Source of the DNA: a virus
Virus record (IMG/VR): IMGVR_UViG_3300033143_002031
Coordinates: 62,001 to 126,000 of that record
DNA: 64,000 bases
Strand: one strand, 5' to 3'
Shown: one piece after another, positions 1 through 64,000 of the stretch
Numbering within the stretch: position 1 is the stretch's first letter
How the letters are laid out: every line of letters begins with the position of its first letter
Position numbers and translations under genes: made by a program
Notes under the pieces: model-generated
The model's input: the letters and a program-made list of their open reading frames with translations, nothing else
Told to the model about the DNA's origin: nothing
The model's database searches: none

Positions 1-552
1 ATGTGGTCGGCGGACGATCGGCGCGCGGGCGCGCATATCGCTGTGGACCACGACGCCTCGATCTGTTGCTTCGCGGACCTTCAGGAGCACATGCCCTTCC
101 ATGCCGGCAACGTCAATGCGGTGACGATCGGCATCGAGATGTACCAAAACTCCAAGGGGCGCCTATACCAGGGCCAGTTGGAGGCCGTGGTGAGGCTCGT
201 GCACTTCCTCACCAAGACGTTCTCGATCCAGCGGCAGTTGCACCACCCCTACGGGCGCCAAGCCTTGAAGCGCGGCTTGAGGCGTGGCACCGACATGGTA
301 GGGGTCTTTGGCCACCGCGACGTGAGCAACAACCGAGGCGAAGGTGACCCCGGCAACCCGATCATGAGTTTGCTCATGGACGCCGGCTACGAGGCGTTCA
401 ACTTCGCTCACAACGAGGACAAGGACGTCTGGGCCACGCGGCAAGAGAACCTCGGTCTTCTGCCCGATGGCGTGCCCGGTCCGAAGACGGCGGGCGCCCT
501 TCTGACGAGGGGACGCCCTCACGGTCTCTGGGTCAACAGGCCCGGCGACTGA
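1..552 (+). CDS. Endolysin: N-acetylmuramoyl-L-alanine amidase with peptidoglycan-binding tail (5' end outside window)
   Basis: Cell-wall amidase for host lysis. The frame is open to base 1 and lacks the usual amidase N-terminus, so the true start lies upstream. Visible are the amidase core with GVFGHRDVSNN (about residues 102-112), containing the zinc-ligand-type histidine, followed by a DPG motif, and a C-terminal stretch (about 143-170, NLGLLPDGVPGPKTAGALL) that looks like a peptidoglycan-binding repeat. The downstream gene starts inside the stop codon (TGATG). Family assignment rests on the GHRD...DPG signature of Amidase_2 proteins. Confidence 0.85.
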   Translation: MWSADDRRAGAHIAVDHDASICCFADLQEHMPFHAGNVNAVTIGIEMYQNSKGRLYQGQLEAVVRLVHFLTKTFSIQRQLHHPYGRQALKRGLRRGTDMVGVFGHRDVSNNRGEGDPGNPIMSLLMDAGYEAFNFAHNEDKDVWATRQENLGLLPDGVPGPKTAGALLTRGRPHGLWVNRPGD

Positions 553-890
553 TGAGCGATCAACTCAGCCTAGACACGGGGCCGAACCCCTACGCGACCT
601 TCGAGGGCAAGACCTACCTGAAGGCCGTCATCATAGCGTCGGCAAACTCCGCCTTGGCGAGGAAGGAGTGGCTCATCTTGCCGCCCGGCGTGATCTTCGA
701 GCCTGTGAATTCGCCGTGGCCGTGGCGTTCCGTGAAGCCGCTTCCATTCAAGGGTCGGTTCCTGGCAGAGCCGGTCGAGACCCGTGACGACATGAGCCGC
801 CTTCACGCGCTGGCACACGCCGTCAAGTGCGTTGTGGATGTACCTGACGACTGCCCGCCGATCGGGCGATGGGAGAGAGCCGATGTGTAG
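552..890 (+). CDS. Hypothetical protein, 112 aa
   Basis: Translationally coupled to the endolysin gene (TGATG). No recognised domain; the centre is Pro/Trp-rich (FEPVNSPWPWRSVKPLPF). It could be a lysis accessory protein by position only, but no membrane segment is visible, so it is not an obvious holin. Confidence 0.7.
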   Translation: MSDQLSLDTGPNPYATFEGKTYLKAVIIASANSALARKEWLILPPGVIFEPVNSPWPWRSVKPLPFKGRFLAEPVETRDDMSRLHALAHAVKCVVDVPDDCPPIGRWERADV

Positions 891-1089
891 CCTCTGTGGG
901 GACCCTCGACACGCCGACATGCGCTGCCCGTGCTTTGGGTACTCAGGCGGGGAGTACAGTCCGCCGGCCGAGGCGCAGCACGGCGCCGAGTCGAAGCCCC
1001 AACAGGAGTCCAAGAGCAGGGAGTTTTCCTCCCCGCCAGCCGCGCCGCGCCGACCCTCCGCCAGTCCTCCGGACCCCCAGCACTCATAG
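883..1089 (+). CDS. Small Cys-rich protein, 68 aa
   Basis: Start chosen at the ATG overlapping the previous stop (ATGTGTAG), preceded by GGGAGAG. The N-terminus holds two close Cys pairs (MCSLCGDPRHADMRCPC) suited to one zinc site; the rest is a Pro/Ser-rich, probably disordered tail. Function unknown. Confidence 0.6.
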   Translation: MCSLCGDPRHADMRCPCFGYSGGEYSPPAEAQHGAESKPQQESKSREFSSPPAAPRRPSASPPDPQHS

Positions 1090-1149
1090 CCCCCGCACCC
1101 ACACTGACCTGCCAATCGACACACCTCCGATCTTTTTTCACGTTTGCTC

Positions 1150-1206
1150 TTGACACGAGCCCTCCCCTCGCGTAGGCTGTAAGTGAGGTCGGGGATGAGT
1201 TCCCCG
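1150..1206 (+). promoter_or_regulatory. Class I promoter with 5' hairpin leader
   Basis: TTGACA (1150-1155), 17-bp spacer, TAGGCT (1173-1178), preceded by TTTGCTC. The predicted start (about 1185) is followed by stem CGGGGA/TCCCCG (1190-1206, loop TGAGT), then AAGGAGG and the ATG at 1219. Confidence 0.8.
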
Positions 1207-1218
1207 AAGGAGGACAGG

Positions 1219-1539
1219 ATGCCCGGAACCAAGATCGCTACCGTCTACCACGCCGACACCGACGCTGTTCGCGCCCGGGGCGGGAGCGCCTTCGACTGCG
1301 AGGCCAACTGGCCCGAGGAGTACAACGTCGTGGCGCGCGTCGAGACCGGCGACCTCGGAACGGTCTTCGAGAAGACCAACCACATCGACCACGAGTGGTG
1401 GGACAACGACGGCGTGGAGCGCATCGGCCCCCCGACTCGCTCGACCTCGGTCGGGGACGTGGTGGTCCTGGACGGCGTAGCTCACCGCTGCGAGCCCTGC
1501 GGCTGGTCTGTGATCGGCCCTTTCGAGGTGGCTGCGTGA
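1219..1539 (+). CDS. YodL-like conserved phage protein, 106 aa
   Basis: First gene after the promoter; start set by AAGGAGGACAG. The order of motifs TNHI, W and RSTSVGDVVVLDGVAHRC resembles the YodL-type small proteins common on phages and mobile elements, whose function is unknown. Its stop overlaps the next GTG start. Confidence 0.75.
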   Translation: MPGTKIATVYHADTDAVRARGGSAFDCEANWPEEYNVVARVETGDLGTVFEKTNHIDHEWWDNDGVERIGPPTRSTSVGDVVVLDGVAHRCEPCGWSVIGPFEVAA

Positions 1540-1757
1540 CCCCGAAGCTGACGACAGAGGCCGTCTGCGCGGCTCTCCGGAAGCGCGGCGGGTCTGCCAG
1601 GCATAAGGTATTGGCCCGAGACCTCAAGTGCTCCTATGAGAGCCTGACGGCTTGGTTCGAGGACGAGAGCGGGTGCGAGGTCGAAGCTCGCTTGGTGCGA
1701 GGGAAGCACACGAGCCAGGTCGAGTTCCGACTGAGTGGGGAGAAGAAATCTTCATGA
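1536..1757 (+). CDS. Hypothetical protein, 73 aa, possible helix-turn-helix
   Basis: GTGA overlap with the preceding gene. Sequence LTTEAVCAALRKRGGSARH...ESLTAWFED could form a small winged-helix unit (weak inference). Ends in EKKSS, encoded by the same junction sequence that ends the next two genes. Confidence 0.65.
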   Translation: MTPKLTTEAVCAALRKRGGSARHKVLARDLKCSYESLTAWFEDESGCEVEARLVRGKHTSQVEFRLSGEKKSS

Positions 1758-2104
1758 CTGGGCGGGATGCTGGGGACTGCTATCAGGCCGCAGCGAGCTA
1801 CCTGTCGCGGCTCGGCCCGGTCCAGTCCGAGGGCTACACGCTCGTCCACGGCACCGTGAGCGGGCAGGGCTGGCTCGAAGGCCGGCGCATCGACCACGCA
1901 TGGGTCGAGGTGGACGACGGCCCGGTCGTTATGGTGATCGACCACTCGCAGGGCAAGAACCTCGTTCTGTCCCGTGATGCCTACTACCACATCGGGAAGA
2001 TCAGCCCCGACGAATGCACGCGCTACACGTCCGAAGAGGCAGTGGTCAACATGTTGCGGTCCAAGCACTTCGGACCGTGGGGAGAAGAGGAGAAATCTTC
2101 GTGA
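1754..2104 (+). CDS. Hypothetical protein, 116 aa
   Basis: Starts in the ATGA overlap after AGAAGAAATCTTC. Contains GYTLVHGTVSGQG and RIDHAWVEVDDG, a pattern seen in phage proteins of unknown function. Ends EEKSS at a near-copy of the previous gene junction. Confidence 0.7.
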   Translation: MTGRDAGDCYQAAASYLSRLGPVQSEGYTLVHGTVSGQGWLEGRRIDHAWVEVDDGPVVMVIDHSQGKNLVLSRDAYYHIGKISPDECTRYTSEEAVVNMLRSKHFGPWGEEEKSS

Positions 2105-2322
2105 GCCGCAAGCGAAAGAAGCCGCTGCCGAACCTTCACCTTGTGACGATCCCGTGCAGCACGGGGGACGAGGTGCTCGAACTGGTCCGCGACCCCGATG
2201 TGTACGGCGAGCCTGGGGTCCGCGTCTACCAGCCTGGCAGCCCTGCGCCAGACGCGGCATGGATTCCCGTCGAGAAGTTCCTGGAGGCCGCTGACAGGAT
2301 CAGAGAGGAGAAATCTTCATGA
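2101..2322 (+). CDS. Hypothetical protein, 73 aa
   Basis: GTGA start overlapping the previous stop. Begins with a basic run (SRKRKKPLP) and ends with EEKSS, the third gene in a row with that ending. No domain recognised. Confidence 0.65.
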   Translation: MSRKRKKPLPNLHLVTIPCSTGDEVLELVRDPDVYGEPGVRVYQPGSPAPDAAWIPVEKFLEAADRIREEKSS

Positions 2323-2810
2323 CCACGGAGAAGACAGAGCAGCCAAGGCCGACGATCCTGCTCATGTTCGTGAGCCGCTGCGTCCTGGACGACGGTAAGG
2401 AAGGGCGCATCTACTACCGCATCACCGACGAGCAACTGGAGGATAGCGACCTCGGCGACGACGCCCCCATGCAGTTCACTCTCGGTGGCAGATCATCCTC
2501 GAAGTACATGGGAGGTGCTGCTGGCATCGTCTACCGCGTGGAGCAGCCGCCGGACAACCCGGATCAGATCTACACCGCGACGGCCCGGTACGAGGGAACA
2601 TGGCCTGATCGGGAGCAGCGTGCTGCCTGGCAGGTGACGGACCAGACCAAGGGGCAGGAGATCGCCCTGAAGAAAGAGGCGAAGAAGGCCAAGCGCGACG
2701 ACGCTGTGTTAGAGTGCCTGGCACCCATTCGCGAAGCGTACCAGCGAGCACGTGGCATGCAGCGGAACCTGCTCCTCGCCCGAGCCGTGCAGTACATCAC
2801 CAGAGGGTAG
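2319..2810 (+). CDS. Hypothetical protein, 163 aa
   Basis: ATGA start directly after the repeated GAGAAATCTTC junction. A beta-rich first half (residues about 15-100) is followed by a Lys/Ala-rich helix (KKEAKKAKRDDAVLECLAPI). No known family recognised. Last gene of the coupled series that begins at 1219. Confidence 0.7.
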   Translation: MTTEKTEQPRPTILLMFVSRCVLDDGKEGRIYYRITDEQLEDSDLGDDAPMQFTLGGRSSSKYMGGAAGIVYRVEQPPDNPDQIYTATARYEGTWPDREQRAAWQVTDQTKGQEIALKKEAKKAKRDDAVLECLAPIREAYQRARGMQRNLLLARAVQYITRG

Positions 2811-2823
2811 GGGGGAAAGCTCC

Positions 2824-3021
2824 ATGGGGGACATCCTACATCGCCAGTGCTCATGGTGCCGCCGCGTCTACCGCGACGGTCAGTGGGTCGAGGCTACCCT
2901 GGACGAGCCCTCGTCGAGCATCACGCACGGGCTTTGCCCAGAGTGCGCGGACCGTTACTACCCGGAGCCCGAGACCGCCGGGACTCCAGTGCCAGCACGA
3001 GCCCCAACGTTCAAGGCCTAG
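2824..3021 (+). CDS. Small zinc-ribbon protein, 65 aa
   Basis: Start chosen at the ATG in AGCTCCATGGGG. CSWCRR (N-terminal) and CPECADRYY about 25 residues later form a CxxC...CxxC zinc ribbon. Function unknown. Confidence 0.7.
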   Translation: MGDILHRQCSWCRRVYRDGQWVEATLDEPSSSITHGLCPECADRYYPEPETAGTPVPARAPTFKA

Positions 3022-3212
3022 ACCCCCTCAGAACGTCCCCCAGATGGCCCATAGGCGCCTCGTAGCCTCTGGTAGGTCTCTGTGCCCCCACGCCCCGTTC
3101 GAGGGCTCTCGGAGGCTCTCAGGAGCCGTGTGGTAGGCTGGAGGCATGAGAACCCGCCGCCACGCCCCCTTCTAGGCCCCTGAGACGCTCTCCAGAGGGC
3201 CTGGGAGGCACG

Positions 3213-3386
3213 ATGTCCAGGACCAAGAGGAAGGAGCCCTACGGATCCCCGTGGGGCAAGGAATCGCCCGGCGTCAAGCGGTCGTTCCGAAGGCAGTTCC
3301 GCGCTCGGTGCAAGGCTGCGCTCCGAAGGCGTCGATACGACCGCATGCCGAGGTGGCGAGGCACGTGTGGGTGGATCACATGGTAG
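3213..3386 (+). CDS. Very basic small protein, 57 aa
   Basis: Open frame from ATG 3213 (preceded by GGGAGGCACG) to TAG 3384. Over a quarter of residues are Arg/Lys (for example RRQFRARCKAALRRRRYDR), suggesting nucleic-acid binding. The frame ends just before a promoter. Coding status is inferred from the ribosome site and position only. Confidence 0.45.
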   Translation: MSRTKRKEPYGSPWGKESPGVKRSFRRQFRARCKAALRRRRYDRMPRWRGTCGWITW

Positions 3387-3410
3387 CGATCGAGGGGAGG
3401 GAGTTTGCTA

Positions 3411-3439
3411 TTGACCCACCCCTAGCTATGTGGTACGAC
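3411..3439 (+). promoter_or_regulatory. Class I promoter, leaderless
   Basis: TTTGCTATTGACC, 17-bp spacer ending TATGTGG, then TACGAC (3434-3439). The ATG at 3446 is 7 nt after the -10, so the transcript should begin on or next to the start codon; no Shine-Dalgarno is present. Confidence 0.75.
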
Positions 3440-3445
3440 CGACCT

Positions 3446-3853
3446 ATGAAGCATCGTAGAACGAAGCTGGAGTGCATCGACATGCGGCGATTCTTCCCGG
3501 AGACATACGGGGAGACGGTAGAGGGACGGGACCCCGAGACGGGGCGCGAGAAGTGTGCGCCCGGGTGCTGTTGCTTCCAGTTCTGTGACGTCGAGTTCGA
3601 GAAGGCGACGACCGAGGAGGGTGAGACCGTCGAGGTCCACCACACGTGCGTGGACTACAGCCCCCGTTACTACTTGCCGCCGGCCGAGGTCTGGACGCTA
3701 GAGGACGCCAAGGCGAAGCGAGACGCGGACCCCGAGCGGTACCGCATCCTTGTCTCGAACATGGAGTGCAACGACATGACCCGTGTCGTCCAGACGTGCA
3801 CGGGCAACATCACCGAGTTCAACGACGGGGACGTGGTTCTCGACCCGAGGTAG
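3446..3853 (+). CDS. Cys-rich hypothetical protein, 135 aa
   Basis: Start placed at ATG 3446 because it coincides with the predicted transcription start. Contains CAPGCCCFQFCDVEF and later single cysteines, suggesting metal binding or disulfides. No family recognised. Confidence 0.7.
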   Translation: MKHRRTKLECIDMRRFFPETYGETVEGRDPETGREKCAPGCCCFQFCDVEFEKATTEEGETVEVHHTCVDYSPRYYLPPAEVWTLEDAKAKRDADPERYRILVSNMECNDMTRVVQTCTGNITEFNDGDVVLDPR

Positions 3854-3875
3854 GCAAACTCTCATGGAGGCAGTG

Positions 3876-4628
3876 ATGGGGAGAACAGAGTGGACATTCG
3901 GAGAGCCCGAGTTCAAGCCAGACGAGCATGGCGTGAGCCACCTGACCTACACGTTCGCGCAGGGCGTGGAGCGCATCGTGCTTGGAGTCAAAGCAGCGGT
4001 CGTCCGGCTGGCCGACATGCGGCCGATGCTCATCCCGCACCCGTTCAAGATCGGCCACCGCAACCGGACGGAGTGGTGCCTCGCAGAGCACCACATCGGC
4101 AAGCGATACAACGACGTCACGGGCGAGGAGGAGGGCGGCTTCAGGGTCCGCGCTGAGTTGAGAGACTTTGGTTCGGAGTGCCCGCCGGCCATCGAGGGCG
4201 GCTCGACCCTTCCGGACCGTGTCCTCCACGTGCTCAACATCGTTGCGCCGTTGGAGCGCCTGGTGATGTTCTCGTGCTACACGCCCGAGGGCTACTACCT
4301 CGGTGACCTGGGGAGCGCGATGAGGATCTACGGCGCGTGGGGCCTGACAAATGTCATGCCCACGTCGGTCGCGGCAGGGGGTAGCACCTCCGAGGCCGTC
4401 ACCAACAAACTCTCGTGTGCCGTGGGCTACGACCCGAAGGAGGAGAAGTGGGTGGGCTGGTCCCATCGCGCGGCGTCCTCCTTCGGTGTCGGCTACGTGG
4501 CGCGGAAGGGCTACTGCGAGACGTCGGACTACCCGGACAGCGAGCGCGCCGTGCCGGTCGGCTTCGAGGTCAAGACCCTGAACGACGCGAAGCGGTGTGC
4601 CATCGCGTTCGCCGCGTCGGTCTCATGA
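3876..4628 (+). CDS. Hypothetical protein, 250 aa
   Basis: ATG 3876 preferred over ATG 3864 because GGAGG lies 6 nt upstream of it. Soluble, mixed alpha/beta composition; no catalytic signature recognised. Ends in an ATGA overlap with the next gene. Confidence 0.7.
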   Translation: MGRTEWTFGEPEFKPDEHGVSHLTYTFAQGVERIVLGVKAAVVRLADMRPMLIPHPFKIGHRNRTEWCLAEHHIGKRYNDVTGEEEGGFRVRAELRDFGSECPPAIEGGSTLPDRVLHVLNIVAPLERLVMFSCYTPEGYYLGDLGSAMRIYGAWGLTNVMPTSVAAGGSTSEAVTNKLSCAVGYDPKEEKWVGWSHRAASSFGVGYVARKGYCETSDYPDSERAVPVGFEVKTLNDAKRCAIAFAASVS

Positions 4629-4831
4629 CCAACAGGCGAAAGCGGGCTGGGCAGACCGTATATCTTGACGAGTCCGGGGAGGAGTACGTGCTTGACGGGG
4701 ACGGCAACCGTCAGCCTCCCATGCAATCTCGTGTCGTATCGAAGCCGGGCGAGTTCACGACCTTCGATGATAGCCAAGGTCACTGCGCTCTGTGCGGACG
4801 CTTGACGTGCCGAGGGGGGTGCTTCAAATGA
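4625..4831 (+). CDS. Small Cys-motif protein, 68 aa
   Basis: ATGA overlap with the preceding gene. A basic start (MTNRRKRAG) and C-terminal HCALCGRLTCRGGC, a probable single zinc site. Confidence 0.65.
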   Translation: MTNRRKRAGQTVYLDESGEEYVLDGDGNRQPPMQSRVVSKPGEFTTFDDSQGHCALCGRLTCRGGCFK

Positions 4832-4899
4832 CCGAGGAGTGCAAGCACGGGAACCAGACCAAGAAACAGGACCCACACCCCGCCAAAGGAAGAGAGACC

Positions 4900-5193
4900 A
4901 TGTTCAAGCCACTGCACGATAGGATCGTGATCAAGCAAGCCGAGGGTGACGAGAAGGTCGGCAGTATCATCATTCCCGACGAGGCTCGTGAGAAGCCGCT
5001 GGAAGGCACCGTGGTCGCTGTAGGGCCTGGCCGCGTGCTGGACACTGGGGAGTGTATCGTGCCCAGCGTGAAGGCGGGGGATACGGTTCTCTTCGCCAAG
5101 TTCACGGGTTCGGAAATCCAGATCGAGGGGGAGACCCACCTCATCGTTCACGAGCCGGACATCCTCGGTATCGTTCACTCGGCAAACTCCTAA
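4900..5193 (+). CDS. groES: Co-chaperonin GroES
   Basis: A 97-residue GroES-family protein. Hallmarks: N-terminal FKPLHDRIVIKQ, the mobile-loop region with IIIPDEAREKPLEGTVVAVG (hydrophobic III tripeptide that would contact the GroEL apical domain), VKAGDTVLFAKFTGSEI and C-terminal EPDILGIV. Length is normal for the family. ATG 4900 follows AAAGGAAGAGAGACC; an in-frame ATG at 4828 overlapping the previous stop would add a hydrophilic 24-residue extension and is less likely. No GroEL is seen in the window, so it presumably caps the host chaperonin, as T4 gp31 does (established for T4, inferred here). Confidence 0.93.
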   Translation: MFKPLHDRIVIKQAEGDEKVGSIIIPDEAREKPLEGTVVAVGPGRVLDTGECIVPSVKAGDTVLFAKFTGSEIQIEGETHLIVHEPDILGIVHSANS

Positions 5194-5214
5194 CCCCCTA
5201 CCTCAACTCTGATG

Positions 5215-5239
5215 TACAATGACGACCCCCGAGCGGGGT
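5215..5239 (+). promoter_or_regulatory. -10 element with 5' hairpin
   Basis: TACAAT at 5215-5220 downstream of a GGCAAACTCC box (5181-5190). Predicted start about 5227 coincides with stem ACCCC/GGGGT (5225-5239, loop CGAGC), followed by AGTGAGGG and the ATG at 5255. Confidence 0.5.
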
Positions 5240-5254
5240 GAAAGTGAGGGCACC

Positions 5255-5820
5255 ATGGACAAGACTCTGACGGAGATCATCGTCATCTCGGACCGTAGCT
5301 CCTCAATGGCGACGGTGCGGGACGAGGCGATCAGTGGCTTCAACTCCTTCCTGAAGGAGCAGCAAGAGGCGGACATCGGCCGCTGTCTGCTCACCTACTG
5401 CCAGTTCAACACGGAGTACGAGATCGTTCACAACGGCATCCCGATCGAGGACATGAAGCCGCTGGACGCATCGACCAGGTGAAGGCACTGATCGAGCGCC
5501 AAGCCGACACCTACAAGTGGTCGTTCGTCTTCCTCGGCAAGGGTCTCGCTGCCTTTGACGGTGGCAGCCGCATGGTGGACATGGACCACAAGCAGATGTT
5601 CGTCGGGCTCGTCGGGGACGCCCCGCAGAGCCAGGCGCACGCCTACTACGCCGCGAGCCGCGCTGTCATCGGCACCCGGCGCAAGGCTGCGGGGGGCCAG
5701 TCGCTTGCGTTTTCGTCCGTGGAGAAGGATGCGTACACGAGCGTGCTCTCAGGTGACGTGGACGACGCCGAAGCCCTGAAGGACAGCGACGGCAGCACGC
5801 CGGACTCCTCGGGAGCGTGA
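5255..5820 (+). pseudogene. VWA-domain gene with internal deletion and frameshift
   Basis: The first frame (5255-5482, 75 aa) begins like a complete VWA protein: IIVISDRSSSMATVRDEA holds the DxSxS part of the metal site. It stops at 5480 after PLDAST. The second frame (from GTG 5479 to 5820) continues with the C-terminal third of such a domain (VKALIERQADTYKWSFVFLG). The middle, which should carry the metal-site Thr and the TDG aspartate (roughly 60 residues), is missing and the frames differ. Overlapping stop/start (GTGA) would still allow both pieces to be made. Read as a deletion-damaged gene. Confidence 0.6.
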
Positions 5821-5960
5821 TGGGCGACGGGCGACATGAGGAAGACCCCTCGGAATTGGATTGGTCGATCTCATTTCCTCCGTGGGGGGTCGTGTTCGTC
5901 ATAGCCACAGCGATCATCTGCTTCACGGTCTACGAGATCGTGAAGCTCGTCGTGGGATAG
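5820..5960 (+). CDS. Single-pass membrane microprotein, 46 aa
   Basis: TGATG overlap with the upstream frame. Acidic N-terminus, then one hydrophobic segment (WGVVFVIATAIICFTVYEIV, residues 22-41). Function unknown. Confidence 0.6.
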   Translation: MGDGRHEEDPSELDWSISFPPWGVVFVIATAIICFTVYEIVKLVVG

Positions 5961-5970
5961 GAGAAGGACG

Positions 5971-6213
5971 ATGGACAAACTCCACCCATCCATGAGCGGC
6001 ATGGAGGATACGATCCTCCACCTACCCGTGCTCAAGATGAGGGCCGAGGTGAACCGGGGCTGGTGGAAGGTCGAGGTCCAGGTGGCGCGGATGGGGCCGT
6101 ACTACAGCGGGAAGAAGAAGGACCGAAGCTACTTCTCGGCCCTGGCCAAGGCGCTCGACGCAGCGATCAAGGAAACGACGCGCTACGGACATGGGTGGGA
6201 CGGCCAGGACTAG
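5971..6213 (+). CDS. Hypothetical protein, 80 aa
   Basis: ATG preceded by AGGAGAAGGACG. Contains YYSGKKKDRSYFSALAKALDAAIKE. Stop codon abuts a GCGACC...GGTCGC palindrome. No domain recognised. Confidence 0.65.
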   Translation: MDKLHPSMSGMEDTILHLPVLKMRAEVNRGWWKVEVQVARMGPYYSGKKKDRSYFSALAKALDAAIKETTRYGHGWDGQD

Positions 6214-6227
6214 CGACCAATGGTCGC
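6213..6227 (+). repeat. Palindromic site, copy 1 (GCGACCAATGGTCGC)
   Basis: Six-base inverted arms GCGACC/GGTCGC with AAT centre, between a stop codon and the next gene start at 6240. Further copies at 9748, 10066, 11222 (variant), 33645 (one mismatch), 51122 and 61242. Confidence 0.75.
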
Positions 6228-6239
6228 AAGGGACGGACG

Positions 6240-6446
6240 ATGGGCCGGTGGATTTCACTCGACGCTGTTGAGAGGGAGGGCTGGTACGTGGCGAGGTACG
6301 ACACGCCCGAACAGCCCTACCGCGTGATCCGTGCACGAGTCGGGAAGGCGAGGTCGAGACGCTACAGTCACCGGGCTCCGATCGAGGTGTGGTCGGTGCC
6401 GATAGACGAGATGGGAAGCGAGGGGGTGGACGATGGAAAACTCTGA
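6240..6446 (+). CDS. Hypothetical basic protein, 68 aa
   Basis: Starts 12 nt after the palindrome (GGACGGACG before ATG). Arg-rich middle (RVIRARVGKARSRRYSHR). Overlaps the next gene by 14 nt. Confidence 0.6.
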   Translation: MGRWISLDAVEREGWYVARYDTPEQPYRVIRARVGKARSRRYSHRAPIEVWSVPIDEMGSEGVDDGKL

Positions 6447-6684
6447 TCCGGTGGCTGATGCCAACGTCAGACACCTGGAAGGGTGGGTGAGAGCAATGGA
6501 CGATTCTGCTGAGTTCAAGGCCGCACGACGGACGATGGCGAAGCATCTGCGAGAGGATGAGGGTCTGAGGCAGACCTACGAGGCCAACGTCGCGATGCTG
6601 CTTCACGATCGGCACGGCATCACCGACCACGACAAGCGCAACGCGGCGGCCAAGGACATCTTGCATCTGGTCTTCGAGTCATGA
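6433..6684 (+). CDS. Hypothetical helical protein, 83 aa
   Basis: Starts within the end of the previous gene. Mostly charged helix. No family recognised. Confidence 0.6.
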   Translation: MENSDPVADANVRHLEGWVRAMDDSAEFKAARRTMAKHLREDEGLRQTYEANVAMLLHDRHGITDHDKRNAAAKDILHLVFES

Positions 6685-6736
6685 GCAACAAAGACCACAT
6701 CCTTGTCACATCGAGAAGGCGGAAGCCATCTTGATT

Positions 6737-6785
6737 GGAAAACTCCCGTGACCTCGTGGTATTGTGCCCGGTGACGATCGTCACC
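6737..6785 (+). promoter_or_regulatory. Class II promoter with 5' hairpin
   Basis: GGAAAACTCC (6737-6746), 13 nt, TATTGT (6760-6765). A perfect 16-bp palindrome GGTGACGATCGTCACC (6770-6785) spans the predicted start and is followed by TGGAGG and the ATG at 6796. Confidence 0.65.
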
Positions 6786-6795
6786 TGGAGGTCCC

Positions 6796-7326
6796 ATGCA
6801 GGGGTTCGACGCTATCAAGATCAAGACGACTCGCCGTGAAGGCAACCGAGTCACTCTGACCATCGGCGGGGAGATCCTCGGGGGCAGCATCCGGGACCTC
6901 GGAGAGTTCGTCCGCCGCATGAAGCACCTGCACCGCAAGACGATGGGAGCAGCCCCACCGGCCGAGTTCTCTGAGCACGCTTTGTTCACCGAGACCGAGA
7001 GGCAGTCCCTTCGAGAGGTCGCGAAGTACAGGCCGCCAGACCCGACCAAGTTCACGCTGTTGATGTCCGCGCGGTCTGGAAAGATGGTAAAGGATCGCCA
7101 GTACAAGACCTTCAAGGCTGCGGAAACGGCACTGAGGAAAGCGATCAAGCGCGACCTCATGACCAGCAAGAATGACCTCTACCGCGTCCAACTGTGGTCC
7201 CCCGAGAAGCCAGGTCCGCAGACCAGGGTCGCCTCGTACAGCACGGACTATCGGCCCACATCGAGCAGCGTGTGGTACAAGCGCGACGAGCACGGCCATA
7301 AGACGATGTTCAAGGTCTACTCGTGA
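6796..7326 (+). CDS. Candidate internal virion protein with internal L-x-E motif, 176 aa
   Basis: First gene of the L-x-E cluster. A compact N-terminal domain (residues 1-50) precedes HALFTETERQSLREVA (about residues 62-77), an internal copy of the motif found at the N-termini of the next five genes; L-R-E-V would be the cleavage site. The C-terminal half is basic and beta-rich. If the motif is cleaved in the head, the first 75 residues would be a propeptide (inference). GTGA overlap with the next gene. Confidence 0.7.
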   Translation: MQGFDAIKIKTTRREGNRVTLTIGGEILGGSIRDLGEFVRRMKHLHRKTMGAAPPAEFSEHALFTETERQSLREVAKYRPPDPTKFTLLMSARSGKMVKDRQYKTFKAAETALRKAIKRDLMTSKNDLYRVQLWSPEKPGPQTRVASYSTDYRPTSSSVWYKRDEHGHKTMFKVYS

Positions 7327-7760
7327 AAACTCTCTTCACGGAAGGCGAGCGCCTCGGGCTTCGAGAGGCGAGGCAGACCAAGGTCTTTGGCAACGCCATG
7401 GGGCTCGTGGTCCGTAAGAGCAGCTATCCCGAGTCATTCGTGCGGCGCGGGCTCGACCTGAGAGAGCCGTTCACGGGCTACACCGTCAGCACACCAAAGC
7501 CTCACGACACCTTTCTCGGTGTCGTCGTGAAGAAGGGGAAGCAGTGGCACTATGCGGCGTCCCCTCGATACAAGACGGTGGCTAGGCGGGGTGCGATGCC
7601 GGCCCTCAAAGGGCTCGTCACGCGCTACATCACAGGCGTCATCGACAACGAGCTACGCATGAGCGATGGCACTCTGGACGGCGCGATCGAAGGGCTCGGC
7701 TGTCACATCCTCCAGCGACTTGCTCATGAGTGGGGCATCGTGAAGGAGTACGAACGATGA
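7323..7760 (+). CDS. L-x-E motif protein, candidate internal virion protein, 145 aa
   Basis: GTG start. Begins MKTLFTEGERLGLREA, with the consensus K-T-[LI]-F-T...R-x-x-L-x-E and A after the E. The remaining 130 residues are basic with no recognised domain. Coupled on both sides by 4-nt overlaps. Confidence 0.7.
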   Translation: MKTLFTEGERLGLREARQTKVFGNAMGLVVRKSSYPESFVRRGLDLREPFTGYTVSTPKPHDTFLGVVVKKGKQWHYAASPRYKTVARRGAMPALKGLVTRYITGVIDNELRMSDGTLDGAIEGLGCHILQRLAHEWGIVKEYER

Positions 7761-8785
7761 GGAAAACTCTCTTCACGAGGTCCAAGAGGCGAACCCTGAA
7801 GGAAGAGGCGGCCGGCGTCCCCCGTGCGATCGACATCATGGGGCAGTCCAAGGGGCTCTCCTACAAGGGGGCAACCATCGGCCGCATCCCGAACGCCTAC
7901 GTGGTCTACGCCACCAAGACGGACGGGGAGAAGACCGAGGTCGCCCGGTACTACTTCCAGGACGACAAGGCACGGGCGAAGCGCCACGCGAAGTGGGATG
8001 CCGAGAGCACCCTGAAGTCCCTGAAGCGCACTCTCGGTCTGTCCGAGGCGACCTATGAGGTGGATGCGAAAGCTCGGGCCGAGGCCAACCGTATCTGGGA
8101 CTCGATCATCTCCTACGTGAGGGGCCTCGACGGGGACTATGATTCGGTGGTCTGGACCCGCGACGGCATGATGACGATCTACCCGGTGCACACCAAGGTC
8201 CCCTACGGCATGAAGGTGTACCTTGGGCCACGGGGGATGACATCGGGCTACGGGACCGGCTCGCAGGGTAACGTCCTGGTCATCGGCAGCGTACTGTTGC
8301 ACCCGAAGGACACGACGTACCTCGACACTCGCATCACGTCCGCCTCGCTCAGGCATACGTTCGTCCACGAGTACGTTCACCACCTCGATCACATGCGTCG
8401 AGGAAAACTCCCGGACCGGCACGCCATGAGGGCTGCTCACGCTGGTGACATCGCGGGCTACCTCCGCACGCCCGAGGAGTTCAACGCCTGGTATCAGGAA
8501 ACGGCGCAGGCGGCAGAGGACAGCATCGCCGGAAAGATCAAGGTCATCGAGAGGTTCCGCTCGGTGGGCAAGGACGCGCTCGTCGTGAAGGTGGTGGCAG
8601 CCCTCCATCGGGACGTTGCCTCGTTCCCCGCGTTCCTGAAGTTCGTGGAGAAGCACAACGAGGCCGGGGACACCCTCGCGGTGCTGAAGGGCTCGAAGTG
8701 GGAGCGGAAGTGGCTCAAGCGGATGCACACGCTCTACCGGGGCCTGAAGCCGAAGGTGATGTCCATGTCGGCGGGGTCCAAGTGA
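7757..8785 (+). CDS. HEXXH metalloprotease-like protein with N-terminal L-x-E motif
   Basis: 342 aa. N-terminus MRKTLFTRSKRRTLKEEA is the shared motif. Residues 199-212 read RHTFVHEYVHHLDHM, a zincin HEXXH helix (H204, E205, H208), within a segment that also has YGTGSQGNVLVIGS. This predicts a zinc peptidase; the third ligand is not certain. Positively charged C-terminal helices follow. If targeted to the capsid it could be injected with DNA. Alternatively it could itself process head proteins, though it does not resemble the serine-type prohead proteases. Confidence 0.75.
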   Translation: MRKTLFTRSKRRTLKEEAAGVPRAIDIMGQSKGLSYKGATIGRIPNAYVVYATKTDGEKTEVARYYFQDDKARAKRHAKWDAESTLKSLKRTLGLSEATYEVDAKARAEANRIWDSIISYVRGLDGDYDSVVWTRDGMMTIYPVHTKVPYGMKVYLGPRGMTSGYGTGSQGNVLVIGSVLLHPKDTTYLDTRITSASLRHTFVHEYVHHLDHMRRGKLPDRHAMRAAHAGDIAGYLRTPEEFNAWYQETAQAAEDSIAGKIKVIERFRSVGKDALVVKVVAALHRDVASFPAFLKFVEKHNEAGDTLAVLKGSKWERKWLKRMHTLYRGLKPKVMSMSAGSK

Positions 8786-9141
8786 AAACTCTCTTCACCG
8801 AGGCCGAGCGAGCCGCCCTCTTGGAGGGCACCATCTGGCATCCGAGTCGCTCTTCGAGAAAACGGATGCGGCGCGTGCCCGGCCCGATCACGGACCCGAA
8901 CGAGGAGCCGCTGGGGTACAAGGTCGTGGGTTCGACCCTCTATGGCCGCGCGAGAGTCGTGTTGGACGGCCGGCGTATGATCCGGATTTACGAGTGGATC
9001 GACACCATGGGCTCAGAGGGCGGCCACGGGTGGAGGAAGGTCAAGAGGAAGGCCGAGCGGAACGAGGTGAAGAAGGCCCCGGGCAAGTGGGTCGACTTCA
9101 AGCCTGCGCTGGCTGCCTATCGGAAGGTCTACGAGCCATGA
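8782..9141 (+). CDS. L-x-E motif protein, 119 aa
   Basis: GTG start. MKTLFTEAERAALLEG at the N-terminus, then a basic protein with RKVKRKAERNEVKKAP. No domain recognised; ATGA overlap with the next gene. Confidence 0.7.
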   Translation: MKTLFTEAERAALLEGTIWHPSRSSRKRMRRVPGPITDPNEEPLGYKVVGSTLYGRARVVLDGRRMIRIYEWIDTMGSEGGHGWRKVKRKAERNEVKKAPGKWVDFKPALAAYRKVYEP

Positions 9142-9737
9142 GGAAAACTCTCTTCACGGCGGCGCAGCGGGTGGCTCTGAGGGAGTCGGCAGGTGACCCG
9201 TTCGTTGGCCTATCGCCTGAGCTACAGGAAGCGATGCGTCGGTTCGCGGAGCACCTCGCCTTTTGGATGGGCAACACCAGCAAGTACAGCGTCAAGGAAC
9301 TGCTCAAGATCTGGAAGGACAGCCCCGAGTTGCGAGCGTGGCTCAAGCGCCACGTCAACCTGGCGTCCTACACGCTCTACTACGGCACCACGACCAACGA
9401 TCGAAAGCTCCACGTAGGGGCCGCATGGAAGGGACCATCGGGCACTCAGCACTGGAGCACCGACCCTCATCGGTCGAGAGGGTTCGCAGGGCTCAATGGC
9501 AGGGTTGGGGGCTGGCCCAAGCCAGGTGGTGTACTCGTGCAGGCCCATGCGGCAGCGGCAGCGGTGATCGTTGACGTGGACCGTTTCAGCCACGTCTGCG
9601 GTCTGCACCGCGCCTCGTTCTCGAAGCTCATGACCAAGAACGACCCGAAGGAGATGTTCAGCGGCGAAGCCTACGAGGCCGAGGTGATAACGACCTCTGC
9701 CGTCAAGGGGAAGGTCACCGAGGTCGAGTGGTTCTGA
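9138..9737 (+). CDS. Putative ADP-ribosyltransferase with N-terminal L-x-E motif
   Basis: 199 aa. N-terminus MRKTLFTAAQRVALRESA. The body has the spaced signature of ADP-ribosyltransferase folds: an aromatic-Gly step (ASYTLYYGTT, residues 77-86), an STS-like strand (HWSTDPHRSRGFAG, 105-118) and a late ExE (YEAEVIT, 179-185). The first-position Arg of the classical R-S-E triad is not obvious (Tyr81 or His72 nearby). T4 Alt, the known head-packaged phage ADP-ribosyltransferase, has the same N-terminal logic. Fold call is inference. Confidence 0.55.
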   Translation: MRKTLFTAAQRVALRESAGDPFVGLSPELQEAMRRFAEHLAFWMGNTSKYSVKELLKIWKDSPELRAWLKRHVNLASYTLYYGTTTNDRKLHVGAAWKGPSGTQHWSTDPHRSRGFAGLNGRVGGWPKPGGVLVQAHAAAAAVIVDVDRFSHVCGLHRASFSKLMTKNDPKEMFSGEAYEAEVITTSAVKGKVTEVEWF

Positions 9738-9747
9738 TCAACCCCGT

Positions 9748-9776
9748 GCGACCAATGGTCGCACCTGGAAAACTCC
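9748..9776 (+). promoter_or_regulatory. Palindrome plus GGAAAACTCC unit, copy A
   Basis: GCGACCAATGGTCGC (9748-9762), ACCT, then GGAAAACTCC (9767-9776). With TACAGT at 9790-9795 (13-nt gap) it forms a class II promoter whose start falls on the ATG at 9803 (leaderless). The whole 29-bp unit recurs exactly at 10066-10094. Confidence 0.75.
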
Positions 9777-9802
9777 CCGGCCCCCGTGGTACAGTCCCCC
9801 TC

Positions 9803-10054
9803 ATGAAGACGATCTTCACCGAGGCAGCGCGCCAGGCGCTTTATGAGGCGGCCCCTGTGATGGTGACAGTACCTTCGTTGCTGCTCTACCTGAAGCGGGA
9901 AAAGCAGCGTCTAAACGTCGGAATTACAAGTCTAAAACCGACCCAGCGGAAACAAGTGGAGCACACCATTTCGGTCCTCGACAGGATGATCGAGACGGTC
10001 GAGAAGTACAGCAAAAGTGGTAACCACGGAAGCCTGACCTTTCACCGTCCGTGA
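9803..10054 (+). CDS. L-x-E motif protein, 83 aa
   Basis: MKTIFTEAARQALYEAA at the N-terminus; residues after that form a hydrophobic-basic helical protein with no domain. ATG lies 8 nt after the predicted -10, so the message should be leaderless. Fifth N-terminal copy of the motif. Confidence 0.7.
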   Translation: MKTIFTEAARQALYEAAPVMVTVPSLLLYLKREKQRLNVGITSLKPTQRKQVEHTISVLDRMIETVEKYSKSGNHGSLTFHRP

Positions 10055-10065
10055 GCAGCCCTCCT

Positions 10066-10094
10066 GCGACCAATGGTCGCACCTGGAAAACTCC
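10066..10094 (+). promoter_or_regulatory. Palindrome plus GGAAAACTCC unit, copy B
   Basis: Identical 29-bp copy of the unit at 9748. Here it is followed by a class I promoter rather than a class II -10. Confidence 0.75.
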
Positions 10095-10105
10095 TTCGTT
10101 TGCTA

Positions 10106-10135
10106 TTGACTTCTGGCCTAACTATGTGGTACGAC
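10106..10135 (+). promoter_or_regulatory. Class I promoter, leaderless
   Basis: TTTGCTATTGACT, 18-bp spacer ending TATGTGG, TACGAC (10130-10135). ATG 10143 is 8 nt downstream of the -10. Confidence 0.75.
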
Positions 10136-10142
10136 GGCCCAC

Positions 10143-10619
10143 ATGGACGAGTTGCTTGAAGAGGCTCGGGCTGTGACCCTGGACAGCCTGAAGGAGCGCA
10201 GGGCAGTCTTGCCTGGGAAGTGGTATCGCACCTGGCTCCTTCGAGTCACGGGCGGGAGCACAGCGGTCCTGGAGTTCACGTTCGAGGAGTGCGAGACTGT
10301 TCTGGACGCGGTGGGGCAGAGAAACACGGCGCTCCATTGGGAAGAGGTCGAGAGGGCTCACGAGAGGTGCGTCCGGAGAACGGCTCTAGGCGATGACGAT
10401 CTGTACCTCTGCGACAAAGCATTCTACGTCAACCCTATACGGTTCTATGAGGTGTCCCGTCGTGTGAAGGCTCGGACGCAATCGAGCGTGGAGCCCCCTG
10501 AGACCCGGGCTATGAGTCAGCGCTCAGAGTCCGGGCCGCCACGGTTGAGCGGTGAGAAGCTGTTGAAGTCCACGGGGCTACTCGACCAACTCGCTCGATT
10601 GAAGGGCGGGAGCCGTTGA
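10143..10619 (+). CDS. Hypothetical protein, 158 aa
   Basis: Leaderless start set by the promoter. Contains GKWYRTWLLRVTGG and a basic C-terminus; no domain recognised. Confidence 0.7.
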   Translation: MDELLEEARAVTLDSLKERRAVLPGKWYRTWLLRVTGGSTAVLEFTFEECETVLDAVGQRNTALHWEEVERAHERCVRRTALGDDDLYLCDKAFYVNPIRFYEVSRRVKARTQSSVEPPETRAMSQRSESGPPRLSGEKLLKSTGLLDQLARLKGGSR

Positions 10620-10630
10620 CGACCTGACTT

Positions 10631-10659
10631 GGCAAACTCCCTACCCGGCGTGCTATTCT
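10631..10659 (+). promoter_or_regulatory. Class II promoter, leaderless
   Basis: GGCAAACTCC (10631-10640), 13 nt, TATTCT (10654-10659), ATG at 10666. Confidence 0.65.
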
Positions 10660-10665
10660 GAAGAC

Positions 10666-11157
10666 ATGGAGTTCGTGGCCTTCATACGGCCCAAAGGAGA
10701 GTCCGGCCCGGTGCATATCAGCGCCTCGCCTGACCCTCATCGTATGCTGGCAATCCTTCAGGTTGGCAACCCGGCCGAACTCGAACTGATCGGCACCGTG
10801 GATGCTGCCCTCTACCCCGAGTCGTGGTGGCACGACACCCTGAGCCCCTGGCGTCACAGGGACGCCTGGTACCAGCCCAAGGCTCAGGTGCTCTGCCGGG
10901 TCGAGGATGCCCTCACAGGCGCTCTGGAGGCCCCAGAGAGGTTCGACCCACTGGAGGACCCTCCCGAGCCCTCAGACGGCTCTCAGGCCCCTCCTGACCG
11001 TGTTCCTGCCGACCTTCGGACCAAGACCCGAGAGGAACTAGTGGCTGAGAAGTGGGCCTGGCCTGTGGTGGACCCTTACCCACCCGTGAAGACGACCTCG
11101 ATTCCCGTGACCCGTGTCCTACCGCTGATCCGAAAACTCCTGCACGCGGCAGCGTAG
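10666..11157 (+). CDS. Degenerate GIY-YIG (T5orf172/MUG113-like) domain protein, 163 aa
   Basis: Residues 1-45 (FVAFIRPKGESGPVHISASP, then PHRMLAILQVGNP) follow the pattern of MUG113/T5orf172 GIY-YIG domains: a YFI-like strand, GP[IV]KIG, P..RL..LQ.GNP. The KIG is HIS here; the Arg is kept (HRM) but the catalytic Tyr is replaced. Pro-rich linker and a C-terminal basic segment follow. Likely an inactive or diverged nuclease domain; similarity is by eye. Confidence 0.55.
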   Translation: MEFVAFIRPKGESGPVHISASPDPHRMLAILQVGNPAELELIGTVDAALYPESWWHDTLSPWRHRDAWYQPKAQVLCRVEDALTGALEAPERFDPLEDPPEPSDGSQAPPDRVPADLRTKTREELVAEKWAWPVVDPYPPVKTTSIPVTRVLPLIRKLLHAAA

Positions 11158-12050
11158 CCCCTCCAATCACGCCCCTTGCGAACCTCTCACAGAGGCCGCT
11201 TTTCGACCCTTTTCGGCCTTTGCGACTGATTGGTCGCACCCCCAATGATCGAGACCCCAAAGCTAGATCGTGCTGAATTGCCCCTCTCACGGCCCTTGTG
11301 GAGCCCTTCTGCCTGCCCCTGGGACGGACCGCCCTGAGAGTCCTGACGGCCTTTGGTGCGGCCCTCCTGAGCCCTCGAAGATCGGTCTCGCGGAACCCGT
11401 CCCTCGGCCGGCGGAGAAGACCTCCCTCTCTACTCGCGGGCGCAGGAGACCGGCGGGACAGAAGAACGAAGTTCCCCTAAGCACGACTGAGCTACCCCTG
11501 ATACTAGTCCCCCAAGAGAGACCTACGGAGGAGCCTGTGCAGTGGGCTGGCGTTCTGGCCCTTGCGACCTCGTGCGACCTCATGGTCGGCCCGATTTCAC
11601 CAGGTTCCGGGGAGTTTTCATACACTTACGGCCCGGAGTGTCTGAAAACTACCCCTTTTTGGGGGGCCTGAGATCGCGCCTCGCGACGGCCACCCCCGGT
11701 CCTGAAAACTCCCCCATTCCGGGGGGTTCCACGACACGACCGCCAATAGGGGGAGTTTTCAGTGACGCCGCCGCCCTTCGCAGGGAAGCGGGTTCCGATC
11801 TTCCATCCGCCGGCCCTGCGACCTGCCCCTCCTATGGGAGGCACGGGCAGTCGTTGTCGGGTCAGGGGGCGGGGGCTCGCGGGGGCGGCCCCGGGGGCAG
11901 AAGGGTTCTTCCGCTGGCAGAAGGATTCTTCTGATCGGGTGATAGCCCAATGGTATCGGGCACTTAGGTGCTAGCGTTCGGGGACCCGGGACCCTACGAT
12001 GATCGGTCTGGCCCTGGGGCAGGTAGTTTGCTCCTCCGCCCCTACCCCTG
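11158..12050. other. Long non-coding regulatory region with inverted TGAAAACTCC boxes
   Basis: No supported gene. Holds a variant palindrome (11222-11237) and four boxes in two inverted pairs: GGGGAGTTTTCA (from 11612) with TGAAAACTACCCC (from 11643), and TGAAAACTCCCCC (from 11703) with GGGGGAGTTTTCA (to 11761). Around 11940-11995 is a tRNA-like stretch without a usable anticodon arm. Composition is C/G-skewed and unlike the surrounding genes. Confidence 0.6.
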
Positions 12051-12051
12051 G

Positions 12052-12093
12052 TACTATGCCCTTTGACCCGCTAGCCACGCAGCTAACGGGTCA
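12052..12093 (+). promoter_or_regulatory. Promoter -10 with leader hairpin
   Basis: TACTAT (12052-12057) with a weak -35 (TTGCTC). Stem TGACCCG/CGGGTCA with inner TAGC/GCTA (12064-12093), then AGGGAGG before GTG 12111. Confidence 0.5.
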
Positions 12094-12110
12094 GACCAGG
12101 GAGGTAGATC

Positions 12111-12332
12111 GTGGCTAGAGGGACATCACGGAGAGTCCATCTCACGGGCCGAGTGCCGAGGGAGGGTAGGCCACTGCTCTGGGCCTTCGGCTACGCGGAC
12201 TACGGGGACCTGTTCGAGGTCGAGCCCGAGAGCGCCCGGCAGATGGTGAAGCGCGGGCAGTTCGACCCGAGCGACCTGGCGTCGGTGTGCCGGCTCTGGT
12301 GCAAGCGCCACGGACACGAGGCCGAGCGATGA
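12111..12332 (+). CDS. Small putative DNA-binding protein, 73 aa
   Basis: GTG start after GGGAGGTAGATC. Residues 25-60 (YADYGDLFEVEPESARQMVK) resemble a MerR/excisionase-like helix-turn-helix. It lies inside the cluster of inverted TGAAAACTCC boxes, so it is a candidate for the protein that binds them (inference). Confidence 0.6.
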   Translation: MARGTSRRVHLTGRVPREGRPLLWAFGYADYGDLFEVEPESARQMVKRGQFDPSDLASVCRLWCKRHGHEAER

Positions 12333-12643
12333 GGTTGAAAACTCCAGGCAACCCGCCTACGATCCCCGGGCCGGCGGTGCCTCCTTCCCGAACCCCCCTG
12401 GGAGGTGGGGTGTCGCCGGCATCTGGCACCCACTGCGTGTGCGGTCGACGAAAACTCAAGGGTTCCGGGCACCTACCCCGCGACCCCGTCACGGTGGCCA
12501 TCACGCAACGCCTTGAAACCATTAGAGAATCGCGCATCACGATCACCACCACGCCCCCGATCGACCTGCCTGCCCTCGCGGCCCTGCACCAAGAGGAGCA
12601 GGAGCTACGCGCGAAGCTGGTTCACATCGCGCACGCGAAGTAG
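12329..12643 (+). CDS. Hypothetical protein, 104 aa
   Basis: ATGA overlap with the previous gene. Pro-rich N-terminal half, helical C-terminal half (LPALAALHQEEQELRAKLVH). Two AAAACTC boxes fall inside the coding sequence (12338, 12452). Confidence 0.55.
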   Translation: MRLKTPGNPPTIPGPAVPPSRTPLGGGVSPASGTHCVCGRRKLKGSGHLPRDPVTVAITQRLETIRESRITITTTPPIDLPALAALHQEEQELRAKLVHIAHAK

Positions 12644-12978
12644 GTTTGCCCGGCCCCCGATCTCGGGGCCGCACCCCCGTCGACCTCGACCCTCGATCTC
12701 TCCTCTCGATCTCCGCCCCCGTGCCAGGGAGTTTTCACCAATGGGGGGTACCCCCCGCCTGCCGCCCACAAAAACTACCACTCCGGTTCGTCGGTCTAGT
12801 GGGAGTTTTCGGTGCGCCCGACCCCCGTGCGTCTTGAGGAGGACCCTGTCAATAGCATAGATGAATGCCATTGACCTCCCGACCTGCTCTGCCCGAGAGC
12901 CCCCGGGGCGCCCAAGACCAGAGAGCCCACCCCCCGCGCATACCGCGCCCTCTAAGTCAAGAGCATCCATGATTGCCC
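12644..12978. other. Non-coding stretch with further boxes and an inverted -35 motif
   Basis: GGGAGTTTTC boxes (from 12728 and 12802), AAAAACTACC (from 12770) and an inverted repeat GTCAATAGCA...TGCCATTGAC (12848-12875), i.e. two copies of the TGCTATTGAC promoter motif facing each other. No gene seen. Confidence 0.5.
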
Positions 12979-13024
12979 TTGACACTGCCCTCCCTTTGGG
13001 GTAGGCTGGGTCCTCGCATGCGAG
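12979..13024 (+). promoter_or_regulatory. Class I promoter with 5' palindrome
   Basis: TTGACA (12979-12984), 17 bp, TAGGCT (13002-13007); palindrome CTCGCATGCGAG (13013-13024) at the predicted start; gene at 13040. Confidence 0.75.
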
Positions 13025-13039
13025 TTTGAGGCAGACCAT

Positions 13040-13309
13040 ATGAATCCGGACAGGCGAGTCGAGGATCGGTACGACTACGACGGGTCGTGCAGACCTGGGG
13101 CGTGGACATGGGCCAGTCAGAAAAAGTTCTCCGTGGCCATATTCCAGTGGAGGAAGAAGGTCGGAGGCGGACTGAAGCGCGGCAAGGCTGTCTACCGCGT
13201 CCACGGTTGGGTGAGCGATCCGAAGAGCGTGTACCGACGGGCCGAAGAAGTCTGCGTTCTCCTGGAGAGTGGTGGCGCTCTGGAGAAGAAAGGCGAGAGC
13301 GTGCCATGA
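13040..13309 (+). CDS. Hypothetical basic protein, 89 aa
   Basis: First gene after the promoter, GAGGCAG upstream. Contains KAVYRVHGWVSDPKSVYRRA, a pattern common in small phage proteins; function unknown. Confidence 0.7.
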   Translation: MNPDRRVEDRYDYDGSCRPGAWTWASQKKFSVAIFQWRKKVGGGLKRGKAVYRVHGWVSDPKSVYRRAEEVCVLLESGGALEKKGESVP

Positions 13310-13503
13310 GTAAGATTGAGATCGTCCTGCTGGTCCTCGCCGGGGCCTTCGTGGTCTACATGGCCGTCCTCTCGGTGGTGGGGGACGAGGCCCATGCCGA
13401 GGGGGCGGACGGTGAGCAGGCGTGCTGGGACTACCACAGGGACATCACGGGACGGCTCCGGCAGACCGAGAGCCCCTACGTCGATGAGACAGGAGCACCA
13501 TGA
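13306..13503 (+). CDS. Small membrane or exported protein, 65 aa
   Basis: ATGA overlap. Hydrophobic segment IEIVLLVLAGAFVVYMAVL (residues 4-22) followed by DEAHAEG, either a membrane anchor or a signal peptide with an A-x-A site. Confidence 0.65.
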   Translation: MSKIEIVLLVLAGAFVVYMAVLSVVGDEAHAEGADGEQACWDYHRDITGRLRQTESPYVDETGAP

Positions 13504-14021
13504 GCGATGAGAAGGACATCAGCCTTGGGTGGGGCTCGGTACCAATCGGCCACAACGAGGGCAGAGCGCTCGACACAGGAGAAATTCACAGGGCTCCGTT
13601 GCTGCGCCGCATCGAGGGGCTTGAAGCCGAGGTGGAACGGCTGAAGGTCGCAGCGAAGAAGCCGCGAGAACCCAGTGCGTGCGACAATGCCATCGACAAG
13701 ATCGCTGTCATCTGCGGCTGCCCCGAGTGGGAGTACGCCGCCCAAGTGATACGCGATGTCAAAGCCCTTCGCGCCGAGCTTACCGAGCGCACCACCGACC
13801 GCGATGTTACGGCCCGCGCCGCTGCCGCCCTCCGTGCCGAGGTGAAGCGGCTGACGGGGCTGTGCATCGACGCGGCCCGTATCGGGTATGAGGCCGGGCA
13901 CCATGACACGGTCGAGAGCCGGTATGCCGATCCGCGTGAGATTGCCGAGGACATCGTTGGAGACCTGATCACCGACGCCCGCGCCGCGCCGTCCGAGGGA
14001 GGCAACGATGATCAAGCGTGA
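13500..14021 (+). CDS. Coiled-coil protein, 173 aa
   Basis: ATGA overlap. Helical heptads (RRIEGLEAEVERLKVAAKK and TARAAAALRAEVKRL). Shares the AAALRAEVKRL type of segment with the gene at 14204. Function unknown. Confidence 0.7.
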   Translation: MSDEKDISLGWGSVPIGHNEGRALDTGEIHRAPLLRRIEGLEAEVERLKVAAKKPREPSACDNAIDKIAVICGCPEWEYAAQVIRDVKALRAELTERTTDRDVTARAAAALRAEVKRLTGLCIDAARIGYEAGHHDTVESRYADPREIAEDIVGDLITDARAAPSEGGNDDQA

Positions 14022-14211
14022 GACTGATGAGGCCAAGCGGACAGCGTGCGCTACAGCCGCGCGTGTTCTTGGGCTGGTAAAACCGAGGCATCTCTCCATA
14101 ACTGACGACGGGGAAGTGACGCCTGTACCGAGCACAAAGGCCGAATCACGGAGGGAGGCGTGGAAAGAGTTGCTCGGTGAACTGGCTCAGAGAGGGGGCG
14201 GCGATGGGTGA
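14008..14211 (+). CDS. Hypothetical protein, 67 aa
   Basis: Starts inside the end of the previous gene (GGAGGCAACG before ATG). Helical; ends near the next start. No domain. Confidence 0.6.
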   Translation: MIKRETDEAKRTACATAARVLGLVKPRHLSITDDGEVTPVPSTKAESRREAWKELLGELAQRGGGDG

Positions 14212-14575
14212 ACAAAAACAGATAGACAGTGAACGTTTGCAGTGGCAGGTCGCGGCCGAGGAGGCGGGCCGAACGGTGCAGTCCCTTCAAGCTCAGATCA
14301 GCCGGCTGAAGAAGGAGCATGCTGGGGCCATGGCTGTGCTGCGGAGAGAGCAAGAGATTCGTACAGGCATGGTGGACACTATTGTTACTCTCCGCGCCGA
14401 GGTGAAGAGGCTACAGGCGTTGCCTGACCGGATGCGTGAGATGGCTCGTAATGAGGCCCTCCGCGCCGCAGCGGCTCACGACTGCGCCGACTATGACAGC
14501 GAGTCCCACCACCTTGGGAGGGCGTCGATTCTCCGCGCCGCGCTGTCTGACGACGAGAGCAGTGATGCCTTATGA
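14204..14575 (+). CDS. Coiled-coil protein, 123 aa
   Basis: Long heptad helix (AQISRLKKEHAGAMAVLRRE, then TLRAEVKRLQALPDRM). Probably a duplicate or module-sharing relative of the 13500 gene. Confidence 0.65.
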   Translation: MGEQKQIDSERLQWQVAAEEAGRTVQSLQAQISRLKKEHAGAMAVLRREQEIRTGMVDTIVTLRAEVKRLQALPDRMREMARNEALRAAAAHDCADYDSESHHLGRASILRAALSDDESSDAL

Positions 14576-14801
14576 CGCCGAGCGACTGAGCCGACTCCTG
14601 GAGGTGCGGTTCGTCTCTCCGACCGAGGCCCTGAAGACCGCGCTCGCTGTCAAGTACCCGCACGAGGAGATTGTGGTCGAGTACGTCGGCGACCTCACCT
14701 ACCACGTCACGGTCCCCCTGTGCTTGGACCCGCACGAGGTCTGGCTCAAGGTCAAGGACGTGATGCCCGTGACCATTCGAGTCGAGGTCAGGCACCCGTG
14801 A
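14565..14801 (+). CDS. Hypothetical protein, 78 aa
   Basis: Start at ATG 14565, overlapping the previous gene. Compact alpha/beta (LLEVRFVSPTEALKTALAV). No domain recognised. Confidence 0.6.
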   Translation: MPYDAERLSRLLEVRFVSPTEALKTALAVKYPHEEIVVEYVGDLTYHVTVPLCLDPHEVWLKVKDVMPVTIRVEVRHP

Positions 14802-15106
14802 ACCAGGGAACGAGCTACCGGAACGACGACACGGGAAACTGGTTCGATGATCCCCGAGTGGGCGTCGACCGTGGCGTGACCGCGATGGGGGACGAGCGGT
14901 TGACTTGGGACGCGGCGCTGTTCGCCAAGCACGGCTTCGCGACGTGGGCGGTGTGGGTCGACGGGGAGGACAGCGGCATCCAGGTGTGTGGCAGTTCGGC
15001 GACGGGTACACGGAGGCGCCTCAAGCTCCAGTGGGAGAACCAGACGAGCGAGCCGTTCCCGGGGCACCGCGTGTGCGTGCTGCGCTACCTGGAGACGGAA
15101 GGGTAG
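14798..15106 (+). CDS. Hypothetical protein, 102 aa
   Basis: GTGA overlap. Contains SGIQVCGSSATGTRRRLKL; unknown. Confidence 0.6.
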   Translation: MNQGTSYRNDDTGNWFDDPRVGVDRGVTAMGDERLTWDAALFAKHGFATWAVWVDGEDSGIQVCGSSATGTRRRLKLQWENQTSEPFPGHRVCVLRYLETEG

Positions 15107-15131
15107 CCGGGCTGCCCGTGCCGGAGGGGGA

Positions 15132-15260
15132 ATGATCGAAGAGGAACGGTGCCCGCGTTGTGGCCGCGCTGCCATTGTCGTGGTGGGGGCACACTGGGCC
15201 TGCCTGTGGTGCGGCTTGATCGTGGCGATGTCTCGGCCTCCCGTGCCGGAGGTGGAGTGA
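15132..15260 (+). CDS. Zinc-ribbon microprotein, 42 aa
   Basis: GGAGGGGGA before ATG. CPRCGRAAIVVVGAHWACLWCG is a classical CxxC-x13-CxxC ribbon. TGATG coupling to the next gene. Confidence 0.65.
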   Translation: MIEEERCPRCGRAAIVVVGAHWACLWCGLIVAMSRPPVPEVE

Positions 15261-15484
15261 TGGTGAAGAAGGTGTGGTGCGTGGAGTCTTGTGTGCGGGA
15301 CCGGCGCGGGGTGCCTGCCGAGCATCGGAAGTGCGCCCTCGCTACGCAGCCCAAGGGGCCGCCAATCTACAGAGACCCCGTCAAGGTCCGCTGCGGTTTG
15401 TGGGTCGTCCTGCCGGGGCCATTCCTACGCGATACCTCTGATTGCCAGGACTGCCCTGACGATCCCGACGTGAGGCACCCATGA
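15260..15484 (+). CDS. Cys-rich small protein, 74 aa
   Basis: Six cysteines (VWCVESCVRDRRG ... CQDCPDDPD). Probable zinc binding; unknown function. ATGA overlap with the next gene. Confidence 0.6.
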   Translation: MVKKVWCVESCVRDRRGVPAEHRKCALATQPKGPPIYRDPVKVRCGLWVVLPGPFLRDTSDCQDCPDDPDVRHP

Positions 15485-15795
15485 CCAAAGAGGAAAAGCT
15501 CATTCTCACGGCCGTCAACCTGGCGCTCGAAGCGCACGACAGGCCCGAGCGGTTCGAGCCCCACCCTTACTTCCAGATGGTCCACTGCTTCCATGTTCGC
15601 CTGCCCCTCATGCGAGTTGCTCGCATCTGGATTGACCGAGGGTTTCGGCGGCTCGACGTCTTCGAGGAGCGGCCCCCAGGCCCCCATCAGGGCAACACCA
15701 AGACCATCGGGACCTACCGAGGCACCGGCTGGCTCCCCCAGCTATGCCAGGACGCGGTGGACGCCGTGACCTCTCCGCCCCCCGTTCCGAAGTAG
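15481..15795 (+). CDS. Hypothetical protein, 104 aa
   Basis: Last gene of the 13040 operon. Contains FEPHPYFQMVHCFHVRLPL and RGTGWLPQL. No domain recognised. Confidence 0.65.
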   Translation: MTKEEKLILTAVNLALEAHDRPERFEPHPYFQMVHCFHVRLPLMRVARIWIDRGFRRLDVFEERPPGPHQGNTKTIGTYRGTGWLPQLCQDAVDAVTSPPPVPK

Positions 15796-15829
15796 CCTGC
15801 CCGTCCGACCCCCACCCTCCCGCGAAACG

Positions 15830-15869
15830 CAAGTCCCTTTTTTGGGACCCTCACCCAACTAGTAGCGCC
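15830..15869 (+). repeat. Direct repeat DR-L flanking the GHKL ATPase gene
   Basis: About 40 bp beginning CAAGTCCCTTTTTTGG and ending CAACTAGTAGCGCC; about 90% identical to 17942-17982. The T-run after GTCCC also gives a weak terminator shape (GTCCCttttttGGGAC). Confidence 0.8.
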
Positions 15870-15883
15870 TTGCGAGTTTGCCA

Positions 15884-15936
15884 TTGACTACACTCTAGCT
15901 ATGTGGTAGACCTGGTAGATCGCCCCGCCGGGGGCG
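15884..15936 (+). promoter_or_regulatory. Class I promoter with 5' hairpin
   Basis: TTGACT (15884-15889) preceded by TTTGCCA, 17-bp spacer ending TATGTGG, TAGACC (15907-15912). Stem CGCCCC/GGGGCG (15921-15936, loop GCCG), then AAAGGAG. Confidence 0.8.
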
Positions 15937-15951
15937 CGGCAAAGGAGCACC

Positions 15952-17997
15952 ATGGGGAAGGGTATGACCTTCGGGGTGAAGGACGCTCAACTCTACGTTG
16001 ACCGTGAATTCATGGACGCGCCCCCGCATCAGTTCCTTCGGGAGCTACTGAAAAACGCCATCGAAGCGGAAGCCGATCGAGTCGAGTTCACACCTGAATG
16101 GGGGGCGGTGCGGACGGACGGTGTGTATCGACTGAAGGTGGCCGACAACGGGCGGGGTATGACCCTGGAGGAGTTGGACACGTACATGGCCTCCTTCGGA
16201 GCGAGCGCGAGAGGTGTGGATATTCGAGGAAACTTTGGGATCGGTGCGAGGATGACCCTGCTCCCGTGGAACCATGCCGGCGTCCTAGTTCTGTCCTGGT
16301 CGAAGGAGCACCCGGACGGCCTCGGCATGGTCATGAACCTCGGCAAGGAAGGGTACGAGCTACAGACTCTTGAACAATCGATCATCGGGCACGACGTGGT
16401 GTCCCTGAAAAAGCCTCGGCGCGGGGAGTGGCTGTACGAGAAATGGGCTGCCATGAAGCCGGGCCTCATCAGCAACCATGGGACAGTGGTCGTCTGCTAC
16501 GGGAACACGGGCCACGAGGACACGTTCTTTGGGCCAGCAGGGTACACGTCGGCGAAAGGTCACGGTCTGAAGTACATCGTGAAGCAGTTGAACGAGCGCT
16601 TCTTCGACATGCCCGTCAGGGTGTACGCCTCGTGTTTCTTTTTCTCGGACCGGAGCTTTTGGCCGAAGAAAAATTCTGAGGTACTGACGGCCGATACGGA
16701 AGAAGAGGAGGAAGCGCTGCGAAACCGTATCCGTCGCAGTGACGTGAAGCACACGGATAAGATCCGAGGATACCAGTTCAAGCAGGTCTACGGAGCGAAG
16801 TACTACCTCTACGAGTCACAATCGAAGGCCGAAGAGGACAAGAGCCAGACCGTGAACGGGACCGTGACGCTTTCGGACAGGACCGAAGTGACGTGGGCCT
16901 ACAAGATGGGCAACCTTCCGGACAATCACGCTTACGCGCCGGAGAGAGGGTATATCGCAGCCCTCTTCGACGGGGAGTTGTACGAGAAGAGCTACAAGCT
17001 CTCGATGTTCCGCAGCTTCGGTGTCCACCTGAAGAGTGTCGCAGAGCGCACGTACCTGATCCTGAAGCCCCCACCGAGCGCTTTCCCGGGGAGTTCCAGA
17101 AGCCGACTCGCACTGGAAAACGAGGACGGGTATGGGTCGGAGTCGCTTCCGTGGTCCCAATGGGCAGAGGAGTTCTACAACAACTTGCCGGACTTCCTCT
17201 CCGATCAACTCGCAAACCAGGCCACCATGGAGTACGACGAGAACCTGGAGAGGTGGAAGCAGAAGGTGGAAGAGATCGCGAGCGAGAAGTGCCGGCGCTA
17301 CGTTCTTCACCTGGCCAACCACGGGCCTCACTCGGCTGGAGGGGAGGAGCACGACTCGAAACCGACGGAGAGAGATGGGGTAGGTCCGACAACCGGCCTA
17401 CGATCGAATCCGAATCGTAAGTCGGTGGGTGGGGACCAGGAGCGCACGGAGGAGGTCGAGAAAGGTAAGGCAGCCCGACGTGTGATGCGGCGTGGGGAGC
17501 TACCAGATTACTCGTGGATCTTGCTCGAAGAGATGGCAGACGAGGGCAGTCGATTCCCTGCGTGCTACTTGCCCCGAAGCAAGCGGCATCCGAAGGGTCT
17601 GCTCGTCATGGCCAAAGACCATCCCATGATCGTGGCCTTCCAGAATGAGTTGCTTGAACAAGCTCGCCCTTCAGCCCAGAACGAAGTGGTCGCTATGACG
17701 CGAACGTACTTCTACCTGAAAGCTGGCTACTACATCGCCTACACCTACGGCTTGGCGCACCACCCAGGTTGGAGCCAGGGGCGGATCAAGCAAGAACTGT
17801 GGACGGAATCTGCGCTTCTGTTTGCCTTCATTCCTGATCCCGAGGCCGACCGAATCCTGAAACGGAAGCTACAGCACAAGGCCATGAAGCAGCCTGCCAA
17901 GCCTGACCTATCTGTAGTCGACCCCGATGTCAGTCCCGGCACAAGTCCCTTTTTTGAGGACCCTTCCCCAACTAGTAGCGCCCCGAATCACAGATGA
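15952..17997 (+). CDS. GHKL (Hsp90/MORC-type) ATPase
   Basis: 681 aa. N-terminal ATP-binding domain with N-box RELLKNAIEAE (residues 30-40, Asn35 for Mg), G1 VADNGRGM (63-70) and G2 RGNFGIGAR (92-100), as in histidine-kinase-like/Hsp90/MutL/MORC ATPases. The remaining 580 residues have no recognised kinase, topoisomerase or nuclease domain. The last 19 codons read through the right-hand direct repeat (GTSPFFEDPSPTSS), suggesting that the original C-terminus was replaced when the cassette was inserted or excised. A lone GHKL ATPase under its own promoter between direct repeats fits a moron; a role in inter-phage or host conflict is inference. Confidence 0.85.
   Translation: MGKGMTFGVKDAQLYVDREFMDAPPHQFLRELLKNAIEAEADRVEFTPEWGAVRTDGVYRLKVADNGRGMTLEELDTYMASFGASARGVDIRGNFGIGARMTLLPWNHAGVLVLSWSKEHPDGLGMVMNLGKEGYELQTLEQSIIGHDVVSLKKPRRGEWLYEKWAAMKPGLISNHGTVVVCYGNTGHEDTFFGPAGYTSAKGHGLKYIVKQLNERFFDMPVRVYASCFFFSDRSFWPKKNSEVLTADTEEEEEALRNRIRRSDVKHTDKIRGYQFKQVYGAKYYLYESQSKAEEDKSQTVNGTVTLSDRTEVTWAYKMGNLPDNHAYAPERGYIAALFDGELYEKSYKLSMFRSFGVHLKSVAERTYLILKPPPSAFPGSSRSRLALENEDGYGSESLPWSQWAEEFYNNLPDFLSDQLANQATMEYDENLERWKQKVEEIASEKCRRYVLHLANHGPHSAGGEEHDSKPTERDGVGPTTGLRSNPNRKSVGGDQERTEEVEKGKAARRVMRRGELPDYSWILLEEMADEGSRFPACYLPRSKRHPKGLLVMAKDHPMIVAFQNELLEQARPSAQNEVVAMTRTYFYLKAGYYIAYTYGLAHHPGWSQGRIKQELWTESALLFAFIPDPEADRILKRKLQHKAMKQPAKPDLSVVDPDVSPGTSPFFEDPSPTSSAPNHR
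17942..17982 (+). repeat. Direct repeat DR-R
   Basis: Second copy of the 15830 repeat, inside the 3' end of the GHKL gene. Confidence 0.8.
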
Positions 17998-18067
17998 CCC
18001 CTACCCTCGTTTGCGGTGAAAACGATCACACAGCAGAAGCCCACAAAGCAGAACCGCGAACTTCTGC

Positions 18068-18124
18068 TTGAGTCAATAGCAAAGTTGTGCTATATGGTAG
18101 GGACGAGTCAGGGATGTGTCCCTG
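18068..18124 (+). promoter_or_regulatory. Class I-like promoter with 5' hairpin
   Basis: TTGAGT (18068-18073), 17 bp, TATATG (18091-18096). The spacer contains GTCAATAGCAA, the reverse of the usual TTGCTATTGAC. Stem CAGGGA/TCCCTG, loop TGTG (18109-18124), then AAGGAG. Confidence 0.65.
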
Positions 18125-18136
18125 AAGGAGACCGAG

Positions 18137-18202
18137 ATGAGTGGAAACGCCCCCGAGGACCGCAAGCCGCTGCACGTGCCTCTGCGAGGTGAGGAGTCAT
18201 GA
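18137..18202 (+). CDS. Possible leader peptide, 21 aa
   Basis: ATG follows GAAGGAGACCGAG and its stop overlaps the next ATG. Hydrophilic, no similarity; supported only by ribosome site and coupling. Confidence 0.4.
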   Translation: MSGNAPEDRKPLHVPLRGEES

Positions 18203-18375
18203 GCGGAAGGAAATTCCGCATCTGGGTCGAGGTCTGCAAGGTCGACTCGGACAAGTTCCAGCGCCGGCAGTACACGGTCGAAGCTGAGACGCGCGCGAGC
18301 GCGGAGCGCCAAGCTCTCGTCATAGCCAAGGACGAGTGGGACGACGCCGTTCTCCCGCCGGAAAGGGCGCTCTGA
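18199..18375 (+). CDS. Hypothetical protein, 58 aa
   Basis: ATGA overlap upstream and TGATG downstream. Starts MSGRKFRIWVEVCKVDSD; small alpha/beta protein. Unknown. Confidence 0.6.
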   Translation: MSGRKFRIWVEVCKVDSDKFQRRQYTVEAETRASAERQALVIAKDEWDDAVLPPERAL

Positions 18376-18857
18376 TGTTCTACTGCGAGAAGTGCCGGAA
18401 TCGACACGGGTTGCTCAAGGGTGTGTCCGGATCGCGCGGCCGGTGTGAGCTATGCGGCAAGACCGCCGACTGCCACGACGTCCCCTCGTCGGCGCTGCCG
18501 CCGAAGAAGCCGCCGAAGAAGCCGCCGAAGAAGCCCGTGAGCAAGGCCGAGTCGCACGCAAGGCCGAAGCCCGAGGAGAAGCCCAAGACGACCCCTGCCG
18601 ATCCTAAGCGGTGCCAGTGCGAGCGCCCCAAGGGCAACAACTTCATGACGCTCGGAGGGACGGTGGGCCTGGCCCGCTGCCGGAATAAGCCGATCGTCAT
18701 CGCGCGCGAAAAGGCTGCCACGCACGAGGACGGGGAGGTCGGCGAGATGAGCCTCTGTCCCCACTGCATGAACAAGATGACCGAGCAGATGGGGTCGGAC
18801 TTCGCCGCCTTCCGCGCGATCGAACGCGAGGGGGAGGACAAGGGAGTCCGGCGATGA
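18375..18857 (+). CDS. Multi-zinc-site protein with KKPP repeats, 160 aa
   Basis: N-terminal ribbon (CEKCRNRHGL...CELCGKTADC), a PPKKPPKKPPKKP repeat linker (residues 42-54), then Cys clusters ending in CPHCMNKMTEQ. Likely nucleic-acid-associated; function unknown. Confidence 0.65.
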   Translation: MFYCEKCRNRHGLLKGVSGSRGRCELCGKTADCHDVPSSALPPKKPPKKPPKKPVSKAESHARPKPEEKPKTTPADPKRCQCERPKGNNFMTLGGTVGLARCRNKPIVIAREKAATHEDGEVGEMSLCPHCMNKMTEQMGSDFAAFRAIEREGEDKGVRR

Positions 18858-19126
18858 AGGTCTTCAAGTACACCCTGGTCCCCGAGAGCCGGCAGGTCGT
18901 GGAGCTACCCCGAGGGGCTACGATCCTCCGCGTCGGGGCTGATGTGGTCGTGGACGACAATCTCTGCCTCTGGGCTCTCGTGGACCCTGACGAGCGCCCC
19001 GAGATGCGGATCGTTCACATCTACGGCACCGGGCACGAGGTTGTGACCCCCGAACGCCTGCGCTACATCGGGACCGCCTTCATGAGGGCGCACTCCCTCG
19101 TGTGGCACGTCTTCGAGGAGGTCTGA
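18854..19126 (+). CDS. DUF7352-like conserved phage protein, 90 aa
   Basis: MKVFKYTLVPESRQVVELP, GATILRVGAD, LWALVDPD and YGTGHEV...YIGT...VWHVFE follow a family very common in actinobacterial phages. Function unknown. Family name from memory. Confidence 0.75.
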   Translation: MKVFKYTLVPESRQVVELPRGATILRVGADVVVDDNLCLWALVDPDERPEMRIVHIYGTGHEVVTPERLRYIGTAFMRAHSLVWHVFEEV

Positions 19127-19127
19127 G

Positions 19128-19352
19128 ATGGACGACACCGTGGAGAAGCGGCTGGTGAGAGTACGGAAGCTCATCCAAGAGGCCCACGACGCGGCAGCCG
19201 GGATACCGATCGACGCCGCGCATGAGCACAGCAAGATCACAGCGAGCGCGCTCCGGACCGCGATTCTCCCGGGTCTCGATCTGCTATCGCTGACGATCGG
19301 CGGTCTGCTCAAAGACGGGCAGCCGAAGCCGTTCGGAGACGGGCTGGTGTGA
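19128..19352 (+). CDS. Hypothetical protein, 74 aa
   Basis: GAGGTCTGAGATG context. Helical; no domain. GTGA overlap with the next gene. Confidence 0.6.
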   Translation: MDDTVEKRLVRVRKLIQEAHDAAAGIPIDAAHEHSKITASALRTAILPGLDLLSLTIGGLLKDGQPKPFGDGLV

Positions 19353-19738
19353 CCTGTCCATTCTGCCATCGCCTTCGAGGGCACAGCGTCGGCTGCCGTA
19401 TCGACGGGGCCAAGAGCTACGAGTTGGTTGACCTCATCCACGAGATGGCGGGGCTATTGGAGCGGTGGTTCCAAGCGGAAGAGTCCGGCAACACCACGGC
19501 CATGCTCGACGTGGCCGTCGCGACCCGGAAACTTCTCTACCCCCGACCCGAGGACGAGATGAAGGGCTCGCTGGCCGACGCCTGCAAGGCCCTCGACAGC
19601 GCCATCGAAGAGAGTGGCGGGGACATCACCGTGGAGGGCGCCCTGTCGGTGATGAAGGGCACGATGCAGCACGGTCCCGCGCGCGAGCGCAAGGACGTCA
19701 ACTGCGGCGACGGCTCGACGGAGGACGACGACCGATGA
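19349..19738 (+). CDS. Hypothetical protein with N-terminal Cys site, 129 aa
   Basis: GTG start. CPFCHRLRGHSVGC gives a one-zinc site; the rest is helical and acidic. Confidence 0.65.
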   Translation: MTCPFCHRLRGHSVGCRIDGAKSYELVDLIHEMAGLLERWFQAEESGNTTAMLDVAVATRKLLYPRPEDEMKGSLADACKALDSAIEESGGDITVEGALSVMKGTMQHGPARERKDVNCGDGSTEDDDR

Positions 19739-19962
19739 AAGACCTGACGATGAAGCCGGACACCTCCTACGCCGTGGTGGAACTCACCGTGGAGGTCGAG
19801 GCGCATAGCTGGGGGCCGGACTACACGATCGAGCAGGCCGTGGATCAGGCCACGCGCGAGGCCACCGACAAGCTCCGGAAGGCCCTGTCCCCGAACGGCG
19901 GCTTTCGGGTGCTCAAGGCCACAGCCGTCCGGGTCGTCTGCAACGCGAAGGGGGCACCGTGA
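19735..19962 (+). CDS. Hypothetical protein, 75 aa
   Basis: ATGA overlap on the 5' side. Ferredoxin-like beta/alpha pattern (VELTVEVEAHS...VRVVCNAKG). Unknown. Confidence 0.6.
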   Translation: MKDLTMKPDTSYAVVELTVEVEAHSWGPDYTIEQAVDQATREATDKLRKALSPNGGFRVLKATAVRVVCNAKGAP

Positions 19963-20396
19963 CCAAGCAAGCCTTCAACAGCCAGAAGTTCGTTCGCGAG
20001 TTCATGTGTCGGCAGGTGCGCGTAGATCGTCTCTTCTCTCGGGCCTTCGAGGGTGACAGCAAGCGGGGTTGGGCCTCGCACGAGGTCACACCGTTCGTCG
20101 GTTGGGTCGTCGGTGTGACCTGGCTTCAGACGGGCTGGTACGTGAGTGGGAGCTACGACGAACAGCCGCGCCTTCAGGAGAGCGGACCCCGGATGCTTGC
20201 CTACCTCGTCACCCGGTGGCCTACCATCTCACCTCACCGGGTGCCTCCGGAGGCCGTGACGGTGCTCTCAGAGCCCGTAGAGCCCTCGTTCCTGAGCGAA
20301 CCCGCGCGCAAGGCTATGGCGCGAGACTCCGCACACTTCCCGCGAGACGAGAAGGGCCAGTTCGTCAAGGGGCCGATGCTCCCGAAGGAGGGCTGA
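19959..20396 (+). CDS. Hypothetical protein, 145 aa
   Basis: GTG start coupled to the preceding stop. Contains FVGWVVGVTWLQTGWYVSG. C-terminal ARDSAHFPRDEKGQFVKGP. No domain. Confidence 0.6.
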   Translation: MTKQAFNSQKFVREFMCRQVRVDRLFSRAFEGDSKRGWASHEVTPFVGWVVGVTWLQTGWYVSGSYDEQPRLQESGPRMLAYLVTRWPTISPHRVPPEAVTVLSEPVEPSFLSEPARKAMARDSAHFPRDEKGQFVKGPMLPKEG

Positions 20397-20397
20397 G

Positions 20398-20865
20398 ATG
20401 GGTACTTCGACAGACGGGCAGATCTGCTACGGCGTCCACGTCGGCGACACGCTACCGTGGGATGACGGCGAGGACGAGGACCCCTACGACGTGGAGGGGT
20501 GGTGGCGCAAGTTCTGGGGCTTCAAGCCCTCCTTCGAGCTATTCACCCCCGAGGGCGATTGGATCGACGGCGTGGCGGCCCCGCAGGAGCAGCGCGATGC
20601 CTACAACGAGGAGACGCGGGACTGGGACAAAGCTCACCCGTTGCCCTTCGAGTTGGTCAACGCCTGCTCCGGTGATTGTCCGGAGTGGATCATCGCCCTG
20701 CCCGGCACGCTCAAGAGCGCGAGCCGAGGCTACCCCGAAAAGATCTCCGAGGGGACGATCTCGCTCGTGCACAAGGACGCTGCGCTCGAACGGTACAGGG
20801 TGTTCCTGGCAGAGTTTGAGGTCGAGGGCGAGCCGTCCTGGTACCTGTCGAGCTACTGGGGGTGA
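20398..20865 (+). CDS. Conserved phage protein of the MGTSTDGQICYG family, 155 aa
   Basis: Starts MGTSTDGQICYGVHVGD and has an acidic Trp-rich stretch (DVEGWWRKFWGF). The same opening is seen in many phage proteins of unknown function (from memory). Confidence 0.7.
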   Translation: MGTSTDGQICYGVHVGDTLPWDDGEDEDPYDVEGWWRKFWGFKPSFELFTPEGDWIDGVAAPQEQRDAYNEETRDWDKAHPLPFELVNACSGDCPEWIIALPGTLKSASRGYPEKISEGTISLVHKDAALERYRVFLAEFEVEGEPSWYLSSYWG

Positions 20866-20868
20866 ATC

Positions 20869-21141
20869 GTGAGTGAGTACCCGGAACACGCGAAGCTGAG
20901 AGACGTCAAGTACCAATCGCAGAAGATCGGCGAGTTCATCGAATGGCTTGGAGAGCAGAGCATGGCTGTCTGCCACTTCGACGGCAGCCTCAACCACTCC
21001 AACTACTGGCCAGCGAACGAGCCGATCAACAAGCTCCTCGCCCGCTTCTTCGGGATCGACCTGGACAAGCTGGAGGACGAGAAGACAGCGATGCTCGACG
21101 CACAGCGAGTCCTCAACGTGAAGGCGGCGAAGGGGCGATGA
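20869..21141 (+). CDS. Conserved phage protein, 90 aa
   Basis: GTG start. Pattern YPEHAKLRDVKYQSQKIGEF, IEWL, LLARFFGIDLDKLEDEK is typical of a widespread phage family of unknown function. Confidence 0.7.
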   Translation: MSEYPEHAKLRDVKYQSQKIGEFIEWLGEQSMAVCHFDGSLNHSNYWPANEPINKLLARFFGIDLDKLEDEKTAMLDAQRVLNVKAAKGR

Positions 21142-21353
21142 AGTACCTCGTCCAACGCGCCGAAGGTCTCTGCCCGGACTGCGATCGGCCGATCTACCAT
21201 CTCTTCGAGAGGTCGGCGGACTGGCCCGCACCTCAGTTCTACATCTGCTTCCGCTGCCGGTACGTCGGGCACATTGGCCACGAGCGCCTGGAGGTGCCCG
21301 AGCCTGACGTGATCGCACGCAACCCGAAGCAGGTAGACCAGGGGGGTAGCTGA
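21138..21353 (+). CDS. Zinc-ribbon protein, 71 aa
   Basis: ATGA overlap. CPDCDRPIYHLF and CFRCRYVGHIGH form a CxxC...CxxC ribbon. Confidence 0.65.
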   Translation: MKYLVQRAEGLCPDCDRPIYHLFERSADWPAPQFYICFRCRYVGHIGHERLEVPEPDVIARNPKQVDQGGS

Positions 21354-21571
21354 TGCCGACCTCGACTGATGTCCTCCTCGTGTGCCCGACCCACGGGAGC
21401 GACCCAGTGCCCTTCGAGATCGACGGAACCAAGTTCTGCTCTCGCTGCCTGGCGCACTACCTCAAGCGGTTTCTCTGGGGCAAGGTTCACGTCATGGAGA
21501 TGAGGCAGGTCGAGAAGACCTACGGCGGGGAGCCTACTGAGGTGCCTCCGGCTGGGACGAAAAAAGTCTGA
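21353..21571 (+). CDS. Small Cys protein, 72 aa
   Basis: TGATG coupling. CPTHGSDPVPFEIDGTKFCS then CSRCLAHYL: likely one zinc site. Unknown. Confidence 0.6.
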   Translation: MPTSTDVLLVCPTHGSDPVPFEIDGTKFCSRCLAHYLKRFLWGKVHVMEMRQVEKTYGGEPTEVPPAGTKKV

Positions 21572-21572
21572 A

Positions 21573-21809
21573 ATGGTCTACCGAACGCCAGGGAGACAGC
21601 CCGTGTTGAAGGAGTACGAGTTCAAGCTCACCCGCGAGGAAGCGATCGAGGCGATTTCTTTCTGGCTCCGAGAGGAGCGAGGGGCGGCGGTCACCCCAGA
21701 TGACGCTACAGACGCGCGACACACTCGCGTCGTGGTGGACAGTCGCCTCGTCGTAAAGGACCAGCCGCTTCGCATCACGTGGAGCGTGCTCGAAGGAAAG
21801 GAGCCGTAG
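21573..21809 (+). CDS. Hypothetical protein, 78 aa (start uncertain)
   Basis: ATG 21573 lacks a good ribosome site; GTG 21603 has CAGGGAGA upstream and may be the true start (68 aa). Contains KLTREEAIEAISFWLREERG. Confidence 0.55.
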   Translation: MVYRTPGRQPVLKEYEFKLTREEAIEAISFWLREERGAAVTPDDATDARHTRVVVDSRLVVKDQPLRITWSVLEGKEP

Positions 21810-21811
21810 CC

Positions 21812-22126
21812 ATGGGGTTTGACGCGAACGTAGAGATCCGAGGCATCCGACCGCCGGACGCGGAGTGGAAGCAAATGAAGGCCGTGTGGGACTCCTGCGT
21901 GGATGCCGGCATCGAGGTGCCAGAGCCGGTCGCAAACTACTTCGGGGACGACGGCCCGCACGAGGAGGGGCTCTGTGTCGAGGTCGAACCTGAGATCTGC
22001 CACAACGACGATGAGTGCATGACCCTCAACATTCGTCGCCAGGTGGGCAGCTACATGCTCATCGACATGGCGAACCTGCCGGCGAACATCACGCACTTGA
22101 AGGTGTGGTTGGCGACGAGCTACTGA
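21812..22126 (+). CDS. Phage protein of the MGFDANVEI family, 104 aa
   Basis: AAGGAG precedes ATG 21812. Opening MGFDANVEIRGIRPPD recurs in small phage proteins of unknown role. TGATG coupling to the next gene. Confidence 0.65.
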   Translation: MGFDANVEIRGIRPPDAEWKQMKAVWDSCVDAGIEVPEPVANYFGDDGPHEEGLCVEVEPEICHNDDECMTLNIRRQVGSYMLIDMANLPANITHLKVWLATSY

Positions 22127-22584
22127 TGGCTGACATGCCTCCCAGCCTCTTCGCACTGGTAGACACCGAGTGCATGGACCCGGAGCGTCGGAAGGAACTT
22201 CTGACGAGCGCGCTCTACCACGTCTGGTCCAATCTCCCGGCCCCTCATGTCGATGGCAGCGTGGACGTCGAGAAGATCAGGCGGTTCCTGGCCGACATGG
22301 TGGAGACGCGCCGCTTCTGGCTACAGGTCTACGAGGCCGTCCTGAAGCACTACGGAACGGATGCGACCTTCCAAAGCATCGCAGACGAGGTGAACAACGC
22401 AGCCCCGCCGAAGAAGAAGGCACGGCGGCCTGTCGAAGAGCGAGAGGAGCCGGAGGAAGCACCAGCGGAGGAAGCAACGTCAGAGGGCGCGACGTGCTGG
22501 CTCTGCCGAGGGGCTGGATTCGAGGCCACCTCAGAGGGCGCGACGATCGTATGCTGCGAGTGCGGCGGCTCTGGGAGGTCGTGA
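22126..22584 (+). CDS. Protein with DnaJ-type Cys motif, 152 aa
   Basis: Helical N-terminal 95 residues, acidic/basic linker with an imperfect duplication (TSEGAT twice) and paired CWLCRGAGF and CCECGGSG motifs like one DnaJ zinc centre. Confidence 0.65.
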   Translation: MADMPPSLFALVDTECMDPERRKELLTSALYHVWSNLPAPHVDGSVDVEKIRRFLADMVETRRFWLQVYEAVLKHYGTDATFQSIADEVNNAAPPKKKARRPVEEREEPEEAPAEEATSEGATCWLCRGAGFEATSEGATIVCCECGGSGRS

Positions 22585-22874
22585 TGAGCACCAGCGCTAC
22601 TCACGTATGGGACGAGTTTTCGTTCATGTTCCAGTGGGGCGAGTGCAGCGACGGCACCAAGATCAACGCCGGGTGCTGCGGGCTCTGCGGCAACACAGGC
22701 ATGATCGACACCCGTGGACACCTGCGGACACCGGACGGCGCCGATGCGGGGGGTGTCCGGGCCTACTGCATCTGCCCCAACGGGCGCTATGCGAAGCGGA
22801 GGGCGGGCCTGAAGAAGTGGGACTCGACCAAGATTGGCCACTCGATCGTGGACGCACCGGAGGCAGTGGAATGA
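22584..22874 (+). CDS. Zinc-binding phage protein, 96 aa
   Basis: CCGLCGNTGMIDT and YCICPNGRYAKRRAG follow the pattern of a common small phage family. Unknown function. Confidence 0.65.
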   Translation: MSTSATHVWDEFSFMFQWGECSDGTKINAGCCGLCGNTGMIDTRGHLRTPDGADAGGVRAYCICPNGRYAKRRAGLKKWDSTKIGHSIVDAPEAVE

Positions 22875-23266
22875 CCGACGTGAGCCCCCCGGAAATGGCC
22901 CGGGACGAAATCTTCAACGTGAACGCGAGGCGGCTGGCCCACAAGGCTCGGCGCGCTGTCGTGATGCTCGGGAAGGACCCCTCCGAAGTCGTCACCGTGG
23001 CGATCTCTGTGGACGACCCGGCCTGGACGGACCTCGCCGAGGCGCTCATGCCGGACGAGGACTGGCAACCCTACCGAGACCGGGGTGAGCTACCCCTTGC
23101 GCGGGGAACCGCCAACAAAGCGGTGCTGGAGTACGTCGCGTCCGTCGTGCCGTCGCTCGCAAAGGCCCTGTCGAATCCCGCTCCCGAGGGGCACGTCTAC
23201 GCGCTCGTGATGGCGGGCGGCGGGGCATCGGCCTACGTGGTGCCCTGGAACAAGCCGCTCAGGTGA
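22871..23266 (+). CDS. Hypothetical protein, 131 aa
   Basis: ATGA overlap. Contains EVVTVAISVDDPAWTDLAEAL and a Gly-rich strand near the C-terminus (ALVMAGGGASAYVV). Unknown. Confidence 0.65.
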   Translation: MTDVSPPEMARDEIFNVNARRLAHKARRAVVMLGKDPSEVVTVAISVDDPAWTDLAEALMPDEDWQPYRDRGELPLARGTANKAVLEYVASVVPSLAKALSNPAPEGHVYALVMAGGGASAYVVPWNKPLR

Positions 23267-23325
23267 GCCCCGCGCGGTGGTGGAACTGGGTAGAGAGACT
23301 GATCGACTGGATCAAAGGGGACTGA
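23263..23325 (+). CDS. Possible Trp-rich microprotein, 20 aa
   Basis: GTGA start overlapping the previous stop, 20 codons with four tryptophans (RWWNWVERLIDWIKG) forming an amphipathic helix. Supported only by coupling and composition. Confidence 0.35.
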   Translation: MSPARWWNWVERLIDWIKGD

Positions 23326-23328
23326 CGC

Positions 23329-23697
23329 ATGTACCGACACTCAGAGGCTCTGACGGGCGTGGCGAACGCGCTCTCAGAGATTGCCAAGAAGACCGAGGAC
23401 GAGGGTCCGGCCGAGGAATTGAAGATGCTCGCCCAGCAGGTCGGCGAACTGCAAGGCTACTGGCACAATGACGAGGACGCCGCCGAGTTAGGGCGCCACG
23501 GGAAGCGAGTTCCCCAGAAGACGGAGCACAGGCTCGCGCTCTTCGGCACTGGCCGAGAAAATGTGACCGACGAGGCGCAGATGGCCGAGGCGCTCGACGG
23601 GCTCGCCATCGAAGGGTGGACGATCAAGCACGTCCACTGTGACCTCATGGGTAAGCCGTCGTGGCGAGTGTTACTCACGCGGCAGGTGCCAGCATGA
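23329..23697 (+). CDS. Hypothetical protein, 122 aa
   Basis: ATG after AAGGGGACTGACGC. N-terminal helix (ANALSEIAKKTEDEG) and C-terminal GWTIKHVHCDLMGKPSWRV. Unknown. Confidence 0.65.
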   Translation: MYRHSEALTGVANALSEIAKKTEDEGPAEELKMLAQQVGELQGYWHNDEDAAELGRHGKRVPQKTEHRLALFGTGRENVTDEAQMAEALDGLAIEGWTIKHVHCDLMGKPSWRVLLTRQVPA

Positions 23698-24029
23698 CCG
23701 ATCTCGGCTGTGCGTGCGTGTGCTCGATGGACCACGAGGGGGCTGATGTCTCGGGAACGATGATCATCACTGCCCGGAAGAAGCACACATGCTGCGAGTG
23801 CGGGGAGGCAATCTCCCCAGGCGAACGCTACGAGGTGATCTCCGGGCTCTGGGAGGGCTCTTGGGATCGCTACAAGACCTGCCTGCCGTGCCAACGCATC
23901 CGAGACGACCTCTGCTCGTGCGGCTACCTCTTCGGAGGGCTGCGAGAGGCGATCTGGGAGGCGCTGGGGTTCGATTACGTGTCCGGGGAGTTTGCCACCA
24001 AGGGGCTGTGGAAGGACGAGGGCACATGA
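23694..24029 (+). CDS. Conserved zinc-binding phage protein, 111 aa
   Basis: KKHTCCECGEAISPGERYE, CLPCQRIRDDLCSCGYLFG and ALGFDYV match a widely distributed phage family with two zinc sites. Function unknown. Confidence 0.75.
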   Translation: MTDLGCACVCSMDHEGADVSGTMIITARKKHTCCECGEAISPGERYEVISGLWEGSWDRYKTCLPCQRIRDDLCSCGYLFGGLREAIWEALGFDYVSGEFATKGLWKDEGT

Positions 24030-24226
24030 GCGGTCGAGATGAGGGGGTTGTCCGCATGGATGCCCAGATGTGGGCACTCGTGGCCGAGTTGGAGGCACTG
24101 AAGACGGAGCGCGCCGGCATGGAGGCCCTGAATCAGGGCAACGGTGGCCCCGGGTACGACGAAGAGGCGTTCTACGACGTCGCCAAGCGCATGAGTGATG
24201 TCGCGAGACGGCTCCGAGAGGTGTGA
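24026..24226 (+). CDS. Coiled-coil protein, 66 aa
   Basis: ATGA overlap; helix MWALVAELEALKTERAGMEA. Unknown. Confidence 0.6.
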   Translation: MSGRDEGVVRMDAQMWALVAELEALKTERAGMEALNQGNGGPGYDEEAFYDVAKRMSDVARRLREV

Positions 24227-24227
24227 A

Positions 24228-24476
24228 ATGTCGGACAGCGGTGGGAGCACAGGTGGGGTAGGACTGGCCACGGTTCTGACGATCGTTTTCGTGGTGCTCA
24301 AACTCACGGACGTGATCGACTGGTCGTGGTGGTGGGTGCTGTCCCCCACACTGATCGATGTTGGTCTCCTGGTCTTTCTGCTCCTCAGTGCCCTGCTCGC
24401 GAAGGCATCGGACAGGACGTGGACAGACGACCCAGACGCCGGGGAAGACCCCTGGACGTGGCCGGAGGGGGAGTGA
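24228..24476 (+). CDS. Two-helix membrane protein ('Fragile-X-F'-type)
   Basis: 82 aa with TM1 VLTIVFVVLKLTDVIDW and TM2 IDVGLLVFLLLSALLA around WSWWWVLSP, the signature of small phage membrane proteins annotated as transmembrane Fragile-X-F. Role unknown; could act in lysis or exclusion. Confidence 0.75.
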   Translation: MSDSGGSTGGVGLATVLTIVFVVLKLTDVIDWSWWWVLSPTLIDVGLLVFLLLSALLAKASDRTWTDDPDAGEDPWTWPEGE

Positions 24477-24477
24477 G

Positions 24478-24672
24478 ATGGACCCTGACGCGGCGATTCG
24501 AGAGCTACGCAAGCTCCACGCGAGCGGAGGACCGGGCGACTTCGAGCGCGTGATGGAACTGATCTGCGAACTGGACACCTGGCTACTGCGTGGTGGGTGT
24601 CCTCCCAAGGACTGGCAGGCTGCCTTCGGACCCTCCGAGGTGCGCGGCCGGCTGATAGACAGGAGGACGTGA
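24478..24672 (+). CDS. Hypothetical protein, 64 aa
   Basis: GGAGGGGGAGTGAG before ATG. Helical with MDPDAAIRELRKLHAS; resembles a common phage family of unknown function. TGATG coupling to the next gene. Confidence 0.6.
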   Translation: MDPDAAIRELRKLHASGGPGDFERVMELICELDTWLLRGGCPPKDWQAAFGPSEVRGRLIDRRT

Positions 24673-25067
24673 TGGGTGAACCGAGCCTGGTAGTTATCAC
24701 GGAGGGCTTCGGCCCTTACATGCTGCGACCGCAGCGACCGATCACTGTCATCGTTGAGCACTCTCCCTGCTTCGTCATGGGGAGACCAAACGATGACCTA
24801 CTCGATCGCATCTCCACCACGCCGACCATCAGCGATACCGTCGAGGAGGTGGTCAATCGGTTCACTATGCGCGGGGACACGGCACAGCCTGCCGGTGTCC
24901 CGATCCGACTTCACCTTATGGGGACGGTGGCCTGGGAGATTGCGAAGGCGCTTCTCGACGTGAACGACAAGAATATCATTCGGCCTGGGAGGGACCGGAT
25001 CTTCGAGGCGCTTCATGCAGTCAAGGTCGTGGATGTCAACGGCCTCACGATCGAGGTCCAGCCGTAA
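24672..25067 (+). CDS. Hypothetical protein, 131 aa
   Basis: Mixed alpha/beta, SPCFVMGRPNDDLLDRI. No domain recognised. Confidence 0.6.
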   Translation: MGEPSLVVITEGFGPYMLRPQRPITVIVEHSPCFVMGRPNDDLLDRISTTPTISDTVEEVVNRFTMRGDTAQPAGVPIRLHLMGTVAWEIAKALLDVNDKNIIRPGRDRIFEALHAVKVVDVNGLTIEVQP

Positions 25068-25093
25068 CGACACTGCAAGAGGAGATACAGACG

Positions 25094-25321
25094 ATGGGCG
25101 AGCGAGTGGAATGTGTGATCGAGCACGACGTACTGCTGGAGGCCGACGACGGGCGGCGCGTGGTCGGTGTGACGGCGACCTGCACGTGCTGTGACACCGT
25201 GACGCAGGCGTTCGGGACGTCCTCGGCGTCGGTCCGGAGGTGCCTGGCACAGATGCGAGAGGAGTGCCCCGGGGGCGAGAACAGCTTCTACTACGCCGAC
25301 GACGGGTCGGACGATGGGTGA
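25094..25321 (+). CDS. Small CxxC protein, 75 aa
   Basis: AAGAGGAGATACAGACG before ATG. ATCTCCDTVTQAFG near the centre. Unknown. Confidence 0.6.
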   Translation: MGERVECVIEHDVLLEADDGRRVVGVTATCTCCDTVTQAFGTSSASVRRCLAQMREECPGGENSFYYADDGSDDG

Positions 25322-26090
25322 GCGGCACCGCAGCGAGGACCCCTACAACTGGGGCATGACCAACGCCATGCAGGACGACTGCGAAAACTGCCACTTCGCC
25401 TCGGCAGGCGGTCCGGACAAGCGCACCGCCATGGAGGCCCCGAGCTACGTGCCCGAGGACCAGGCCGAAGAGTTCCTGCGAGGCTACCGGGCCTACTGCG
25501 ACGAGCACTACGGTGAGGGCTGGCAGACCATGAAGTGGGGCTGGCACCCTGCGCTCGTGATCGGCGGGGAGAAGGGGCCAACAGACGAGTCGAAGATCGT
25601 GAACACGCCCGAAGAGGCCGCCAAGGTGTTCGGAGGAGACGAGATGGTGGACAAGACGGATGAGGGAATAAGCCTGGACGAGGCGATCGACCATGCGATG
25701 GCGAAGGCGGATGAGTGCGAGAAGTCCGGCGAAGAGGAGTGCGAGTTCGAGCACAGGAAGCTGGTTCGGTGGCTTACCGAGCTAGATGCGCTCCGTTACC
25801 GGGTGAAGCAACAGGCCAAGGACTTGGACACCACGCACGAGAAGCTGCGCGAACTGCATCGGGACGTCAGCGTCTCTCTGGACGAAGAGGTGCATGTGCG
25901 AGTCGAAATCTCCCAGTTCGACAAGCGCTGGCGCCACGCGAACAGTATCTCTCGCGATGCGTTTGCGGCACCGTTGCGCGGAGGTCTTCAGGGGGGCGAG
26001 GGTGAGCACAAGGCCGAGGTGCTACGGGACGTGATCGAGAGGGTCGCCTACGAGGCCGCGATCGGCTTCTTCGGGGAGACGCGACGGTGA
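25314..26090 (+). CDS. Hypothetical coiled-coil protein, 258 aa
   Basis: Starts inside the end of the previous gene. N-terminal CENCHFAS motif; residues 135-190 are a charged coiled coil (RVKQQAKDLDTTHEKLRELH). Unknown. GTGA overlap with the glycosyltransferase gene. Confidence 0.65.
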   Translation: MGERHRSEDPYNWGMTNAMQDDCENCHFASAGGPDKRTAMEAPSYVPEDQAEEFLRGYRAYCDEHYGEGWQTMKWGWHPALVIGGEKGPTDESKIVNTPEEAAKVFGGDEMVDKTDEGISLDEAIDHAMAKADECEKSGEEECEFEHRKLVRWLTELDALRYRVKQQAKDLDTTHEKLRELHRDVSVSLDEEVHVRVEISQFDKRWRHANSISRDAFAAPLRGGLQGGEGEHKAEVLRDVIERVAYEAAIGFFGETRR

Positions 26091-26983
26091 CACCAGATGT
26101 GACGATCATCCTGACCAGCTTCGAGCAGGAGCTACTTCTCGAACAGGCCGTTCGGATGCTGCTCACCTCGGAGTTTGTGCCCCATATGGAGCTACTCGTG
26201 GTGGACGATGCGTCGGGCAAGGGCCTCACGATGATCAAGGGGCTCTGCCATCGCGCTCGCGAGGGTGGCTTCGGTCAAGTGCGCCTGATCCGCATGGACA
26301 GTAACTATGGCCCCTCGATCGCTCGCAACGTCGGTATCGAGGAGGCGGCCGGGCGCTACCTGCACTTCCACGACGGTGACGACCTGTGGATGCCTGAAGG
26401 ATGGGCAGAAGGTGTCGAGCGCATGGACCGGGACAGACTCACGTTGTCTGTGACTGGGCTCCGAACAATTTCCGGAGTGATGTACCCCAAGAAGATCGGA
26501 CCTCCGGTACCCGAGCACGTCCACCCCATGTTCCACTTCCCTCTCGACAGCCTGCCCTACGCCACGACATTCCTCGTGCGCCGGGACGTGAAAACTCGCT
26601 ACCGCGCTGCCCTGACGTTTCCGACGAAGTTCTGGGCCGTGCCGACCTCCGGAGAGGACAATTTCTTCAAGGTGGAGGTCGCTGCCGAGGGTGACTACGC
26701 CCGCTTCGGGGAATACCGTGTCTTCCGGGGCAACCACTGGGGGACCAAGTACAACCCACCGCAGTGGCACATGCCCACCTACGCGGAGATTGCCGTGGCG
26801 GCCTTCTTCGTCCTCCGTGCTGACCTCGTAGATGCCGGTCTCGTCGTCAAGTCCTACAACTGGCTCGAAGACCAAGGTTTCGACCCTTCCGAGGTGGCTG
26901 CCGAACTGGACCGTCCGGCCGAGGACTTCCTTGAAGGGCCTCCGAGCTACCACGAGATGGACTTCGGTCCTGTTTGCTCTTGA
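26087..26983 (+). CDS. Family 2 glycosyltransferase (GT-A fold)
   Basis: 298 aa. Nucleotide-sugar transferase: TIILTSFEQELLLEQAV at the N-terminus, VVDDASGKG (about residues 39-47), SNYGPSIARNVGIEEA and the metal-binding HFHDGDDLW (DxD, about 88-96) are all GT2 hallmarks. No transmembrane segment is visible. Possible roles are modification of phage DNA or virion surface, or of the host surface; the substrate cannot be told. Its TGA lies inside the -35 of the next promoter. Confidence 0.88.
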   Translation: MTPDVTIILTSFEQELLLEQAVRMLLTSEFVPHMELLVVDDASGKGLTMIKGLCHRAREGGFGQVRLIRMDSNYGPSIARNVGIEEAAGRYLHFHDGDDLWMPEGWAEGVERMDRDRLTLSVTGLRTISGVMYPKKIGPPVPEHVHPMFHFPLDSLPYATTFLVRRDVKTRYRAALTFPTKFWAVPTSGEDNFFKVEVAAEGDYARFGEYRVFRGNHWGTKYNPPQWHMPTYAEIAVAAFFVLRADLVDAGLVVKSYNWLEDQGFDPSEVAAELDRPAEDFLEGPPSYHEMDFGPVCS

Positions 26984-27038
26984 CATCCCCCTCTGGCTGT
27001 GCGATGCTGGGATTATCAAGTCGTGGATGGTTTCCGCG
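26980..27038 (+). promoter_or_regulatory. Class I promoter with 5' hairpin
   Basis: TTTGCTCTTGACA (-35 26980-26985), 17 bp, GATGCT (27003-27008). Stem CGTGGA/TCCGCG (27022-27038, loop TGGTT), then AAGGAGG. Confidence 0.7.
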
Positions 27039-27050
27039 AAGGAGGACAGA

Positions 27051-27386
27051 ATGGCCCAGAAGAAGACCCCCGCAGACGCCCATGCCCAGCGTGTCCTGAA
27101 GACGATCGAAAAGAACGTCTTCGGCAAGAACCTCCGCCAGGTCGATCGGATCGAGGCCGAGTGGTACCTCATGTTCTTGTACCCCAAGGGTGCAGGGCCA
27201 AGAGACTGCGTGCAGATCGAGACGGGCGGTGCGGGCTCGACCACGATCTTCTGGAGTACCCAGGGCCACCTGCGCGAGAAGGGCGAGGTGCCGTTCTCCG
27301 AGGCCACCAAGAAAGCGTTCGCAGCGAAGCTGAAAGGCATCGCCGGCAAGATGGCCCGCTCGTGGGCCTCGAAGGCCGCCGCGTAG
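27051..27386 (+). CDS. Hypothetical basic protein, 111 aa
   Basis: Monocistronic between promoter and terminator. Lys-rich ends; the middle is beta-rich (CVQIETGGAGSTTIFW). Could be DNA-binding. Unknown. Confidence 0.65.
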   Translation: MAQKKTPADAHAQRVLKTIEKNVFGKNLRQVDRIEAEWYLMFLYPKGAGPRDCVQIETGGAGSTTIFWSTQGHLREKGEVPFSEATKKAFAAKLKGIAGKMARSWASKAAA

Positions 27387-27441
27387 CACCCGCCTGAGCC
27401 CCCAGACGCCCTCAGACACCCCCTAAGCCCCCAGACATGAC

Positions 27442-27479
27442 AAGGCCCCCGCGTGCGCGCGAGCGCTCACAGGGGCCTT
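27442..27479. terminator. Bidirectional terminator between convergent units
   Basis: Inverted repeat AAGGCCCC/GGGGCCTT with a 22-nt GC-rich loop, between the plus-strand gene at 27051 and the minus-strand tRNA array. Confidence 0.7.
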
Positions 27480-27491
27480 CTGGGCTCATGG

Positions 27492-27563
27492 TGACCTGGA
27501 CGGGACTCGAACCCGCGTTTCCCGGCTTGAAAGGCCGGAGTCCTTCCTGTAGACGACCAGGCC
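27492..27563 (-). tRNA. tRNA-Glu (UUC)
   Basis: 72 nt; anticodon loop decodes GAA; acceptor GGCCTGG/CCAGGTC, A73, encoded CCA. Last tRNA of the array. Confidence 0.92.
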
Positions 27564-27568
27564 GAGGG

Positions 27569-27640
27569 AGCCCCCGGGCGGAATCGAACCGCCTCCTCCG
27601 GAGTACGAAACCGGCACGCCACCTTTTGCGCCTCGGGGGC
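27569..27640 (-). tRNA. tRNA-Thr (CGU)
   Basis: Decodes ACG; acceptor GCCCCCG/CGGGGGC; U-U mismatch at 31-39; no encoded CCA. Confidence 0.82.
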
Positions 27641-27644
27641 CTGG

Positions 27645-27717
27645 AGCCCACGTCGGGAGTCGAACCCAAAAACTCCTGCTTACAAGGCAGGCGCTCCGCC
27701 ACCGGAGCCACGCGGGC
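27645..27717 (-). tRNA. tRNA-Thr (UGU)
   Basis: Decodes ACA; acceptor GCCCGCG with one G-U; encoded CCA. Confidence 0.92.
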
Positions 27718-27745
27718 AGGCTGCGACGATCGAGCATCTTCGTAG

Positions 27746-27816
27746 TGACTCTGAGGGGAATCGAACCCCCATTGCCGGATTGAGAGTCCGGTCTCCTACC
27801 GTTAGAGGACAGAGCC
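27746..27816 (-). tRNA. tRNA-Glu (CUC)
   Basis: Decodes GAG; acceptor GGCTCTG/CAGAGTC, A73; no encoded CCA. Confidence 0.9.
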
Positions 27817-27939
27817 GAGCGGCATCCCCCTTGTACCTAGCAAAGGGGGCGTGCCCACACCCCGAAAGGGGCTCGGTCCAACGACCGATGAGACGCAGCT
27901 AGGAGCGCCGTGCGCGCACGAGAGGCCGAAGCCCCACGG

Positions 27940-28011
27940 TGCCGATCACGGGAGTCGAACCCGTCTCTCCAGGATGGCGACCTGGCGTCTTCCCACGTAG
28001 ACTTGATCGGC
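27940..28011 (-). tRNA. tRNA-Gly (GCC), C33 variant
   Basis: Acceptor GCCGATC/GATCGGC. Loop TCGCCAT has C instead of the near-universal U33. Confidence 0.82.
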
Positions 28012-28015
28012 ATGG

Positions 28016-28100
28016 CGGCGAGCGGAGGTCTTGATCCCCACGCCTTGTGAGCGCGCACCGATTAGCAGCCGGGCTCGGGCTCCTGCCCAATTCACTCGCC
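28016..28100 (-). tRNA. tRNA-Ser (GCU)
   Basis: 85 nt with long variable arm and G73; loop CTGCTAA. T-loop starts with A instead of T54. Confidence 0.85.
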
Positions 28101-28109
28101 AAACTCTGG

Positions 28110-28193
28110 CGGCAGACGGAGGTCTTGATCCCCACTCCTCTCAGAGCGCACCGCTTTCGAGGCGGGCTCGGGCTCCTGCCCAATTCATCTGCC
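28110..28193 (-). tRNA. tRNA-Ser (CGA)
   Basis: Long variable arm, G73, loop CTCGAAA. T-arm identical to the GCU copy, including A54. Confidence 0.85.
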
Positions 28194-28280
28194 AGGTGCC
28201 CGCATGGCTGCACGGGCGACACCGCACCCCCACACGGGCGCGCTCCGGCCCCTCATACGGGATAATAGGGAGCGCAACAG

Positions 28281-28363
28281 CGGCAGACGGGTGACTCGAA
28301 CGCCACGCCTCTCAGCGCGCACCGCCTTCCAAGCGGGCCTGGTCCCTGACCAGTTCGTCTGCC
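28281..28363 (-). tRNA. tRNA-Ser (GGA)
   Basis: Acceptor GGCAGAC/GTCTGCC, G73, long variable arm, loop TTGGAAG; normal T-loop. Confidence 0.88.
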
Positions 28364-28599
28364 AGTGGCGGAGGGCGGAGGTCACGATCCCCACACCTCT
28401 CGGTGCCTGTCGCTTTCAAGACGATGGCGAGCCCTGCTCGCTTCGCCCTCCTCGCTTCAAGCTCCTCGATCCATCTCGCGAGGACGTGAACCCCAGCCAA
28501 GGCATGGTCTGGAGGGATACGTGTGTCGCGATTCCAGTTACGGCAGATGGATTCGAGAGCGATCTTGGCTCGTCTGATGTCGTCTATCTCAGGAGGCAT
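28312..28599 (-). CDS. Doubtful 95-aa protein overlapping tRNA-Ser genes
   Basis: First 50 residues (IDDIRRAKIALESICRNWNR, then RWIEELEARRAKR) look protein-like, but the frame runs through tRNA-Ser(UGA) and into tRNA-Ser(GGA). The end may be lost to array growth. Confidence 0.3.
   Translation of the reverse strand: MPPEIDDIRRAKIALESICRNWNRDTRIPPDHALAGVHVLARWIEELEARRAKRAGLAIVLKATGTERCGDRDLRPPPLADELVRDQARLEGGAR
28369..28451 (-). tRNA. tRNA-Ser (UGA)
   Basis: Acceptor GGAGGGC/GCCCTCC, G73; loop CTTGAAA; weak outer pair in the anticodon stem. Confidence 0.82.
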
Positions 28600-28623
28600 C
28601 CTGAGACCGGCAGTATATCACGG

Positions 28624-28695
28624 TCGGGCACCGGGGAGTCGAACCCCGCGCCTCCGGTCCCCCAGACCGGCGTCTCACCCCGAGACTAGTGCCCG
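28624..28695 (-). tRNA. tRNA-Pro (GGG)
   Basis: Decodes CCC; acceptor CGGGCAC/GTGCCCG (C1-G72 as usual for Pro), A73. Confidence 0.9.
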
Positions 28696-28731
28696 GTGTG
28701 CCCCCTCCGAAGAGGGGACGAGAAAACTCGA

Positions 28732-29295
28732 TCAGTCGGACTCCAGAGCCCCGTGCCAGTAGACCCACGAAGCCCACTGGTCTGGCAAGGAATCACTCGC
28801 GTCGATGTGGAGAGCGACGACCGGCAGCGAGCGCGGCTTCACGGGCGTCCTCTTCAGGCGCATCCCCGCTTGCTGCGGCGTCCGGTCCCGCTTCCGATCA
28901 TTGCATGGGTAGCAGGCGGTGACGATGTTCTCCCAGACCGTCTTGCCGCCCCTCGACCTCGGTGTTACATGGTCGTAGTTGAGCTTACGGGTGGACAGCC
29001 TCTTCCCGCAGTACTGGCAGGTCCAGTTGTCCCGCGTCAGCACGTTCATGCGCGAGAACCGAACCGCCTTCTTGCGCGCGACCGCCCGCAGGAGCCGGAT
29101 GACGGCCGGCATCTTCAGCACGAACGTCCAGCCGTACTCCTTCGCCCGATCTGCCTGATCGGGGGTCATGAGGGCCTCATCGTAGCTCTCTACGACTTCG
29201 GCCTTGTGTTGGAAGAGCAACGAGACGGCCCGTTGCCAGGACACGATGCGGTGGGGTTGGTACCCCAGGTCCAGGACCAAGCATTGGCTAGACAT
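28732..29295 (-). CDS. HNH endonuclease
   Basis: 187 aa, AGGAGG upstream on the minus strand. CLVLDLGYQPHRIVSWQRAV, FSRMNVLTRDNWTCQYCGK, NYDHVTPRSRGG and ENIVTACYPCNDRKRDRTP match the common HNH family in which DH and the final N/R residues are catalytic and CxxC pairs bind zinc. It sits inside the tRNA array, a typical place for a homing-type or free-standing nuclease; it may drive rearrangement of the array (inference). Confidence 0.9.
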   Translation of the reverse strand: MSSQCLVLDLGYQPHRIVSWQRAVSLLFQHKAEVVESYDEALMTPDQADRAKEYGWTFVLKMPAVIRLLRAVARKKAVRFSRMNVLTRDNWTCQYCGKRLSTRKLNYDHVTPRSRGGKTVWENIVTACYPCNDRKRDRTPQQAGMRLKRTPVKPRSLPVVALHIDASDSLPDQWASWVYWHGALESD

Positions 29296-29330
29296 GACCG
29301 CCTCCTTTCTTGGTGCGAAAACTCTACCAG

Positions 29331-29413
29331 TGCGAGCGGGGGGAGTCGAACCCCCATGACCTCGCGGCCGGCGGGTTTTGAACCCGCTGCGTCTACCATT
29401 TCACCACGCTCGC
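29331..29413 (-). tRNA. tRNA-Leu (CAA)
   Basis: 83 nt, long variable arm; loop TTCAAAA decodes TTG; acceptor GCGAGCG/CGCTCGC. Confidence 0.92.
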
Positions 29414-29419
29414 GCGGAG

Positions 29420-29503
29420 TGCCCGCTGCGGGACTCGAACCCGCACGCCCGCACGGGGCGCCCGGGTTTAGGCCGGGTGCGTCTACCGTTTCACCAAGCG
29501 GGC
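29420..29503 (-). tRNA. tRNA-Leu (UAA), C33 variant
   Basis: Leu-type structure, acceptor GCCCGCT/AGCGGGC; loop CCTAAAC with C33. Confidence 0.85.
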
Positions 29504-29508
29504 AACGG

Positions 29509-29592
29509 TGCTGCGGACAGGAGTCGAACCTGCACGACCTCTCGGCCACTGGCCCCTCAAGCCAGCGCGTCTACCAATTTCACCACCGCAGC
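29509..29592 (-). tRNA. tRNA-Leu (GAG)
   Basis: Decodes CTC; acceptor GCTGCGG/CCGCAGC. Confidence 0.92.
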
Positions 29593-29598
29593 AGGCAC

Positions 29599-29625
29599 AA
29601 AACACAACTTTCAAAGTTATGTTTT
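29599..29625. other. AT-rich inverted repeat between tRNA-Leu genes
   Basis: AAAACACAACTTT and AAAGTTATGTTTT face each other with a single-base centre; the most AT-rich spot in the array. Confidence 0.5.
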
Positions 29626-29633
29626 GACATCGG

Positions 29634-29716
29634 TGCCAGGGAGAGGAGTCGAACCTCCACGACCTTTCGGCCACTCGGGTCTGAGCCGAGCGCGTCTACC
29701 ATTTCACCACCCTGGC
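29634..29716 (-). tRNA. tRNA-Leu (CAG)
   Basis: Decodes CTG; acceptor GCCAGGG/CCCTGGC. Confidence 0.92.
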
Positions 29717-29720
29717 ATGG

Positions 29721-29791
29721 TGGGCGATGAGGGAGTTGAACCCCCGACTCTGGTGTGTGGGACCAGCATCTTTCCGTTCGACCAATCGCCC
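29721..29791 (-). tRNA. tRNA-Val (CAC), C33 variant
   Basis: Acceptor GGGCGAT/ATCGCCC, A73, encoded CCA; loop CCCACAC with C33. Confidence 0.82.
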
Positions 29792-29803
29792 AGAAATCTC
29801 TGG

Positions 29804-29877
29804 TCGGGCAGAAGGGATTTGAACCCCCGACCTCCGCGTCCCGAACGCGGCGCGCTACCAGGCTGCGCTACTGCCCG
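29804..29877 (-). tRNA. tRNA-Pro (CGG)
   Basis: Decodes CCG; acceptor CGGGCAG/CTGCCCG, encoded CCA. Confidence 0.92.
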
Positions 29878-29963
29878 AATGAGGGGCCGACCGCACACTC
29901 GCTTTGCCCAGGCCGTGAAGCCTCCATCCTCCTACCGGGTCAGGCCAGCCCGACGCCCCTCGG

Positions 29964-30032
29964 TCGCACGGGAGAGACTTGAACTCTCGCGGTCACGGAT
30001 ATGAGCCGTGCCTCCCACCTTGGGACCGTGCG
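29964..30032 (-). tRNA. tRNA with CAU anticodon (Met or Ile2), copy 1
   Basis: Acceptor CGCACGG/CCGTGCG, loop CTCATAT. Cannot tell elongator Met from lysidine-modified Ile by sequence alone. Confidence 0.82.
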
Positions 30033-30033
30033 G

Positions 30034-30109
30034 AAGCGGGGGGAGGATTTGAACCTCCGATCTTTTGGTTATGAGCCAAATGGGGACGACCAGACTCCCC
30101 TACCCCGCA
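30034..30109 (-). tRNA. tRNA with CAU anticodon (Met), copy 2
   Basis: Loop CTCATAA, D-loop with GG, T-arm GGAGG/CCTCC. First acceptor pair is T-T, so position 1 is unpaired as in initiators, but the anticodon stem lacks the GGG/CCC of initiator tRNAs. Confidence 0.78.
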
Positions 30110-30111
30110 GG

Positions 30112-30185
30112 AGCCCTTGGCGAGACTCGAACTCGCAACTCCCACCTTCGGAGGGTGGTGCCCGTTCCAATCGGGCCGCAAGGGC
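30112..30185 (-). tRNA. tRNA-Arg (CCG)
   Basis: Decodes CGG; acceptor GCCCTTG/CAAGGGC. Confidence 0.88.
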
Positions 30186-30201
30186 ATGGTAAACTCTGGG
30201 T

Positions 30202-30348
30202 ATGGCAAAACGTCAGTACGAGAAGCCGACCTTCAAGCACGTCAAGGGGTTCGCCTTCATCATGCGCTGCACCCCGTGCCCTGATTGCAGGAACGGTGTG
30301 ACCTGCCATCGCTGTAGTTGCTGCCACGGCTGCCACGGCTGCCACTAG
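30202..30348 (+). CDS. Cys/His-rich microprotein antisense to the tRNA array, 48 aa
   Basis: Plus-strand frame between tRNA-Arg(CCG) and tRNA-Arg(ACG). Basic start (MAKRQYEKPTFKHVKG), then RCTPCPDCRNGVTCHRC and a repeated CHG tail. The GGTAAACTCT box lies just upstream. No Shine-Dalgarno, so leaderless if real. Confidence 0.5.
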   Translation: MAKRQYEKPTFKHVKGFAFIMRCTPCPDCRNGVTCHRCSCCHGCHGCH

Positions 30349-30420
30349 CCTCCCCACGAGGACTCGAACCTCGATCTCAAGATCCGTAATCTTGCGTGAT
30401 GTCCATTTCACTATGGGGAG
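30349..30420 (-). tRNA. tRNA-Arg (ACG)
   Basis: Decodes CGT (CGY with inosine); acceptor CTCCCCA/TGGGGAG, G73. Confidence 0.9.
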
Positions 30421-30422
30421 AG

Positions 30423-30494
30423 ACCAGCCGGCGGGACTCGAACCCGCGATGCACGGGAGTAGAAGTCCCGCTCCCCTCCAGTGGGGTCGGCTGG
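30423..30494 (-). tRNA. tRNA-Arg (UCU)
   Basis: Decodes AGA; acceptor CCAGCCG/CGGCTGG. Confidence 0.9.
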
Positions 30495-30498
30495 ACGG

Positions 30499-30570
30499 AG
30501 GCCCCGGGGGGAGTCGGACCCACCGATTCCTGGTTTGCAGCCAGGCGTCTTTCCGTTTGACTACGGGGCC
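30499..30570 (-). tRNA. tRNA-Cys (GCA)
   Basis: Decodes TGC; U73 as expected for Cys; acceptor GGCCCCG. T-loop reads TCCGACT (C at 55). Confidence 0.88.
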
Positions 30571-30606
30571 AGTAGCTCGTCCGGCTTCACCGGCACAGAG
30601 CGGACG

Positions 30607-30625
30607 GCGGGACTCGAACCCGCCT
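30607..30625 (-). pseudogene. tRNA remnant: isolated T-arm
   Basis: GGCGGGACTCGAACCCGCC is a complete T-arm with no matching anticodon or D-arm beside it. Confidence 0.6.
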
Positions 30626-30629
30626 CTGG

Positions 30630-30700
30630 TGCAGGTAGGGGGAGTCGAACCCCCGATTCGAGGGTGGAAACCTCGCGTCTTTCCGTTAGACCACACCTGC
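30630..30700 (-). tRNA. tRNA-Gly (UCC)
   Basis: Decodes GGA; acceptor GCAGGTG/TACCTGC with one G-U. Confidence 0.9.
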
Positions 30701-30709
30701 GAAACAGCG

Positions 30710-30779
30710 ATCTGTGCGGGACTCGGACCCGCTTCTCCGGGCTCGGCCCGGTGTTCGTCCTATGAACTACATCGACCGC
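30710..30779 (-). pseudogene. Degenerate tRNA
   Basis: D-arm-like and T-arm (GCGGGTCCGAGTCCCGC) present, but the acceptor has two mismatches and the anticodon stem cannot form a proper 7-nt loop. Confidence 0.5.
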
Positions 30780-30848
30780 TGCCTACTCGCGCCCGCTCTT
30801 CTCAGGGTACTGGTCGACGCTTCCCCTGAGCCTCCTGGGAGCTTTCGG

Positions 30849-30921
30849 AGCCCCGAGCGGGGATCGAACCCGCCATCTCCGCCATACCAAGGCGGCGAAT
30901 CACCACTGATTCTTTCGGGGC
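30849..30921 (-). tRNA. tRNA-Thr (GGU)
   Basis: Decodes ACC; acceptor GCCCCGA/TCGGGGC. Confidence 0.9.
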
Positions 30922-30947
30922 AAGCGCCCCCTACCCGCTGCAAGGCT

Positions 30948-30966
30948 AGGAGGGAATCGAACCCTC
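30948..30966 (-). pseudogene. tRNA remnant: isolated T-arm
   Basis: GAGGGAATCGAACCCTC within 30948-30966 stands alone. Confidence 0.55.
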
Positions 30967-30978
30967 GTAGGGGACTGT

Positions 30979-31055
30979 TGGACACGGAGGGAATCGAACC
31001 CTCATCTCCGGCTTGCAAGGCCGGCGTCTTCCCGTTTGACGACGCGCCCGTGTCC
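30979..31055 (-). tRNA. tRNA-Ala (UGC)
   Basis: Decodes GCA; acceptor GGACACG/CGTGTCC, A73. Confidence 0.9.
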
Positions 31056-31124
31056 AGGTGAGGCAAGCTCGGGAATCAGGTTGCGCTACCCTCGTCCCAA
31101 CGCAAGGCGCGTCCTCACCCAGAG

Positions 31125-31197
31125 TGGATCGTGCGAGAGTTGAACTCGCGACCTCCTGCATGCGAAGCAGGTGCTCTCCCAACTGAGCTAACGACCC
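31125..31197 (-). tRNA. tRNA-Ala (CGC)
   Basis: Decodes GCG; acceptor GGGTCGT/ACGATCC. Confidence 0.9.
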
Positions 31198-31200
31198 AAA

Positions 31201-31310
31201 CTGCCGGCGCTCTTACCACTTGAGCTACGAAGGCCGTTTTAGGGCCTCCGACAGGACTCGAACCTGCATCTCCGGACTCGCCGACGCTCTACCACTTGAG
31301 CTACGGACAC
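31201..31310 (-). pseudogene. Two tRNA remnants (5' half; shrunken anticodon arm)
   Basis: 31201-31235 is a D-arm half (TTGAGCTACGA context) with no 3' half. 31240-31310 has D- and T-arms but only 14 nt where the 17-nt anticodon arm should be. Confidence 0.5.
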
Positions 31311-31321
31311 CAATTGGCGAC

Positions 31322-31342
31322 CGACGGGACTCGAACCCGCAC
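31322..31342 (-). pseudogene. tRNA remnant: isolated T-arm
   Basis: GACGGGACTCGAACCCGC with no other arms. Confidence 0.5.
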
Positions 31343-31352
31343 CTTCGGCTAG

Positions 31353-31425
31353 TGGAACACCGGGGAATCGAACCCCGAACCTCCTGGCTGCCAGCCAGAC
31401 GCTCTCCCAGTTGAGCTAGTGCCCC
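31353..31425 (-). tRNA. tRNA-Ala (GGC)
   Basis: Decodes GCC; acceptor GGGGCAC/GTGTTCC with two G-U pairs. Confidence 0.88.
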
Positions 31426-31429
31426 ATGG

Positions 31430-31501
31430 TGGGCGTGGAGGGATTTGAACCCCCGATCTTCTGCGCGTCGAGCAGACGTCTTGCCACTTGACCACACGCC
31501 C
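31430..31501 (-). tRNA. tRNA-Val (GAC), C33 variant
   Basis: Acceptor GGGCGTG/CACGCCC, A73, encoded CCA; loop TCGACGC with C33. Confidence 0.82.
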
Positions 31502-31513
31502 GAAAACTTCTGG

Positions 31514-31585
31514 TACCCCGAGTGGGAATCGAACCCACGACCTGAGCCTTATAAGGACCCGTCTCTGCCACTGAGTTACCGGGGC
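31514..31585 (-). tRNA. tRNA-Ile (UAU)
   Basis: Loop CTTATAA decodes ATA; acceptor GCCCCGG/TCGGGGT; encoded CCA. Confidence 0.88.
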
Positions 31586-31633
31586 TCCGACTGCTCGGAG
31601 CCATGTATTCGTTCCATCGGAACCTCCTTCTGG

Positions 31634-31705
31634 TGGGGCGAGAGGGACTCGAACCCCCGTCAACCGATTCATCAGACCGGCGCTCTGCCACTGAACTACC
31701 GCCCC
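31634..31705 (-). tRNA. tRNA-Ile (GAU)
   Basis: Loop CTGATGA; acceptor GGGGCGG/TCGCCCC; encoded CCA. Confidence 0.9.
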
Positions 31706-31709
31706 ATGG

Positions 31710-31782
31710 AGCCCTCGGCGGGAGTCGAACCCGCAACCTCCGGAGTAGGAATCCGACGCACGTCCAGCCGTGCTACGAGGGC
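31710..31782 (-). tRNA. tRNA-Arg (CCU)
   Basis: Decodes AGG; acceptor GCCCTCG/CGAGGGC; encoded CCA. Confidence 0.9.
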
Positions 31783-31786
31783 ATGG

Positions 31787-31861
31787 GGTGATCGACGGGA
31801 CTCGAACCCGCTAGGGCCGGGATCACAACCCGGTGCCGCGACCGCTTTGGCTTCGACCACC
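31787..31861 (-). tRNA. tRNA-His (GUG)
   Basis: Has the His-specific extra G-1 opposite C73, loop TTGTGAT, encoded CCA. Confidence 0.92.
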
Positions 31862-31867
31862 ATACTT

Positions 31868-32015
31868 CTGGCGACTCTCCCAGGAATCGAACCCGGGCCT
31901 CCGAGACAAGGCTCCTCTCATGTACCCGCTTTGCCCGGCGGTGCGAGGATCGTTGCTTGGAATCGCAGGGGACAACCCACGACCCGCTCGGTGTTCTGCC
32001 ACTACCACTATCGAG
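31868..32015 (-). pseudogene. Degenerate tRNA stretch
   Basis: A 3' half with T-arm CCGGGTTCGATTCCTGG near 31870-31900 lacks a matching 5' acceptor, and a D-arm-like segment near 31995-32015 lacks a normal T-loop. Confidence 0.45.
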
Positions 32016-32020
32016 CCGTA

Positions 32021-32105
32021 TGGCTCCCCAGGGAATCGAACCCCTTGCGCGCCACCACACATAATAGCGCGATCGGGTTACAGCCGATCGTGTGGAAAGG
32101 GAGCC
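32021..32105 (-). tRNA. tRNA-Tyr (GUA), non-canonical D-arm
   Basis: 85 nt. Acceptor GGCTCCC/GGGAGCC, T-arm TTCGATT, loop CTGTAAC. Between acceptor and anticodon stem there are only about 8 nt (no D-stem), the anticodon stem extends to 7 bp (CGATCGG/CCGATCG) and the variable region is about 24 nt. Confidence 0.65.
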
Positions 32106-32115
32106 AAACTCAAGG

Positions 32116-32190
32116 TCCGCGTGGACGGATTTGAACCGCCGTTATGCCGGCTCCCAAAGCCGGTGTCTGACCAGACTAGACGACACGCGG
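32116..32190 (-). tRNA. tRNA-Pro (UGG)
   Basis: Decodes CCA; acceptor CCGCGTG/CACGCGG. Confidence 0.92.
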
Positions 32191-32194
32191 ATGG

Positions 32195-32267
32195 TGGGGA
32201 GCCTCGGAATTGAACCGAGATTCGTGGATCTTCACTCCACTGTCCTACCGGGTTAGACGAACTCCCC
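32195..32267 (-). tRNA. tRNA-Phe (GAA)
   Basis: Loop GTGAAGA; acceptor GGGGAGT/GCTCCCC; encoded CCA. Confidence 0.92.
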
Positions 32268-32271
32268 ATGG

Positions 32272-32342
32272 CGGGACCGACCGGACTCGAACCGGCTTTA
32301 CCAGCGTGACAGGCTGGCGCCTTTCCTAATGGCTACGATCCC
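32272..32342 (-). tRNA. tRNA-Asp (GUC)
   Basis: Decodes GAC; G73 as in Asp tRNAs; encoded CCA. Confidence 0.92.
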
Positions 32343-32346
32343 AATG

Positions 32347-32400
32347 CACCTCCGGCCAGGGCGTATCGTGGCGCGGGACGCTTCATGCGTCCCTCGGAGG
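32347..32400 (-). repeat. Structured element, copy 1 (possible small RNA)
   Basis: About 54 bp; outer stem CCTCCG/CGGAGG, inner hairpin GGGACGC/GCGTCCC. The first 32 bp are identical to copy 2 at 32484. Confidence 0.6.
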
Positions 32401-32405
32401 CGCGG

Positions 32406-32477
32406 CGGGCGACCTGAGAATCGAACTCAGCGGACAGCCGGTTTTGGAGACCAGCCCGCGTACCCTGCGCGTCACCC
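32406..32477 (-). tRNA. tRNA-Trp (CCA)
   Basis: Loop CTCCAAA decodes TGG; G73; acceptor GGGTGAC/GTCGCCC. Flanked by the two structured repeats. Confidence 0.92.
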
Positions 32478-32483
32478 AAAGGA

Positions 32484-32537
32484 CACCTCCGGCCAGGGCG
32501 TATCGTGGCGCGGGAAACTCTCTCGTCTCCCTCGGAG
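32484..32537 (-). repeat. Structured element, copy 2
   Basis: Same outer stem as copy 1 (one pair shorter); the inner hairpin differs in sequence (GGGA...TCCC). Confidence 0.6.
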
Positions 32538-32618
32538 ATGCAGCACCGACCCTTTCGGGATAGTGCTCCGCCCGTTGACGTTGCTCCCTTTCGGGTCTGA
32601 CGCCTCGGTCTCGGTTGG

Positions 32619-32688
32619 TACGGCAGGAGGGAATCGAACCCTCACACATCGGCTTCAAAGGCCGAGTGGCTACCCTGAGCACCACCGT
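32619..32688 (-). tRNA. tRNA-Gln (UUG)
   Basis: Decodes CAA; acceptor ACGGTGG/CTGCCGT; encoded CCA. Confidence 0.9.
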
Positions 32689-32692
32689 ATGG

Positions 32693-32768
32693 CTGGGGTG
32701 GAGGGAATCGAACCCCCACGATGACCCGGAGTCAGAGTCCGGCGCTCTACCAGTTGAGCTACACCCCA
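32693..32768 (-). tRNA. tRNA-Gln (CUG)
   Basis: Decodes CAG; U1-A72 and G73, both Gln identity elements. Confidence 0.92.
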
Positions 32769-32790
32769 ATAGCGAGGAGATTGACAATGG

Positions 32791-32862
32791 GGGGTCCGGG
32801 GGGACTCGAACCCCCACCTGACAGAGTAAGAATCTGCTACGCTCCCATTACGCCACGGACCC
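32791..32862 (-). tRNA. tRNA-Lys (CUU)
   Basis: Loop TTCTTAC decodes AAG; acceptor GGGTCCG/CGGACCC; position 73 reads C, unusual; encoded CCA. Confidence 0.85.
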
Positions 32863-32868
32863 ACAGGG

Positions 32869-32942
32869 CTGGCCAGGCTGGAGTCGAACCAGCAACCTTC
32901 CGGGTAACAGCCGGATGCTTCTTCCTACTGAGCTTCTGACCA
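32869..32942 (-). tRNA. tRNA-Asn (GUU), copy 1
   Basis: Decodes AAC; U1-A72, G73; acceptor TGGTCAG/CTGGCCA. Confidence 0.92.
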
Positions 32943-32946
32943 ATGG

Positions 32947-33019
32947 CGGGCCAGGTTGGAGTCGAACCAACAACCATCGGACTAACAATCCGCCGCTCTT
33001 CCATTAGAGCTACTGACCC
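32947..33019 (-). tRNA. tRNA-Asn (GUU), copy 2
   Basis: Loop TTGTTAG; acceptor GGGTCAG/CTGGCCC, G73, encoded CCA. Similar to copy 1, probably a duplicate. Confidence 0.9.
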
Positions 33020-33124
33020 ATGATGACCCCGGAGCCTGGGTGAGCCCCGAGGTCGAAGATGCTCGATTGTCACAGACCGAACAGCCGTCGCTGGGAGGTT
33101 CGCGAGAGAACCTCCTTCCATCGG
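33020..33124. other. Spacer with a strong hairpin
   Basis: No gene. GGAGGTTC/GAACCTCC hairpin near 33095-33116. Confidence 0.4.
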
Positions 33125-33197
33125 TGGGGGCAACAGGACTTGAACCTGCTCAATCCGGGGTAAAAGCCCGGGACCCGTCCAGTCGGGCGCTACCCCC
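33125..33197 (-). tRNA. tRNA-Lys (UUU)
   Basis: Decodes AAA; acceptor GGGGGTA/TGCCCCC, A73. First tRNA of the array. Confidence 0.92.
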
Positions 33198-33278
33198 TGA
33201 GTTTGCGGTCTCAGGGTCACCGTTTCAGTCGTTGTCTCACCCTCCCCTCCTTCTTCTTCGAGCCCAGAAACGAGAAAA

Positions 33279-33304
33279 GCCGCCTCGGTTTCCCGGGGCG
33301 GCTC
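33279..33304. terminator. Hairpin, possible terminator upstream of the array
   Basis: AGCCGCC/GGCGGCT with a 12-nt loop; an A-run precedes it, which becomes a T-run for minus-strand transcripts. Confidence 0.5.
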
Positions 33305-33331
33305 TCGCGTGGTGCGTGTGGTGCGAGAGCC

Positions 33332-33523
33332 TTACCCGGGGCTACCCTCCTGGAGCGCGATGGCAGCATAAAACACGGTATTACCGCCATCGGAGGGTAG
33401 ACACGTCCATGAGGACGGTCGTTTGACCTCCGTGCGCTTCAACCGGGTATGTTCGATATGCCGTTGCATCGTGCTTCTCGGTAGCTCCCGGAAGGTGATG
33501 GACCTCCCGCTCGCATCTCTCAC
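33332..33523 (-). CDS. Possible 63-aa protein upstream of the tRNA array
   Basis: GTG start, basic sequence (REL...MQRHIEHTRLKRTEVKRP). A TTTGCGCTTGACA motif faces the minus strand just upstream, but no good -10 follows. Weak call. Confidence 0.3.
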   Translation of the reverse strand: MRDASGRSITFRELPRSTMQRHIEHTRLKRTEVKRPSSWTCLPSDGGNTVFYAAIALQEGSPG

Positions 33524-33644
33524 TGTGTCAAGCGCAAACCTCAGAGTCAAGCGGAAAAAGCGCACCGCTGTCACTTTTTCCTGGCTCTTTGGTACGTACT
33601 GCTCTTGTACTTCTGTGGGAGAGGTGATCCCGGCTCCAAGACCG

Positions 33645-33659
33645 GCGACCAATGGTTGC
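33645..33659 (+). repeat. Palindromic site, copy with one mismatch
   Basis: GCGACCAATGGTTGC, upstream of the next promoter. Confidence 0.65.
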
Positions 33660-33691
33660 GAAATGGGCCGTGACGATTGCTCTTGACGCCG

Positions 33692-33740
33692 TTGGCAATC
33701 TCCTGCTATGTGGTATAGGTGAGTCGGGGATGAGTCCCCG
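33692..33740 (+). promoter_or_regulatory. Class I promoter with 5' hairpin
   Basis: TTGGCA (33692-33697), 16 bp ending TATGTGG, TATAGG (33714-33719); an upstream TTGCTCTTGACG is a spare -35. Stem CGGGGA/TCCCCG (33725-33740, loop TGAG), then AAGGAGG. The hairpin is nearly the same as at 1190. Confidence 0.8.
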
Positions 33741-33752
33741 AAGGAGGCGCTC

Positions 33753-34262
33753 GTGAGGAAGCACCTGAGCTACCTGTCTTATGTTGTCAGGCACCGCTGG
33801 TTCGTGCTCGTGGAGTGCGTGCGCCTCGGAATCATCTGGCGTGGACTCGTCCACGACCTGTCGAAGTTCCTGCCGAGCGAGTGGTTCCCCTACGTGAACT
33901 ATTTCAACGGCGAGTGGCAGGGCAAAGCGTCGGTCCCGGACGGGTACAAGTGCCCGAAGCCGGTCAAGGCAGCCTTCGATCTCGCGTGGCTCCTGCACCA
34001 GCACCGGAACAAACATCACTGGCAGTTCTGGCGTCTCAGGGAAGACGACGGCGGGACGAAGCTGATCCCCATGCCGCCGAAGTACGTGAAGGAGATGCTC
34101 GCCGACTGGCGCGGGGCCGGTCGCGCGCAGGGCTTCGACAAACTCGGCCCCTGGTACGCGAAGAACCACCTCAAGATCGAGCTACACGCGGAGACGCGCG
34201 ACCTCCTGCACTCCCTCATGGAGCCCGACGAGCTACCACCGAAGGTGCGGGAGAAGTCATGA
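33753..34262 (+). CDS. DUF5662-family protein, 169 aa
   Basis: GTG after AAGGAGGCGC. LSYLSYVVRHRWFVLVECV, GLVHDLSKFLPSEW, HRNKHHWQFW, MPPKYVKEMLADWRGAGRA and LHAETRDLL match the DUF5662 pattern of phages and bacteria, with conserved His/Asp residues that suggest a metal-dependent enzyme of unknown activity. Name from memory. Confidence 0.85.
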   Translation: MRKHLSYLSYVVRHRWFVLVECVRLGIIWRGLVHDLSKFLPSEWFPYVNYFNGEWQGKASVPDGYKCPKPVKAAFDLAWLLHQHRNKHHWQFWRLREDDGGTKLIPMPPKYVKEMLADWRGAGRAQGFDKLGPWYAKNHLKIELHAETRDLLHSLMEPDELPPKVREKS

Positions 34263-34879
34263 GCACCCCTGGCACCGCAACGTGGCTCCGCGCGCAGGCG
34301 CAGGACCACGAGGACTTGGCCGAAGGGCTCATGCGTGCGGCGAACCGTATCGACCGACTACAGGCCGAACTGGCGAAGCAGAAGACGGGTGTGGACCAGA
34401 CGCACTGCCCGGCTCCGGTCCCGCGCCGTCCGGCCTCATATTTCCCCCGGCCCACAGACAGGCCGCAGCTACCGATCTTCCGCATTCGGCTGCCCGAGGG
34501 GGAGCTTGCGTCGGACCGTGAGGCCCACGAGCGTGTCTTCGACTGGATCAACGGCTCGGAGCACCTCGGCATGGGCCTGCTCGACCCCTGCCAGGTGTTC
34601 GTTCTCGGAGAGCCCGACGCAGAGGGCGGAACGTGGGACTACGACACGGTGATCGGCATCTCCACGCTCCACACGGACGCGCACGACAAGGGGTTCGTTC
34701 GCATCACAGGGGTCAGCCGGAAGGGGCCACTTGGGCTCTTGCAGAAGCGCCTCGGGAGCATCGACCTGACAGGGTGCACCATCCTGGACGTAGAGTCGGA
34801 CAACGAGACGATCATCGAACTCGTGGCGCTGGGCGAAGAGGTCGTGAAGGCCGAGGAAGACGAGGCAGGCGATGAGTGA
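34259..34879 (+). CDS. Hypothetical protein, 206 aa
   Basis: ATGA overlap. N-terminal coiled coil (DRLQAELAKQ), Pro-rich linker, then an acidic alpha/beta domain. Unknown. Confidence 0.65.
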   Translation: MSTPGTATWLRAQAQDHEDLAEGLMRAANRIDRLQAELAKQKTGVDQTHCPAPVPRRPASYFPRPTDRPQLPIFRIRLPEGELASDREAHERVFDWINGSEHLGMGLLDPCQVFVLGEPDAEGGTWDYDTVIGISTLHTDAHDKGFVRITGVSRKGPLGLLQKRLGSIDLTGCTILDVESDNETIIELVALGEEVVKAEEDEAGDE

Positions 34880-35843
34880 GACCATGATGAAGCTGACGGT
34901 GCATTGCGTCTGTGGCACGAGCTACGACATCACCCCGGACACCTCGTCAGAGGACGCTCCGGGCCTGTGCCCCGGCTGCGGCGGCGTGCCTCCGCGCCCG
35001 AGCCTAGACGAGCGCGCCCAAGAGGCCACAGAACTCGAAGAGAGGGCTCTCGCCGACTTCACTGGTGCTATGGAATCGGTCCGCAGCAAACTCGCAAGTG
35101 CGCTCAGTGTCGATCCGGACACGAAATGGGAGAGGCTGGTGCCAGCCGCTCAAGAACTCCACGGCGAGTGGCAGGAAGTCACGACCGAGATCGACTCGCT
35201 GCGCTTCGCCCTGCACATGGTCCGAGAGCAGGTCGTCAAGGCCGACAAGTTGGTCTGGGACACCATCGGGGGTCGGCCGCCGGGGGAGGCGGAGTACGCC
35301 AGCGACCTCGTGGAGAGCGTCGGGGCGCTCATCGGTAAGATGGAAGAGGGGAAGGAGGTCCGAGAGCGACTTCACACCGAGATCGAGTCTCTGGAGGAGG
35401 ACGTAGCGGTGCTTCGCGCGGGGGACGAGACGTCTGCCGGAACGTGGAAGGCTCACTTCCTGGACCTCGCCATGGCGGTTGGGGTCCCGCGCGTGGCCTA
35501 CGGCGTCGTCACGGCCCCGAACGTGGACGCCGTGATGACCTACGTGGGGCAAGTCATGCCCGCCTACAAACTCCTCCAGCGCGTGGACGAACTGGAGAAG
35601 CGGTTCAACACCACGGCCGCGCCGCAAGGGACCGAGACCGGAGGGCTGAACCGGGTGCGGTGCCCCCACTGCGGGACAGGCTACCCCGCAGGAGTCATGT
35701 TCTGCCCGCGCTGCGGAAAGGACCCCTCCCCAGCGACCCCAGAGGGCTGCGAGACGTGCGAAGACGCCCCGGACGACTGCTACCCCGACCCGCCCGGCGC
35801 GGGCTCCTGTGAGCACCACAAGCCCAAGGGAGGTGCATCATGA
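34872..35843 (+). CDS. Zinc ribbon - coiled coil - zinc ribbon protein, 323 aa
   Basis: N-terminal CVCGTSYDITP...CPGCGG ribbon (residues 12-38), central helical/coiled region, and C-terminal CPHCGTGYPAGVMFCPRCG ribbon plus a Cys/Asp-rich tail. Suggests a nucleic-acid or protein-binding scaffold; function unknown. Confidence 0.7.
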   Translation: MSETMMKLTVHCVCGTSYDITPDTSSEDAPGLCPGCGGVPPRPSLDERAQEATELEERALADFTGAMESVRSKLASALSVDPDTKWERLVPAAQELHGEWQEVTTEIDSLRFALHMVREQVVKADKLVWDTIGGRPPGEAEYASDLVESVGALIGKMEEGKEVRERLHTEIESLEEDVAVLRAGDETSAGTWKAHFLDLAMAVGVPRVAYGVVTAPNVDAVMTYVGQVMPAYKLLQRVDELEKRFNTTAAPQGTETGGLNRVRCPHCGTGYPAGVMFCPRCGKDPSPATPEGCETCEDAPDDCYPDPPGAGSCEHHKPKGGAS

Positions 35844-36346
35844 GCCACACCTACAAGGACGAGACGGGGATCATCTTCCACTACAACTCGGACCTGTCCG
35901 GCGGCGTGGAGATTGTTGTCCCGCCCAACAACCCGCACGGTGATGGTACTTCGATCTCGATCGAGGCCGACGTCCTGAGCCGGTTCGTCTTTCACGCCAT
36001 GATGGACCCCGAAGAGACGCTGACGTGGCTCGAAAACATCCGGGACTGGATCAACCGGCACACGAATGCTGTGACGCAGTACCGCGAGGAGCGCACCCTG
36101 GGGCTGACCACCCCTAACACCGACCCGAGCCGGTACAAGTTCGCGCCCGGTGACAAGGTGTTCCTGACCTTCGCCGAGGCGAACGGGGAGACGGGCATGG
36201 TCACGAACGTTGGGCACCACTCCTCCGGGGGCGGGAGCTACGAGTACGCCGACGTGAACCTGGACAAGGACGGCACGCAGACAGGGCCGTTGCCGGTCAC
36301 GTGCGTGCGGATGAGGCGGCCGGAGGACCAGCTATGTACATCGTGA
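35840..36346 (+). CDS. Hypothetical protein, 168 aa
   Basis: ATGA overlap. Beta-rich N-terminus; C-terminal KFAPGDKVFLTFAEANGETG looks like a small SH3-type barrel. Unknown. Confidence 0.65.
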   Translation: MSHTYKDETGIIFHYNSDLSGGVEIVVPPNNPHGDGTSISIEADVLSRFVFHAMMDPEETLTWLENIRDWINRHTNAVTQYREERTLGLTTPNTDPSRYKFAPGDKVFLTFAEANGETGMVTNVGHHSSGGGSYEYADVNLDKDGTQTGPLPVTCVRMRRPEDQLCTS

Positions 36347-36636
36347 TCGAGATGACCGCGAACAGGACAGACCCGCAGGGCTACGGAGGGTTCGTGAAGA
36401 TCCATTCCGACCTGACTTCCGGCAGCCTGCACGAGCAGGAATTCGCGGATGTCTACCATGAGGTCTGCAAACTCCTCGGGGTCGAGCAGGCGAAGATGAT
36501 CCACACCATGGGTGTGTACGGGGCGAGCAATGCGGGGATGGCCTATGAGGACGTGAAGTCGGACGGGGAGGTCCAGCTATTCACTGAATTTCAAGACCGA
36601 AGGCGAGTGTGGATCTTCGAGGTGCCGGCGGAGTAG
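36334..36636 (+). CDS. Hypothetical protein, 100 aa
   Basis: Starts in the end of the previous gene after GGAGGACCAGCT. YIVIEMTANRTDPQGYGGFV; unknown. Confidence 0.65.
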   Translation: MYIVIEMTANRTDPQGYGGFVKIHSDLTSGSLHEQEFADVYHEVCKLLGVEQAKMIHTMGVYGASNAGMAYEDVKSDGEVQLFTEFQDRRRVWIFEVPAE

Positions 36637-36646
36637 GATCGTCAAC

Positions 36647-37000
36647 ATGGGGAGTATCACAGTTATCAGGTATGAGAAGCTCATCATGGCCGATGTCAGG
36701 TGGGCGGACGACGTGGCGGTCGAGTGGGCCGGAAACGATGGAGTTTACATCGTCCGGGCTGCTCTCGATTACACTGGCGCGGACGCAAGGATCATTCTGC
36801 GCCATGGCCCTAATGAGACGATCCTGGCTTCTGGGCTTGGGAGAGAGATGAGTTACTTCGGCAAGCATGCGGTTGCCGAGGGGGATGAGGTCGTGCTTCA
36901 GTGGCGCGCTCTTGTTCCATCGAGGCCGGCAGTGTCGGAGGTGGCAGAACTGCTCCTCGAAACCACTTCGGGTCGGTCCGATGACGAGACCAGACCGTAG
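36647..37000 (+). CDS. Hypothetical beta-rich protein, 117 aa
   Basis: Start ATG 36647 without a clear ribosome site. Unknown. Confidence 0.6.
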   Translation: MGSITVIRYEKLIMADVRWADDVAVEWAGNDGVYIVRAALDYTGADARIILRHGPNETILASGLGREMSYFGKHAVAEGDEVVLQWRALVPSRPAVSEVAELLLETTSGRSDDETRP

Positions 37001-37107
37001 GACACAGGGTGCGGGATGAGGACGGTGTGGGATGGTGATGGCGGTGCTGGGTGTTGTCGTGGCCCTGACGGTTCACGACGTGGTGGTGTGGCTCAAGAAC
37101 CAGGACG

Positions 37108-37383
37108 ATGGAGGAGCTTGTGGGTTGGAGCCTTTGCGGGAAGAACGACCACGGGCAGGAGATAGGCTACAGCGTGGAGGCGGTCTGCGACGAGCCCGGC
37201 TGCGAGGTCGCGATAAATAGGGGCCTCGCATACCTCTGTGGACGGATGCACGAGGACTCCGAGACCTGCCACAAGTACTACTGCCAGGAGCACTTGTACC
37301 ACGCCGACGTGGGGCCAGGAGGCGGGCTCTGTGCGAGGTGCTTGGAGGAGCGGGAACGGCGAGAGGGGCTGGAGGACGAATGA
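37108..37383 (+). CDS. Cys/His-rich protein, 91 aa
   Basis: Several potential metal ligands (CDEPGCEVAINRGLAYLCGR, then CHKYYCQEH, CARCLEE). Unknown. The 107 nt upstream hold a hydrophobic frame from 37032 that overlaps this gene heavily and is not called. Confidence 0.65.
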   Translation: MEELVGWSLCGKNDHGQEIGYSVEAVCDEPGCEVAINRGLAYLCGRMHEDSETCHKYYCQEHLYHADVGPGGGLCARCLEERERREGLEDE

Positions 37384-38027
37384 AGGTACCTAGCAAAGCG
37401 CAGATCGAGGAGATGGGGGCTCATATGGAGGAGATGGCCCGAGAGACGCAGGGGCTCGGGCCGCCGGACCCTGAGCATCTGAGTGACTGCGGGGACGGCG
37501 AGGTCAGGCCGGTCCTGGTCTATCCGAGCCCTCGACTGCGGGACGAAACAGCCGAAGTCCCGGAGTTCGATGACCGGCTCCGCAAACTCGTGGCTGACCT
37601 GGCGACGACGATGTACACGTTCAACGGCATCGGGCTCGCTGCCACGCAGATCGGCGAGCCGGACCGGGTGTTCGTCGTGGACGTCTTGAACGGTGCCCCG
37701 CCCCAGAAGGGGCGACCGACGAACCAGCTTCTCGTCGCTGTCAACCCGATCGTGTGGCCCGTACCCGGCAAGACCAAGCGAGACGCGGAGCGATGCCTCT
37801 CGTTTCCAGATGCCGTGGAAGTGGTGGAGCGACCGGCGAGTGTCATCATGAAGGCGTTCGACCACCATGGGAAGCCCTACGCCCTCGGCTGTAGCGCCGA
37901 CCTCGGCCGCGCGATCCAGCACGAGTACGACCACCTCGAAGGCCGGCTGCTCATCGACTACATGGCGAAGAAGAAGGCCCGCGACCTGCGGCGTCGGATT
38001 CACTCCAACGGGCGGCGAAGGTGGTGA
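37380..38027 (+). CDS. def: Peptide deformylase
   Basis: 215 aa. Removes the N-formyl group from nascent proteins, using Fe/Zn held by one Cys and two His. All three motifs are present: GIGLAATQIG, ERCLSFP (canonical EGCLS with G to R) and QHEYDHLEG (HEXXH). A hydrophilic 40-residue N-terminal extension precedes the core and the tail is basic. The start overlaps the previous stop (ATGA). Phage deformylases are known and usually compact; Arg in place of Gly next to the metal Cys is unusual and may change substrate preference (inference). Confidence 0.93.
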   Translation: MKVPSKAQIEEMGAHMEEMARETQGLGPPDPEHLSDCGDGEVRPVLVYPSPRLRDETAEVPEFDDRLRKLVADLATTMYTFNGIGLAATQIGEPDRVFVVDVLNGAPPQKGRPTNQLLVAVNPIVWPVPGKTKRDAERCLSFPDAVEVVERPASVIMKAFDHHGKPYALGCSADLGRAIQHEYDHLEGRLLIDYMAKKKARDLRRRIHSNGRRRW

Positions 38028-38233
38028 GCGACTACTCGGATCGAAAACTCCCTCGGGAGGGGGACGAGCCAGAGAGAGTCGTCCATGTCCTCGACAGTGG
38101 AGTCGCTCTCTGCGGGCTGGGTAAAGGGCAGTTCCCGGGCGAGTGGCCTCCGGGGCATGTCTGGACCTACGCGCACGACCTCGACAACGTGACCTGCGAG
38201 AGGTGTCTTGCCGAAGCGAAGAAGGTGCGTTGA
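38024..38233 (+). CDS. Small CxxC protein, 69 aa
   Basis: GTGA overlap with deformylase. VHVLDSGVALCG and CERCLAEAKK suggest a zinc site of a type common in actinophage proteins. Confidence 0.65.
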   Translation: MSDYSDRKLPREGDEPERVVHVLDSGVALCGLGKGQFPGEWPPGHVWTYAHDLDNVTCERCLAEAKKVR

Positions 38234-38399
38234 GCCCGCGCAGTACCGATGCCTCACCTGCGCCTACGAGTGGCACAGGACCCCGGACAGCGGCCACCCG
38301 AGCGGGGTGACGCCCCCGACCTGCCCGAAGTGCGGCGCGCTCTACCTGGAGTGGATCGACTTTGAGGGCTGGCGCGAGCGCAACCCACTTTCAACTTGA
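38208..38399 (+). CDS. Zinc-ribbon protein, 63 aa (start uncertain)
   Basis: CLTCAYEWHRTPD and CPKCGALYLEW form a ribbon. The only in-frame start is TTG 38208, inside the previous gene. Confidence 0.55.
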   Translation: MPKRRRCVEPAQYRCLTCAYEWHRTPDSGHPSGVTPPTCPKCGALYLEWIDFEGWRERNPLST

Positions 38400-38452
38400 C
38401 TTTCTCGCGTCAATAGCATACGTTAGGTGGGACGAGTGGGACGTGTCCCGCT
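38396..38452 (+). promoter_or_regulatory. Class I promoter with 5' hairpin
   Basis: TTGACT (38396-38401), 17 bp containing GTCAATAGCAT, TACGTT (38419-38424). Stem AGTGGGA/TCCCGCT (38435-38452, loop CGTG), then AGGAGAGG. Confidence 0.75.
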
Positions 38453-38466
38453 AGGAGAGGAAGCAC

Positions 38467-39171
38467 ATGAACCCAGCGACCTACAACCTGTTGGAAGGCA
38501 TCGTCCGCGCGATCACCACGGTTGCCGAAGCCTCACTTCCGAAAGAGGCCATTGCAGAGTCCCGCAGCGACCTCCACGGAAAGCTCATGTCCGTCAAGAA
38601 CGAGATGAGGCGAGAGGACGGTGAGGATATCGTGCAGGCTACTGCGAAAGCAGCGCTCGCCTTGGCTCGATACACACTCAGCTTCAAGGTGGATATGGAC
38701 AGCGAGCGCGTGCAGAAGAAGCACCTTCTCTCCGTTGTCAAAGAACTCACCAATCGCTCCGAGCGCCGACACGCACTGACCGAGGCCACGTTGCACCCGA
38801 CCGGGCACTGCACGTGCGAAGGGCAACTCACGAACGGCCAGCCTGAAGGCGAGTGCGAGTGGTGCCGGGAGCACTGCGTGGAGTGCGGCATGGAACTCGA
38901 TATGGATAGGCACTGCCCCAACTGCTACGAGGACGGCAAGGCGCTGGCCGAAGAGGTGCTTCCGGACCTGGGGGATGAGCAAGCTCCCGAGGAGCCCGTC
39001 ATCGACGAGTACGTTGACGCAGGTCTCGACTCGACCAAGTGGCGGCTGATCAACGACACCGCTGGCAACCCGGTGGCAGCGCTCTGGTTCAACGGCCAGA
39101 AGGACTCGCTCACGCAGGAACAGGTCGAAGATCTGGAAGAGGCGATCAGCGAGGTCGTTAGGCAATGGTGA
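38467..39171 (+). CDS. Hypothetical protein with zinc centre, 234 aa
   Basis: Helical N-terminal half; residues 115-158 carry clustered Cys/His (HCTCEG, CEWCREHCVECGMEL, HCPNCYED), likely two zinc ions; acidic C-terminal half. Unknown. Confidence 0.65.
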   Translation: MNPATYNLLEGIVRAITTVAEASLPKEAIAESRSDLHGKLMSVKNEMRREDGEDIVQATAKAALALARYTLSFKVDMDSERVQKKHLLSVVKELTNRSERRHALTEATLHPTGHCTCEGQLTNGQPEGECEWCREHCVECGMELDMDRHCPNCYEDGKALAEEVLPDLGDEQAPEEPVIDEYVDAGLDSTKWRLINDTAGNPVAALWFNGQKDSLTQEQVEDLEEAISEVVRQW

Positions 39172-39278
39172 GGTACGACAAGAGGCCGTGGGATTGGATG
39201 CTGGACGGGGTGGCGCCCTTCATGGGCGTCTTGATCGGCCTGAGTATCTTCCTAGCGGTCATGGACTGCCTTGGGTAG
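39168..39278 (+). CDS. Membrane microprotein, 36 aa
   Basis: GTGA overlap (ATG 39165 possible). One hydrophobic helix (VAPFMGVLIGLSIFLAVM). Unknown. Confidence 0.5.
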   Translation: MRYDKRPWDWMLDGVAPFMGVLIGLSIFLAVMDCLG

Positions 39279-39290
39279 GCAGATTGTGGC

Positions 39291-39352
39291 TTGACAATCG
39301 CCGGGCTATGTGGTACGACTGAGGGAGATCGAAAGTGGGATGACTTCCCGCT
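39291..39352 (+). promoter_or_regulatory. Class I promoter with 5' hairpin
   Basis: TTGACA (39291-39296), 17 bp ending TATGTGG, TACGAC (39314-39319). Stem AGTGGGA/TCCCGCT (39334-39352, loop TGACT), then AGGAGAG. Confidence 0.82.
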
Positions 39353-39362
39353 AGGAGAGACG

Positions 39363-40691
39363 ATGAAGAAGAAACGCCCGCCAGTCCCCGATAACGATTG
39401 GCTCCGTCACGGGGCCTCTGGACCCGTTCCGATAGGCACGCCTTCGGGCGACCGCAGGACGTTTCGTCAGACGGCTGATCCAGTGGGCAAGGAACTGAAG
39501 CGTCACGCGGAAGCGACGTGGAACACATGGAAGCGCGGAGAGCCCGTCTTCCGCCTCGTCACCGCGCTCCGAACGATGGTGACGCTCGCCATGTTCGAGG
39601 GCAAGGTGCCGACCGACCTCCAGTGGATCAGCGACTTCTTCGATCCAGAGGCATGGTTCTACGAGCCCTTTCTGGGCGTGAACCAGATCAATGCAGGCGA
39701 GGACAACAGTGCTTCACTGAACGCGACGCTCGCGTTCACGGCCATGCAAGCTCTCCAGGTGAGCGACACGCCGGCCTGGTTCGAGCTACGGGACGGGCTC
39801 GCTCACTCGCTCCTCGCGACGCGCTTGACCGGCGTGCGGCCGAGCGACGTCAAGATGCCGCTTCCGGGCTTCTACATCGAGCTACCGCCTGACCTCATGT
39901 ACCTCACGAACAACCTGACGGGACGCCACGAGGTCCGTGCGCTGTGCGTGGCCGAGGGCTGCCCGACCAAGGCTGCCAGCGATATTGTGGCGTCGTTCCC
40001 GATCGACGACTCACCGTTCCGCGAGTCCGAGGATGTGGGCTATGGACGCCGCCTCCTGATCGTCGTGTTCTGCGAGCCAAACGAGAACAGCATCACGCCA
40101 GAGGATGACAACATCCTCTATTTCTCTCTGCCGCTGTACGACGACGAGAGGACCGTAGGGGAGTTGATCGAGTACGATCACACGGTCACTGGTGACGACT
40201 GGAGAGACGACAAGATCGGCGGAGCGTTTGCAGGGGTGGGCCGCACCAATCTCCAGCTACGAAACCTGCTCCGCTCGTTCGTCGTCAACTTCCTGCTCTA
40301 CCTGAATGCACCTGAGTCGGACATCTGCCACAAGCACGCCGACCACGTGTCGAAGCTACGCAAGGGCAAAACGACGCGGCGAGTGCGGGAGCAGATCAAG
40401 CGTCTCCGGCGGAAGCCCTTCTGGGTCGTCGGGAGCCGTGTCGTGGTGGACCCGAGCATCCGGGAGGCCGTCCGGCACGCAGGGACGAAGAGAGGCCCTC
40501 AGAAGGCCGTCAACGTCCTCGTGATGGGGTACTGGCGCAAGCAGTGGAGCGGGCCAAAGTCGGAAGAGTGCCCGAAAGGGACCAAGTGCCGTCCGAAAGA
40601 GATCAAGCCCTACGTCCGGAACAAGGTCGAGGGCTCGCCCGTGTTCGCTCACGAGTACAAGGTCAAGAATGGCAACGGGAGCCGGAAGTAG
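39363..40691 (+). CDS. AcrVA2-like family protein, 442 aa
   Basis: Resembles, by eye and from memory, the AcrVA2 family first seen as an inhibitor of Cas12a: LPGFYIELPPDLMYL in the middle, VGELIEYDH, a hydrophobic helix LLRSFVVNFLLYLNAPESDI, and near the C-terminus a basic stretch ending VMGYWRKQWSGPK...KEIKPYVRNK, which parallels the family's GHWHGYWQG tail. About 120 residues longer than AcrVA2. Homologues occur on many mobile elements without Cas12a hosts, so a Cas12a target should not be assumed. First gene of a two-gene operon with a GHKL-protease fusion. Confidence 0.6.
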   Translation: MKKKRPPVPDNDWLRHGASGPVPIGTPSGDRRTFRQTADPVGKELKRHAEATWNTWKRGEPVFRLVTALRTMVTLAMFEGKVPTDLQWISDFFDPEAWFYEPFLGVNQINAGEDNSASLNATLAFTAMQALQVSDTPAWFELRDGLAHSLLATRLTGVRPSDVKMPLPGFYIELPPDLMYLTNNLTGRHEVRALCVAEGCPTKAASDIVASFPIDDSPFRESEDVGYGRRLLIVVFCEPNENSITPEDDNILYFSLPLYDDERTVGELIEYDHTVTGDDWRDDKIGGAFAGVGRTNLQLRNLLRSFVVNFLLYLNAPESDICHKHADHVSKLRKGKTTRRVREQIKRLRRKPFWVVGSRVVVDPSIREAVRHAGTKRGPQKAVNVLVMGYWRKQWSGPKSEECPKGTKCRPKEIKPYVRNKVEGSPVFAHEYKVKNGNGSRK

Positions 40692-40711
40692 ATTCTGGCT
40701 AGGAGGGCAGC

Positions 40712-42040
40712 ATGTTCATACTACCGATCAAGAGCACCTACGTCTCTCACTGGGGGACATGGGAGTGTGTGCGCGAAATCGTCCAGAACGCTAAGGACGA
40801 GGAGGAGGAGAACGGTCACAAGATGACCGTGAAGTACGAGCGCGGGTGGCTGCGCCTTTCCAACATCGGGGCCGACCTCGCGCGCAACGCGCTGCTCCTC
40901 GGGCAGACCAGCAAGGCGTCACGAGACGACCTGCGAGGTGAGTTCGGCGAGGGCCTGGACCTGGCGCTCCTCGCAGGTGTTCGAGCCGGCTACGAGATGC
41001 GCGTCTACACCAAGACGGAGGTCTGGACGCCGACGATCGAGTTCGTGAAGAAGTTCGGCGACCTCGTGCTGGTCGTCCGCACCCGCGCGAGAGAGATCGA
41101 GGGACCGGGCGTTGAGGTCCGGATCAAGATGCCGCTCGACGACTGGAAGGAGGCGCGCAAGCTCTTTCGTTTCCTCGTGGACGACGAGCCTCAGTTCAAT
41201 ATCAAAGTCGATGAGGGGGTCATCCTCACGCACCCCGATCGCAAGGGGCAGATCTACGTCAAAGGGATCTACTGCACGACGATGCCGCAGATGGAGTACG
41301 GCTACGACCTGAAGAAGGCGAAGATGGACCGCGACCGTCGCATGGTGGAGGTGTGGGACCTCCGCTGGCGGCTCTCAGCCATGTTGAAGGAAGGCGTGGC
41401 GAAGGACCCCGGAAAGCTCGCCCCGGCCGTCTACAAGATGCTCAAGGACAAGGCCGAGGAGGTTCAGTCCATGGGCTACAACAACTCGGACGAGTTCGCC
41501 GAGGCGATGGCTACGCAGTTCAAGTCCGAGCACGGCGAGGGGGCTATCCCTGTCGAGGGCATGGCCGAGAGCAAGCAACTCGATCACCTCGGAGCCCAGG
41601 GCGTCGTCGTCAGTGACACCCTGAAGAAGGTGCTGGAGAGGAAGGTCAGGAGTGCCTCTGAGGTGAGGCAGGAACTCGCCACGGCGGCCGAGGCGGAGTA
41701 CTCCTGGCAAGATCTCGAAGAGGAGGAGAGGACCGTTCTGGGCGAGGTGACGACCCTTGTGCACGAGGCCACAGCCGAGTGGCGAGGGCGTTGGGGCCTG
41801 AGCCCGCTTCTCGACCGGCTGCACGTCGTGGACTTCAAGCAAGAGGCGCTGCTCGGGACCTGCGATCGCAAGACCCGGCTCGTGAAGATTTCGCGCCGAC
41901 TGCTCGTGGATGCGGAGGAGGCCCTGACCACGCTCATCCACGAGGAGGCTCACGCGCTGTCAGCCGCCTCGGACGGAGAGAAGCAGCACATCGACATGGT
42001 GGAGCGCATCTGGGCGCGGCTCTTCTTCTCCCGGTCTTGA
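40712..42040 (+). CDS. GHKL ATPase fused to an HEXXH metalloprotease-like domain
   Basis: 442 aa. N-terminal ATPase: CVREIVQNAKDE (residues 19-30, N26 and D29 of the N-box) and G2 loop RGEFGEGLDLALL (75-87); the G1 box is degenerate (LSNIGAD). The C-terminal 100 residues carry TTLIHEEAHALSAAS (HEEAH at 410-414), a zincin-type helix in the setting of plasmid/phage ImmA/IrrE-like or wss-type domains. An ATPase gate controlling a protease is a design typical of conflict systems; function inferred. GGAGGGCAGC precedes ATG, 21 nt after the AcrVA2-like gene. Confidence 0.75.
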   Translation: MFILPIKSTYVSHWGTWECVREIVQNAKDEEEENGHKMTVKYERGWLRLSNIGADLARNALLLGQTSKASRDDLRGEFGEGLDLALLAGVRAGYEMRVYTKTEVWTPTIEFVKKFGDLVLVVRTRAREIEGPGVEVRIKMPLDDWKEARKLFRFLVDDEPQFNIKVDEGVILTHPDRKGQIYVKGIYCTTMPQMEYGYDLKKAKMDRDRRMVEVWDLRWRLSAMLKEGVAKDPGKLAPAVYKMLKDKAEEVQSMGYNNSDEFAEAMATQFKSEHGEGAIPVEGMAESKQLDHLGAQGVVVSDTLKKVLERKVRSASEVRQELATAAEAEYSWQDLEEEERTVLGEVTTLVHEATAEWRGRWGLSPLLDRLHVVDFKQEALLGTCDRKTRLVKISRRLLVDAEEALTTLIHEEAHALSAASDGEKQHIDMVERIWARLFFSRS

Positions 42041-42065
42041 CTATCGCGGGGCTTTGTAGGATAGG
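42037..42065 (+). promoter_or_regulatory. Class I promoter, short leader
   Basis: TTGACT (42037-42042), 17 bp, GATAGG (42060-42065). AGGAG overlaps the -10, so the leader is nearly absent. Confidence 0.6.
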
Positions 42066-42074
42066 AGAAATAGC

Positions 42075-42593
42075 ATGGGAACGAATTTCTATCTGACGCG
42101 ACACACCTTCGAGTTCGAGCCCGAAGACGCGGACTTCTACACCGAGAGGGACCAAGATGAGTCTCTCGACTCGGACGACCCTCGGTTTCACATCGGCAAG
42201 CGTTCGGCGGCAGGCCCCTATTGCTGGGACTGCGGTGTGACGCTCTGCAAGGACGGGGAGGCGCGTGTTCACCACGACTCGAAGTGGCACGACGAGTGCC
42301 CTGTCTGCGGCAAAGCCCCTGTGCCTGTGGACGGGCTCAAAGAAGGAGCAGGAGCGGTCGAACTAGGCTTCGCGAAGCCTGCCAGTGTGCGTCCGGAGGA
42401 GGTGCGATCGTGTGCCTCGTTTACGTGGGCGCAACCGCTAGGCCACTTCCAAGTGTTCGCGCGGGAGCACCTGGACGAGGAGATTGTCGTGGACGAGTAC
42501 GAGCGGTCTATGACAGGACGGGCATTCCTGAAGATGCTGGAGATGAACTGCCCGATCCAACTCAAGAACTCGATCGGGGGGTGGTTCTGCTGA
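42075..42593 (+). CDS. Phage zinc protein of the MGTNFYL family, 172 aa
   Basis: MGTNFYLTRHTFEF opening, FHIGKRSAAGPYC, CWDCGVTLC and CPVCGKAP as in a large phage family with one or two zinc sites. Function unknown. Confidence 0.75.
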   Translation: MGTNFYLTRHTFEFEPEDADFYTERDQDESLDSDDPRFHIGKRSAAGPYCWDCGVTLCKDGEARVHHDSKWHDECPVCGKAPVPVDGLKEGAGAVELGFAKPASVRPEEVRSCASFTWAQPLGHFQVFAREHLDEEIVVDEYERSMTGRAFLKMLEMNCPIQLKNSIGGWFC

Positions 42594-42651
42594 GAGGTAC
42601 AATGCCGGAGTCGCAGGGTGTGGTGATCGAGAGGAAGGACTGGGACTGGTA

Positions 42652-42897
42652 ATGGTCAACGACAAGACGCTGCAAGACGAGATCACGGAACCGACCACCT
42701 CGCAGAGCATGAAGTCTCTGAAGCTCATTCGGCTCATGAAGGGCGATGTCGCGACGGCCTTGCAGGACGAGGTGCCGCTGGTTGTCGAAGGCGAAGGGCC
42801 GCTGACGGCTCTCATGACCGTGATCCAGGTCGCCGAGCACGCGACCCTGAAGGCGATGGCTCCAATCCTCGGGGCTGACGGGAAGATGGTGTCGTGA
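42652..42897 (+). CDS. Hypothetical protein, 81 aa
   Basis: Follows a possible 16-codon frame (42602-42652, ATG after GAGAGGTACA) by a shared base. Helical. TGATG coupling onward. Confidence 0.6.
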   Translation: MVNDKTLQDEITEPTTSQSMKSLKLIRLMKGDVATALQDEVPLVVEGEGPLTALMTVIQVAEHATLKAMAPILGADGKMVS

Positions 42898-43526
42898 TGG
42901 GTGACGTCGTGGAGATGAAGCGCAAGGTGGAGGCCGAGGTACATCGCTTCGGCCACCACTTCTGCGTGGAGTACAGCACGGGCAGGCACCCGGCCACGGC
43001 GGACCCACAGGCAGCCCTGTACGTGGACGGAGCTTTCTTCACCTGGCTCGCGGTGGGCTTCCGCGTGCTCGACTGGAAGGCGCTCTACCTCGATCTCGAC
43101 AACGACCACGTGCTCATCCGGCCCGAAATGGTTGGCATGAGCCCAACGACTGAGGGCACCAAGGACCATCGGTTCCTGCTCGAAACGGAGGAGTACATCC
43201 TAGCCCTACTCACGGAGGGGCTCGTGCGGGCGCTAGGAGCGTCCGAGGAGAGCGAACCCGAGCCCAAAGAGGTTCCCGACCCTCGGAACCTTCACCCGCG
43301 CGAGAGGGCGCTGAGAGCCGTTGCAGCGTGGCATGACCACGGCAAGGACGAGAAGCGGCTGCCCGACCTCATCGCCATCGAAATCTACGACGCCCTGGAC
43401 GGTATGGGTATGACCGTCGCCGACTCCCTGGACGAGGACGAAGACGTGCCACGTGAGGAGTGTGGGGACGCGGTGCGGAACCTGATCGAAGAGACACTCC
43501 AGACGTGGCGAGGAGGTGCGGAATGA
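42897..43526 (+). CDS. Hypothetical protein, 209 aa
   Basis: Start ATG 42897 (GTG 42894 also possible). Alpha/beta first half, acidic helical second half with LNRRERAL-type helix (PRERALRAVAAWHDHG). Unknown. Confidence 0.65.
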   Translation: MGDVVEMKRKVEAEVHRFGHHFCVEYSTGRHPATADPQAALYVDGAFFTWLAVGFRVLDWKALYLDLDNDHVLIRPEMVGMSPTTEGTKDHRFLLETEEYILALLTEGLVRALGASEESEPEPKEVPDPRNLHPRERALRAVAAWHDHGKDEKRLPDLIAIEIYDALDGMGMTVADSLDEDEDVPREECGDAVRNLIEETLQTWRGGAE

Positions 43527-43723
43527 GACCGAAGCAGGTTCTCCTGATCATGGTAGCGACGGCGCTCATGTCGATCGCACTATTCAGTGCGGCTCGGAAG
43601 CAACTGCTCCCCGAGGCCCACGCGCAGGTGGGACAGACCATCGAGGAGCGCCAGGTCATCGCGCTGGAGAGGATGGCCAGCGAGATGGGAAGGATGCGAC
43701 GTGACGGAATCAAGTGCCGGTAG
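43523..43723 (+). CDS. Small exported or membrane protein, 66 aa
   Basis: KQVLLIMVATALMSIALFSA (residues 4-23) then AHAQVGQ: signal peptide with A-x-A cleavage site or anchor. Helical remainder. Confidence 0.6.
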   Translation: MRPKQVLLIMVATALMSIALFSAARKQLLPEAHAQVGQTIEERQVIALERMASEMGRMRRDGIKCR

Positions 43724-43907
43724 GACGGTCGTGATGGAGGTGGTGCGGCAGATCGCGCCGCAGTTCTTTGCCGAGGGCCACGAGCGCGTGTACGTGACGA
43801 CGTGCTGCGGCCGGCTCCTCGTGACGACCCGAGAGGTGCTGAAGTGCCGCACGTGTGGCGGCAAACCGCGCGGCCTATGGGTGACCAAGGATGAAGTCGG
43901 AGCCTGA
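43701..43907 (+). CDS. Small CxxC protein, 68 aa
   Basis: GTG 43701 preferred because GGAAGGA lies upstream; ATG 43734 is the alternative. CCGRLLVTTREVLKCRTCGG is a probable zinc ribbon. Confidence 0.55.
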   Translation: MTESSAGRTVVMEVVRQIAPQFFAEGHERVYVTTCCGRLLVTTREVLKCRTCGGKPRGLWVTKDEVGA

Positions 43908-43978
43908 GCTTCCCCGCGACCCTCGGGTGTAACTGTGGCAAGTCCTACTCTGCTATTCTGAGAAACTTAGGAGGCGCC

Positions 43979-44848
43979 ATGTATGACCTGAACGACACCA
44001 GCCTCGGGCTCTGGATTGACCTCTCCAAGCGGATGGTCCTGACGCCGGACTTCTTCCGATGGTTTGCGGAGACCCTCAAGTTCGACCTCATGTCGATCAT
44101 GATCGACGACGCTGACCCGGCTGTAGAGTTTTCCTGGTCGGCCAAGGACGTCGAGAAGGCCCTGAAGCTGGCCGACAAGTACGCCATCGAGATCGCTCTC
44201 ACGACATGGCCCTACCCGGACGTGAACCAGCTTCGCGTCATGGAGCAGAAGATGGACGCGCTCCTCGGGGTCGGCCCCATAGGGGAGTGGGAGACGGATG
44301 AGGAGTTCAACTGGCAAGAGGACGACGTGGCCGGCTTCGCCAACCTCGACAAGGCTGGCGACGCCCTGGTTGATATCAAGGGCCGGTTGTGCTCGAAGCA
44401 CGAGGTCCGCAACACGATCACGACCTTCACCTATCACCGCGAGAACAGCGCACGCGCGGACACGGCGCAGCACATGGACCGCGTGATGGTGCAAGCGTAT
44501 GCGGTGGACGAGCGCGGCGGTAAAGAGGTCACGTGGGACCACCGTTTCGGCCCGGGTCGGATGCAAACTCTGACCCTGAATCGCACTCTGAAGATCCCCG
44601 GTGTCGCACAAGGCAAGCCGGAACTCGCTGTCGGTCACGCAGCGTGGAACCAGGACCACTTTAGGCGCAAGATGGACGGCCGCTGGGCCACCATGTCGGC
44701 CAACGACGCGATGAAGGCGTCCTTCGAGGCATCGCTCCACTACAAGCCCGTTGCGCACAACTGGTGGAGCGCGAAGTATGCCTACCCGTCGAGTCCGAGA
44801 CACCATCCCTACGCCGAGACCTTTCTCAAGAGCCTGCGCGCTGACTGA
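43979..44848 (+). CDS. TIM-barrel-like protein, possible glycoside hydrolase, 289 aa
   Basis: Order of motifs (LWIDLSKRM, LMSIMIDDAD, ALTTWPYPD, DEEFNWQED, FTYHRENSARA, VQAYAVDERGG, GHAAWNQ) reads like successive strands of a (beta/alpha)8 barrel with acidic and His residues at strand ends. No secretion signal. It may be a wall- or polysaccharide-degrading enzyme; family not recognised with certainty. TATTCT -10 at 43954-43959 and TTAGGAGGCGCC precede ATG. Confidence 0.6.
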   Translation: MYDLNDTSLGLWIDLSKRMVLTPDFFRWFAETLKFDLMSIMIDDADPAVEFSWSAKDVEKALKLADKYAIEIALTTWPYPDVNQLRVMEQKMDALLGVGPIGEWETDEEFNWQEDDVAGFANLDKAGDALVDIKGRLCSKHEVRNTITTFTYHRENSARADTAQHMDRVMVQAYAVDERGGKEVTWDHRFGPGRMQTLTLNRTLKIPGVAQGKPELAVGHAAWNQDHFRRKMDGRWATMSANDAMKASFEASLHYKPVAHNWWSAKYAYPSSPRHHPYAETFLKSLRAD

Positions 44849-44858
44849 CCCTTTGCTC

Positions 44859-44915
44859 TTGACGTTTCGTCCTCTCTCTGGTACGTTCTAGGCAGATGCG
44901 AGAAGTTTTCTCGCA
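44859..44915 (+). promoter_or_regulatory. Class I promoter with 5' hairpin
   Basis: TTTGCTCTTGACG (-35 44859-44864), 17 bp, TACGTT (44882-44887). Stem TGCGAGAA/TTCTCGCA (44897-44915, loop GTT), then AGAAGGTG. Confidence 0.8.
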
Positions 44916-44931
44916 AGAAGGTGAAAGGTAA

Positions 44932-45483
44932 ATGAGCGACCCTCCGAACTTCAGCGGACCAGCGTACAGCCAGCCGCTCGACCAGGATCGGTTAGCTGGC
45001 CAACACGAACGCATCCGTGACCTCATGTCGGACGGAGAGTGGCGGACGCTCCAAGAGATCAAGTCCGTGACGCACGACCCGGAGTCGTCCGTCTCGGCAC
45101 AGCTTCGCCACCTACGGAAGCCGCGTTTCGGCAGCCATGATGTCGACAAGCGCCGTCGCGGGGGAAGCGGGTCGTGGGAGTACAAGGTCTACCCGGCCGG
45201 GACGAACACGAGGACAGGCCAGCCTGGAGCAGCTACCGGGGAGGGGCTCACTCGCGCGGAAGCGAGGAGGGTTAGGGAAGATTTATTCGCGGCCCTGTCA
45301 GTGGCAAACGCTCACAATTTCACGTATCGCTATCGCCCGGCCGTCGAGACGCTCCTGAAGTACCTGGAGGATCTCGCAGGCGACAGCGGCAAGGTGTGCT
45401 CGGTCTGTTCTGGAAGGGTCGCTCGAACATACGACGGGATGTGGTGCCCAGAGCACGGGCTTGTCGAGGTCAAGTACCTATGA
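44932..45483 (+). CDS. Winged-helix DNA-binding protein with C-terminal zinc ribbon, 183 aa
   Basis: Residues 27-70 (IRDLMSDGEWRTLQEIKSVT, VSAQLRHLRK, WEYKVYPAG) form a winged helix seen in many phage regulators; C-terminal CSVCSGRVARTYDGMWCPEH is a zinc ribbon. Coupled by ATGA to the uracil-DNA glycosylase gene. Confidence 0.75.
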   Translation: MSDPPNFSGPAYSQPLDQDRLAGQHERIRDLMSDGEWRTLQEIKSVTHDPESSVSAQLRHLRKPRFGSHDVDKRRRGGSGSWEYKVYPAGTNTRTGQPGAATGEGLTRAEARRVREDLFAALSVANAHNFTYRYRPAVETLLKYLEDLAGDSGKVCSVCSGRVARTYDGMWCPEHGLVEVKYL

Positions 45484-46160
45484 GGTGGGGTCACATCTGG
45501 GAGTGCCCCTACGACGACGAGGGATGGAAGGCGTGGATGGAAGAGAACATCGGCAAGGTCTCACTCCAGACGGTGTGGGAGAAACAGGTCAAGGACTGCA
45601 CCCGCTGCCGTCTCCACGAGGGCCGGGACAAGATCGTCTACGGCATGGGCAACACGGAGTCGCCTGACTTCCTTTTCATCGGTGAAGGCCCCGGGGCGAA
45701 GGAGAACGTGACGGGGGAGCCGTTCGTGGGTCCCGCTGGCAAACTCCTGGACTCGATCCTCGGCCACATGGGCTACAAGCGGGAGGACATCTACATCTGC
45801 AACGCTGTGGCTTGTCATCCACCTGGCAACCGGGACCCGAAGCCCGACGAACTTGAAGCCTGCATGCCGATCTGGACCTCTCAGGTCGTCGCGGTTCGGC
45901 CCAAGATGATCATCGCGCTCGGCAAGGTCTCCGGGAACGTGCTTCTGGGGACCAAAGGGCAGGCTGTCGGCCAGATGCGGAAGAAGATCCACACCTGGGA
46001 CAAGCTCCCTCTCCAGGTGACGTATCACCCGTCTGGGATGCTCCGGAACGAGGAGTACAAGCAGCCGGCATGGGACGATCTGAAGAAGGCCATGCGCCAC
46101 CTGAAGGCCATGGAGGTGCGCTCGCGGGACGCGGGACCGCTGTTCGGGGGCGAGGCATGA
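45480..46160 (+). CDS. Uracil-DNA glycosylase, family 4 type
   Basis: 226 aa. Excises uracil from DNA. FIGEGPGAKENVTGEPFVGP is motif 1 of the family 4/5 group, CNAVACHPPGNRDPKPDELEAC and the late HPSGMLRNEE are motifs 2 and 3; CTRCRLHEGR with the later cysteines would bind the 4Fe-4S cluster. Start at the ATGA overlap; an upstream in-frame ATG would read through the previous gene. A phage carrying UDG presumably does not use uracil in its DNA. Confidence 0.92.
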   Translation: MRWGHIWECPYDDEGWKAWMEENIGKVSLQTVWEKQVKDCTRCRLHEGRDKIVYGMGNTESPDFLFIGEGPGAKENVTGEPFVGPAGKLLDSILGHMGYKREDIYICNAVACHPPGNRDPKPDELEACMPIWTSQVVAVRPKMIIALGKVSGNVLLGTKGQAVGQMRKKIHTWDKLPLQVTYHPSGMLRNEEYKQPAWDDLKKAMRHLKAMEVRSRDAGPLFGGEA

Positions 46161-46408
46161 ACGACTCGGTACGAAGGAAACGCAAGCGGGCGCGTTTCAC
46201 GCACGACCCCGCGCTTGTCCAACTGGCGGAGGACGCGCAGGTCATCACTCGCGAGCAGGTGGAAGGCGTCGTGCATGTCATCGGGAAGGACTCTGCGGCG
46301 GCCGACGCTTTGGAGCGAGCAGACGAACACAGAGGCCCTGTGCGCTTCTGGTACTCGAAGTCGCGGGGCATGTTGAGCGTGGAGTTGATCAAGGACACGA
46401 GGCACTAG
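46157..46408 (+). CDS. Hypothetical basic protein, 83 aa
   Basis: ATGA overlap with the glycosylase gene; basic start (RRKRKRARF). Unknown. Confidence 0.6.
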   Translation: MNDSVRRKRKRARFTHDPALVQLAEDAQVITREQVEGVVHVIGKDSAAADALERADEHRGPVRFWYSKSRGMLSVELIKDTRH

Positions 46409-46409
46409 T

Positions 46410-46437
46410 TGTGGCTACCAGCAAACTCCCCTATAGT
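46410..46437 (+). promoter_or_regulatory. Promoter, leaderless
   Basis: TTGTGG (46410-46415), 16 bp holding GCAAACTCCCC, TATAGT (46432-46437); GTG start 8 nt downstream. Confidence 0.5.
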
Positions 46438-46444
46438 CAGGCCC

Positions 46445-46672
46445 GTGGGTGCAAGGAAACAAGACCGTTGTGTGGTCTGTGGCAAGCCTGTCACGACAAA
46501 GGCCATCCGTATCGCAAAGGGCACGATCAAGAGCGGAGAGTGGAAGGAGCGGTCCCTCTTCGGGGTCGCGCACGAGTCGTGCTTCGCGTCAGCAGTCGAG
46601 TCCCCCGACATGGTGGTAGACGAACTGCGGCGGGTGTCTCGTGAGCCGCTTGCTGGACAACCTACACGCTGA
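46445..46672 (+). CDS. Small zinc-finger-like protein, 75 aa
   Basis: GTG 46445 chosen because it sits at the predicted transcript start; an upstream GTG (46409) would precede the promoter. CVVCGKPVTTKAIRIAKG with later HESC gives a C2HC-type site. Unknown. Confidence 0.6.
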   Translation: MGARKQDRCVVCGKPVTTKAIRIAKGTIKSGEWKERSLFGVAHESCFASAVESPDMVVDELRRVSREPLAGQPTR

Positions 46673-46895
46673 ACTCGAAGCCGCCGGCCTGAAGCCTGGC
46701 TCGGAGCCCTTTGAGAGGGAACTCCGGGATCGGAAGGTCCAACTCTGCAAAGAGGCCAAGGCTCTCTCCTCGTGTTGGGACTGTGACTACTTCGACCACT
46801 GCGATCTCGTGAAGGCGCACTTGCGCGACATGTACAAGGTCCAACAAGCGAAGAAGGGAGGTACGGGTGGAGGCTCGACCCCAGCATCCTCTTGA
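46641..46895 (+). CDS. Hypothetical protein, 84 aa
   Basis: GTG start inside the previous gene. CWDCDYFDHCDLV may bind metal; Gly/Ser tail. Unknown. Confidence 0.6.
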   Translation: MSRLLDNLHAELEAAGLKPGSEPFERELRDRKVQLCKEAKALSSCWDCDYFDHCDLVKAHLRDMYKVQQAKKGGTGGGSTPASS

Positions 46896-47148
46896 AGACC
46901 GGGCGCTTCTGGCGGAGATTGCCAGGGCACTCGTAGACACCCCCGTGCACGTTCGAGTGGAAGAGGAGCAGGTCGGCCCGAAGCTGGTCCTGCACCTCTA
47001 CGTGCTCCCCCAAGACCGGGGCCGGATCATCGGCAAACGAGGCCGCACGATCCGAGCCCTACGGCAGGTGTTCTCCGCGATCGGCATGGCTGACGGCCGG
47101 CAGGTCGTGGTCGAAGTGGACGAGTCGGACGAGCCTCATTACGATTGA
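46867..47148 (+). CDS. KH-domain RNA-binding protein (KhpA-like)
   Basis: 93 aa, GTG after GGGAGGTACGG. LVLHLYVLPQDRGRIIGKRG followed by RTIRALRQVFSAIG holds the GxxG loop (IIGKRG) and flanking helices of a KH domain, matching the bacterial KhpA pattern in order and spacing. KhpA proteins bind RNA in Gram-positive bacteria; here a role on phage mRNA is inferred. Confidence 0.85.
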   Translation: MEARPQHPLEDRALLAEIARALVDTPVHVRVEEEQVGPKLVLHLYVLPQDRGRIIGKRGRTIRALRQVFSAIGMADGRQVVVEVDESDEPHYD

Positions 47149-47215
47149 CAATCGCCATTCTTTGTGGTACACATGAAGAGTGAATCAGGCACTCTGGCCG
47201 GAGCACGGTTGCTCC
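47145..47215 (+). promoter_or_regulatory. Class I promoter with two leader hairpins
   Basis: TTGACA (47145-47150), 17 bp ending TTTGTGG, TACACA (47168-47173). Hairpins AGAGTG/CACTCT (47177-47195) and GGAGCA/TGCTCC (47200-47215), then GGAAGGAG. Confidence 0.8.
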
Positions 47216-47243
47216 CGCTGATTGCCGGAAGGAGAAGATCGAG

Positions 47244-47819
47244 ATGACATTCGAGGAAGCAGTAGAGAAGTACGTCGAGCCGATCTTGACGGGCGACATC
47301 ATGACCTCAGACGCCGAGGAGGCCAACGTGGCCAGCGTCGTCCAGTCGTGGGTCCTCCTGAAGCACACGAAGGAGCGCATCGAGGAGCGCATGAAGGGGC
47401 TCCGGAACGTGCTTCTGGGCCGCGCCGAGGAGTTCGGGAAGGAGACGGAGAAGGGCGGCAGCAAGCTCTCGGTGGAGGGCTCCCTCGTCCTGCGCGAGAG
47501 GCGTCAGGCCGCGCTCCCCGACGAGAAGAAGATGCGAGCGATCCTGGACGAGCACGGGGTCAAGCCCGACCAGGCGTTCACCAAGGTCTCCAAGGTCGTC
47601 CTGGACGCCTCGAAGGTCCAGGGGCTCGTGGACCTCGGGAAGATCCCGGAGAAGAAGGTCGACGACGCGAAGAAGGTCACCTGGGCGCTCCGCGTGAAGG
47701 AGAGCCACGAGTTGGCTGAGTCCCTCGACCGGATGGTCGGCGAGGCCGGGGAAGAGATCGTCGAGAAGGCTCCCAGGGCGAAGCGCGCCGAAGCCAACGG
47801 GAACCGGAAGGAGGGCTGA
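47244..47819 (+). CDS. Helical phage protein upstream of CobS-like ATPase, 191 aa
   Basis: Helical N-terminal half, then SKLSVEGSLVLRERRQAALP and ASKVQGLVDLGKIPEKKVDD, a pattern seen in phage proteins next to replication/recombination genes. Two nt separate it from the AAA+ gene, so it probably works with it. Function unknown. Confidence 0.65.
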   Translation: MTFEEAVEKYVEPILTGDIMTSDAEEANVASVVQSWVLLKHTKERIEERMKGLRNVLLGRAEEFGKETEKGGSKLSVEGSLVLRERRQAALPDEKKMRAILDEHGVKPDQAFTKVSKVVLDASKVQGLVDLGKIPEKKVDDAKKVTWALRVKESHELAESLDRMVGEAGEEIVEKAPRAKRAEANGNRKEG

Positions 47820-47820
47820 C

Positions 47821-48660
47821 ATGGGGGACATGACCGTCGAGAGGCTTCCCAACGACGCCTTCACCCCGAAGGGCGACCTCATCTACGAGGACGTGGCGGA
47901 GCACCTCCCGCTGTTCGACAAGATCGGGTTCAACGCGAACCTCATCCTCGTCGGGCCGAAGGGGGTCGCCAAAACTCTCTCCATCGCGTCCTGGGCTCAC
48001 GAGAACGATCACCCGATCGTTACCTTCGATTGCAGTGAGGACATCCGCCGGGCGCACCTGCTCGGCATGTTCACGCTCAGGGGTGATGAGAGCCCGTTCA
48101 TCCTCGGTCCGCTCCCCACGGCTATCGAGGTCGCGAACGAGGTGGGCCGGTGCATCCTCTGCCTCGAAGAGATCAACGCCCTCACCCCTTCCGTCCAGAA
48201 GATGCTCAACGCCATCGGAGATTACCGGCGGCGGATCGAGGTCCCCGAGTGCAAGCGGGTCTTCGAGTTGAAGAATGGGGCGCAACTCTGGCTCTGCGGG
48301 ACCATGAACACCTCGGTCTACGGTGGCGTCTACGAGTTGAACGAGGACTTGAAGAGCCGCTTCCGCATGCTGCCGGTGGAGTACCCCTCGAAGGGCGAGG
48401 AGACGCGCATCCTGAAGAAGGTCGTCGGCGGCGGGGTGAAGAAGGAGACGATCAAGGACGTGCTCACGCTCGCGCACGAGACGCGCCAGAAGAGCCTCGC
48501 CTACTCGCTGTCCCCGCGCGACACGGTGCAGATCCTCGAAGACATCGGCTACTGCGGGCTGGAGGACGCGCTGCGCCTCGCTTCCGGGAAGTTCGAGGGC
48601 CAGGACCGAGACTATTTCCTCACGAGGGTGCAGTCGGTCTTCGGTATCACACTCAAGTAG
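47821..48660 (+). CDS. CobS/MoxR-type AAA+ ATPase
   Basis: 279 aa. Walker A GPKGVAKT (residues 45-52), Walker B CILCLEEIN (about 113-121), sensor-1 GTMNTS and a candidate arginine finger in EDLKSRFRM. GPLPTAIEVANE matches CobS-type ATPases widespread in large phages. Followed after 10 nt by a VWA protein, the usual partner in CobS-CobT and MoxR-VWA pairs. No cobalamin gene is present, so metal chelation is unlikely; remodelling of a protein complex is inferred. Confidence 0.85.
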   Translation: MGDMTVERLPNDAFTPKGDLIYEDVAEHLPLFDKIGFNANLILVGPKGVAKTLSIASWAHENDHPIVTFDCSEDIRRAHLLGMFTLRGDESPFILGPLPTAIEVANEVGRCILCLEEINALTPSVQKMLNAIGDYRRRIEVPECKRVFELKNGAQLWLCGTMNTSVYGGVYELNEDLKSRFRMLPVEYPSKGEETRILKKVVGGGVKKETIKDVLTLAHETRQKSLAYSLSPRDTVQILEDIGYCGLEDALRLASGKFEGQDRDYFLTRVQSVFGITLK

Positions 48661-48670
48661 CGGGGGCGCC

Positions 48671-50638
48671 ATGTCTGACATCGACGTTGACGCCCTCCTG
48701 AAAGCGGGCGTGGATTCATCCCAGAAGGCGATGGCGTACAAGACGGTCGACGTCTTCGCCGGGATAGTGGAGCGAAAGCTCTGGCTCAAGGACGCTCGGG
48801 ACGGACAGCCGAAGACCAACGGCTACCTGATCGAGGTGCCCTTCATGCACCCCCGCGCGTACCAGTACACCGAGCACGAGATCAGCCACATCCTGTTTCA
48901 GAGCGACTTCCTGGCGAAGCAGAAGTTCGTGGAGGAGTACTCCGAAAAGATCGGGCAGGTCGCCAAGGGGGCCGGGACGCCGATCAACGAACGGATGCTC
49001 CGCGCGGGCCTGGACGGCATCATAGGCGTGCTGGACGACGAGCGGGTTATCTCGCTCTGGGGGCTCCTGTACAAGGGCTCCGAGGCCATCATGCGGCGTA
49101 TGAAGGCGGACGAGGTGAAGCCGTATCTGGGTATGGTGCACGAGGACTTCATCTCGCTTCTCATCTGTGTGGCGAGCGGCAACGATGTCCCACCGGGAAA
49201 GCTCGACCGATTCGTCCCGTACATGCGCGAGGCGCTCCGCAAGGTGCACCTCCGGGACTACTTCGGCTGCCTCGTGGCCGCGAAGTGGCTCATCGTGCAA
49301 CTGGTGAGCGAGATCATCCGGGAATCGAGGGGTGAGGAGCCCCCTCCAATGCCCTCATTCCAGCCCGGGGCCGGGCAGGACGGTCAGTTCGGGGCCAAGA
49401 ACGCCCCTGACGGCCTTCCAGACGACTCAGAACCCTCCGGGCCGCCATCCATGCCCTGGGAGGCCGGAGACGCTCAGGAGGGCTCTGAGACCCCTTCTGG
49501 GGGCCACGGAGGGGATGCTTGGGAGCCCCCGAAGGTCCAGGCCGGTCTGGAAGCCCGTTCCAAGGCCATGCAGGACACGATTGACAGGCTCGGGGTCGCC
49601 CCGAAAGACCTCACGAGCGAGGTCGGAGAGTCACGCTACAAGAAACGCGGCGAGGAGACCAAGGCCAACCGTCGGGCTCGGGCAGCGATCAACGCTGACG
49701 TGAAAGACGGCGACAAGTTGGAGACGGCCCTGGAGATTTCTTCGGAGCAAATGATCCAGATCGTGGAGAAGGCCCGCCACGCGACCAAGAATACCCCGAA
49801 CCACGACGATAAGATTCGGCAGGAGAGCTACGCCAAGGTGGTCTTCAAGGACGTGATGCCCTCCCCGCACAGCGACCCGCACGCCAGGATCGAGGACGAG
49901 GACGAGGACACGGTGCGGCGCCTGCGCGCGATGTTCCACCGGGTCATAGGGCGCCGCGTGAACACCTTGGAGGACTCTGGGTCGCAAGTCGACATTCCGG
50001 CTCTTATTGAGCGCCGGATGACCGGGGAGCCCCTTCCCGTCTTCCGCGTGGACAGCTTCGGCCGGGGCTTCAAGACCGTCGTCCTTGTGGACCGCTCCAT
50101 CTCCATGAAAGGGAAGCGAACGGCGCAGGCCGAGAGAGCTTGCAGGATCATCTCTCGGGCGCTGGACTTCCCGTTCGTCGCGCGCACCGTTTGGGGCTTC
50201 CAATCGTGGAAGGACGGCGAGGTAGACATCACACGATTCAAGGCCGGGCAGGAGGTCTTCGAGTCGGAGGCAGCGGCAGTGGGCGGCCACACGCCCTTGC
50301 ACACGGCTATCCGGGTCGCGCTCCGAGAGTTGGAGGACGGCACGGATAAGAAGCACCTGTTCGTCATCTCGGACGGCTTCCCTGTCTTCGCTCGGCGTGA
50401 CGGCGCGCACTTCGGGACCCAGACGCTCATGGCGTTCGTCCGGAGCAACGTCATGACTGCTCGCTCGAAGGGCATCGGGGTCACTGGGGTGATGATCGGC
50501 CACGACATCAAACCCAAGGGGATGTCGTTCATGTTCGGATCGTCGAAGTTCTGGCGGATCATGGGGGAGGACTCCTTCGGCAACGACCTGGTGCAACTCG
50601 TCACCGGGGCGTTTGTTGAGTACCTCCGGACGAGGTGA
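48671..50638 (+). CDS. CobT-like VWA-domain protein
   Basis: 655 aa. N-terminal region (1-200) has YQYTEHEISHILFQ and LLYKG segments; a Pro/Gly/Asp-rich linker (about 220-290) is followed by helical and acidic stretches; the C-terminal VWA domain (about 450-655) has an intact MIDAS: DRSISMKG (DxSxS), GGHTPL (Thr) and VISDGF (Asp). Architecture follows CobT: linker then VWA. HEISH in the N-terminal part is an HEXXH-like string and may be a zincin helix. Works with the upstream AAA+ protein (inference). Confidence 0.8.
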   Translation: MSDIDVDALLKAGVDSSQKAMAYKTVDVFAGIVERKLWLKDARDGQPKTNGYLIEVPFMHPRAYQYTEHEISHILFQSDFLAKQKFVEEYSEKIGQVAKGAGTPINERMLRAGLDGIIGVLDDERVISLWGLLYKGSEAIMRRMKADEVKPYLGMVHEDFISLLICVASGNDVPPGKLDRFVPYMREALRKVHLRDYFGCLVAAKWLIVQLVSEIIRESRGEEPPPMPSFQPGAGQDGQFGAKNAPDGLPDDSEPSGPPSMPWEAGDAQEGSETPSGGHGGDAWEPPKVQAGLEARSKAMQDTIDRLGVAPKDLTSEVGESRYKKRGEETKANRRARAAINADVKDGDKLETALEISSEQMIQIVEKARHATKNTPNHDDKIRQESYAKVVFKDVMPSPHSDPHARIEDEDEDTVRRLRAMFHRVIGRRVNTLEDSGSQVDIPALIERRMTGEPLPVFRVDSFGRGFKTVVLVDRSISMKGKRTAQAERACRIISRALDFPFVARTVWGFQSWKDGEVDITRFKAGQEVFESEAAAVGGHTPLHTAIRVALRELEDGTDKKHLFVISDGFPVFARRDGAHFGTQTLMAFVRSNVMTARSKGIGVTGVMIGHDIKPKGMSFMFGSSKFWRIMGEDSFGNDLVQLVTGAFVEYLRTR

Positions 50639-51117
50639 ACGTGGCGAAGAGGAAGCAGAAAGCTCCTCCCAAGAGGCGCCTGGTCTACGAGGGGCCTGTG
50701 GGCCGCTGTCCGTGCTGCGACAAGCCGACGGAGGTGAGACTAGGCGGGACCCTCGGAGACCCTGAGACGACGGGCTGGACGGTGCCTACGGATGTTCTGG
50801 AGGTGCTCTACAGGCAGGTCGCGGTTCGCACCCAAGAGAAGGCCGGGAAGCTGTACGTGACCGACCCGAGCGAGTACGACGCGACGCGACGGTCGAAGCT
50901 GTTTTTCGTGGATGGTGACGATGGCATCGCTGGCCCCTTCGGTCAGTTGGGCCTGAAGGTCTTTCTCGGAACTCACTTCGGTGAGGACCACACTGAGGAC
51001 GTCCGCATTTATGTCGTCGCTACGACCCCCCGAGCCCTCGCCACCATCCGCGATTCCCCCTTCGCGCGGGAGCCCGACGAGCCCGACGACCTCGACGGGT
51101 CGGCTGACCTGTTCTAG
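50635..51117 (+). CDS. Hypothetical protein, 160 aa
   Basis: GTGA overlap with the VWA gene. Basic N-terminus, CPCCDKPTEV zinc-type motif, then an acidic C-terminus. Possibly part of the AAA/VWA operon. Confidence 0.65.
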   Translation: MNVAKRKQKAPPKRRLVYEGPVGRCPCCDKPTEVRLGGTLGDPETTGWTVPTDVLEVLYRQVAVRTQEKAGKLYVTDPSEYDATRRSKLFFVDGDDGIAGPFGQLGLKVFLGTHFGEDHTEDVRIYVVATTPRALATIRDSPFAREPDEPDDLDGSADLF

Positions 51118-51121
51118 GCTG

Positions 51122-51136
51122 GCGACCAATGGTCGC
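51122..51136 (+). repeat. Palindromic site (GCGACCAATGGTCGC)
   Basis: Directly between the previous stop and the ribosome site of the next gene. Confidence 0.75.
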
Positions 51137-51154
51137 AAGAGAAGGAGGGGTAGG

Positions 51155-51862
51155 ATGTCATCCTGGTTCAAAAAGCCGCTCAACATCGGCATCACCATTG
51201 GCGCGGCGCTGCTCACCGCTGCCGCAATCTTCCTGATCGTCTGGGGTGTGACGCACCACACTGAAGGTGAGATGCTGGAAGTGTGCTGGGCCGCTGACGG
51301 CTCGGCGCGTTATGTGGAAGGCTCGGAGAGAGACCATGGGGCATGTGAGGGGGCTCAAGAACTACGTTGGCCGCAGGAACAGATACCGCTCACCCTCGCG
51401 CCCGTGTCGTCTGAAGGGCAACCACTGGCAGCAGACGCGCCTGAAGTCCGGGTTCTCGGCCAGGCCGTTTCCGACCTCAATCGCCAAGTCGGCTTCGAGC
51501 TTTTCCGGATGGGAACCGGACTACAGCCCTCCGACGCGGAAGTTCGCTTTGGTGGAGCGTTTCCTTGCGGCGAAGGGGCCGCCACCCCACCCCCGGGGTA
51601 CACCACCCACACGCGGTTGGGCGGCACCTCTACATACCGAGGTCACGTCTGGATACGGTCAGACGTGGGATCAGAGGACCGTCTACTATTTCTTGTCCTA
51701 GAGCACGAACTGCTACATCTCGCCGGGCTGGCCCACGACGACTTCACCATGTCGATCATGTTCCCTCTCACCCATGAGGAGTGGGAGACCGGCGTCATGA
51801 CCACGGCGCATGTAACAGACCGGGATATCAGCAATCTTCAAGCACGGTATCGTCGGCAGTAG
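51155..51862 (+). CDS. Membrane-anchored matrixin-like metalloprotease
   Basis: 235 aa. N-terminal transmembrane helix (residues 10-32, IGITIGAALLTAAAIFLIVW); C-terminal catalytic signature EHELLHLAGLAHD with HExxHxxGxxH (H184, E185, H188, H194) and a Met-turn SIMFP (200-204), diagnostic for metzincins of the matrixin type. Topology puts the protease outside the membrane. It could attack wall-linked or surface proteins during lysis or exclude other phages (inference). AAGGAGG precedes ATG. Confidence 0.85.
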   Translation: MSSWFKKPLNIGITIGAALLTAAAIFLIVWGVTHHTEGEMLEVCWAADGSARYVEGSERDHGACEGAQELRWPQEQIPLTLAPVSSEGQPLAADAPEVRVLGQAVSDLNRQVGFELFRMGTGLQPSDAEVRFGGAFPCGEGAATPPPGYTTHTRLGGTSTYRGHVWIRSDVGSEDRLLFLVLEHELLHLAGLAHDDFTMSIMFPLTHEEWETGVMTTAHVTDRDISNLQARYRRQ

Positions 51863-51868
51863 GTGATC

Positions 51869-51897
51869 TTGACTATTCACCTGCTAGGTGGTAAGGA
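51869..51897 (+). promoter_or_regulatory. Class I promoter, short leader
   Basis: TTGACT (51869-51874), 17 bp ending TAGGTGG, TAAGGA (51892-51897); ATG at 51906. Confidence 0.7.
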
Positions 51898-51905
51898 GAG
51901 GACGA

Positions 51906-52229
51906 ATGCAGGCTTTGAGAGGACTCAGCAAGGCGGACACCTTGCGGCTTGTGGGGATCGAGCAGTACGTCAAGACGGGCAAGCGCTCGGACGGTCTCCA
52001 GGTGACGGACGAGTGGGTGGACGAGTCGATGGCGTTCCTGGCCGGGAACATGCGACCGAAGCTGGAAGCGTGGGCCGAGATCGCAGACCAGTCCGACAAG
52101 GATGCTCTCGTCGCGCTAGCCGCTCGAAAGCTGTGCCGATTGTGGAAGCGAGGCGTGAACGGCGAGCAGCGTGAGGCCGCTTTCCGGGAGCTAAAGCAGC
52201 GCATCCTGGAGTCCGGCGAGCGCCTCTGA
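51906..52229 (+). CDS. Hypothetical helical protein, 107 aa
   Basis: ATG with GGAGAGGACGA. Basic, helical (AARKLCRLWKRGVNGEQREA). Unknown. Confidence 0.65.
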   Translation: MQALRGLSKADTLRLVGIEQYVKTGKRSDGLQVTDEWVDESMAFLAGNMRPKLEAWAEIADQSDKDALVALAARKLCRLWKRGVNGEQREAAFRELKQRILESGERL

Positions 52230-52357
52230 GTGGCAAGATCGTGCCTCTCTGTGTTATGTTCTGCGGCCGTGAGCAACGCTCTGCACACCGATCTTTCCCT
52301 GCATGTTGAATAGCGACGACTGATCCCGGTGTGCCGGGCTCAGGAAGGAGGTAGCCG
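52230..52357. promoter_or_regulatory. Leader region with -10 and hairpin
   Basis: TATGTT (52255-52260) and stem CCCGG/CCGGG with loop TGTG (52325-52338) directly before GGAAGGAGG. The hairpin is farther from this -10 than elsewhere, so a closer start may exist. Confidence 0.5.
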
Positions 52358-53425
52358 ATGGCTACGTGGCGAGGAGTGTCGAGCAAACTCAGGGGGGCGA
52401 TGGTCATAGGAGCAATCCTCGTGGCCATTGCGGCTGGGGCGTCCGTGACCCCTTTTCTCGTGTCTTGCGAGGATACTGCGGAGGCTGGTCCGGACCTAGC
52501 ACGACAGCGCCAACTGGCGAGGGAGGACCGGGTTCGGGAGGCGGCCGAGTTCCGCCAGCAATGGGAGCGACACGAGCAGGAGAGGGAGGCTTGTTGGGCT
52601 CAGGAGGAGGAGGAGTCACGCCAGCGGTCGGAAGCCCTGGAGGCGGAGTTTGCGAAGGCGCCCCCAAAGCGTGTCCGCCGTGTTCGCAGGTTCCGATGGG
52701 AGTCGCCCGCAGAGAGGCGGGGCGAGATCTGGAATGTACCTGTCGAGGAGAGTCACGAGGCCCTTCTGACAGCCCTGCTCCGAGTGTGCATAGCCGAGGC
52801 CGACGGCAACCCCCAGGACTGCACAGGCATCTGGCAGGTGGTCAAGAACAACCGCCGCCGGTCCTGCGACCGGGGGATGATCCGACGCATCACAGAGTGC
52901 GTAGAGGGCGAAGGGGAGACCTACCTCTCGGCCCTACGGCGGCACCAGCGTCACGTGCTCGGGATGATCAAGGCCCAGAACCAACGCGCGATCTGGGTCG
53001 GCAAACTCACCCCCAACTGTGAGATGCCCGAGGGGTACCCGAAATCCGGGAACCACTGGGATTCGCACTACGGCTCGAAAGCCTGCCCCCAAGCCGTGGC
53101 TGACGCTCGCCGGCTGCTTGCTGGGAAGTTGCCCGAGTCGAGGCCAGGTCACCGTGTCCAGTGGTTGCCGGGGCGGCCTATCACGTGGGGAGGTCGCTGT
53201 GAGAGCGGCAAGGCGGCCTGCGACGATCAAATCGCGTGTTCCCGGGGGCTGGTACGCCTCCAAGGGACCAACACCCTGAATGCGTTCTGGAGACGCCCCA
53301 CCAGCCCAGAAGAGATCGACCCTGTCTGCTCTGAGATGGGGTACAAGGCTCCCAGCCCTCCTTCAGAAGTAGCAGAAACCGTGACCTCGATCGCGCCAGA
53401 AGATCCCTCCGACGAAAACTCTTGA
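52358..53425 (+). CDS. Membrane-anchored cell-wall-hydrolase-like protein, 355 aa
   Basis: N-terminal signal/anchor (GAMVIGAILVAIAAGASVTP), a charged coiled region (60-110), then a domain beginning RVCIAEADGNPQDCTGIWQV with paired cysteines, KNNRRRSC, ETYLSALRRHQ and WVGKLTPNCEMPEGYP. This order is found in phage proteins that look like lytic transglycosylases or SleB-type hydrolases, with the Glu of CIAEA as candidate catalytic residue. Disordered Ser/Pro tail. Probably acts on peptidoglycan outside the membrane (inference). Confidence 0.65.
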   Translation: MATWRGVSSKLRGAMVIGAILVAIAAGASVTPFLVSCEDTAEAGPDLARQRQLAREDRVREAAEFRQQWERHEQEREACWAQEEEESRQRSEALEAEFAKAPPKRVRRVRRFRWESPAERRGEIWNVPVEESHEALLTALLRVCIAEADGNPQDCTGIWQVVKNNRRRSCDRGMIRRITECVEGEGETYLSALRRHQRHVLGMIKAQNQRAIWVGKLTPNCEMPEGYPKSGNHWDSHYGSKACPQAVADARRLLAGKLPESRPGHRVQWLPGRPITWGGRCESGKAACDDQIACSRGLVRLQGTNTLNAFWRRPTSPEEIDPVCSEMGYKAPSPPSEVAETVTSIAPEDPSDENS

Positions 53426-53499
53426 CCCTTCGCCCCTTGGAGGGCAGTATCGGTGGTCCTGATTCGGTGGCGGCCCAACTACCGGACGGGGATTTAGCA

Positions 53500-53528
53500 A
53501 TGACTATAAACTTTCTATGTGATAGAGT
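53500..53528 (+). promoter_or_regulatory. Class I-like promoter for a structured RNA
   Basis: ATGACT (53500-53505) preceded by TTTAGCA, 17 bp ending TATGTGA, TAGAGT (53523-53528). Predicted start about 53535. Confidence 0.65.
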
Positions 53529-53534
53529 CCGTTT

Positions 53535-53672
53535 CAGCGCGAGCCCACTAGGAATTCGGGTTCGAGGATTGGCGTTGGCGTAAGCCACGCCCAAAGGCGC
53601 TCCACGCGCCGACGTCACATCGTCATTGCGTCCTCGTCTCCGTTGGGCCTCCTAGTGGGCTCGTGCTTTTTT
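53535..53672 (+). ncRNA. Predicted structured small RNA, about 135 nt
   Basis: A 17-bp closing stem (53537-53553 with 53650-53666, one G-U) is followed by six T. Inside: P2 CGAGGA/TCCTCG (53563-53568 with 53631-53636), then three adjacent hairpins: GGCGTtGGC-GTAA-GCCACGCC (53571-53591, GNRA-type loop), GGCGC-TCCAC-GCGCC (53596-53610) and GACG-TCACAT-CGTC (53611-53624). The closing stem plus T-run also acts as an intrinsic terminator. Own promoter directly upstream. No open frame of note. Not a tRNA, tmRNA, 6S or riboswitch that I recognise. Confidence 0.75.
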
Positions 53673-53701
53673 ATGCGCGGGCCATGAGGGGGAGGTGGTC
53701 C

Positions 53702-53863
53702 GTGCTCTCTGATTTCTACTCCGCGCTCTACACCCACCCGGCTGCGCTCGACGCACTGCCCGTGATCGGTGTTGGCCCGAAGGTCGTCCTGGAGATCCTT
53801 CTACGTCACTCTCAGCCGACTGAGTTTGAAGGGGAGGAGGTGGAAGATGCGCGGGGGGTCTGA
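53702..53863 (+). CDS. Hypothetical protein, 53 aa
   Basis: GTG 53702 chosen because AGGGGGAGG lies 6 nt upstream; the longer frame would start inside the RNA terminator. Helical with LPVIGVGPKVVLEILLRHS. Overlaps the next start. Confidence 0.55.
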   Translation: MLSDFYSALYTHPAALDALPVIGVGPKVVLEILLRHSQPTEFEGEEVEDARGV

Positions 53864-55268
53864 AAGCTACCTGATCAAGGACTCTGCCTTCTACCAGTCG
53901 AAGATGGCGGCGGCGCTCGGGGTAGACACCGTCGCCGTGTACGAAGAACTACGCGCTCACGTGTGGCGGTCGCGCTCCCGAGGCAACGGGAAGATGCGAG
54001 CCGAGGTCCGAAAGGGGCACCTCTCGGTCGGTATCCGTCGTCAGACCTTGGCCGACTCGACCGGCCTCTCTGTGAAGACCGTCCAGCGTCGCGTGAACCT
54101 GCTTCGAGAGATCGGTTGGGTTCGGTCTGAGAACGGTCAGCCCTTGGGTGGGGCTCTCGTCTACGAACTAGGCCACGTCATCCAAGGCGGCATGGAGGTC
54201 TTCTACGCGGATATGGACTGCCGGGAATTCTGTCTCTACTTGGAGGAGCTTGCAGACCGGACCGAAGAGCAGGTGTACAGCATCCCCGTGCTCGAACGGG
54301 TTCGGCTGGCGAAGGAGTGGGTCACGCGGAAGGACAGAGGTCTGTACCGAGCGAACGGGGGTGGGTCAGAGAGTCCCACCCCCTCGGTCACAGAGTCCCA
54401 CCTACCCCCGGGGGGTGGGTCAGAGAGTCCCTCTGTAATAGATAACCCTTCGGGAGAGAGAATAGATAAGTCCGAGGAATATGTAGGGCGCTGCGCGCCA
54501 ACACACTCGACCGGCCCCGAGCCAGAGCATTGGAATGACCCCGCCGGACAAGAACGTAGAAGAAGATCTCAAAAGAAGAAAAAAGATCAAGAAGGGAGTA
54601 GCGCTGAGTTTGCTATTGACTCTGCTCTTGACTCCAGGCAGGATGAGGATAGGTTCGCCCGCGCGGCGGAGGCGGGGACGATCGGCAAGACCAAGGCGGA
54701 CCATCAACAAGCGGCCAAGGTCGAGAAGGTGACGGAGCGATTGACAGCGAAGCGCACAGAGCAGGTCCAGAAGGGTGACGCCGATGAGCAGCGAGTCCGG
54801 AACCTGAAGGGTGGGACCAAGTTCACCCACGCCGTGCTCAAAGCCTCACGTTGCGCGTGGGACCTCTACACGACTCTGACCAAGGACAGCTACCCCATGC
54901 TGCCAGTGGTGCGATGGAACGCCGAGGGTAACGCGAAGGCGCGCGGGCAGATGTACCGTCTCGTGGATATGTATGGTGGCGATGCGGTGGAGCAGACGCT
55001 ACGCTTTGTGGTAGGCAATTGGGATTCGATCAATGTGCGCTTCTTCAAAAAGGGACCAGGAAGCGTCCCAAACTTCGCGCTGCTCCTCTCCATGCACGAG
55101 TCTCTGTTCCGAGAGGCCGCGATGTGGGGGGAGCATCGGGAGGTCATGGAGGAGTGGGAGGCGTGGCAGAGCGGTCACGAGGACGACGACGAGACGCCGC
55201 CCTCGGAGTTGCAGGGGCGGTATGAGACGGCGAGAACAGCGCTGGAGTCTCTTGGGCTCGGGAGTTGA
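53847..55268 (+). CDS. Replication initiator-like winged-helix protein (lambda O analogue)
   Basis: 473 aa, GAGGAGGTGGAAG before ATG. N-terminal domain (residues 1-110) with RRQTLADSTGLSVKTVQRRV and LREIGWVRSE is a winged helix of the phage replisome-organiser type. A low-complexity centre (about 170-280) is encoded by iterons and AT/purine-rich DNA; the C-terminal part (330-450, AWDLYTTLTKDSYPM, YGGDAVEQTLRFVVGNW, PGSVPNFALLLSM) probably contacts the loader. Followed by a DnaC-like loader and DnaB-like helicase, the order seen in lambda O-P type modules. Confidence 0.78.
   Translation: MRGGSESYLIKDSAFYQSKMAAALGVDTVAVYEELRAHVWRSRSRGNGKMRAEVRKGHLSVGIRRQTLADSTGLSVKTVQRRVNLLREIGWVRSENGQPLGGALVYELGHVIQGGMEVFYADMDCREFCLYLEELADRTEEQVYSIPVLERVRLAKEWVTRKDRGLYRANGGGSESPTPSVTESHLPPGGGSESPSVIDNPSGERIDKSEEYVGRCAPTHSTGPEPEHWNDPAGQERRRRSQKKKKDQEGSSAEFAIDSALDSRQDEDRFARAAEAGTIGKTKADHQQAAKVEKVTERLTAKRTEQVQKGDADEQRVRNLKGGTKFTHAVLKASRCAWDLYTTLTKDSYPMLPVVRWNAEGNAKARGQMYRLVDMYGGDAVEQTLRFVVGNWDSINVRFFKKGPGSVPNFALLLSMHESLFREAAMWGEHREVMEEWEAWQSGHEDDDETPPSELQGRYETARTALESLGLGS
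54362..54600. other. Candidate replication origin inside the initiator gene
   Basis: Three iterons of about 19 bp sharing GGTCAGAGAGTCCC (54362-54380, 54384-54402 with one change, 54416-54433), followed by AT-rich DNA (54433-54482, GTAATAGATAA and GAATAGATAA) and a purine-rich strand (54545-54600). A TTTGCTATTGACT promoter motif lies just downstream (54609-54622). Confidence 0.6.
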
Positions 55269-55286
55269 CGATGCCTGGAGGTCGGG

Positions 55287-55895
55287 ATGATCGACACGGC
55301 GCAATTCAGGAGAAAGCTAGGTCGTGTGGACCTGGAGCGCATGAACCTGCCGGAAGACCTCTGGCTGGCGAAAGTGCAGAACGTCAGCGACGAGGCTCGC
55401 GAGAAGGTCGAGACCTACCTCCGCAACGTGGACGAAGCTATGGCTCACGGAGCCGGGCTTGTCATCCACGGGTCGACGGGTACAGGCAAGACAGCCATCG
55501 CCTCCCTCATTGCGAAGGAGGCCCGCTCGCGCGGGTATACGGCCCTGTTCGTTCGCCTCTGGGAGCTACGCGAGATGATCCGCTCCCGCATGAAGTACGA
55601 CGACGACTCGTCCATGGCGCAGCGTGCCCGAGAGGTCGAAGTGCTTGTCCTAGACGATCTGCGTCAAGAGGACGCTGGCGAGAAGTTTTTCACGTTCTCC
55701 GAGATCAACGAATTGGTCCGGTACCGAGCGTCTCGGCGCCGCGTGACGCTCCTCACGACACGGCTCGACAAGGGCGCGCTCACTGGCCCGCCGATGAACT
55801 CGCTGTTGGATGTTTTGCTCTTGTTCAAGGTGTCCGGTCCGAACCTGCACGACAGCCGGAAGCAAGCAGTAAAAGAAGCGGTCCTCGGGACCTGA
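55287..55895 (+). CDS. DnaC/IstB-type helicase loader ATPase
   Basis: 202 aa AAA+ protein: Walker A HGSTGTGKTAIAS (residues 61-73), Walker B VLVLDDLRQEDAGEKF, sensor LLTTRLDKGAL. Length and motif order match DnaC/IstB/DnaI helicase loaders. Lies between initiator and replicative helicase, so it should load the latter at the origin. Confidence 0.88.
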   Translation: MIDTAQFRRKLGRVDLERMNLPEDLWLAKVQNVSDEAREKVETYLRNVDEAMAHGAGLVIHGSTGTGKTAIASLIAKEARSRGYTALFVRLWELREMIRSRMKYDDDSSMAQRAREVEVLVLDDLRQEDAGEKFFTFSEINELVRYRASRRRVTLLTTRLDKGALTGPPMNSLLDVLLLFKVSGPNLHDSRKQAVKEAVLGT

Positions 55896-55916
55896 GACGT
55901 TAGGTGGGGGTAGGGC

Positions 55917-57314
55917 GTGGACCTTGACACGATCTTTGTCGCTAGTGCGCTGAAAGCGGGGCACAGCACCGTTCGTCTCGCTATCGAGAAGGGCGTCGAT
56001 GAGGAGTGCCTTTCGGGGCAGGGTCTCACGGCCTGGAAGTGCGTTCTCGACTACCTGAAGCAGTACAGCGCCGTTCCGGACCCTGCGTTCGTGGAGGGCA
56101 AGACCGGCGTAAAACTCGACGATCCCCCACCCGGGACACCACCGGAGGTCTGGATAGACGAGGTTCTCAACCGCCGGCTCCACAACGCGATCGGGGACCA
56201 ACTGCTAGCCATCACCAAGCACTTCGAGGCGCGGGACCCCCAGGCGGCCTATGCGGAGTACGAGGACGGCATCCGGGAGCTACGGAAGCTGGGGGTCGCC
56301 ACGGCGAAGACCGTGAGCCTGCCGTCCCTCGGTCCGGAGTTCCTGGAGTACTACGACAAGATCAAGGCCGGCTACCGGGGCATCCTCACGCCGTGGCCGA
56401 CGATCAATGAGTCAACCCTCGGCTTCTGGCCGGAAGATTTCGTTCTGTACGTCGCCCGCCTCGGGGTCGGCAAGACATGGGCTCTGGCAATCATCGCCGA
56501 CCACGTATGGTCGGTCCAGAAGAAGCGAGTGCTCTTCGCCACGACCGAGATGTCCCAACTGTCGATCATTCGTCGCTGGCTCGCGATCCATTTCAGATAC
56601 CCGTACAACGACCTCCGGAAGGGCTTGCTGAGTGCGTTCGCCGAGCAGAGGATGCGCGACGAACTCGTCACCTTGGCACAAGAGGAGGGGCTCTACATCA
56701 TTGGAGGTGACTTCGACTTCAGGATCGAGAGCCTGGAAGCGGCGATCGAGGAGTGCGAGCCGGACGTGGTGTTCATGGACGGGGCATACCTTCTGAAGGT
56801 CAAGGGCGAGGGGCGTATCGAGAAGGCGGCCAACTCGTTCGACGAACTGAAGCGGGTGGCGAAGCGGAACCACCTTCCGCTCGTGGCCTCGACTCAGTTC
56901 AACCGCGAGGTGAAGGGGAACAATCTCTCGTCTGCCGGCCCTGAGAAGATCGCCCTGTCCGACGCGGCAGGCTGGAACGCCGACCTCATCTTCGGGCTCC
57001 TCCGGACGGACGACATGAAGCGGGACCGGAGGATGGTCCAGCTACCCCTGAAGTTCCGGGAGGGGGAAGGCGAGGAGATCGAGACCCACTGGGACTTCGA
57101 TACCATGTGCTTCGATGAGCTACCCAAGGGCGCACAGGCGGCCGTAGCGGGCGCGGGAGGGGCTGGAGGGGCCGGAGGGCCTGGAGGCGGTCAGGGAGGC
57201 GCAGGAGGCGGCTCAGGCGGCTCAGGCGGCGGTTCTGGGTCTGATCCCGACCCCTACGGTTCTGGGCTCCTGTTCAAGGACGACGACAACACGAAGGACC
57301 AGGTGCCTTTCTGA
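55917..57314 (+). CDS. DnaB-like replicative helicase with SSB-like C-terminal tail
   Basis: 465 aa, GTG after AGGTGGGGGTAGGGC. Small N-terminal helical domain, then the RecA-like core: Walker A ARLGVGKT (180-187), FATTEMSQLSIIRRW (motif H1a/2-like), Walker B DVVFMDGAYLL, STQFNR (motif 3) and the late KFREGEG. After about residue 400 comes a Gly-rich disordered stretch and an acidic tip ending KDQVPF, exactly the layout of an SSB C-terminal tail but on a helicase. Confidence 0.88.
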   Translation: MDLDTIFVASALKAGHSTVRLAIEKGVDEECLSGQGLTAWKCVLDYLKQYSAVPDPAFVEGKTGVKLDDPPPGTPPEVWIDEVLNRRLHNAIGDQLLAITKHFEARDPQAAYAEYEDGIRELRKLGVATAKTVSLPSLGPEFLEYYDKIKAGYRGILTPWPTINESTLGFWPEDFVLYVARLGVGKTWALAIIADHVWSVQKKRVLFATTEMSQLSIIRRWLAIHFRYPYNDLRKGLLSAFAEQRMRDELVTLAQEEGLYIIGGDFDFRIESLEAAIEECEPDVVFMDGAYLLKVKGEGRIEKAANSFDELKRVAKRNHLPLVASTQFNREVKGNNLSSAGPEKIALSDAAGWNADLIFGLLRTDDMKRDRRMVQLPLKFREGEGEEIETHWDFDTMCFDELPKGAQAAVAGAGGAGGAGGPGGGQGGAGGGSGGSGGGSGSDPDPYGSGLLFKDDDNTKDQVPF

Positions 57315-57315
57315 T

Positions 57316-57777
57316 ATGCCTGCGAAGCAGATACCAGTCCTGGTCAAGCACTGCGCGCTCGCGATCTACAAGAGCGGCTACTGCACCGGAACCAAGGTCG
57401 AGCGCGTACAGGAGTCGCTGGACATTGCTGTCAGCCGACTCATCGAATACGGATTTCTATGGAAGAATTCTGGGAAGGTCACCCCGGAGAAGATCAAACT
57501 CAAGACCAAGGGGCAGAAGGCCGAGAACCGCCACCGACGGGAGAAGGGCGGCAGCGTCAAGACGCAAGCGTGGAATGCCCTGTACGTGCTGATCAAGGAA
57601 GAGGTTGAGGAGCCCGAGGGTTCGGGCGCCACGTCAGAGGATGCGGAGCCTGTGACGGAAGAGCCTCACGAGAGCCGGAAGCTACAAAGACGACGACGCC
57701 TGGCAAAGGTGGCTCGCTCCTCGGCGCGCAGGCAGCCGAAGAGGGTGAAGCGAGCCAAGCGGGCCAAGCGAAGGTGA
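57316..57777 (+). CDS. Basic protein in the replication operon, 153 aa
   Basis: One nt after the helicase. N-terminal 75 residues could be a winged helix (ESLDIAVSRLIEYGFLW); the C-terminus is extremely basic (ARRQPKRVKRAKRAKRR). Probably DNA- or RNA-binding. Function unknown. Confidence 0.65.
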   Translation: MPAKQIPVLVKHCALAIYKSGYCTGTKVERVQESLDIAVSRLIEYGFLWKNSGKVTPEKIKLKTKGQKAENRHRREKGGSVKTQAWNALYVLIKEEVEEPEGSGATSEDAEPVTEEPHESRKLQRRRRLAKVARSSARRQPKRVKRAKRAKRR

Positions 57778-57781
57778 GGAC

Positions 57782-58945
57782 ATGGACGTTGGCGAGATCC
57801 GGTATTTCCTGAGCGCGCTCAGGTGCCAGAAGATTTCTGTCGGGGCGAAGTGGGTGCGCTCGACGTGCCCTATGACCCACCTCCATAGCGGGGGTAAGGA
57901 TCGGCAGCCGTCGTTTGCCATCTCGATCAACCCTGGGGACGAGAGCAATTGTCGGTGCCAGGCGTGTGGTATCTACGGAGGGCTCCTCCCGCTCGTGTGG
58001 CGCCTGAGCGTGGAGGGGCGACGACCCAAGCCCGACCTCTTCGACTATCTGGTCAAGCACAATAAGATCGACGTCGAGAAGTTCGATCTCGATCTCCCTG
58101 AGCCGGCCGCCAACGACCTCGAAGGACGGATACGCGCGGCTCGCAAGTACGCCGCCGGACCGACGCGCAAGAGTAAGTTCGTCCATCCGGACGACGAACC
58201 ACAGGCCGAGGTTCCCGAGCACGTCCTGAAGAAGATGATCGAGGACATGCCGGACTACGTGCGGGAGTACCTGACACGGCAGGACGACCCGCTCATGGGC
58301 GTCAAGGGCCGGAGGCTCTCGGACCTGACTGTCGTGGAGTGGGAACTCGGCTGGCACAGCTTCAAGCACCGCATCGCCATTCCGATTCGCGATGAAGATG
58401 GCAAACTCGTCTCGATCAGTGGGCGTACCTTCGATGACAGCGTGTGTTCTTTCTGTGGGGCCTCCGTCGTGAAGAAGGAATGCACGCGGTGCGGGAAGTC
58501 CCCTCCTCCGAAGTACTTGCACAGCCCGTTCAAGCGGGACCGCGTTCTGTTCGGGGGGCACAAGCACGATTCCAGCATCCGGACTGGCTACCTTTTTGAG
58601 GGCTTTTTCCAGACGATCTACACCTGGCAGTGCGGCTACCAGAACACCCTTGCGCGCATGGGTACGCACCTGAGCCGGCAGCAGTCGGAGAAGCTGGTGC
58701 GCTGGTTCGATCACCTGGTCATCGTTCCGGATGCGGACAAGGCTGGGACGGAGGCTGCCGAGCGCGACCGGCTCGCCCTTCGAGACTTGGAATTCCCTGG
58801 GCGGCCGTTCGACCCTCCAGGCAAGGGTGGGAACACCTTCCGAATCGAACAGATCGACATCGTTGACCTACCTGGCAAGGGGGACATCGACGCTCGAAAA
58901 CCCGAGGAAGTGCAGTCACTTCTAGGGCCACGAAATACCGCTTGA
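57782..58945 (+). CDS. DnaG-type primase (zinc finger plus TOPRIM)
   Basis: 387 aa. CHC2-like zinc finger at residues 29-62 (CPMTHLHSGGKDRQPSFAIS and CRCQACGIYGG), a second Cys pair CSFCGASVV/CTRCGKSPP at about 221-242, and a TOPRIM domain with FEGFFQTI, GYQNTLARMGTHLS and VIVPDADKAGTEAA (EGxx and DxD metal residues). Synthesises RNA primers for the adjacent DnaB-like helicase. Confidence 0.9.
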   Translation: MDVGEIRYFLSALRCQKISVGAKWVRSTCPMTHLHSGGKDRQPSFAISINPGDESNCRCQACGIYGGLLPLVWRLSVEGRRPKPDLFDYLVKHNKIDVEKFDLDLPEPAANDLEGRIRAARKYAAGPTRKSKFVHPDDEPQAEVPEHVLKKMIEDMPDYVREYLTRQDDPLMGVKGRRLSDLTVVEWELGWHSFKHRIAIPIRDEDGKLVSISGRTFDDSVCSFCGASVVKKECTRCGKSPPPKYLHSPFKRDRVLFGGHKHDSSIRTGYLFEGFFQTIYTWQCGYQNTLARMGTHLSRQQSEKLVRWFDHLVIVPDADKAGTEAAERDRLALRDLEFPGRPFDPPGKGGNTFRIEQIDIVDLPGKGDIDARKPEEVQSLLGPRNTA

Positions 58946-58990
58946 CAATCGGATCGCTATTAGGTAGTTTTCGAGTTGCCGTGTAGGCAA
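58942..58990 (+). promoter_or_regulatory. Class I promoter with 5' hairpin
   Basis: TTGACA (58942-58947), 17 bp, TAGTTT (58965-58970). Stem TTGCC/GGCAA (58976-58990, loop GTGTA); CCAGGAGG before ATG 59020. Confidence 0.78.
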
Positions 58991-59019
58991 TTGATGGCCT
59001 TGGGCCAGGAGGAAGTAGC

Positions 59020-59718
59020 ATGACTGTCCGGACGAATTCGGTCCAAACCTGCGACCGATGTGAGAAGCCTTTCAACGAAAAGCACCTGAAAGCGGCCGAC
59101 GTCGTGCCGACTTTCAAACAGCATGGTCTCGTCGTCACGGAGACCAAGGGGACGAACAAGGACCCGGAGCCGAAGTTCACTGTGGTCATTTCCTTTGACG
59201 ACATGTGCCCCGACTGCCAGAAGGCGATCGACAACCTGATCGCGAAGATGCGTTTGGACGGGAAGAAGAAGCGCGGCCCGGCGAAGAAGCGCGGCGAGAA
59301 GAAGCCCGAGGAGAAGAAGCCTCCGAAGACCCCGGAGTACTCCGAGAACCCGGAGGACGACCCAGCGAAGGCCGAGGGCGAGACCGTGAAGGAGACGGCA
59401 GAGAAGGTCGAGAAGGCCGCCGAAAAGGCGACCGAGACCGGAGAGCCGCAGGTTACGGCGGTGCAGGGTGAGGAGGAGCCCGAGAACCCGGAGGAGCCCC
59501 CAGCCGATGCGCCCGCCGAAAACTCCGAGCCCGAGGAACCAGAACTCGCGAATGAGCCAGGCGAGACCTCGGATGGGGACAACGGTGCGGAAGCGACTTC
59601 CGAGACCGATGACGGGCTCGTGGAAGACCCCTTGACGGGCGACAGGTACGACCCAGAGACGGGGGAGGTCAAGGTGCGGGGGAACAAGGGACAGAACGGG
59701 GAGAAGCACCCCTTCTAG
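59020..59718 (+). CDS. Zinc-finger protein with long acidic tail, 232 aa
   Basis: N-terminal domain with CDRCEKPFNE and CPDCQKAIDN (residues 11-68), Lys-rich stretch, then 140 residues rich in Glu/Pro, ending GEKHPF. The terminal [VH]PF is shared with the helicase and the next gene. May be an ssDNA-protein partner; function unknown. Confidence 0.7.
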   Translation: MTVRTNSVQTCDRCEKPFNEKHLKAADVVPTFKQHGLVVTETKGTNKDPEPKFTVVISFDDMCPDCQKAIDNLIAKMRLDGKKKRGPAKKRGEKKPEEKKPPKTPEYSENPEDDPAKAEGETVKETAEKVEKAAEKATETGEPQVTAVQGEEEPENPEEPPADAPAENSEPEEPELANEPGETSDGDNGAEATSETDDGLVEDPLTGDRYDPETGEVKVRGNKGQNGEKHPF

Positions 59719-59763
59719 GCCGGATGGCCACATAACGATCATGTAGATCGAGAGGAGAGAATC

Positions 59764-60564
59764 ATGGGCGACGGATCATGGTACGACACTGGGTTTGAGG
59801 GGATCAGCGGCGAAGAGGCCGCACTCGACGCCGCGCAGGGACCGCACCGCTTGTGGATTCCCGGTGGGGCATCCAAGGACACCGTGTGGGTTGATGACGA
59901 GCCGGTTTGCGTGCACGAGCACAACCCCAAGATGAACGGCAACTACCGCAACTGGCTCACCTGTCAGCAGGGAGTTTACGACGAGGTGGTGTGCTGCCAG
60001 AAGCTCGGTCCGAGGGGCCGCTACTACGTCGGGTACCTCACGGCGGTGGACTGCTCCGAGTGGACGGATCAGCGTGGGAACAAGCACCAGTACGAGATGC
60101 GGCTGGTGCCGATGAAGCTGCGCTCCCTGAAGAAGTTCCGCCGGAAGAAGGAAGACCGGGGCTCGATGGTCGGGACGATGTGGAAGATGAACCGCGAGGA
60201 CGACAACGCGGCGAGCATCGGCGACGACTGGGACTTCCAGCGCGATATCGACATGGAGAAGATGTTCGATTTCGTGAACTACCGTGGCACCAAGTTGTCC
60301 GAACTCTGGGAGCAGGCCGAGGCCGACCCGGAGGTCATGGCACGGGTCACGCGGACCTTCCAGGTCAAGCCGGATGAGGAGGGCAAACTCCCTCGTGTCG
60401 TCCCGGCGTTCAACTACATGGAGGTCTTGAAGCCGAAGACCCCGAAGGATCTGCGTCTGCTCCTCGGCGCCGTCCAAGAGGACGACGAAGACAACAAGCG
60501 AGGCGCGTCGGGTGGCGGGGGTGGCGGGGGTGGAGCCTCGAAGGAGGACAAGGTTCCGTTCTAA
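59764..60564 (+). CDS. Putative single-stranded DNA-binding protein, 266 aa
   Basis: Length, alpha/beta core (residues 20-230, with RYYVGYLTAVDCSEW, YEMRLVPMKLRSLKKFRRKK) and a tail of acidic residues, eight glycines and KEDKVPF are those of phage ssDNA-binding proteins such as T4 gp32 and related SSBs. It lies just after primase in the replication block. No direct family motif could be fixed, so the call rests on context and the tail. Confidence 0.7.
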   Translation: MGDGSWYDTGFEGISGEEAALDAAQGPHRLWIPGGASKDTVWVDDEPVCVHEHNPKMNGNYRNWLTCQQGVYDEVVCCQKLGPRGRYYVGYLTAVDCSEWTDQRGNKHQYEMRLVPMKLRSLKKFRRKKEDRGSMVGTMWKMNREDDNAASIGDDWDFQRDIDMEKMFDFVNYRGTKLSELWEQAEADPEVMARVTRTFQVKPDEEGKLPRVVPAFNYMEVLKPKTPKDLRLLLGAVQEDDEDNKRGASGGGGGGGGASKEDKVPF

Positions 60565-60572
60565 AAGGGTAC

Positions 60573-60601
60573 TTGTAGTCTCGTCGGGAGGGCGCTAGTC
60601 T
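60573..60601 (+). promoter_or_regulatory. Promoter, leaderless
   Basis: TTGTAG (60573-60578), 17 bp, TAGTCT (60596-60601); ATG 60608 is 7 nt after the -10 and no ribosome site is present. Confidence 0.6.
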
Positions 60602-60607
60602 GGTTGC

Positions 60608-61039
60608 ATGGAAGAGCAGAAAACATGCTTCAAGTGCGGCCGGGCGAGGCCCCTCGACGAGTTCTACCAGCACCCGGAGACGGCCGACGGACGTCTCAAC
60701 AAGTGTAAGGAGTGCGCGAAGGCTGATGTTCGAGGCAACTACAGGAAGACTCGTAAGAAGCGGCAGGGGTACGAGCGGAAGCGCGAACAGTCCCCTGAGC
60801 GGCGAGCGAAGAAGCGGGAGTACGCCAGGAGAGCCCGGCAAGCTCACCCTGAGAAGTACAGGGCGAACACAGCCATCAACAATGCAATCCGAGACGGCAA
60901 GGTGGTGCGGGGGTCTTGTGAAGCGGAAGGGTGCGAACGACCGGCCGAGGCACATCATGAGGACTACTCGAAGCCCTTGGAGGTGCGGTGGCTTTGTCGG
61001 AAGCACCATCGAGCGGAGCATGGACAGGTAGCGGATTGA
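60608..61039 (+). CDS. HNH-type zinc endonuclease, 143 aa
   Basis: CFKCGRARPLDEFYQHPETA, CKECAKADVRGNYRKTR and a C-terminal AHHEDYSKPLEVRWLCRKHH are the marks of a common phage HNH family (HH...N/D...H with CxxC pairs). Free-standing nuclease next to an intein-containing gene. Confidence 0.85.
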   Translation: MEEQKTCFKCGRARPLDEFYQHPETADGRLNKCKECAKADVRGNYRKTRKKRQGYERKREQSPERRAKKREYARRARQAHPEKYRANTAINNAIRDGKVVRGSCEAEGCERPAEAHHEDYSKPLEVRWLCRKHHRAEHGQVAD

Positions 61040-61241
61040 CGGGCCTACGCCCCCGGGCCTTCCTCGGTTCGACCATCCGAGGAGAAGCAGGATGCTGTAG
61101 GGGGCACTTGATCGGGTTGGAGTCGAGGGCAGGGAACAGTGGTGGGGCAACCGCGCCATGGAGCGGCCACTCGGCCCCCCTGCTAGCGGCGATCAGTGGG
61201 CGACTCCTGCTGCGGGTCCGGGTGGAGGCGCAGCACCCCTA
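61040..61241. other. Intergenic stretch, possible frame 61158 onward
   Basis: No firm gene. An ATG at 61158 in frame with the next gene would add 35 residues (MERPLGPPASGDQWATP...), but it has no ribosome site and would cross the palindrome at 61242. Confidence 0.3.
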
Positions 61242-61256
61242 GCGACCATTGGTCGC
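61242..61256 (+). repeat. Palindromic site (GCGACCATTGGTCGC)
   Basis: Central triplet ATT instead of AAT (the same site read on the other strand); AGGAGA and ATG follow directly. Confidence 0.75.
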
Positions 61257-61262
61257 AGGAGA

Positions 61263-61505
61263 ATGATGGACGACACGACCCCCAAACTCCGATTCGTCCG
61301 GCTCTATCTGGGCAAGAGCAAGATGGATGTTGCTCTGGACGACCCGCTCTCGGAGAAGCCTCGACTGGTGAAATACAACTGGAAAGCCCTGGAGGCCAAG
61401 GACGTGCCTCCGGACATCTGGCACGAGGCTGTGCTCCGGGAGGTCCAGCACCAGCGGGGGTTGGAGCACAGGCGGCGGACGGGGCGAGCGTTGCCCGGGG
61501 AGTAG
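61263..61505 (+). CDS. Hypothetical protein, 80 aa
   Basis: ATGATG start 3 nt after AGGAGA overlapping the palindrome. Mostly helical, basic C-terminus. Followed 3 nt later by the SF2 helicase gene. Confidence 0.6.
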   Translation: MMDDTTPKLRFVRLYLGKSKMDVALDDPLSEKPRLVKYNWKALEAKDVPPDIWHEAVLREVQHQRGLEHRRRTGRALPGE

Positions 61506-61508
61506 ACC

Positions 61509-63854
61509 GTGGATGTGACAGTCACAGGGTGGGCGTGGTTGCCCAAGGCGGACCTGACGCCAGACCAGATCGTGAACATGGAGCGCATGCTCACGGTTCA
61601 CCCGCAGAAGATCGGGGACTACCCGGGCGACGAGCCCCTGCCGATCCACCTGTATGCGAACGAGAGTGACCGCTTCGGCGTCCCCCGCGAGTTCTTTTTC
61701 AGCAATCGGCGTGCGACTCACAACATCGACCTCCAGGTCACAGAAGGATCTAAGGACTGGTGGCCGGCGGAGTTTGTCGGCCTCCTTCGGACGGAGCAGA
61801 AGACCGCTCTGAACGAGGTGGTGGCGATGTTCCGGGCCGGGCGGATGGGCGGGATCATCCAAGCCAAGCCGGGCTGGGGGAAGTGCCTGGGTATCGGAAC
61901 TCCCGTGCTCATGTTCGATGGAGCGATAAAGCCTGTCGAGGACATTCAAGATGGCGATCTTCTCATGGGGCCGGACAGCCGACCCCGCCGCGTTTTGTCT
62001 ACGACACGCGGCACCGGACCGCTATACGAGATCGTTCCGTTGCGTGGAGAGTCCTGGGTGTGCAACGACGCTCACATCTTGACTCTGGTTCACTCCCTGA
62101 CAGGAGAAGTACAGGATATTGAGGTGGGGGAGTACCTGAAGCTATCGAAGACGGAGCGGCATTACCTCAAGCAGTTTGCTCCGGAGCAAGGGGTCGACTT
62201 TCTCTCAGCCGAGCCACTTCTGCTGGACCCGTACTTTTTGGGGGTGTGGTTCGGGGACGGTACGAAGGGTGCGGACGAGGGGGTCTTGAGGAAGGTAGCG
62301 GTCACTAAGCGGGACGAAGAGATCAAGAAGCTGTGCGAGGATGTGGCGTCGAGGTACGGTCTCCATGTCCGCGTGGAAACTTCTGGAGGTACGCGGTGCC
62401 CTACCTACCATCTCACAACTGGCAGGACGGGAGGAGGCCGGAACGCGCTTCTCGATCTTTTGCGTCGTGTCGTGGGGGACGCATCTGAGGTCCCTCGTCA
62501 GTATCTCACCGCGTCCAGGTCGGATCGAAGGGCACTGCTCGCGGGTTTTTTGGACTCGGACGGCCACCTCAATAACGGTTATTTCGACATCGTGCAGAAG
62601 CGGCGCTCTTATGCGGAGGCCGTCATGTTCCTCGCCCGATCTCTTGGGTTTCGGGCGAGGGTGTCGGAGAAAATTGTACACGGGGAGGTCTACTGGCGCA
62701 TGGGTCTGTCCGGCGATTTCTCTACACTTCCCCTGCGTGTGTCCCGAAAGAAGGCCCCTCCCCGGCGACAGAAAAAGGTGCCTACTCGGACAGGGTTCGA
62801 TGTTCGTTTTGCGGGGACCGGGGCGTATGCGGGGTTTACGTTGGACGGGGACGGGCGGTTCCTCCTCGGAGATTTCACCGTGACTCACAACACGGTCGTG
62901 GCGCTGGCTATCGCTGCCGAGCTAGGTGTGCCTACCCTCGTCGTAGTCCACAAGGAATTTCTGATGGACCAGTGGACGGAGCGGATCGAGAAGTTCCTTC
63001 CGGCGGCGAAGATAGGTCGCGTCCAGCAAGACACCTGCGACTTCCGGGGCAAGACTGTGGTCATGGGCATGGTTCACTCCCTTGGAGGAGAGCAGCCCTA
63101 CCCTGAAGACCTGTGGGAGTGGCCGGGTTTGGTCATCGTGGACGAGGTGCACCGTATCGGAGCCCGCACGTGGGCTCCTGTTCCTCCGAGGTTCCAAGCC
63201 AAGTACCGCCTCGGATTCACGGCGACGCCCCGGCGCAAGGATGGCGCCGACGACGTGTTCTGGCAGCACATCGGTCCGATTATCTTCGCGGGGAAAGAGG
63301 AGCGATTGAAGCCCGTCGTCAAGCGAGTGTGGACCAAGTTCAAACTCGTGAAGACGGACCGCTTCAATCCGAATCTGGCCCCGAAGGCGCTCATCACTCG
63401 GTTCCTGGTCAAGAGCCGCTACCGCAACGATCTGATCGCGGAGCAACTCGTCTCAGCCTTGGAGGCGGGGAGGAAGATCCTTGTGCTGAGTGAGCGCTTG
63501 CAGCACCTACAGGACATGGAGTCGCAGCTTCGGAATATGTGGCCAGCGGTGGCCGGAGACGTTTCGATCGGTCAGTACGTCGGAGGTCGAACCAAGGTCC
63601 AACTCGAACGGTCGGCGCAGGCTAAGGTCATCTTCGCCACGTCTCAGTACGCGGCCGAGGGTCTGGACATCCCGGCGCTGGACACGCTGTTCCTGACCAC
63701 GCCAATGAGCGACGTGGAGCAGGCGGTGGGTCGTATTCAGAGGCCGCACCCGGACAAGAAAGATCCTATCGTGGTGGACTTCCGCGATGACTCGATTCCT
63801 ATGTTCGAGGCGATGGGTAGGAAACGAGAGAAGTTCTACACGAGGATAGCTTGA
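61509..63854 (+). CDS. SF2 DNA helicase interrupted by an intein
   Basis: 781 aa precursor, GTG after GGGGAGTAGACC. Extein: helicase with motif I KPGWGK/T split by the intein, motif II VIVDEVHRIG, motif III LGFTATP, and the second domain ILVLSERLQHL, FATSQYAAEGLDIP and EQAVGRIQRP (motifs IV-VI), like phage UvsW/RadD-type helicases. Spliced product would be about 445 aa. Next to the replication genes; recombination, fork repair or origin unwinding are possible roles. Confidence 0.9.
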   Translation: MDVTVTGWAWLPKADLTPDQIVNMERMLTVHPQKIGDYPGDEPLPIHLYANESDRFGVPREFFFSNRRATHNIDLQVTEGSKDWWPAEFVGLLRTEQKTALNEVVAMFRAGRMGGIIQAKPGWGKCLGIGTPVLMFDGAIKPVEDIQDGDLLMGPDSRPRRVLSTTRGTGPLYEIVPLRGESWVCNDAHILTLVHSLTGEVQDIEVGEYLKLSKTERHYLKQFAPEQGVDFLSAEPLLLDPYFLGVWFGDGTKGADEGVLRKVAVTKRDEEIKKLCEDVASRYGLHVRVETSGGTRCPTYHLTTGRTGGGRNALLDLLRRVVGDASEVPRQYLTASRSDRRALLAGFLDSDGHLNNGYFDIVQKRRSYAEAVMFLARSLGFRARVSEKIVHGEVYWRMGLSGDFSTLPLRVSRKKAPPRRQKKVPTRTGFDVRFAGTGAYAGFTLDGDGRFLLGDFTVTHNTVVALAIAAELGVPTLVVVHKEFLMDQWTERIEKFLPAAKIGRVQQDTCDFRGKTVVMGMVHSLGGEQPYPEDLWEWPGLVIVDEVHRIGARTWAPVPPRFQAKYRLGFTATPRRKDGADDVFWQHIGPIIFAGKEERLKPVVKRVWTKFKLVKTDRFNPNLAPKALITRFLVKSRYRNDLIAEQLVSALEAGRKILVLSERLQHLQDMESQLRNMWPAVAGDVSIGQYVGGRTKVQLERSAQAKVIFATSQYAAEGLDIPALDTLFLTTPMSDVEQAVGRIQRPHPDKKDPIVVDFRDDSIPMFEAMGRKREKFYTRIA
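61884..62891 (+). mobile_element. Intein (336 aa) with LAGLIDADG homing endonuclease
   Basis: In frame from Cys126 to Asn461 of the precursor; +1 residue is Thr. Block A CLGIGTPVLMFDGAIKPVED, block B with CNDAHIL (His kept), endonuclease motifs FLGVWFGDGTK and LLAGFLDSDGHL, and block F/G ending GDFTVTHN. Inserted between K and T of the P-loop, a classic intein site. All splicing residues (C1, B-block His, terminal HN) are present, so splicing and homing are probably active. Confidence 0.92.
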
Positions 63855-63878
63855 CAATCGGGGCCTATTTGGTAGAGG
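63851..63878 (+). promoter_or_regulatory. Class I promoter
   Basis: TTGACA (63851-63856) overlapping the helicase stop, 16 bp ending TATTTGG, TAGAGG (63873-63878); ATG at 63886 with GTAGGGGG. Confidence 0.7.
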
Positions 63879-63885
63879 TAGGGGG

Positions 63886-64000
63886 ATGCCCAGAGCCCCG
63901 AAAGCTCAGGACTACTTCCAGAAGTGGTATGACGACAATCGAGACGATCTGAATGAGCGTCGGCGTGAGAAGTACGCTAGTGACCCTATGTACCGAGCGA
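63886..64000 (+). CDS. Hypothetical protein, N-terminal 38 residues (runs off the window)
   Basis: QDYFQKWYDDNRDDLNERRR then EKYASDPMYRA resembles the start of small phage proteins of the HNH/endonuclease VII type, but the diagnostic part lies outside. Confidence 0.55.
   Translation, partial: MPRAPKAQDYFQKWYDDNRDDLNERRREKYASDPMYRA

Follow-up and report, generated by a model that had tools for sequence, protein, structure and literature searches.

Gene organization of the tagged cassette

The window, the whole 64,000-nucleotide stretch analyzed here, runs from base 62001 to base 126000 of a virus record 184,744 bp in length, which derives from a large uncultured T4-like phage (G000, the window phage). 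Genes were called by a simple codon-usage method, and gene starts are computed ones. When the phage collection was searched with the first 8 kb, it yielded no relative at the DNA level. Six open frames lie in the region summarized in Table 1, and the five tagged genes among them span 7323-10054. Stop-to-start overlaps of 4 nt (GTGA/ATGA) join the consecutive genes from 6796-7326 through 9138-9737 in an operon-like arrangement, and the sixth gene has its own promoter-like element upstream, which is kept in the relative G003.

Table 1. Positions of the cassette features in the window and of the prohead protease gene (a slash marks the predicted cleavage position)
Feature	Position	Strand	Details
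Promoter-like element before the cassette, TTGGAAAACTCC ... TATTGT	6735..6765	+	Exact consensus, intergenic; putative function
Cassette gene 1, basic 176-aa protein with internal tag motif	6796..7326	+	Charge +9.1 per 100 residues
Internal tag copy HALFTETERQSLRE/V	6976..7017	+	22.6 bits, PSSM from the other five tags only
Tagged candidate cargo protein 2, 145 aa	7323..7760	+	GTG start, overlaps the stop codon of gene 1
Tag MKTLFTEGERLGLRE/A, predicted propeptide	7323..7367	+	PSSM, codon comparison
Tagged candidate cargo protein 3, 342 aa, HExxH metallopeptidase-like (HEYVHHLDH)	7757..8785	+	ATG start; G001/L009 homologue with another tag, 43% identity
Tag MRKTLFTRSKRRTLKE/E	7757..7804	+	PSSM, codon comparison
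Second predicted cleavage site in the HExxH protein, LSE/ATYEVDAKARAEAN	8039..8047	+	Aligns with G001 LYE/ATYEADAKARAEAN
Tagged candidate cargo protein 4, 119 aa from the GTG start, very basic	8782..9141	+	Charge +10.1 per 100
Tag MKTLFTEAERAALLE/G	8782..8826	+	PSSM, codon comparison
Tagged candidate cargo protein 5, 199 aa, putative ADP-ribosyltransferase-like by eye	9138..9737	+	ATG start
Tag MRKTLFTAAQRVALRE/S	9138..9185	+	PSSM, codon comparison
Palindrome GCGACCAATGGTCGC, then CTGGAAAACTCC ... TACAGT, promoter/operator-like	9748..9795	+	Putative function
Tagged candidate cargo protein 6, 83 aa	9803..10054	+	Open frame, ATG start
Tag MKTIFTEAARQALYE/A	9803..9847	+	PSSM, codon comparison
gp21-type protease	154019-155722 of the 184,744-bp record

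Searches of Pfam, PHROGs, and PADLOC with all six cassette proteins gave nothing above the cut-offs, and PDB sequence searches with two of the cargo proteins gave no match. For the HExxH domain, no fold matched a two-sequence model (pLDDT 66) significantly. The 9138-9737 protein contains pieces that, by eye, resemble those of ADP-ribosyltransferases (LYYGTT ... STDPHRSRGFAG ... EAYEAEV), as does a 200-aa protein of G003. This resemblance stays a by-eye lead, because the single-sequence structure model was unusable (pLDDT 36) and no relatives were found in viral or genome contigs; Pfam, PHROGs, PDB sequences, and phages likewise gave no match. The enzyme labels for the cargo are weak, the HExxH motif itself being visible.

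The proteins of the cassette are strikingly basic. Their net charge per 100 residues ranges from +4 to +10, and that of the three tagged proteins of G003 from +1 to +11.5, whereas all remaining proteins encoded in the genome have a median of -2.3 (Mann-Whitney p = 2e-5). This basicity supports a role of the tag as a capsid-targeting propeptide.

The N-terminal tag is conserved as a peptide

The pattern M(R)KT[LI]FT..(x)R..LxE opens five cassette proteins, in which the L-x-E is reached at residues 13-16, and a further copy, ALFTETERQSLREV, lies at residues 62-75 of the 6796-7326 protein. The first-pass annotation had described five adjacent proteins with such starts and a sixth with an internal motif, and both were found as described, the position-specific scoring matrix (PSSM) and shuffled proteomes excluding chance. 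Its statement that the proteins are otherwise unrelated was borne out by a blast comparison among the six, in which similarity was confined to the tag.

A regular expression for the pattern gave six real plus-strand matches in the window, along with two unrelated frames on the minus strand. The shorter pattern [LI]F[TS]..R..LxE, sought within the first 30 residues, was carried by 4 called proteins, the fifth having been given a wrong start, whereas none of 300 shuffled proteomes contained it. When all N-terminal 20-mers were compared with one another without bias, the tagged proteins were the most connected ones of the genome. A PSSM built from the five tags (self-scores 36-40 bits) was scanned over 2.04 Mb of the window phage and its relatives; scores above 15.2 bits were obtained solely for the cassette genes, three genes of G003, and, in the window phage, genes 33 and 39, the latter together with its G004 orthologue.

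Four of the tags end in a cleavage-type [LI]-x-E followed by a small residue (LREA, LLEG, LRES, and LYEA). The exceptions are LKE/E and the internal LRE/V (residues 72-75). The LKE/E ending, the internal position of one tag, and an LLSEV ending in one G003 tag count against a targeting role. The modest size of the genome-wide enrichment of N-terminal LxE[AGS], roughly twofold, counts in the same direction. A simple per-protein count of LxE[AGS] (152 observed versus 113 expected) is weakly informative, and the case for targeting is therefore not rested on it.

At the DNA level, the first ~15 nt are nearly identical in four tags, and two tags open with the 9-mer GGAAAACTC, which is also present in nearby intergenic promoter-like elements. 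These identities suggest that recent copying or a recombination seam contributes, and recent copying could lie behind part of the tag conservation. They also raise the alternative that the similarity is a DNA-level feature altogether (a promoter, a recombination seam, or recently copied 5' ends) with no functional peptide. The codons make this very improbable. Differences per site in the conserved tag columns amount to 0.11 at codon positions 1+2 and 0.46 at position 3, whereas the variable columns show 0.56 and 0.52, respectively; other copies of the tag use different codons for the same residues, and the R, L, and E columns fall outside the identical DNA. Because the conserved residues vary at third codon positions and not at the first two, these results indicate that the tag is conserved as protein. 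A recombination seam may in addition help cargo exchange, which is compatible with a capsid-targeting propeptide.

The window phage encodes a T4-type head module

A head module lies at 146-157 kb and comprises a terminase, a portal, a protein of unknown function, an acidic core-like protein, a prohead protease, and a capsid protein. The terminase contains what reads as an intein. The portal matches Portal_T4 (E 3e-72; gp20) and the capsid protein matches Gp23 (E 8e-73).

The reading of the first-pass annotation hinged on a gp21-like protease, and one is encoded in the genome: the prohead protease belongs to Pfam Peptidase_S77 (E 2e-18) and to the PHROG 'head maturation protease' (7e-47). It also matches the structure of T4 gp21 (5JBL, 3e-7), and the aligned region holds GELDHP and GISSRGFG at the positions of the catalytic His and Ser of gp21.

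In T4, the propeptide removed from gp23 is 65 residues long. L-x-E is present at about residues 57-60, the gp23-type processing position, in 14 of 15 related capsid proteins. These capsid proteins thus support cleavage at L-x-E independently of the tags.

Cargo exchange and a second tag in related phages

A search of viral contigs with the capsid protein gave 41 loci, and pieces of several contigs were read. In G003 (42,674 bp), the flanks correspond to those in the window, with 72-83% DNA identity for groES, vWA, and two small genes on the upstream side and for the FIRPKG gene on the downstream side, whereas no match to the window DNA was found anywhere between 6680 and 9744. The G003 interval holds three genes whose products begin with MRKTLFTEEERQALLSE, MTWKTLFSEARRRALYEA, and MRKTLFTEAERQTLCEA and are unrelated to the six of the window apart from the tag. 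The search of related phages for the motif, proposed as a check in the first-pass annotation, thus turned up the same tag on three unrelated cargo genes. The same flanks and tag with three wholly different cargo proteins support a capsid-targeting propeptide; constant tags with exchanged cargo at a fixed locus are described for the internal proteins of T-even phages (PMC3012670). A search with the vWA gene gave 80 loci, none of which, apart from G003, carried the cassette tag, and no locus was recovered with the flanking FIRPKG gene as the query.

A different tag, M[RTS]L[SA]xxL..EA, is present in G001 (49,791 bp) on genes directly downstream of the portal, scaffold, protease, and capsid genes. 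Among the gene starts are MRLSEQLAGAIAEA, MTLSGKLEEA, MRLSEELQGALTE, MSLARQLYEA, and MSLAKQLHEA. The regular expression for this tag gave 8 N-terminal matches, corresponding to 7 distinct genes of ~71, since one gene was listed twice where two fetched stretches overlap; it had no match in nine other relatives or in G000. A further pattern, MF[RK].LI.EC...L.E in G020 and G016, may be a third tag, with too few members to claim one.

One of the G001 proteins, MSLARQLYEATYEADAKARAEAN, begins with the G001-type tag and is the homologue of the HExxH protein of the window. The homology starts at LYE/ATYE in G001 and at LSE/ATYE (residue 95) in the window protein, which therefore looks like a tag, a short domain, an L-x-E site, and an enzyme domain in succession. 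As predicted from these sites, both proteins would mature to an identical N-terminus. The presence of a different tag on at least seven genes and a homology that begins at LxE/A further support the propeptide reading.

In the window phage itself, the head-region genes 33 and 39 (28.3 and 30.4 kb) have a related start, [IV]FTEAQR..L.AL(SE/G). Gene 39 carries an HEIGH motif, and its G004 orthologue bears the same tag.

These observations bear on the alternative that the tag is a docking or localization signal unconnected with the head, such as an import or partner-binding peptide acting in the infected cell, with the LxE ending being coincidental. The cassette sits among small accessory genes, with the portal, protease, and capsid genes ~80 kb away; the consensus TTGG[AC]AAACTCC found before the cassette also precedes accessory genes located at 57-96 kb, and no cassette-type promoter-like elements were seen before the head genes. 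This setting counts against head targeting, and the tubulin-like gene of the window phage suggests that the phage organizes the host cell. The alternative is nevertheless improbable, given that the same tag family is found on genes 33 and 39 of the head region, that the LxE-ending tag of G001 lies on genes immediately downstream of the protease and capsid genes, and that homology boundaries fall at LxE/A.

The tagged proteins could also be parts of the core or scaffold that are broken down as the head matures and never delivered as active proteins. In T4, gp21 reduces gp22, gp67, and gp68 to peptides (PMC9958956), and many LxE sites are present in several of the proteins here. In most cassette proteins, however, internal LxE sites are few, and one member has an HExxH motif. 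Furthermore, core proteins are conserved between relatives, yet the whole set of cassette proteins differs between G000 and G003. Degradation in the core is therefore an unlikely fate for the tagged proteins.

Modular proteins with repeated predicted cleavage sites

Gene 40 (32,462-35,464; 1000 aa) contains seven [DE]DLxE sites, as against 0.045 expected after shuffling, with modules of roughly 60-200 residues between them. Its positional equivalents in G003 and G004 have similar first and last segments, with ..GI.PTLP..LxE at the start and FxxLxGxxPLPxRRLxE at the end, and mostly different modules between; the variable modules are linked by a repeated EDVDDLxE. In gene 32, the sites are SLDEA, SLDEA, and SLDEG, and the domain after the last site corresponds to a free-standing protein of ~100 aa in the Tunturiibacter phage Tunturi_5.

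We infer that the gene 40-type and gene 32 proteins consist of cargo modules in series, which the protease would set free. The broader proposal, that the prohead protease of this phage group serves as a general cargo-release system in which, alongside the single tagged proteins, the exchangeable folded modules of gene 40-type polyproteins are freed in the head at EDVDDL[DSG]E/[AGR], a single gene thereby carrying many effectors into the host, is put forward tentatively, with its chances somewhat short of even.

Discussion

The 15-16 residue N-terminal tag is very probably a capsid-targeting propeptide, by analogy with T4, and the cargo behind it would be cleaved, packaged, and injected. The interpretation offered in the first-pass annotation is thereby supported, all of its testable sequence-level predictions having come out favorably. 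In the mechanism proposed here, the tag would dock each carrier protein onto the prohead core during head assembly, and the gp21-type protease would then cut after L-x-E, leaving the basic cargo free in the head among the DNA. The cargo would enter the next host with the genome and act early, in counter-defence or takeover. The locus would be a cargo bay, with the tag constant and the genes behind it exchanged between related phages.

The closest parallel is provided by the internal proteins IPI-III of T4, which are embedded in the packaged DNA with lysines contacting the DNA phosphates (PMC3012670). IP1-3 enter the host by injection and inhibit type IV restriction enzymes, a different one in each case (PMC12373910); the conserved T4-type capsid-targeting sequence (CTS) is found on diverse anti-restriction proteins (PMC3012670, PMC12373910). 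In IPIII, targeting needs no more than the first ten residues, among which residues 4 and 7 are important for this step and residues 8 and 10 for processing (PMC9026906). The 10-aa CTS is conserved in IPII and IPIII only (PMC9958956). The first-pass annotation had assigned a common start to Alt and IPI-III: MKTYQEF/MKTFKEF is indeed seen in IPI-III, whereas Alt is not described as sharing it.

Both systems combine a short shared N-terminal propeptide of comparable length, ending in an [LI]xE/A-type site, with unrelated, basic, fast-changing proteins, and in both a gp21-family protease, gp23, and gp20 are encoded in one genome. In contrast, the tag here reads MKTLFTExER..LxE rather than MKT[YF]xEF.AE and has 15-16 residues compared to ~10 in T4, the cargo is larger and partly enzyme-like, close relatives use different tags, and there are extra modular multi-site proteins. 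Comparison with MKTYQEFIAEA of IPII and IPIII reveals no homology, only MKT, an aromatic residue, and the LxE/A ending being common. The earlier view that position, length, and cleavage consensus agree with T4 although the sequences differ thus stands, and the system would work like the T4 CTS without its proteins being members of the IP family by sequence. We conclude that this is probably a T4-CTS-like system operating in phages with a T4 head module, with tag sequences unrelated to those of T4.

Other head-packaged proteins show partial similarities. T4 Alt, a head-packaged ADP-ribosyltransferase, is cut at ITE-6 and LTE-619 (PMC5694885). L/I-x-E processing is predicted here as well, and one cassette protein and one G003 protein are ADP-ribosyltransferase-like by eye, although no sequence relation to Alt is detectable. 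The phiKZ-type phages and SPN3US also have many head proteins that are processed by the phage protease and ejected, including paralogues with a common N-terminal sequence. However, those phages have an S80 protease and long propeptides, with cleavage at S/A/G-x-E in the phiKZ type and A-x-E in SPN3US (PMC5694885), whereas Pfam assigns the protease here to S77, the conserved sites are L-x-E, and the short uniform tags stand on unrelated proteins. An N-terminal signal also loads the defence-related DarB protein into the head of P1 (PMC9024508), but DarB is a single very large protein of an unrelated phage.

Few aspects of phage biology are as poorly known as the identity of the proteins that phages carry and inject, although these are a major source of counter-defence factors. 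With a tag that can be read from sequence, a genome should be enough to list the cargo in this phage group, even where a protein has no family match. The tags vary from one relative to another and the L-x-E ending is retained, which suggests co-evolution of the tag and the core, and the tags could serve as loading signals.

Genes flanking the cargo locus and genes elsewhere in the record

A gene for a groES-like co-chaperonin adjoins the cargo locus and is also present in G003, a related contig with the same locus flanks and tag and other cargo. The folding of gp23 in T4-type heads requires a co-chaperonin. The vWA-domain gene is a single 239-aa frame in G003, whereas the window has two short frames, with about 55 middle residues missing; judged from its reading frames, the window gene looks broken.

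Features of the record (G000), its window and the related contigs G001 and G003
Feature	Position	Remark
groES-like co-chaperonin gene	window 4828-5193	adjoins cargo locus
vWA-domain gene	window 5219-5820	compared with G003
NUDIX-like protein	G000 23735-25339 (L003:3735-5339)	head-cargo region
Tubulin/FtsZ-like gene	G000 40031-40996 (L004:31-996)	Pfam Tubulin 3e-10, TubZ C-terminal 6e-7
Large terminase	G000 146566-149742 (L007:566-3742)	CVPVGSLVLL ... VDGVLVHN
Short second S77-like protein, 147 aa	G003 37353-37796	adjoins groES/tag locus
Short second S77-like protein, 145 aa	G001 10862-11299	

From the sequence, an intein-like insertion appears to interrupt the large terminase. The NUDIX-like protein is a tandem duplicate of 534 aa in G000, compared to a single copy of 261 aa in the related contig G004. 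The N-terminal segment of the Tubulin/FtsZ-like protein is longer in the relatives than in G000. A cluster of 39 tRNA genes occupies window 27489-33197 (minus strand).

Protease-like proteins and a possible third tag in the relatives

The short proteins of G003 and G001 resembling S77, the gp21-type prohead protease family, lack the GELxHP motif, and none of the genes called in the window phage matches them. They may be diverged protease paralogues, comparable to SPN3US gp117. The start MF[RK].LI.EC...L.E, seen on proteins at G020 96264, G020 96603 and G016 46196, may represent a third, clade-specific tag.

Repeated elements at the cargo locus and elsewhere in the window

The near-perfect palindrome GCGACCAATGGTCGC occurs in six copies, at window 6213, 9748, 10066, 33645, 51122 and 61242 (0.4 matches expected). 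The copies at 9748 and 10066 are immediately followed by a promoter-like TGGAAAACTCC element, an arrangement at the cargo locus that is also kept in G003. The palindrome probably serves as an operator, a terminator or a promoter element.

The window contains GGAAAACTC in exact form nine times. Seven of these copies fall within window 6435-10093, where they sit in intergenic elements and in tag starts alike. This cluster is possibly a recombination seam for the exchange of cargo.
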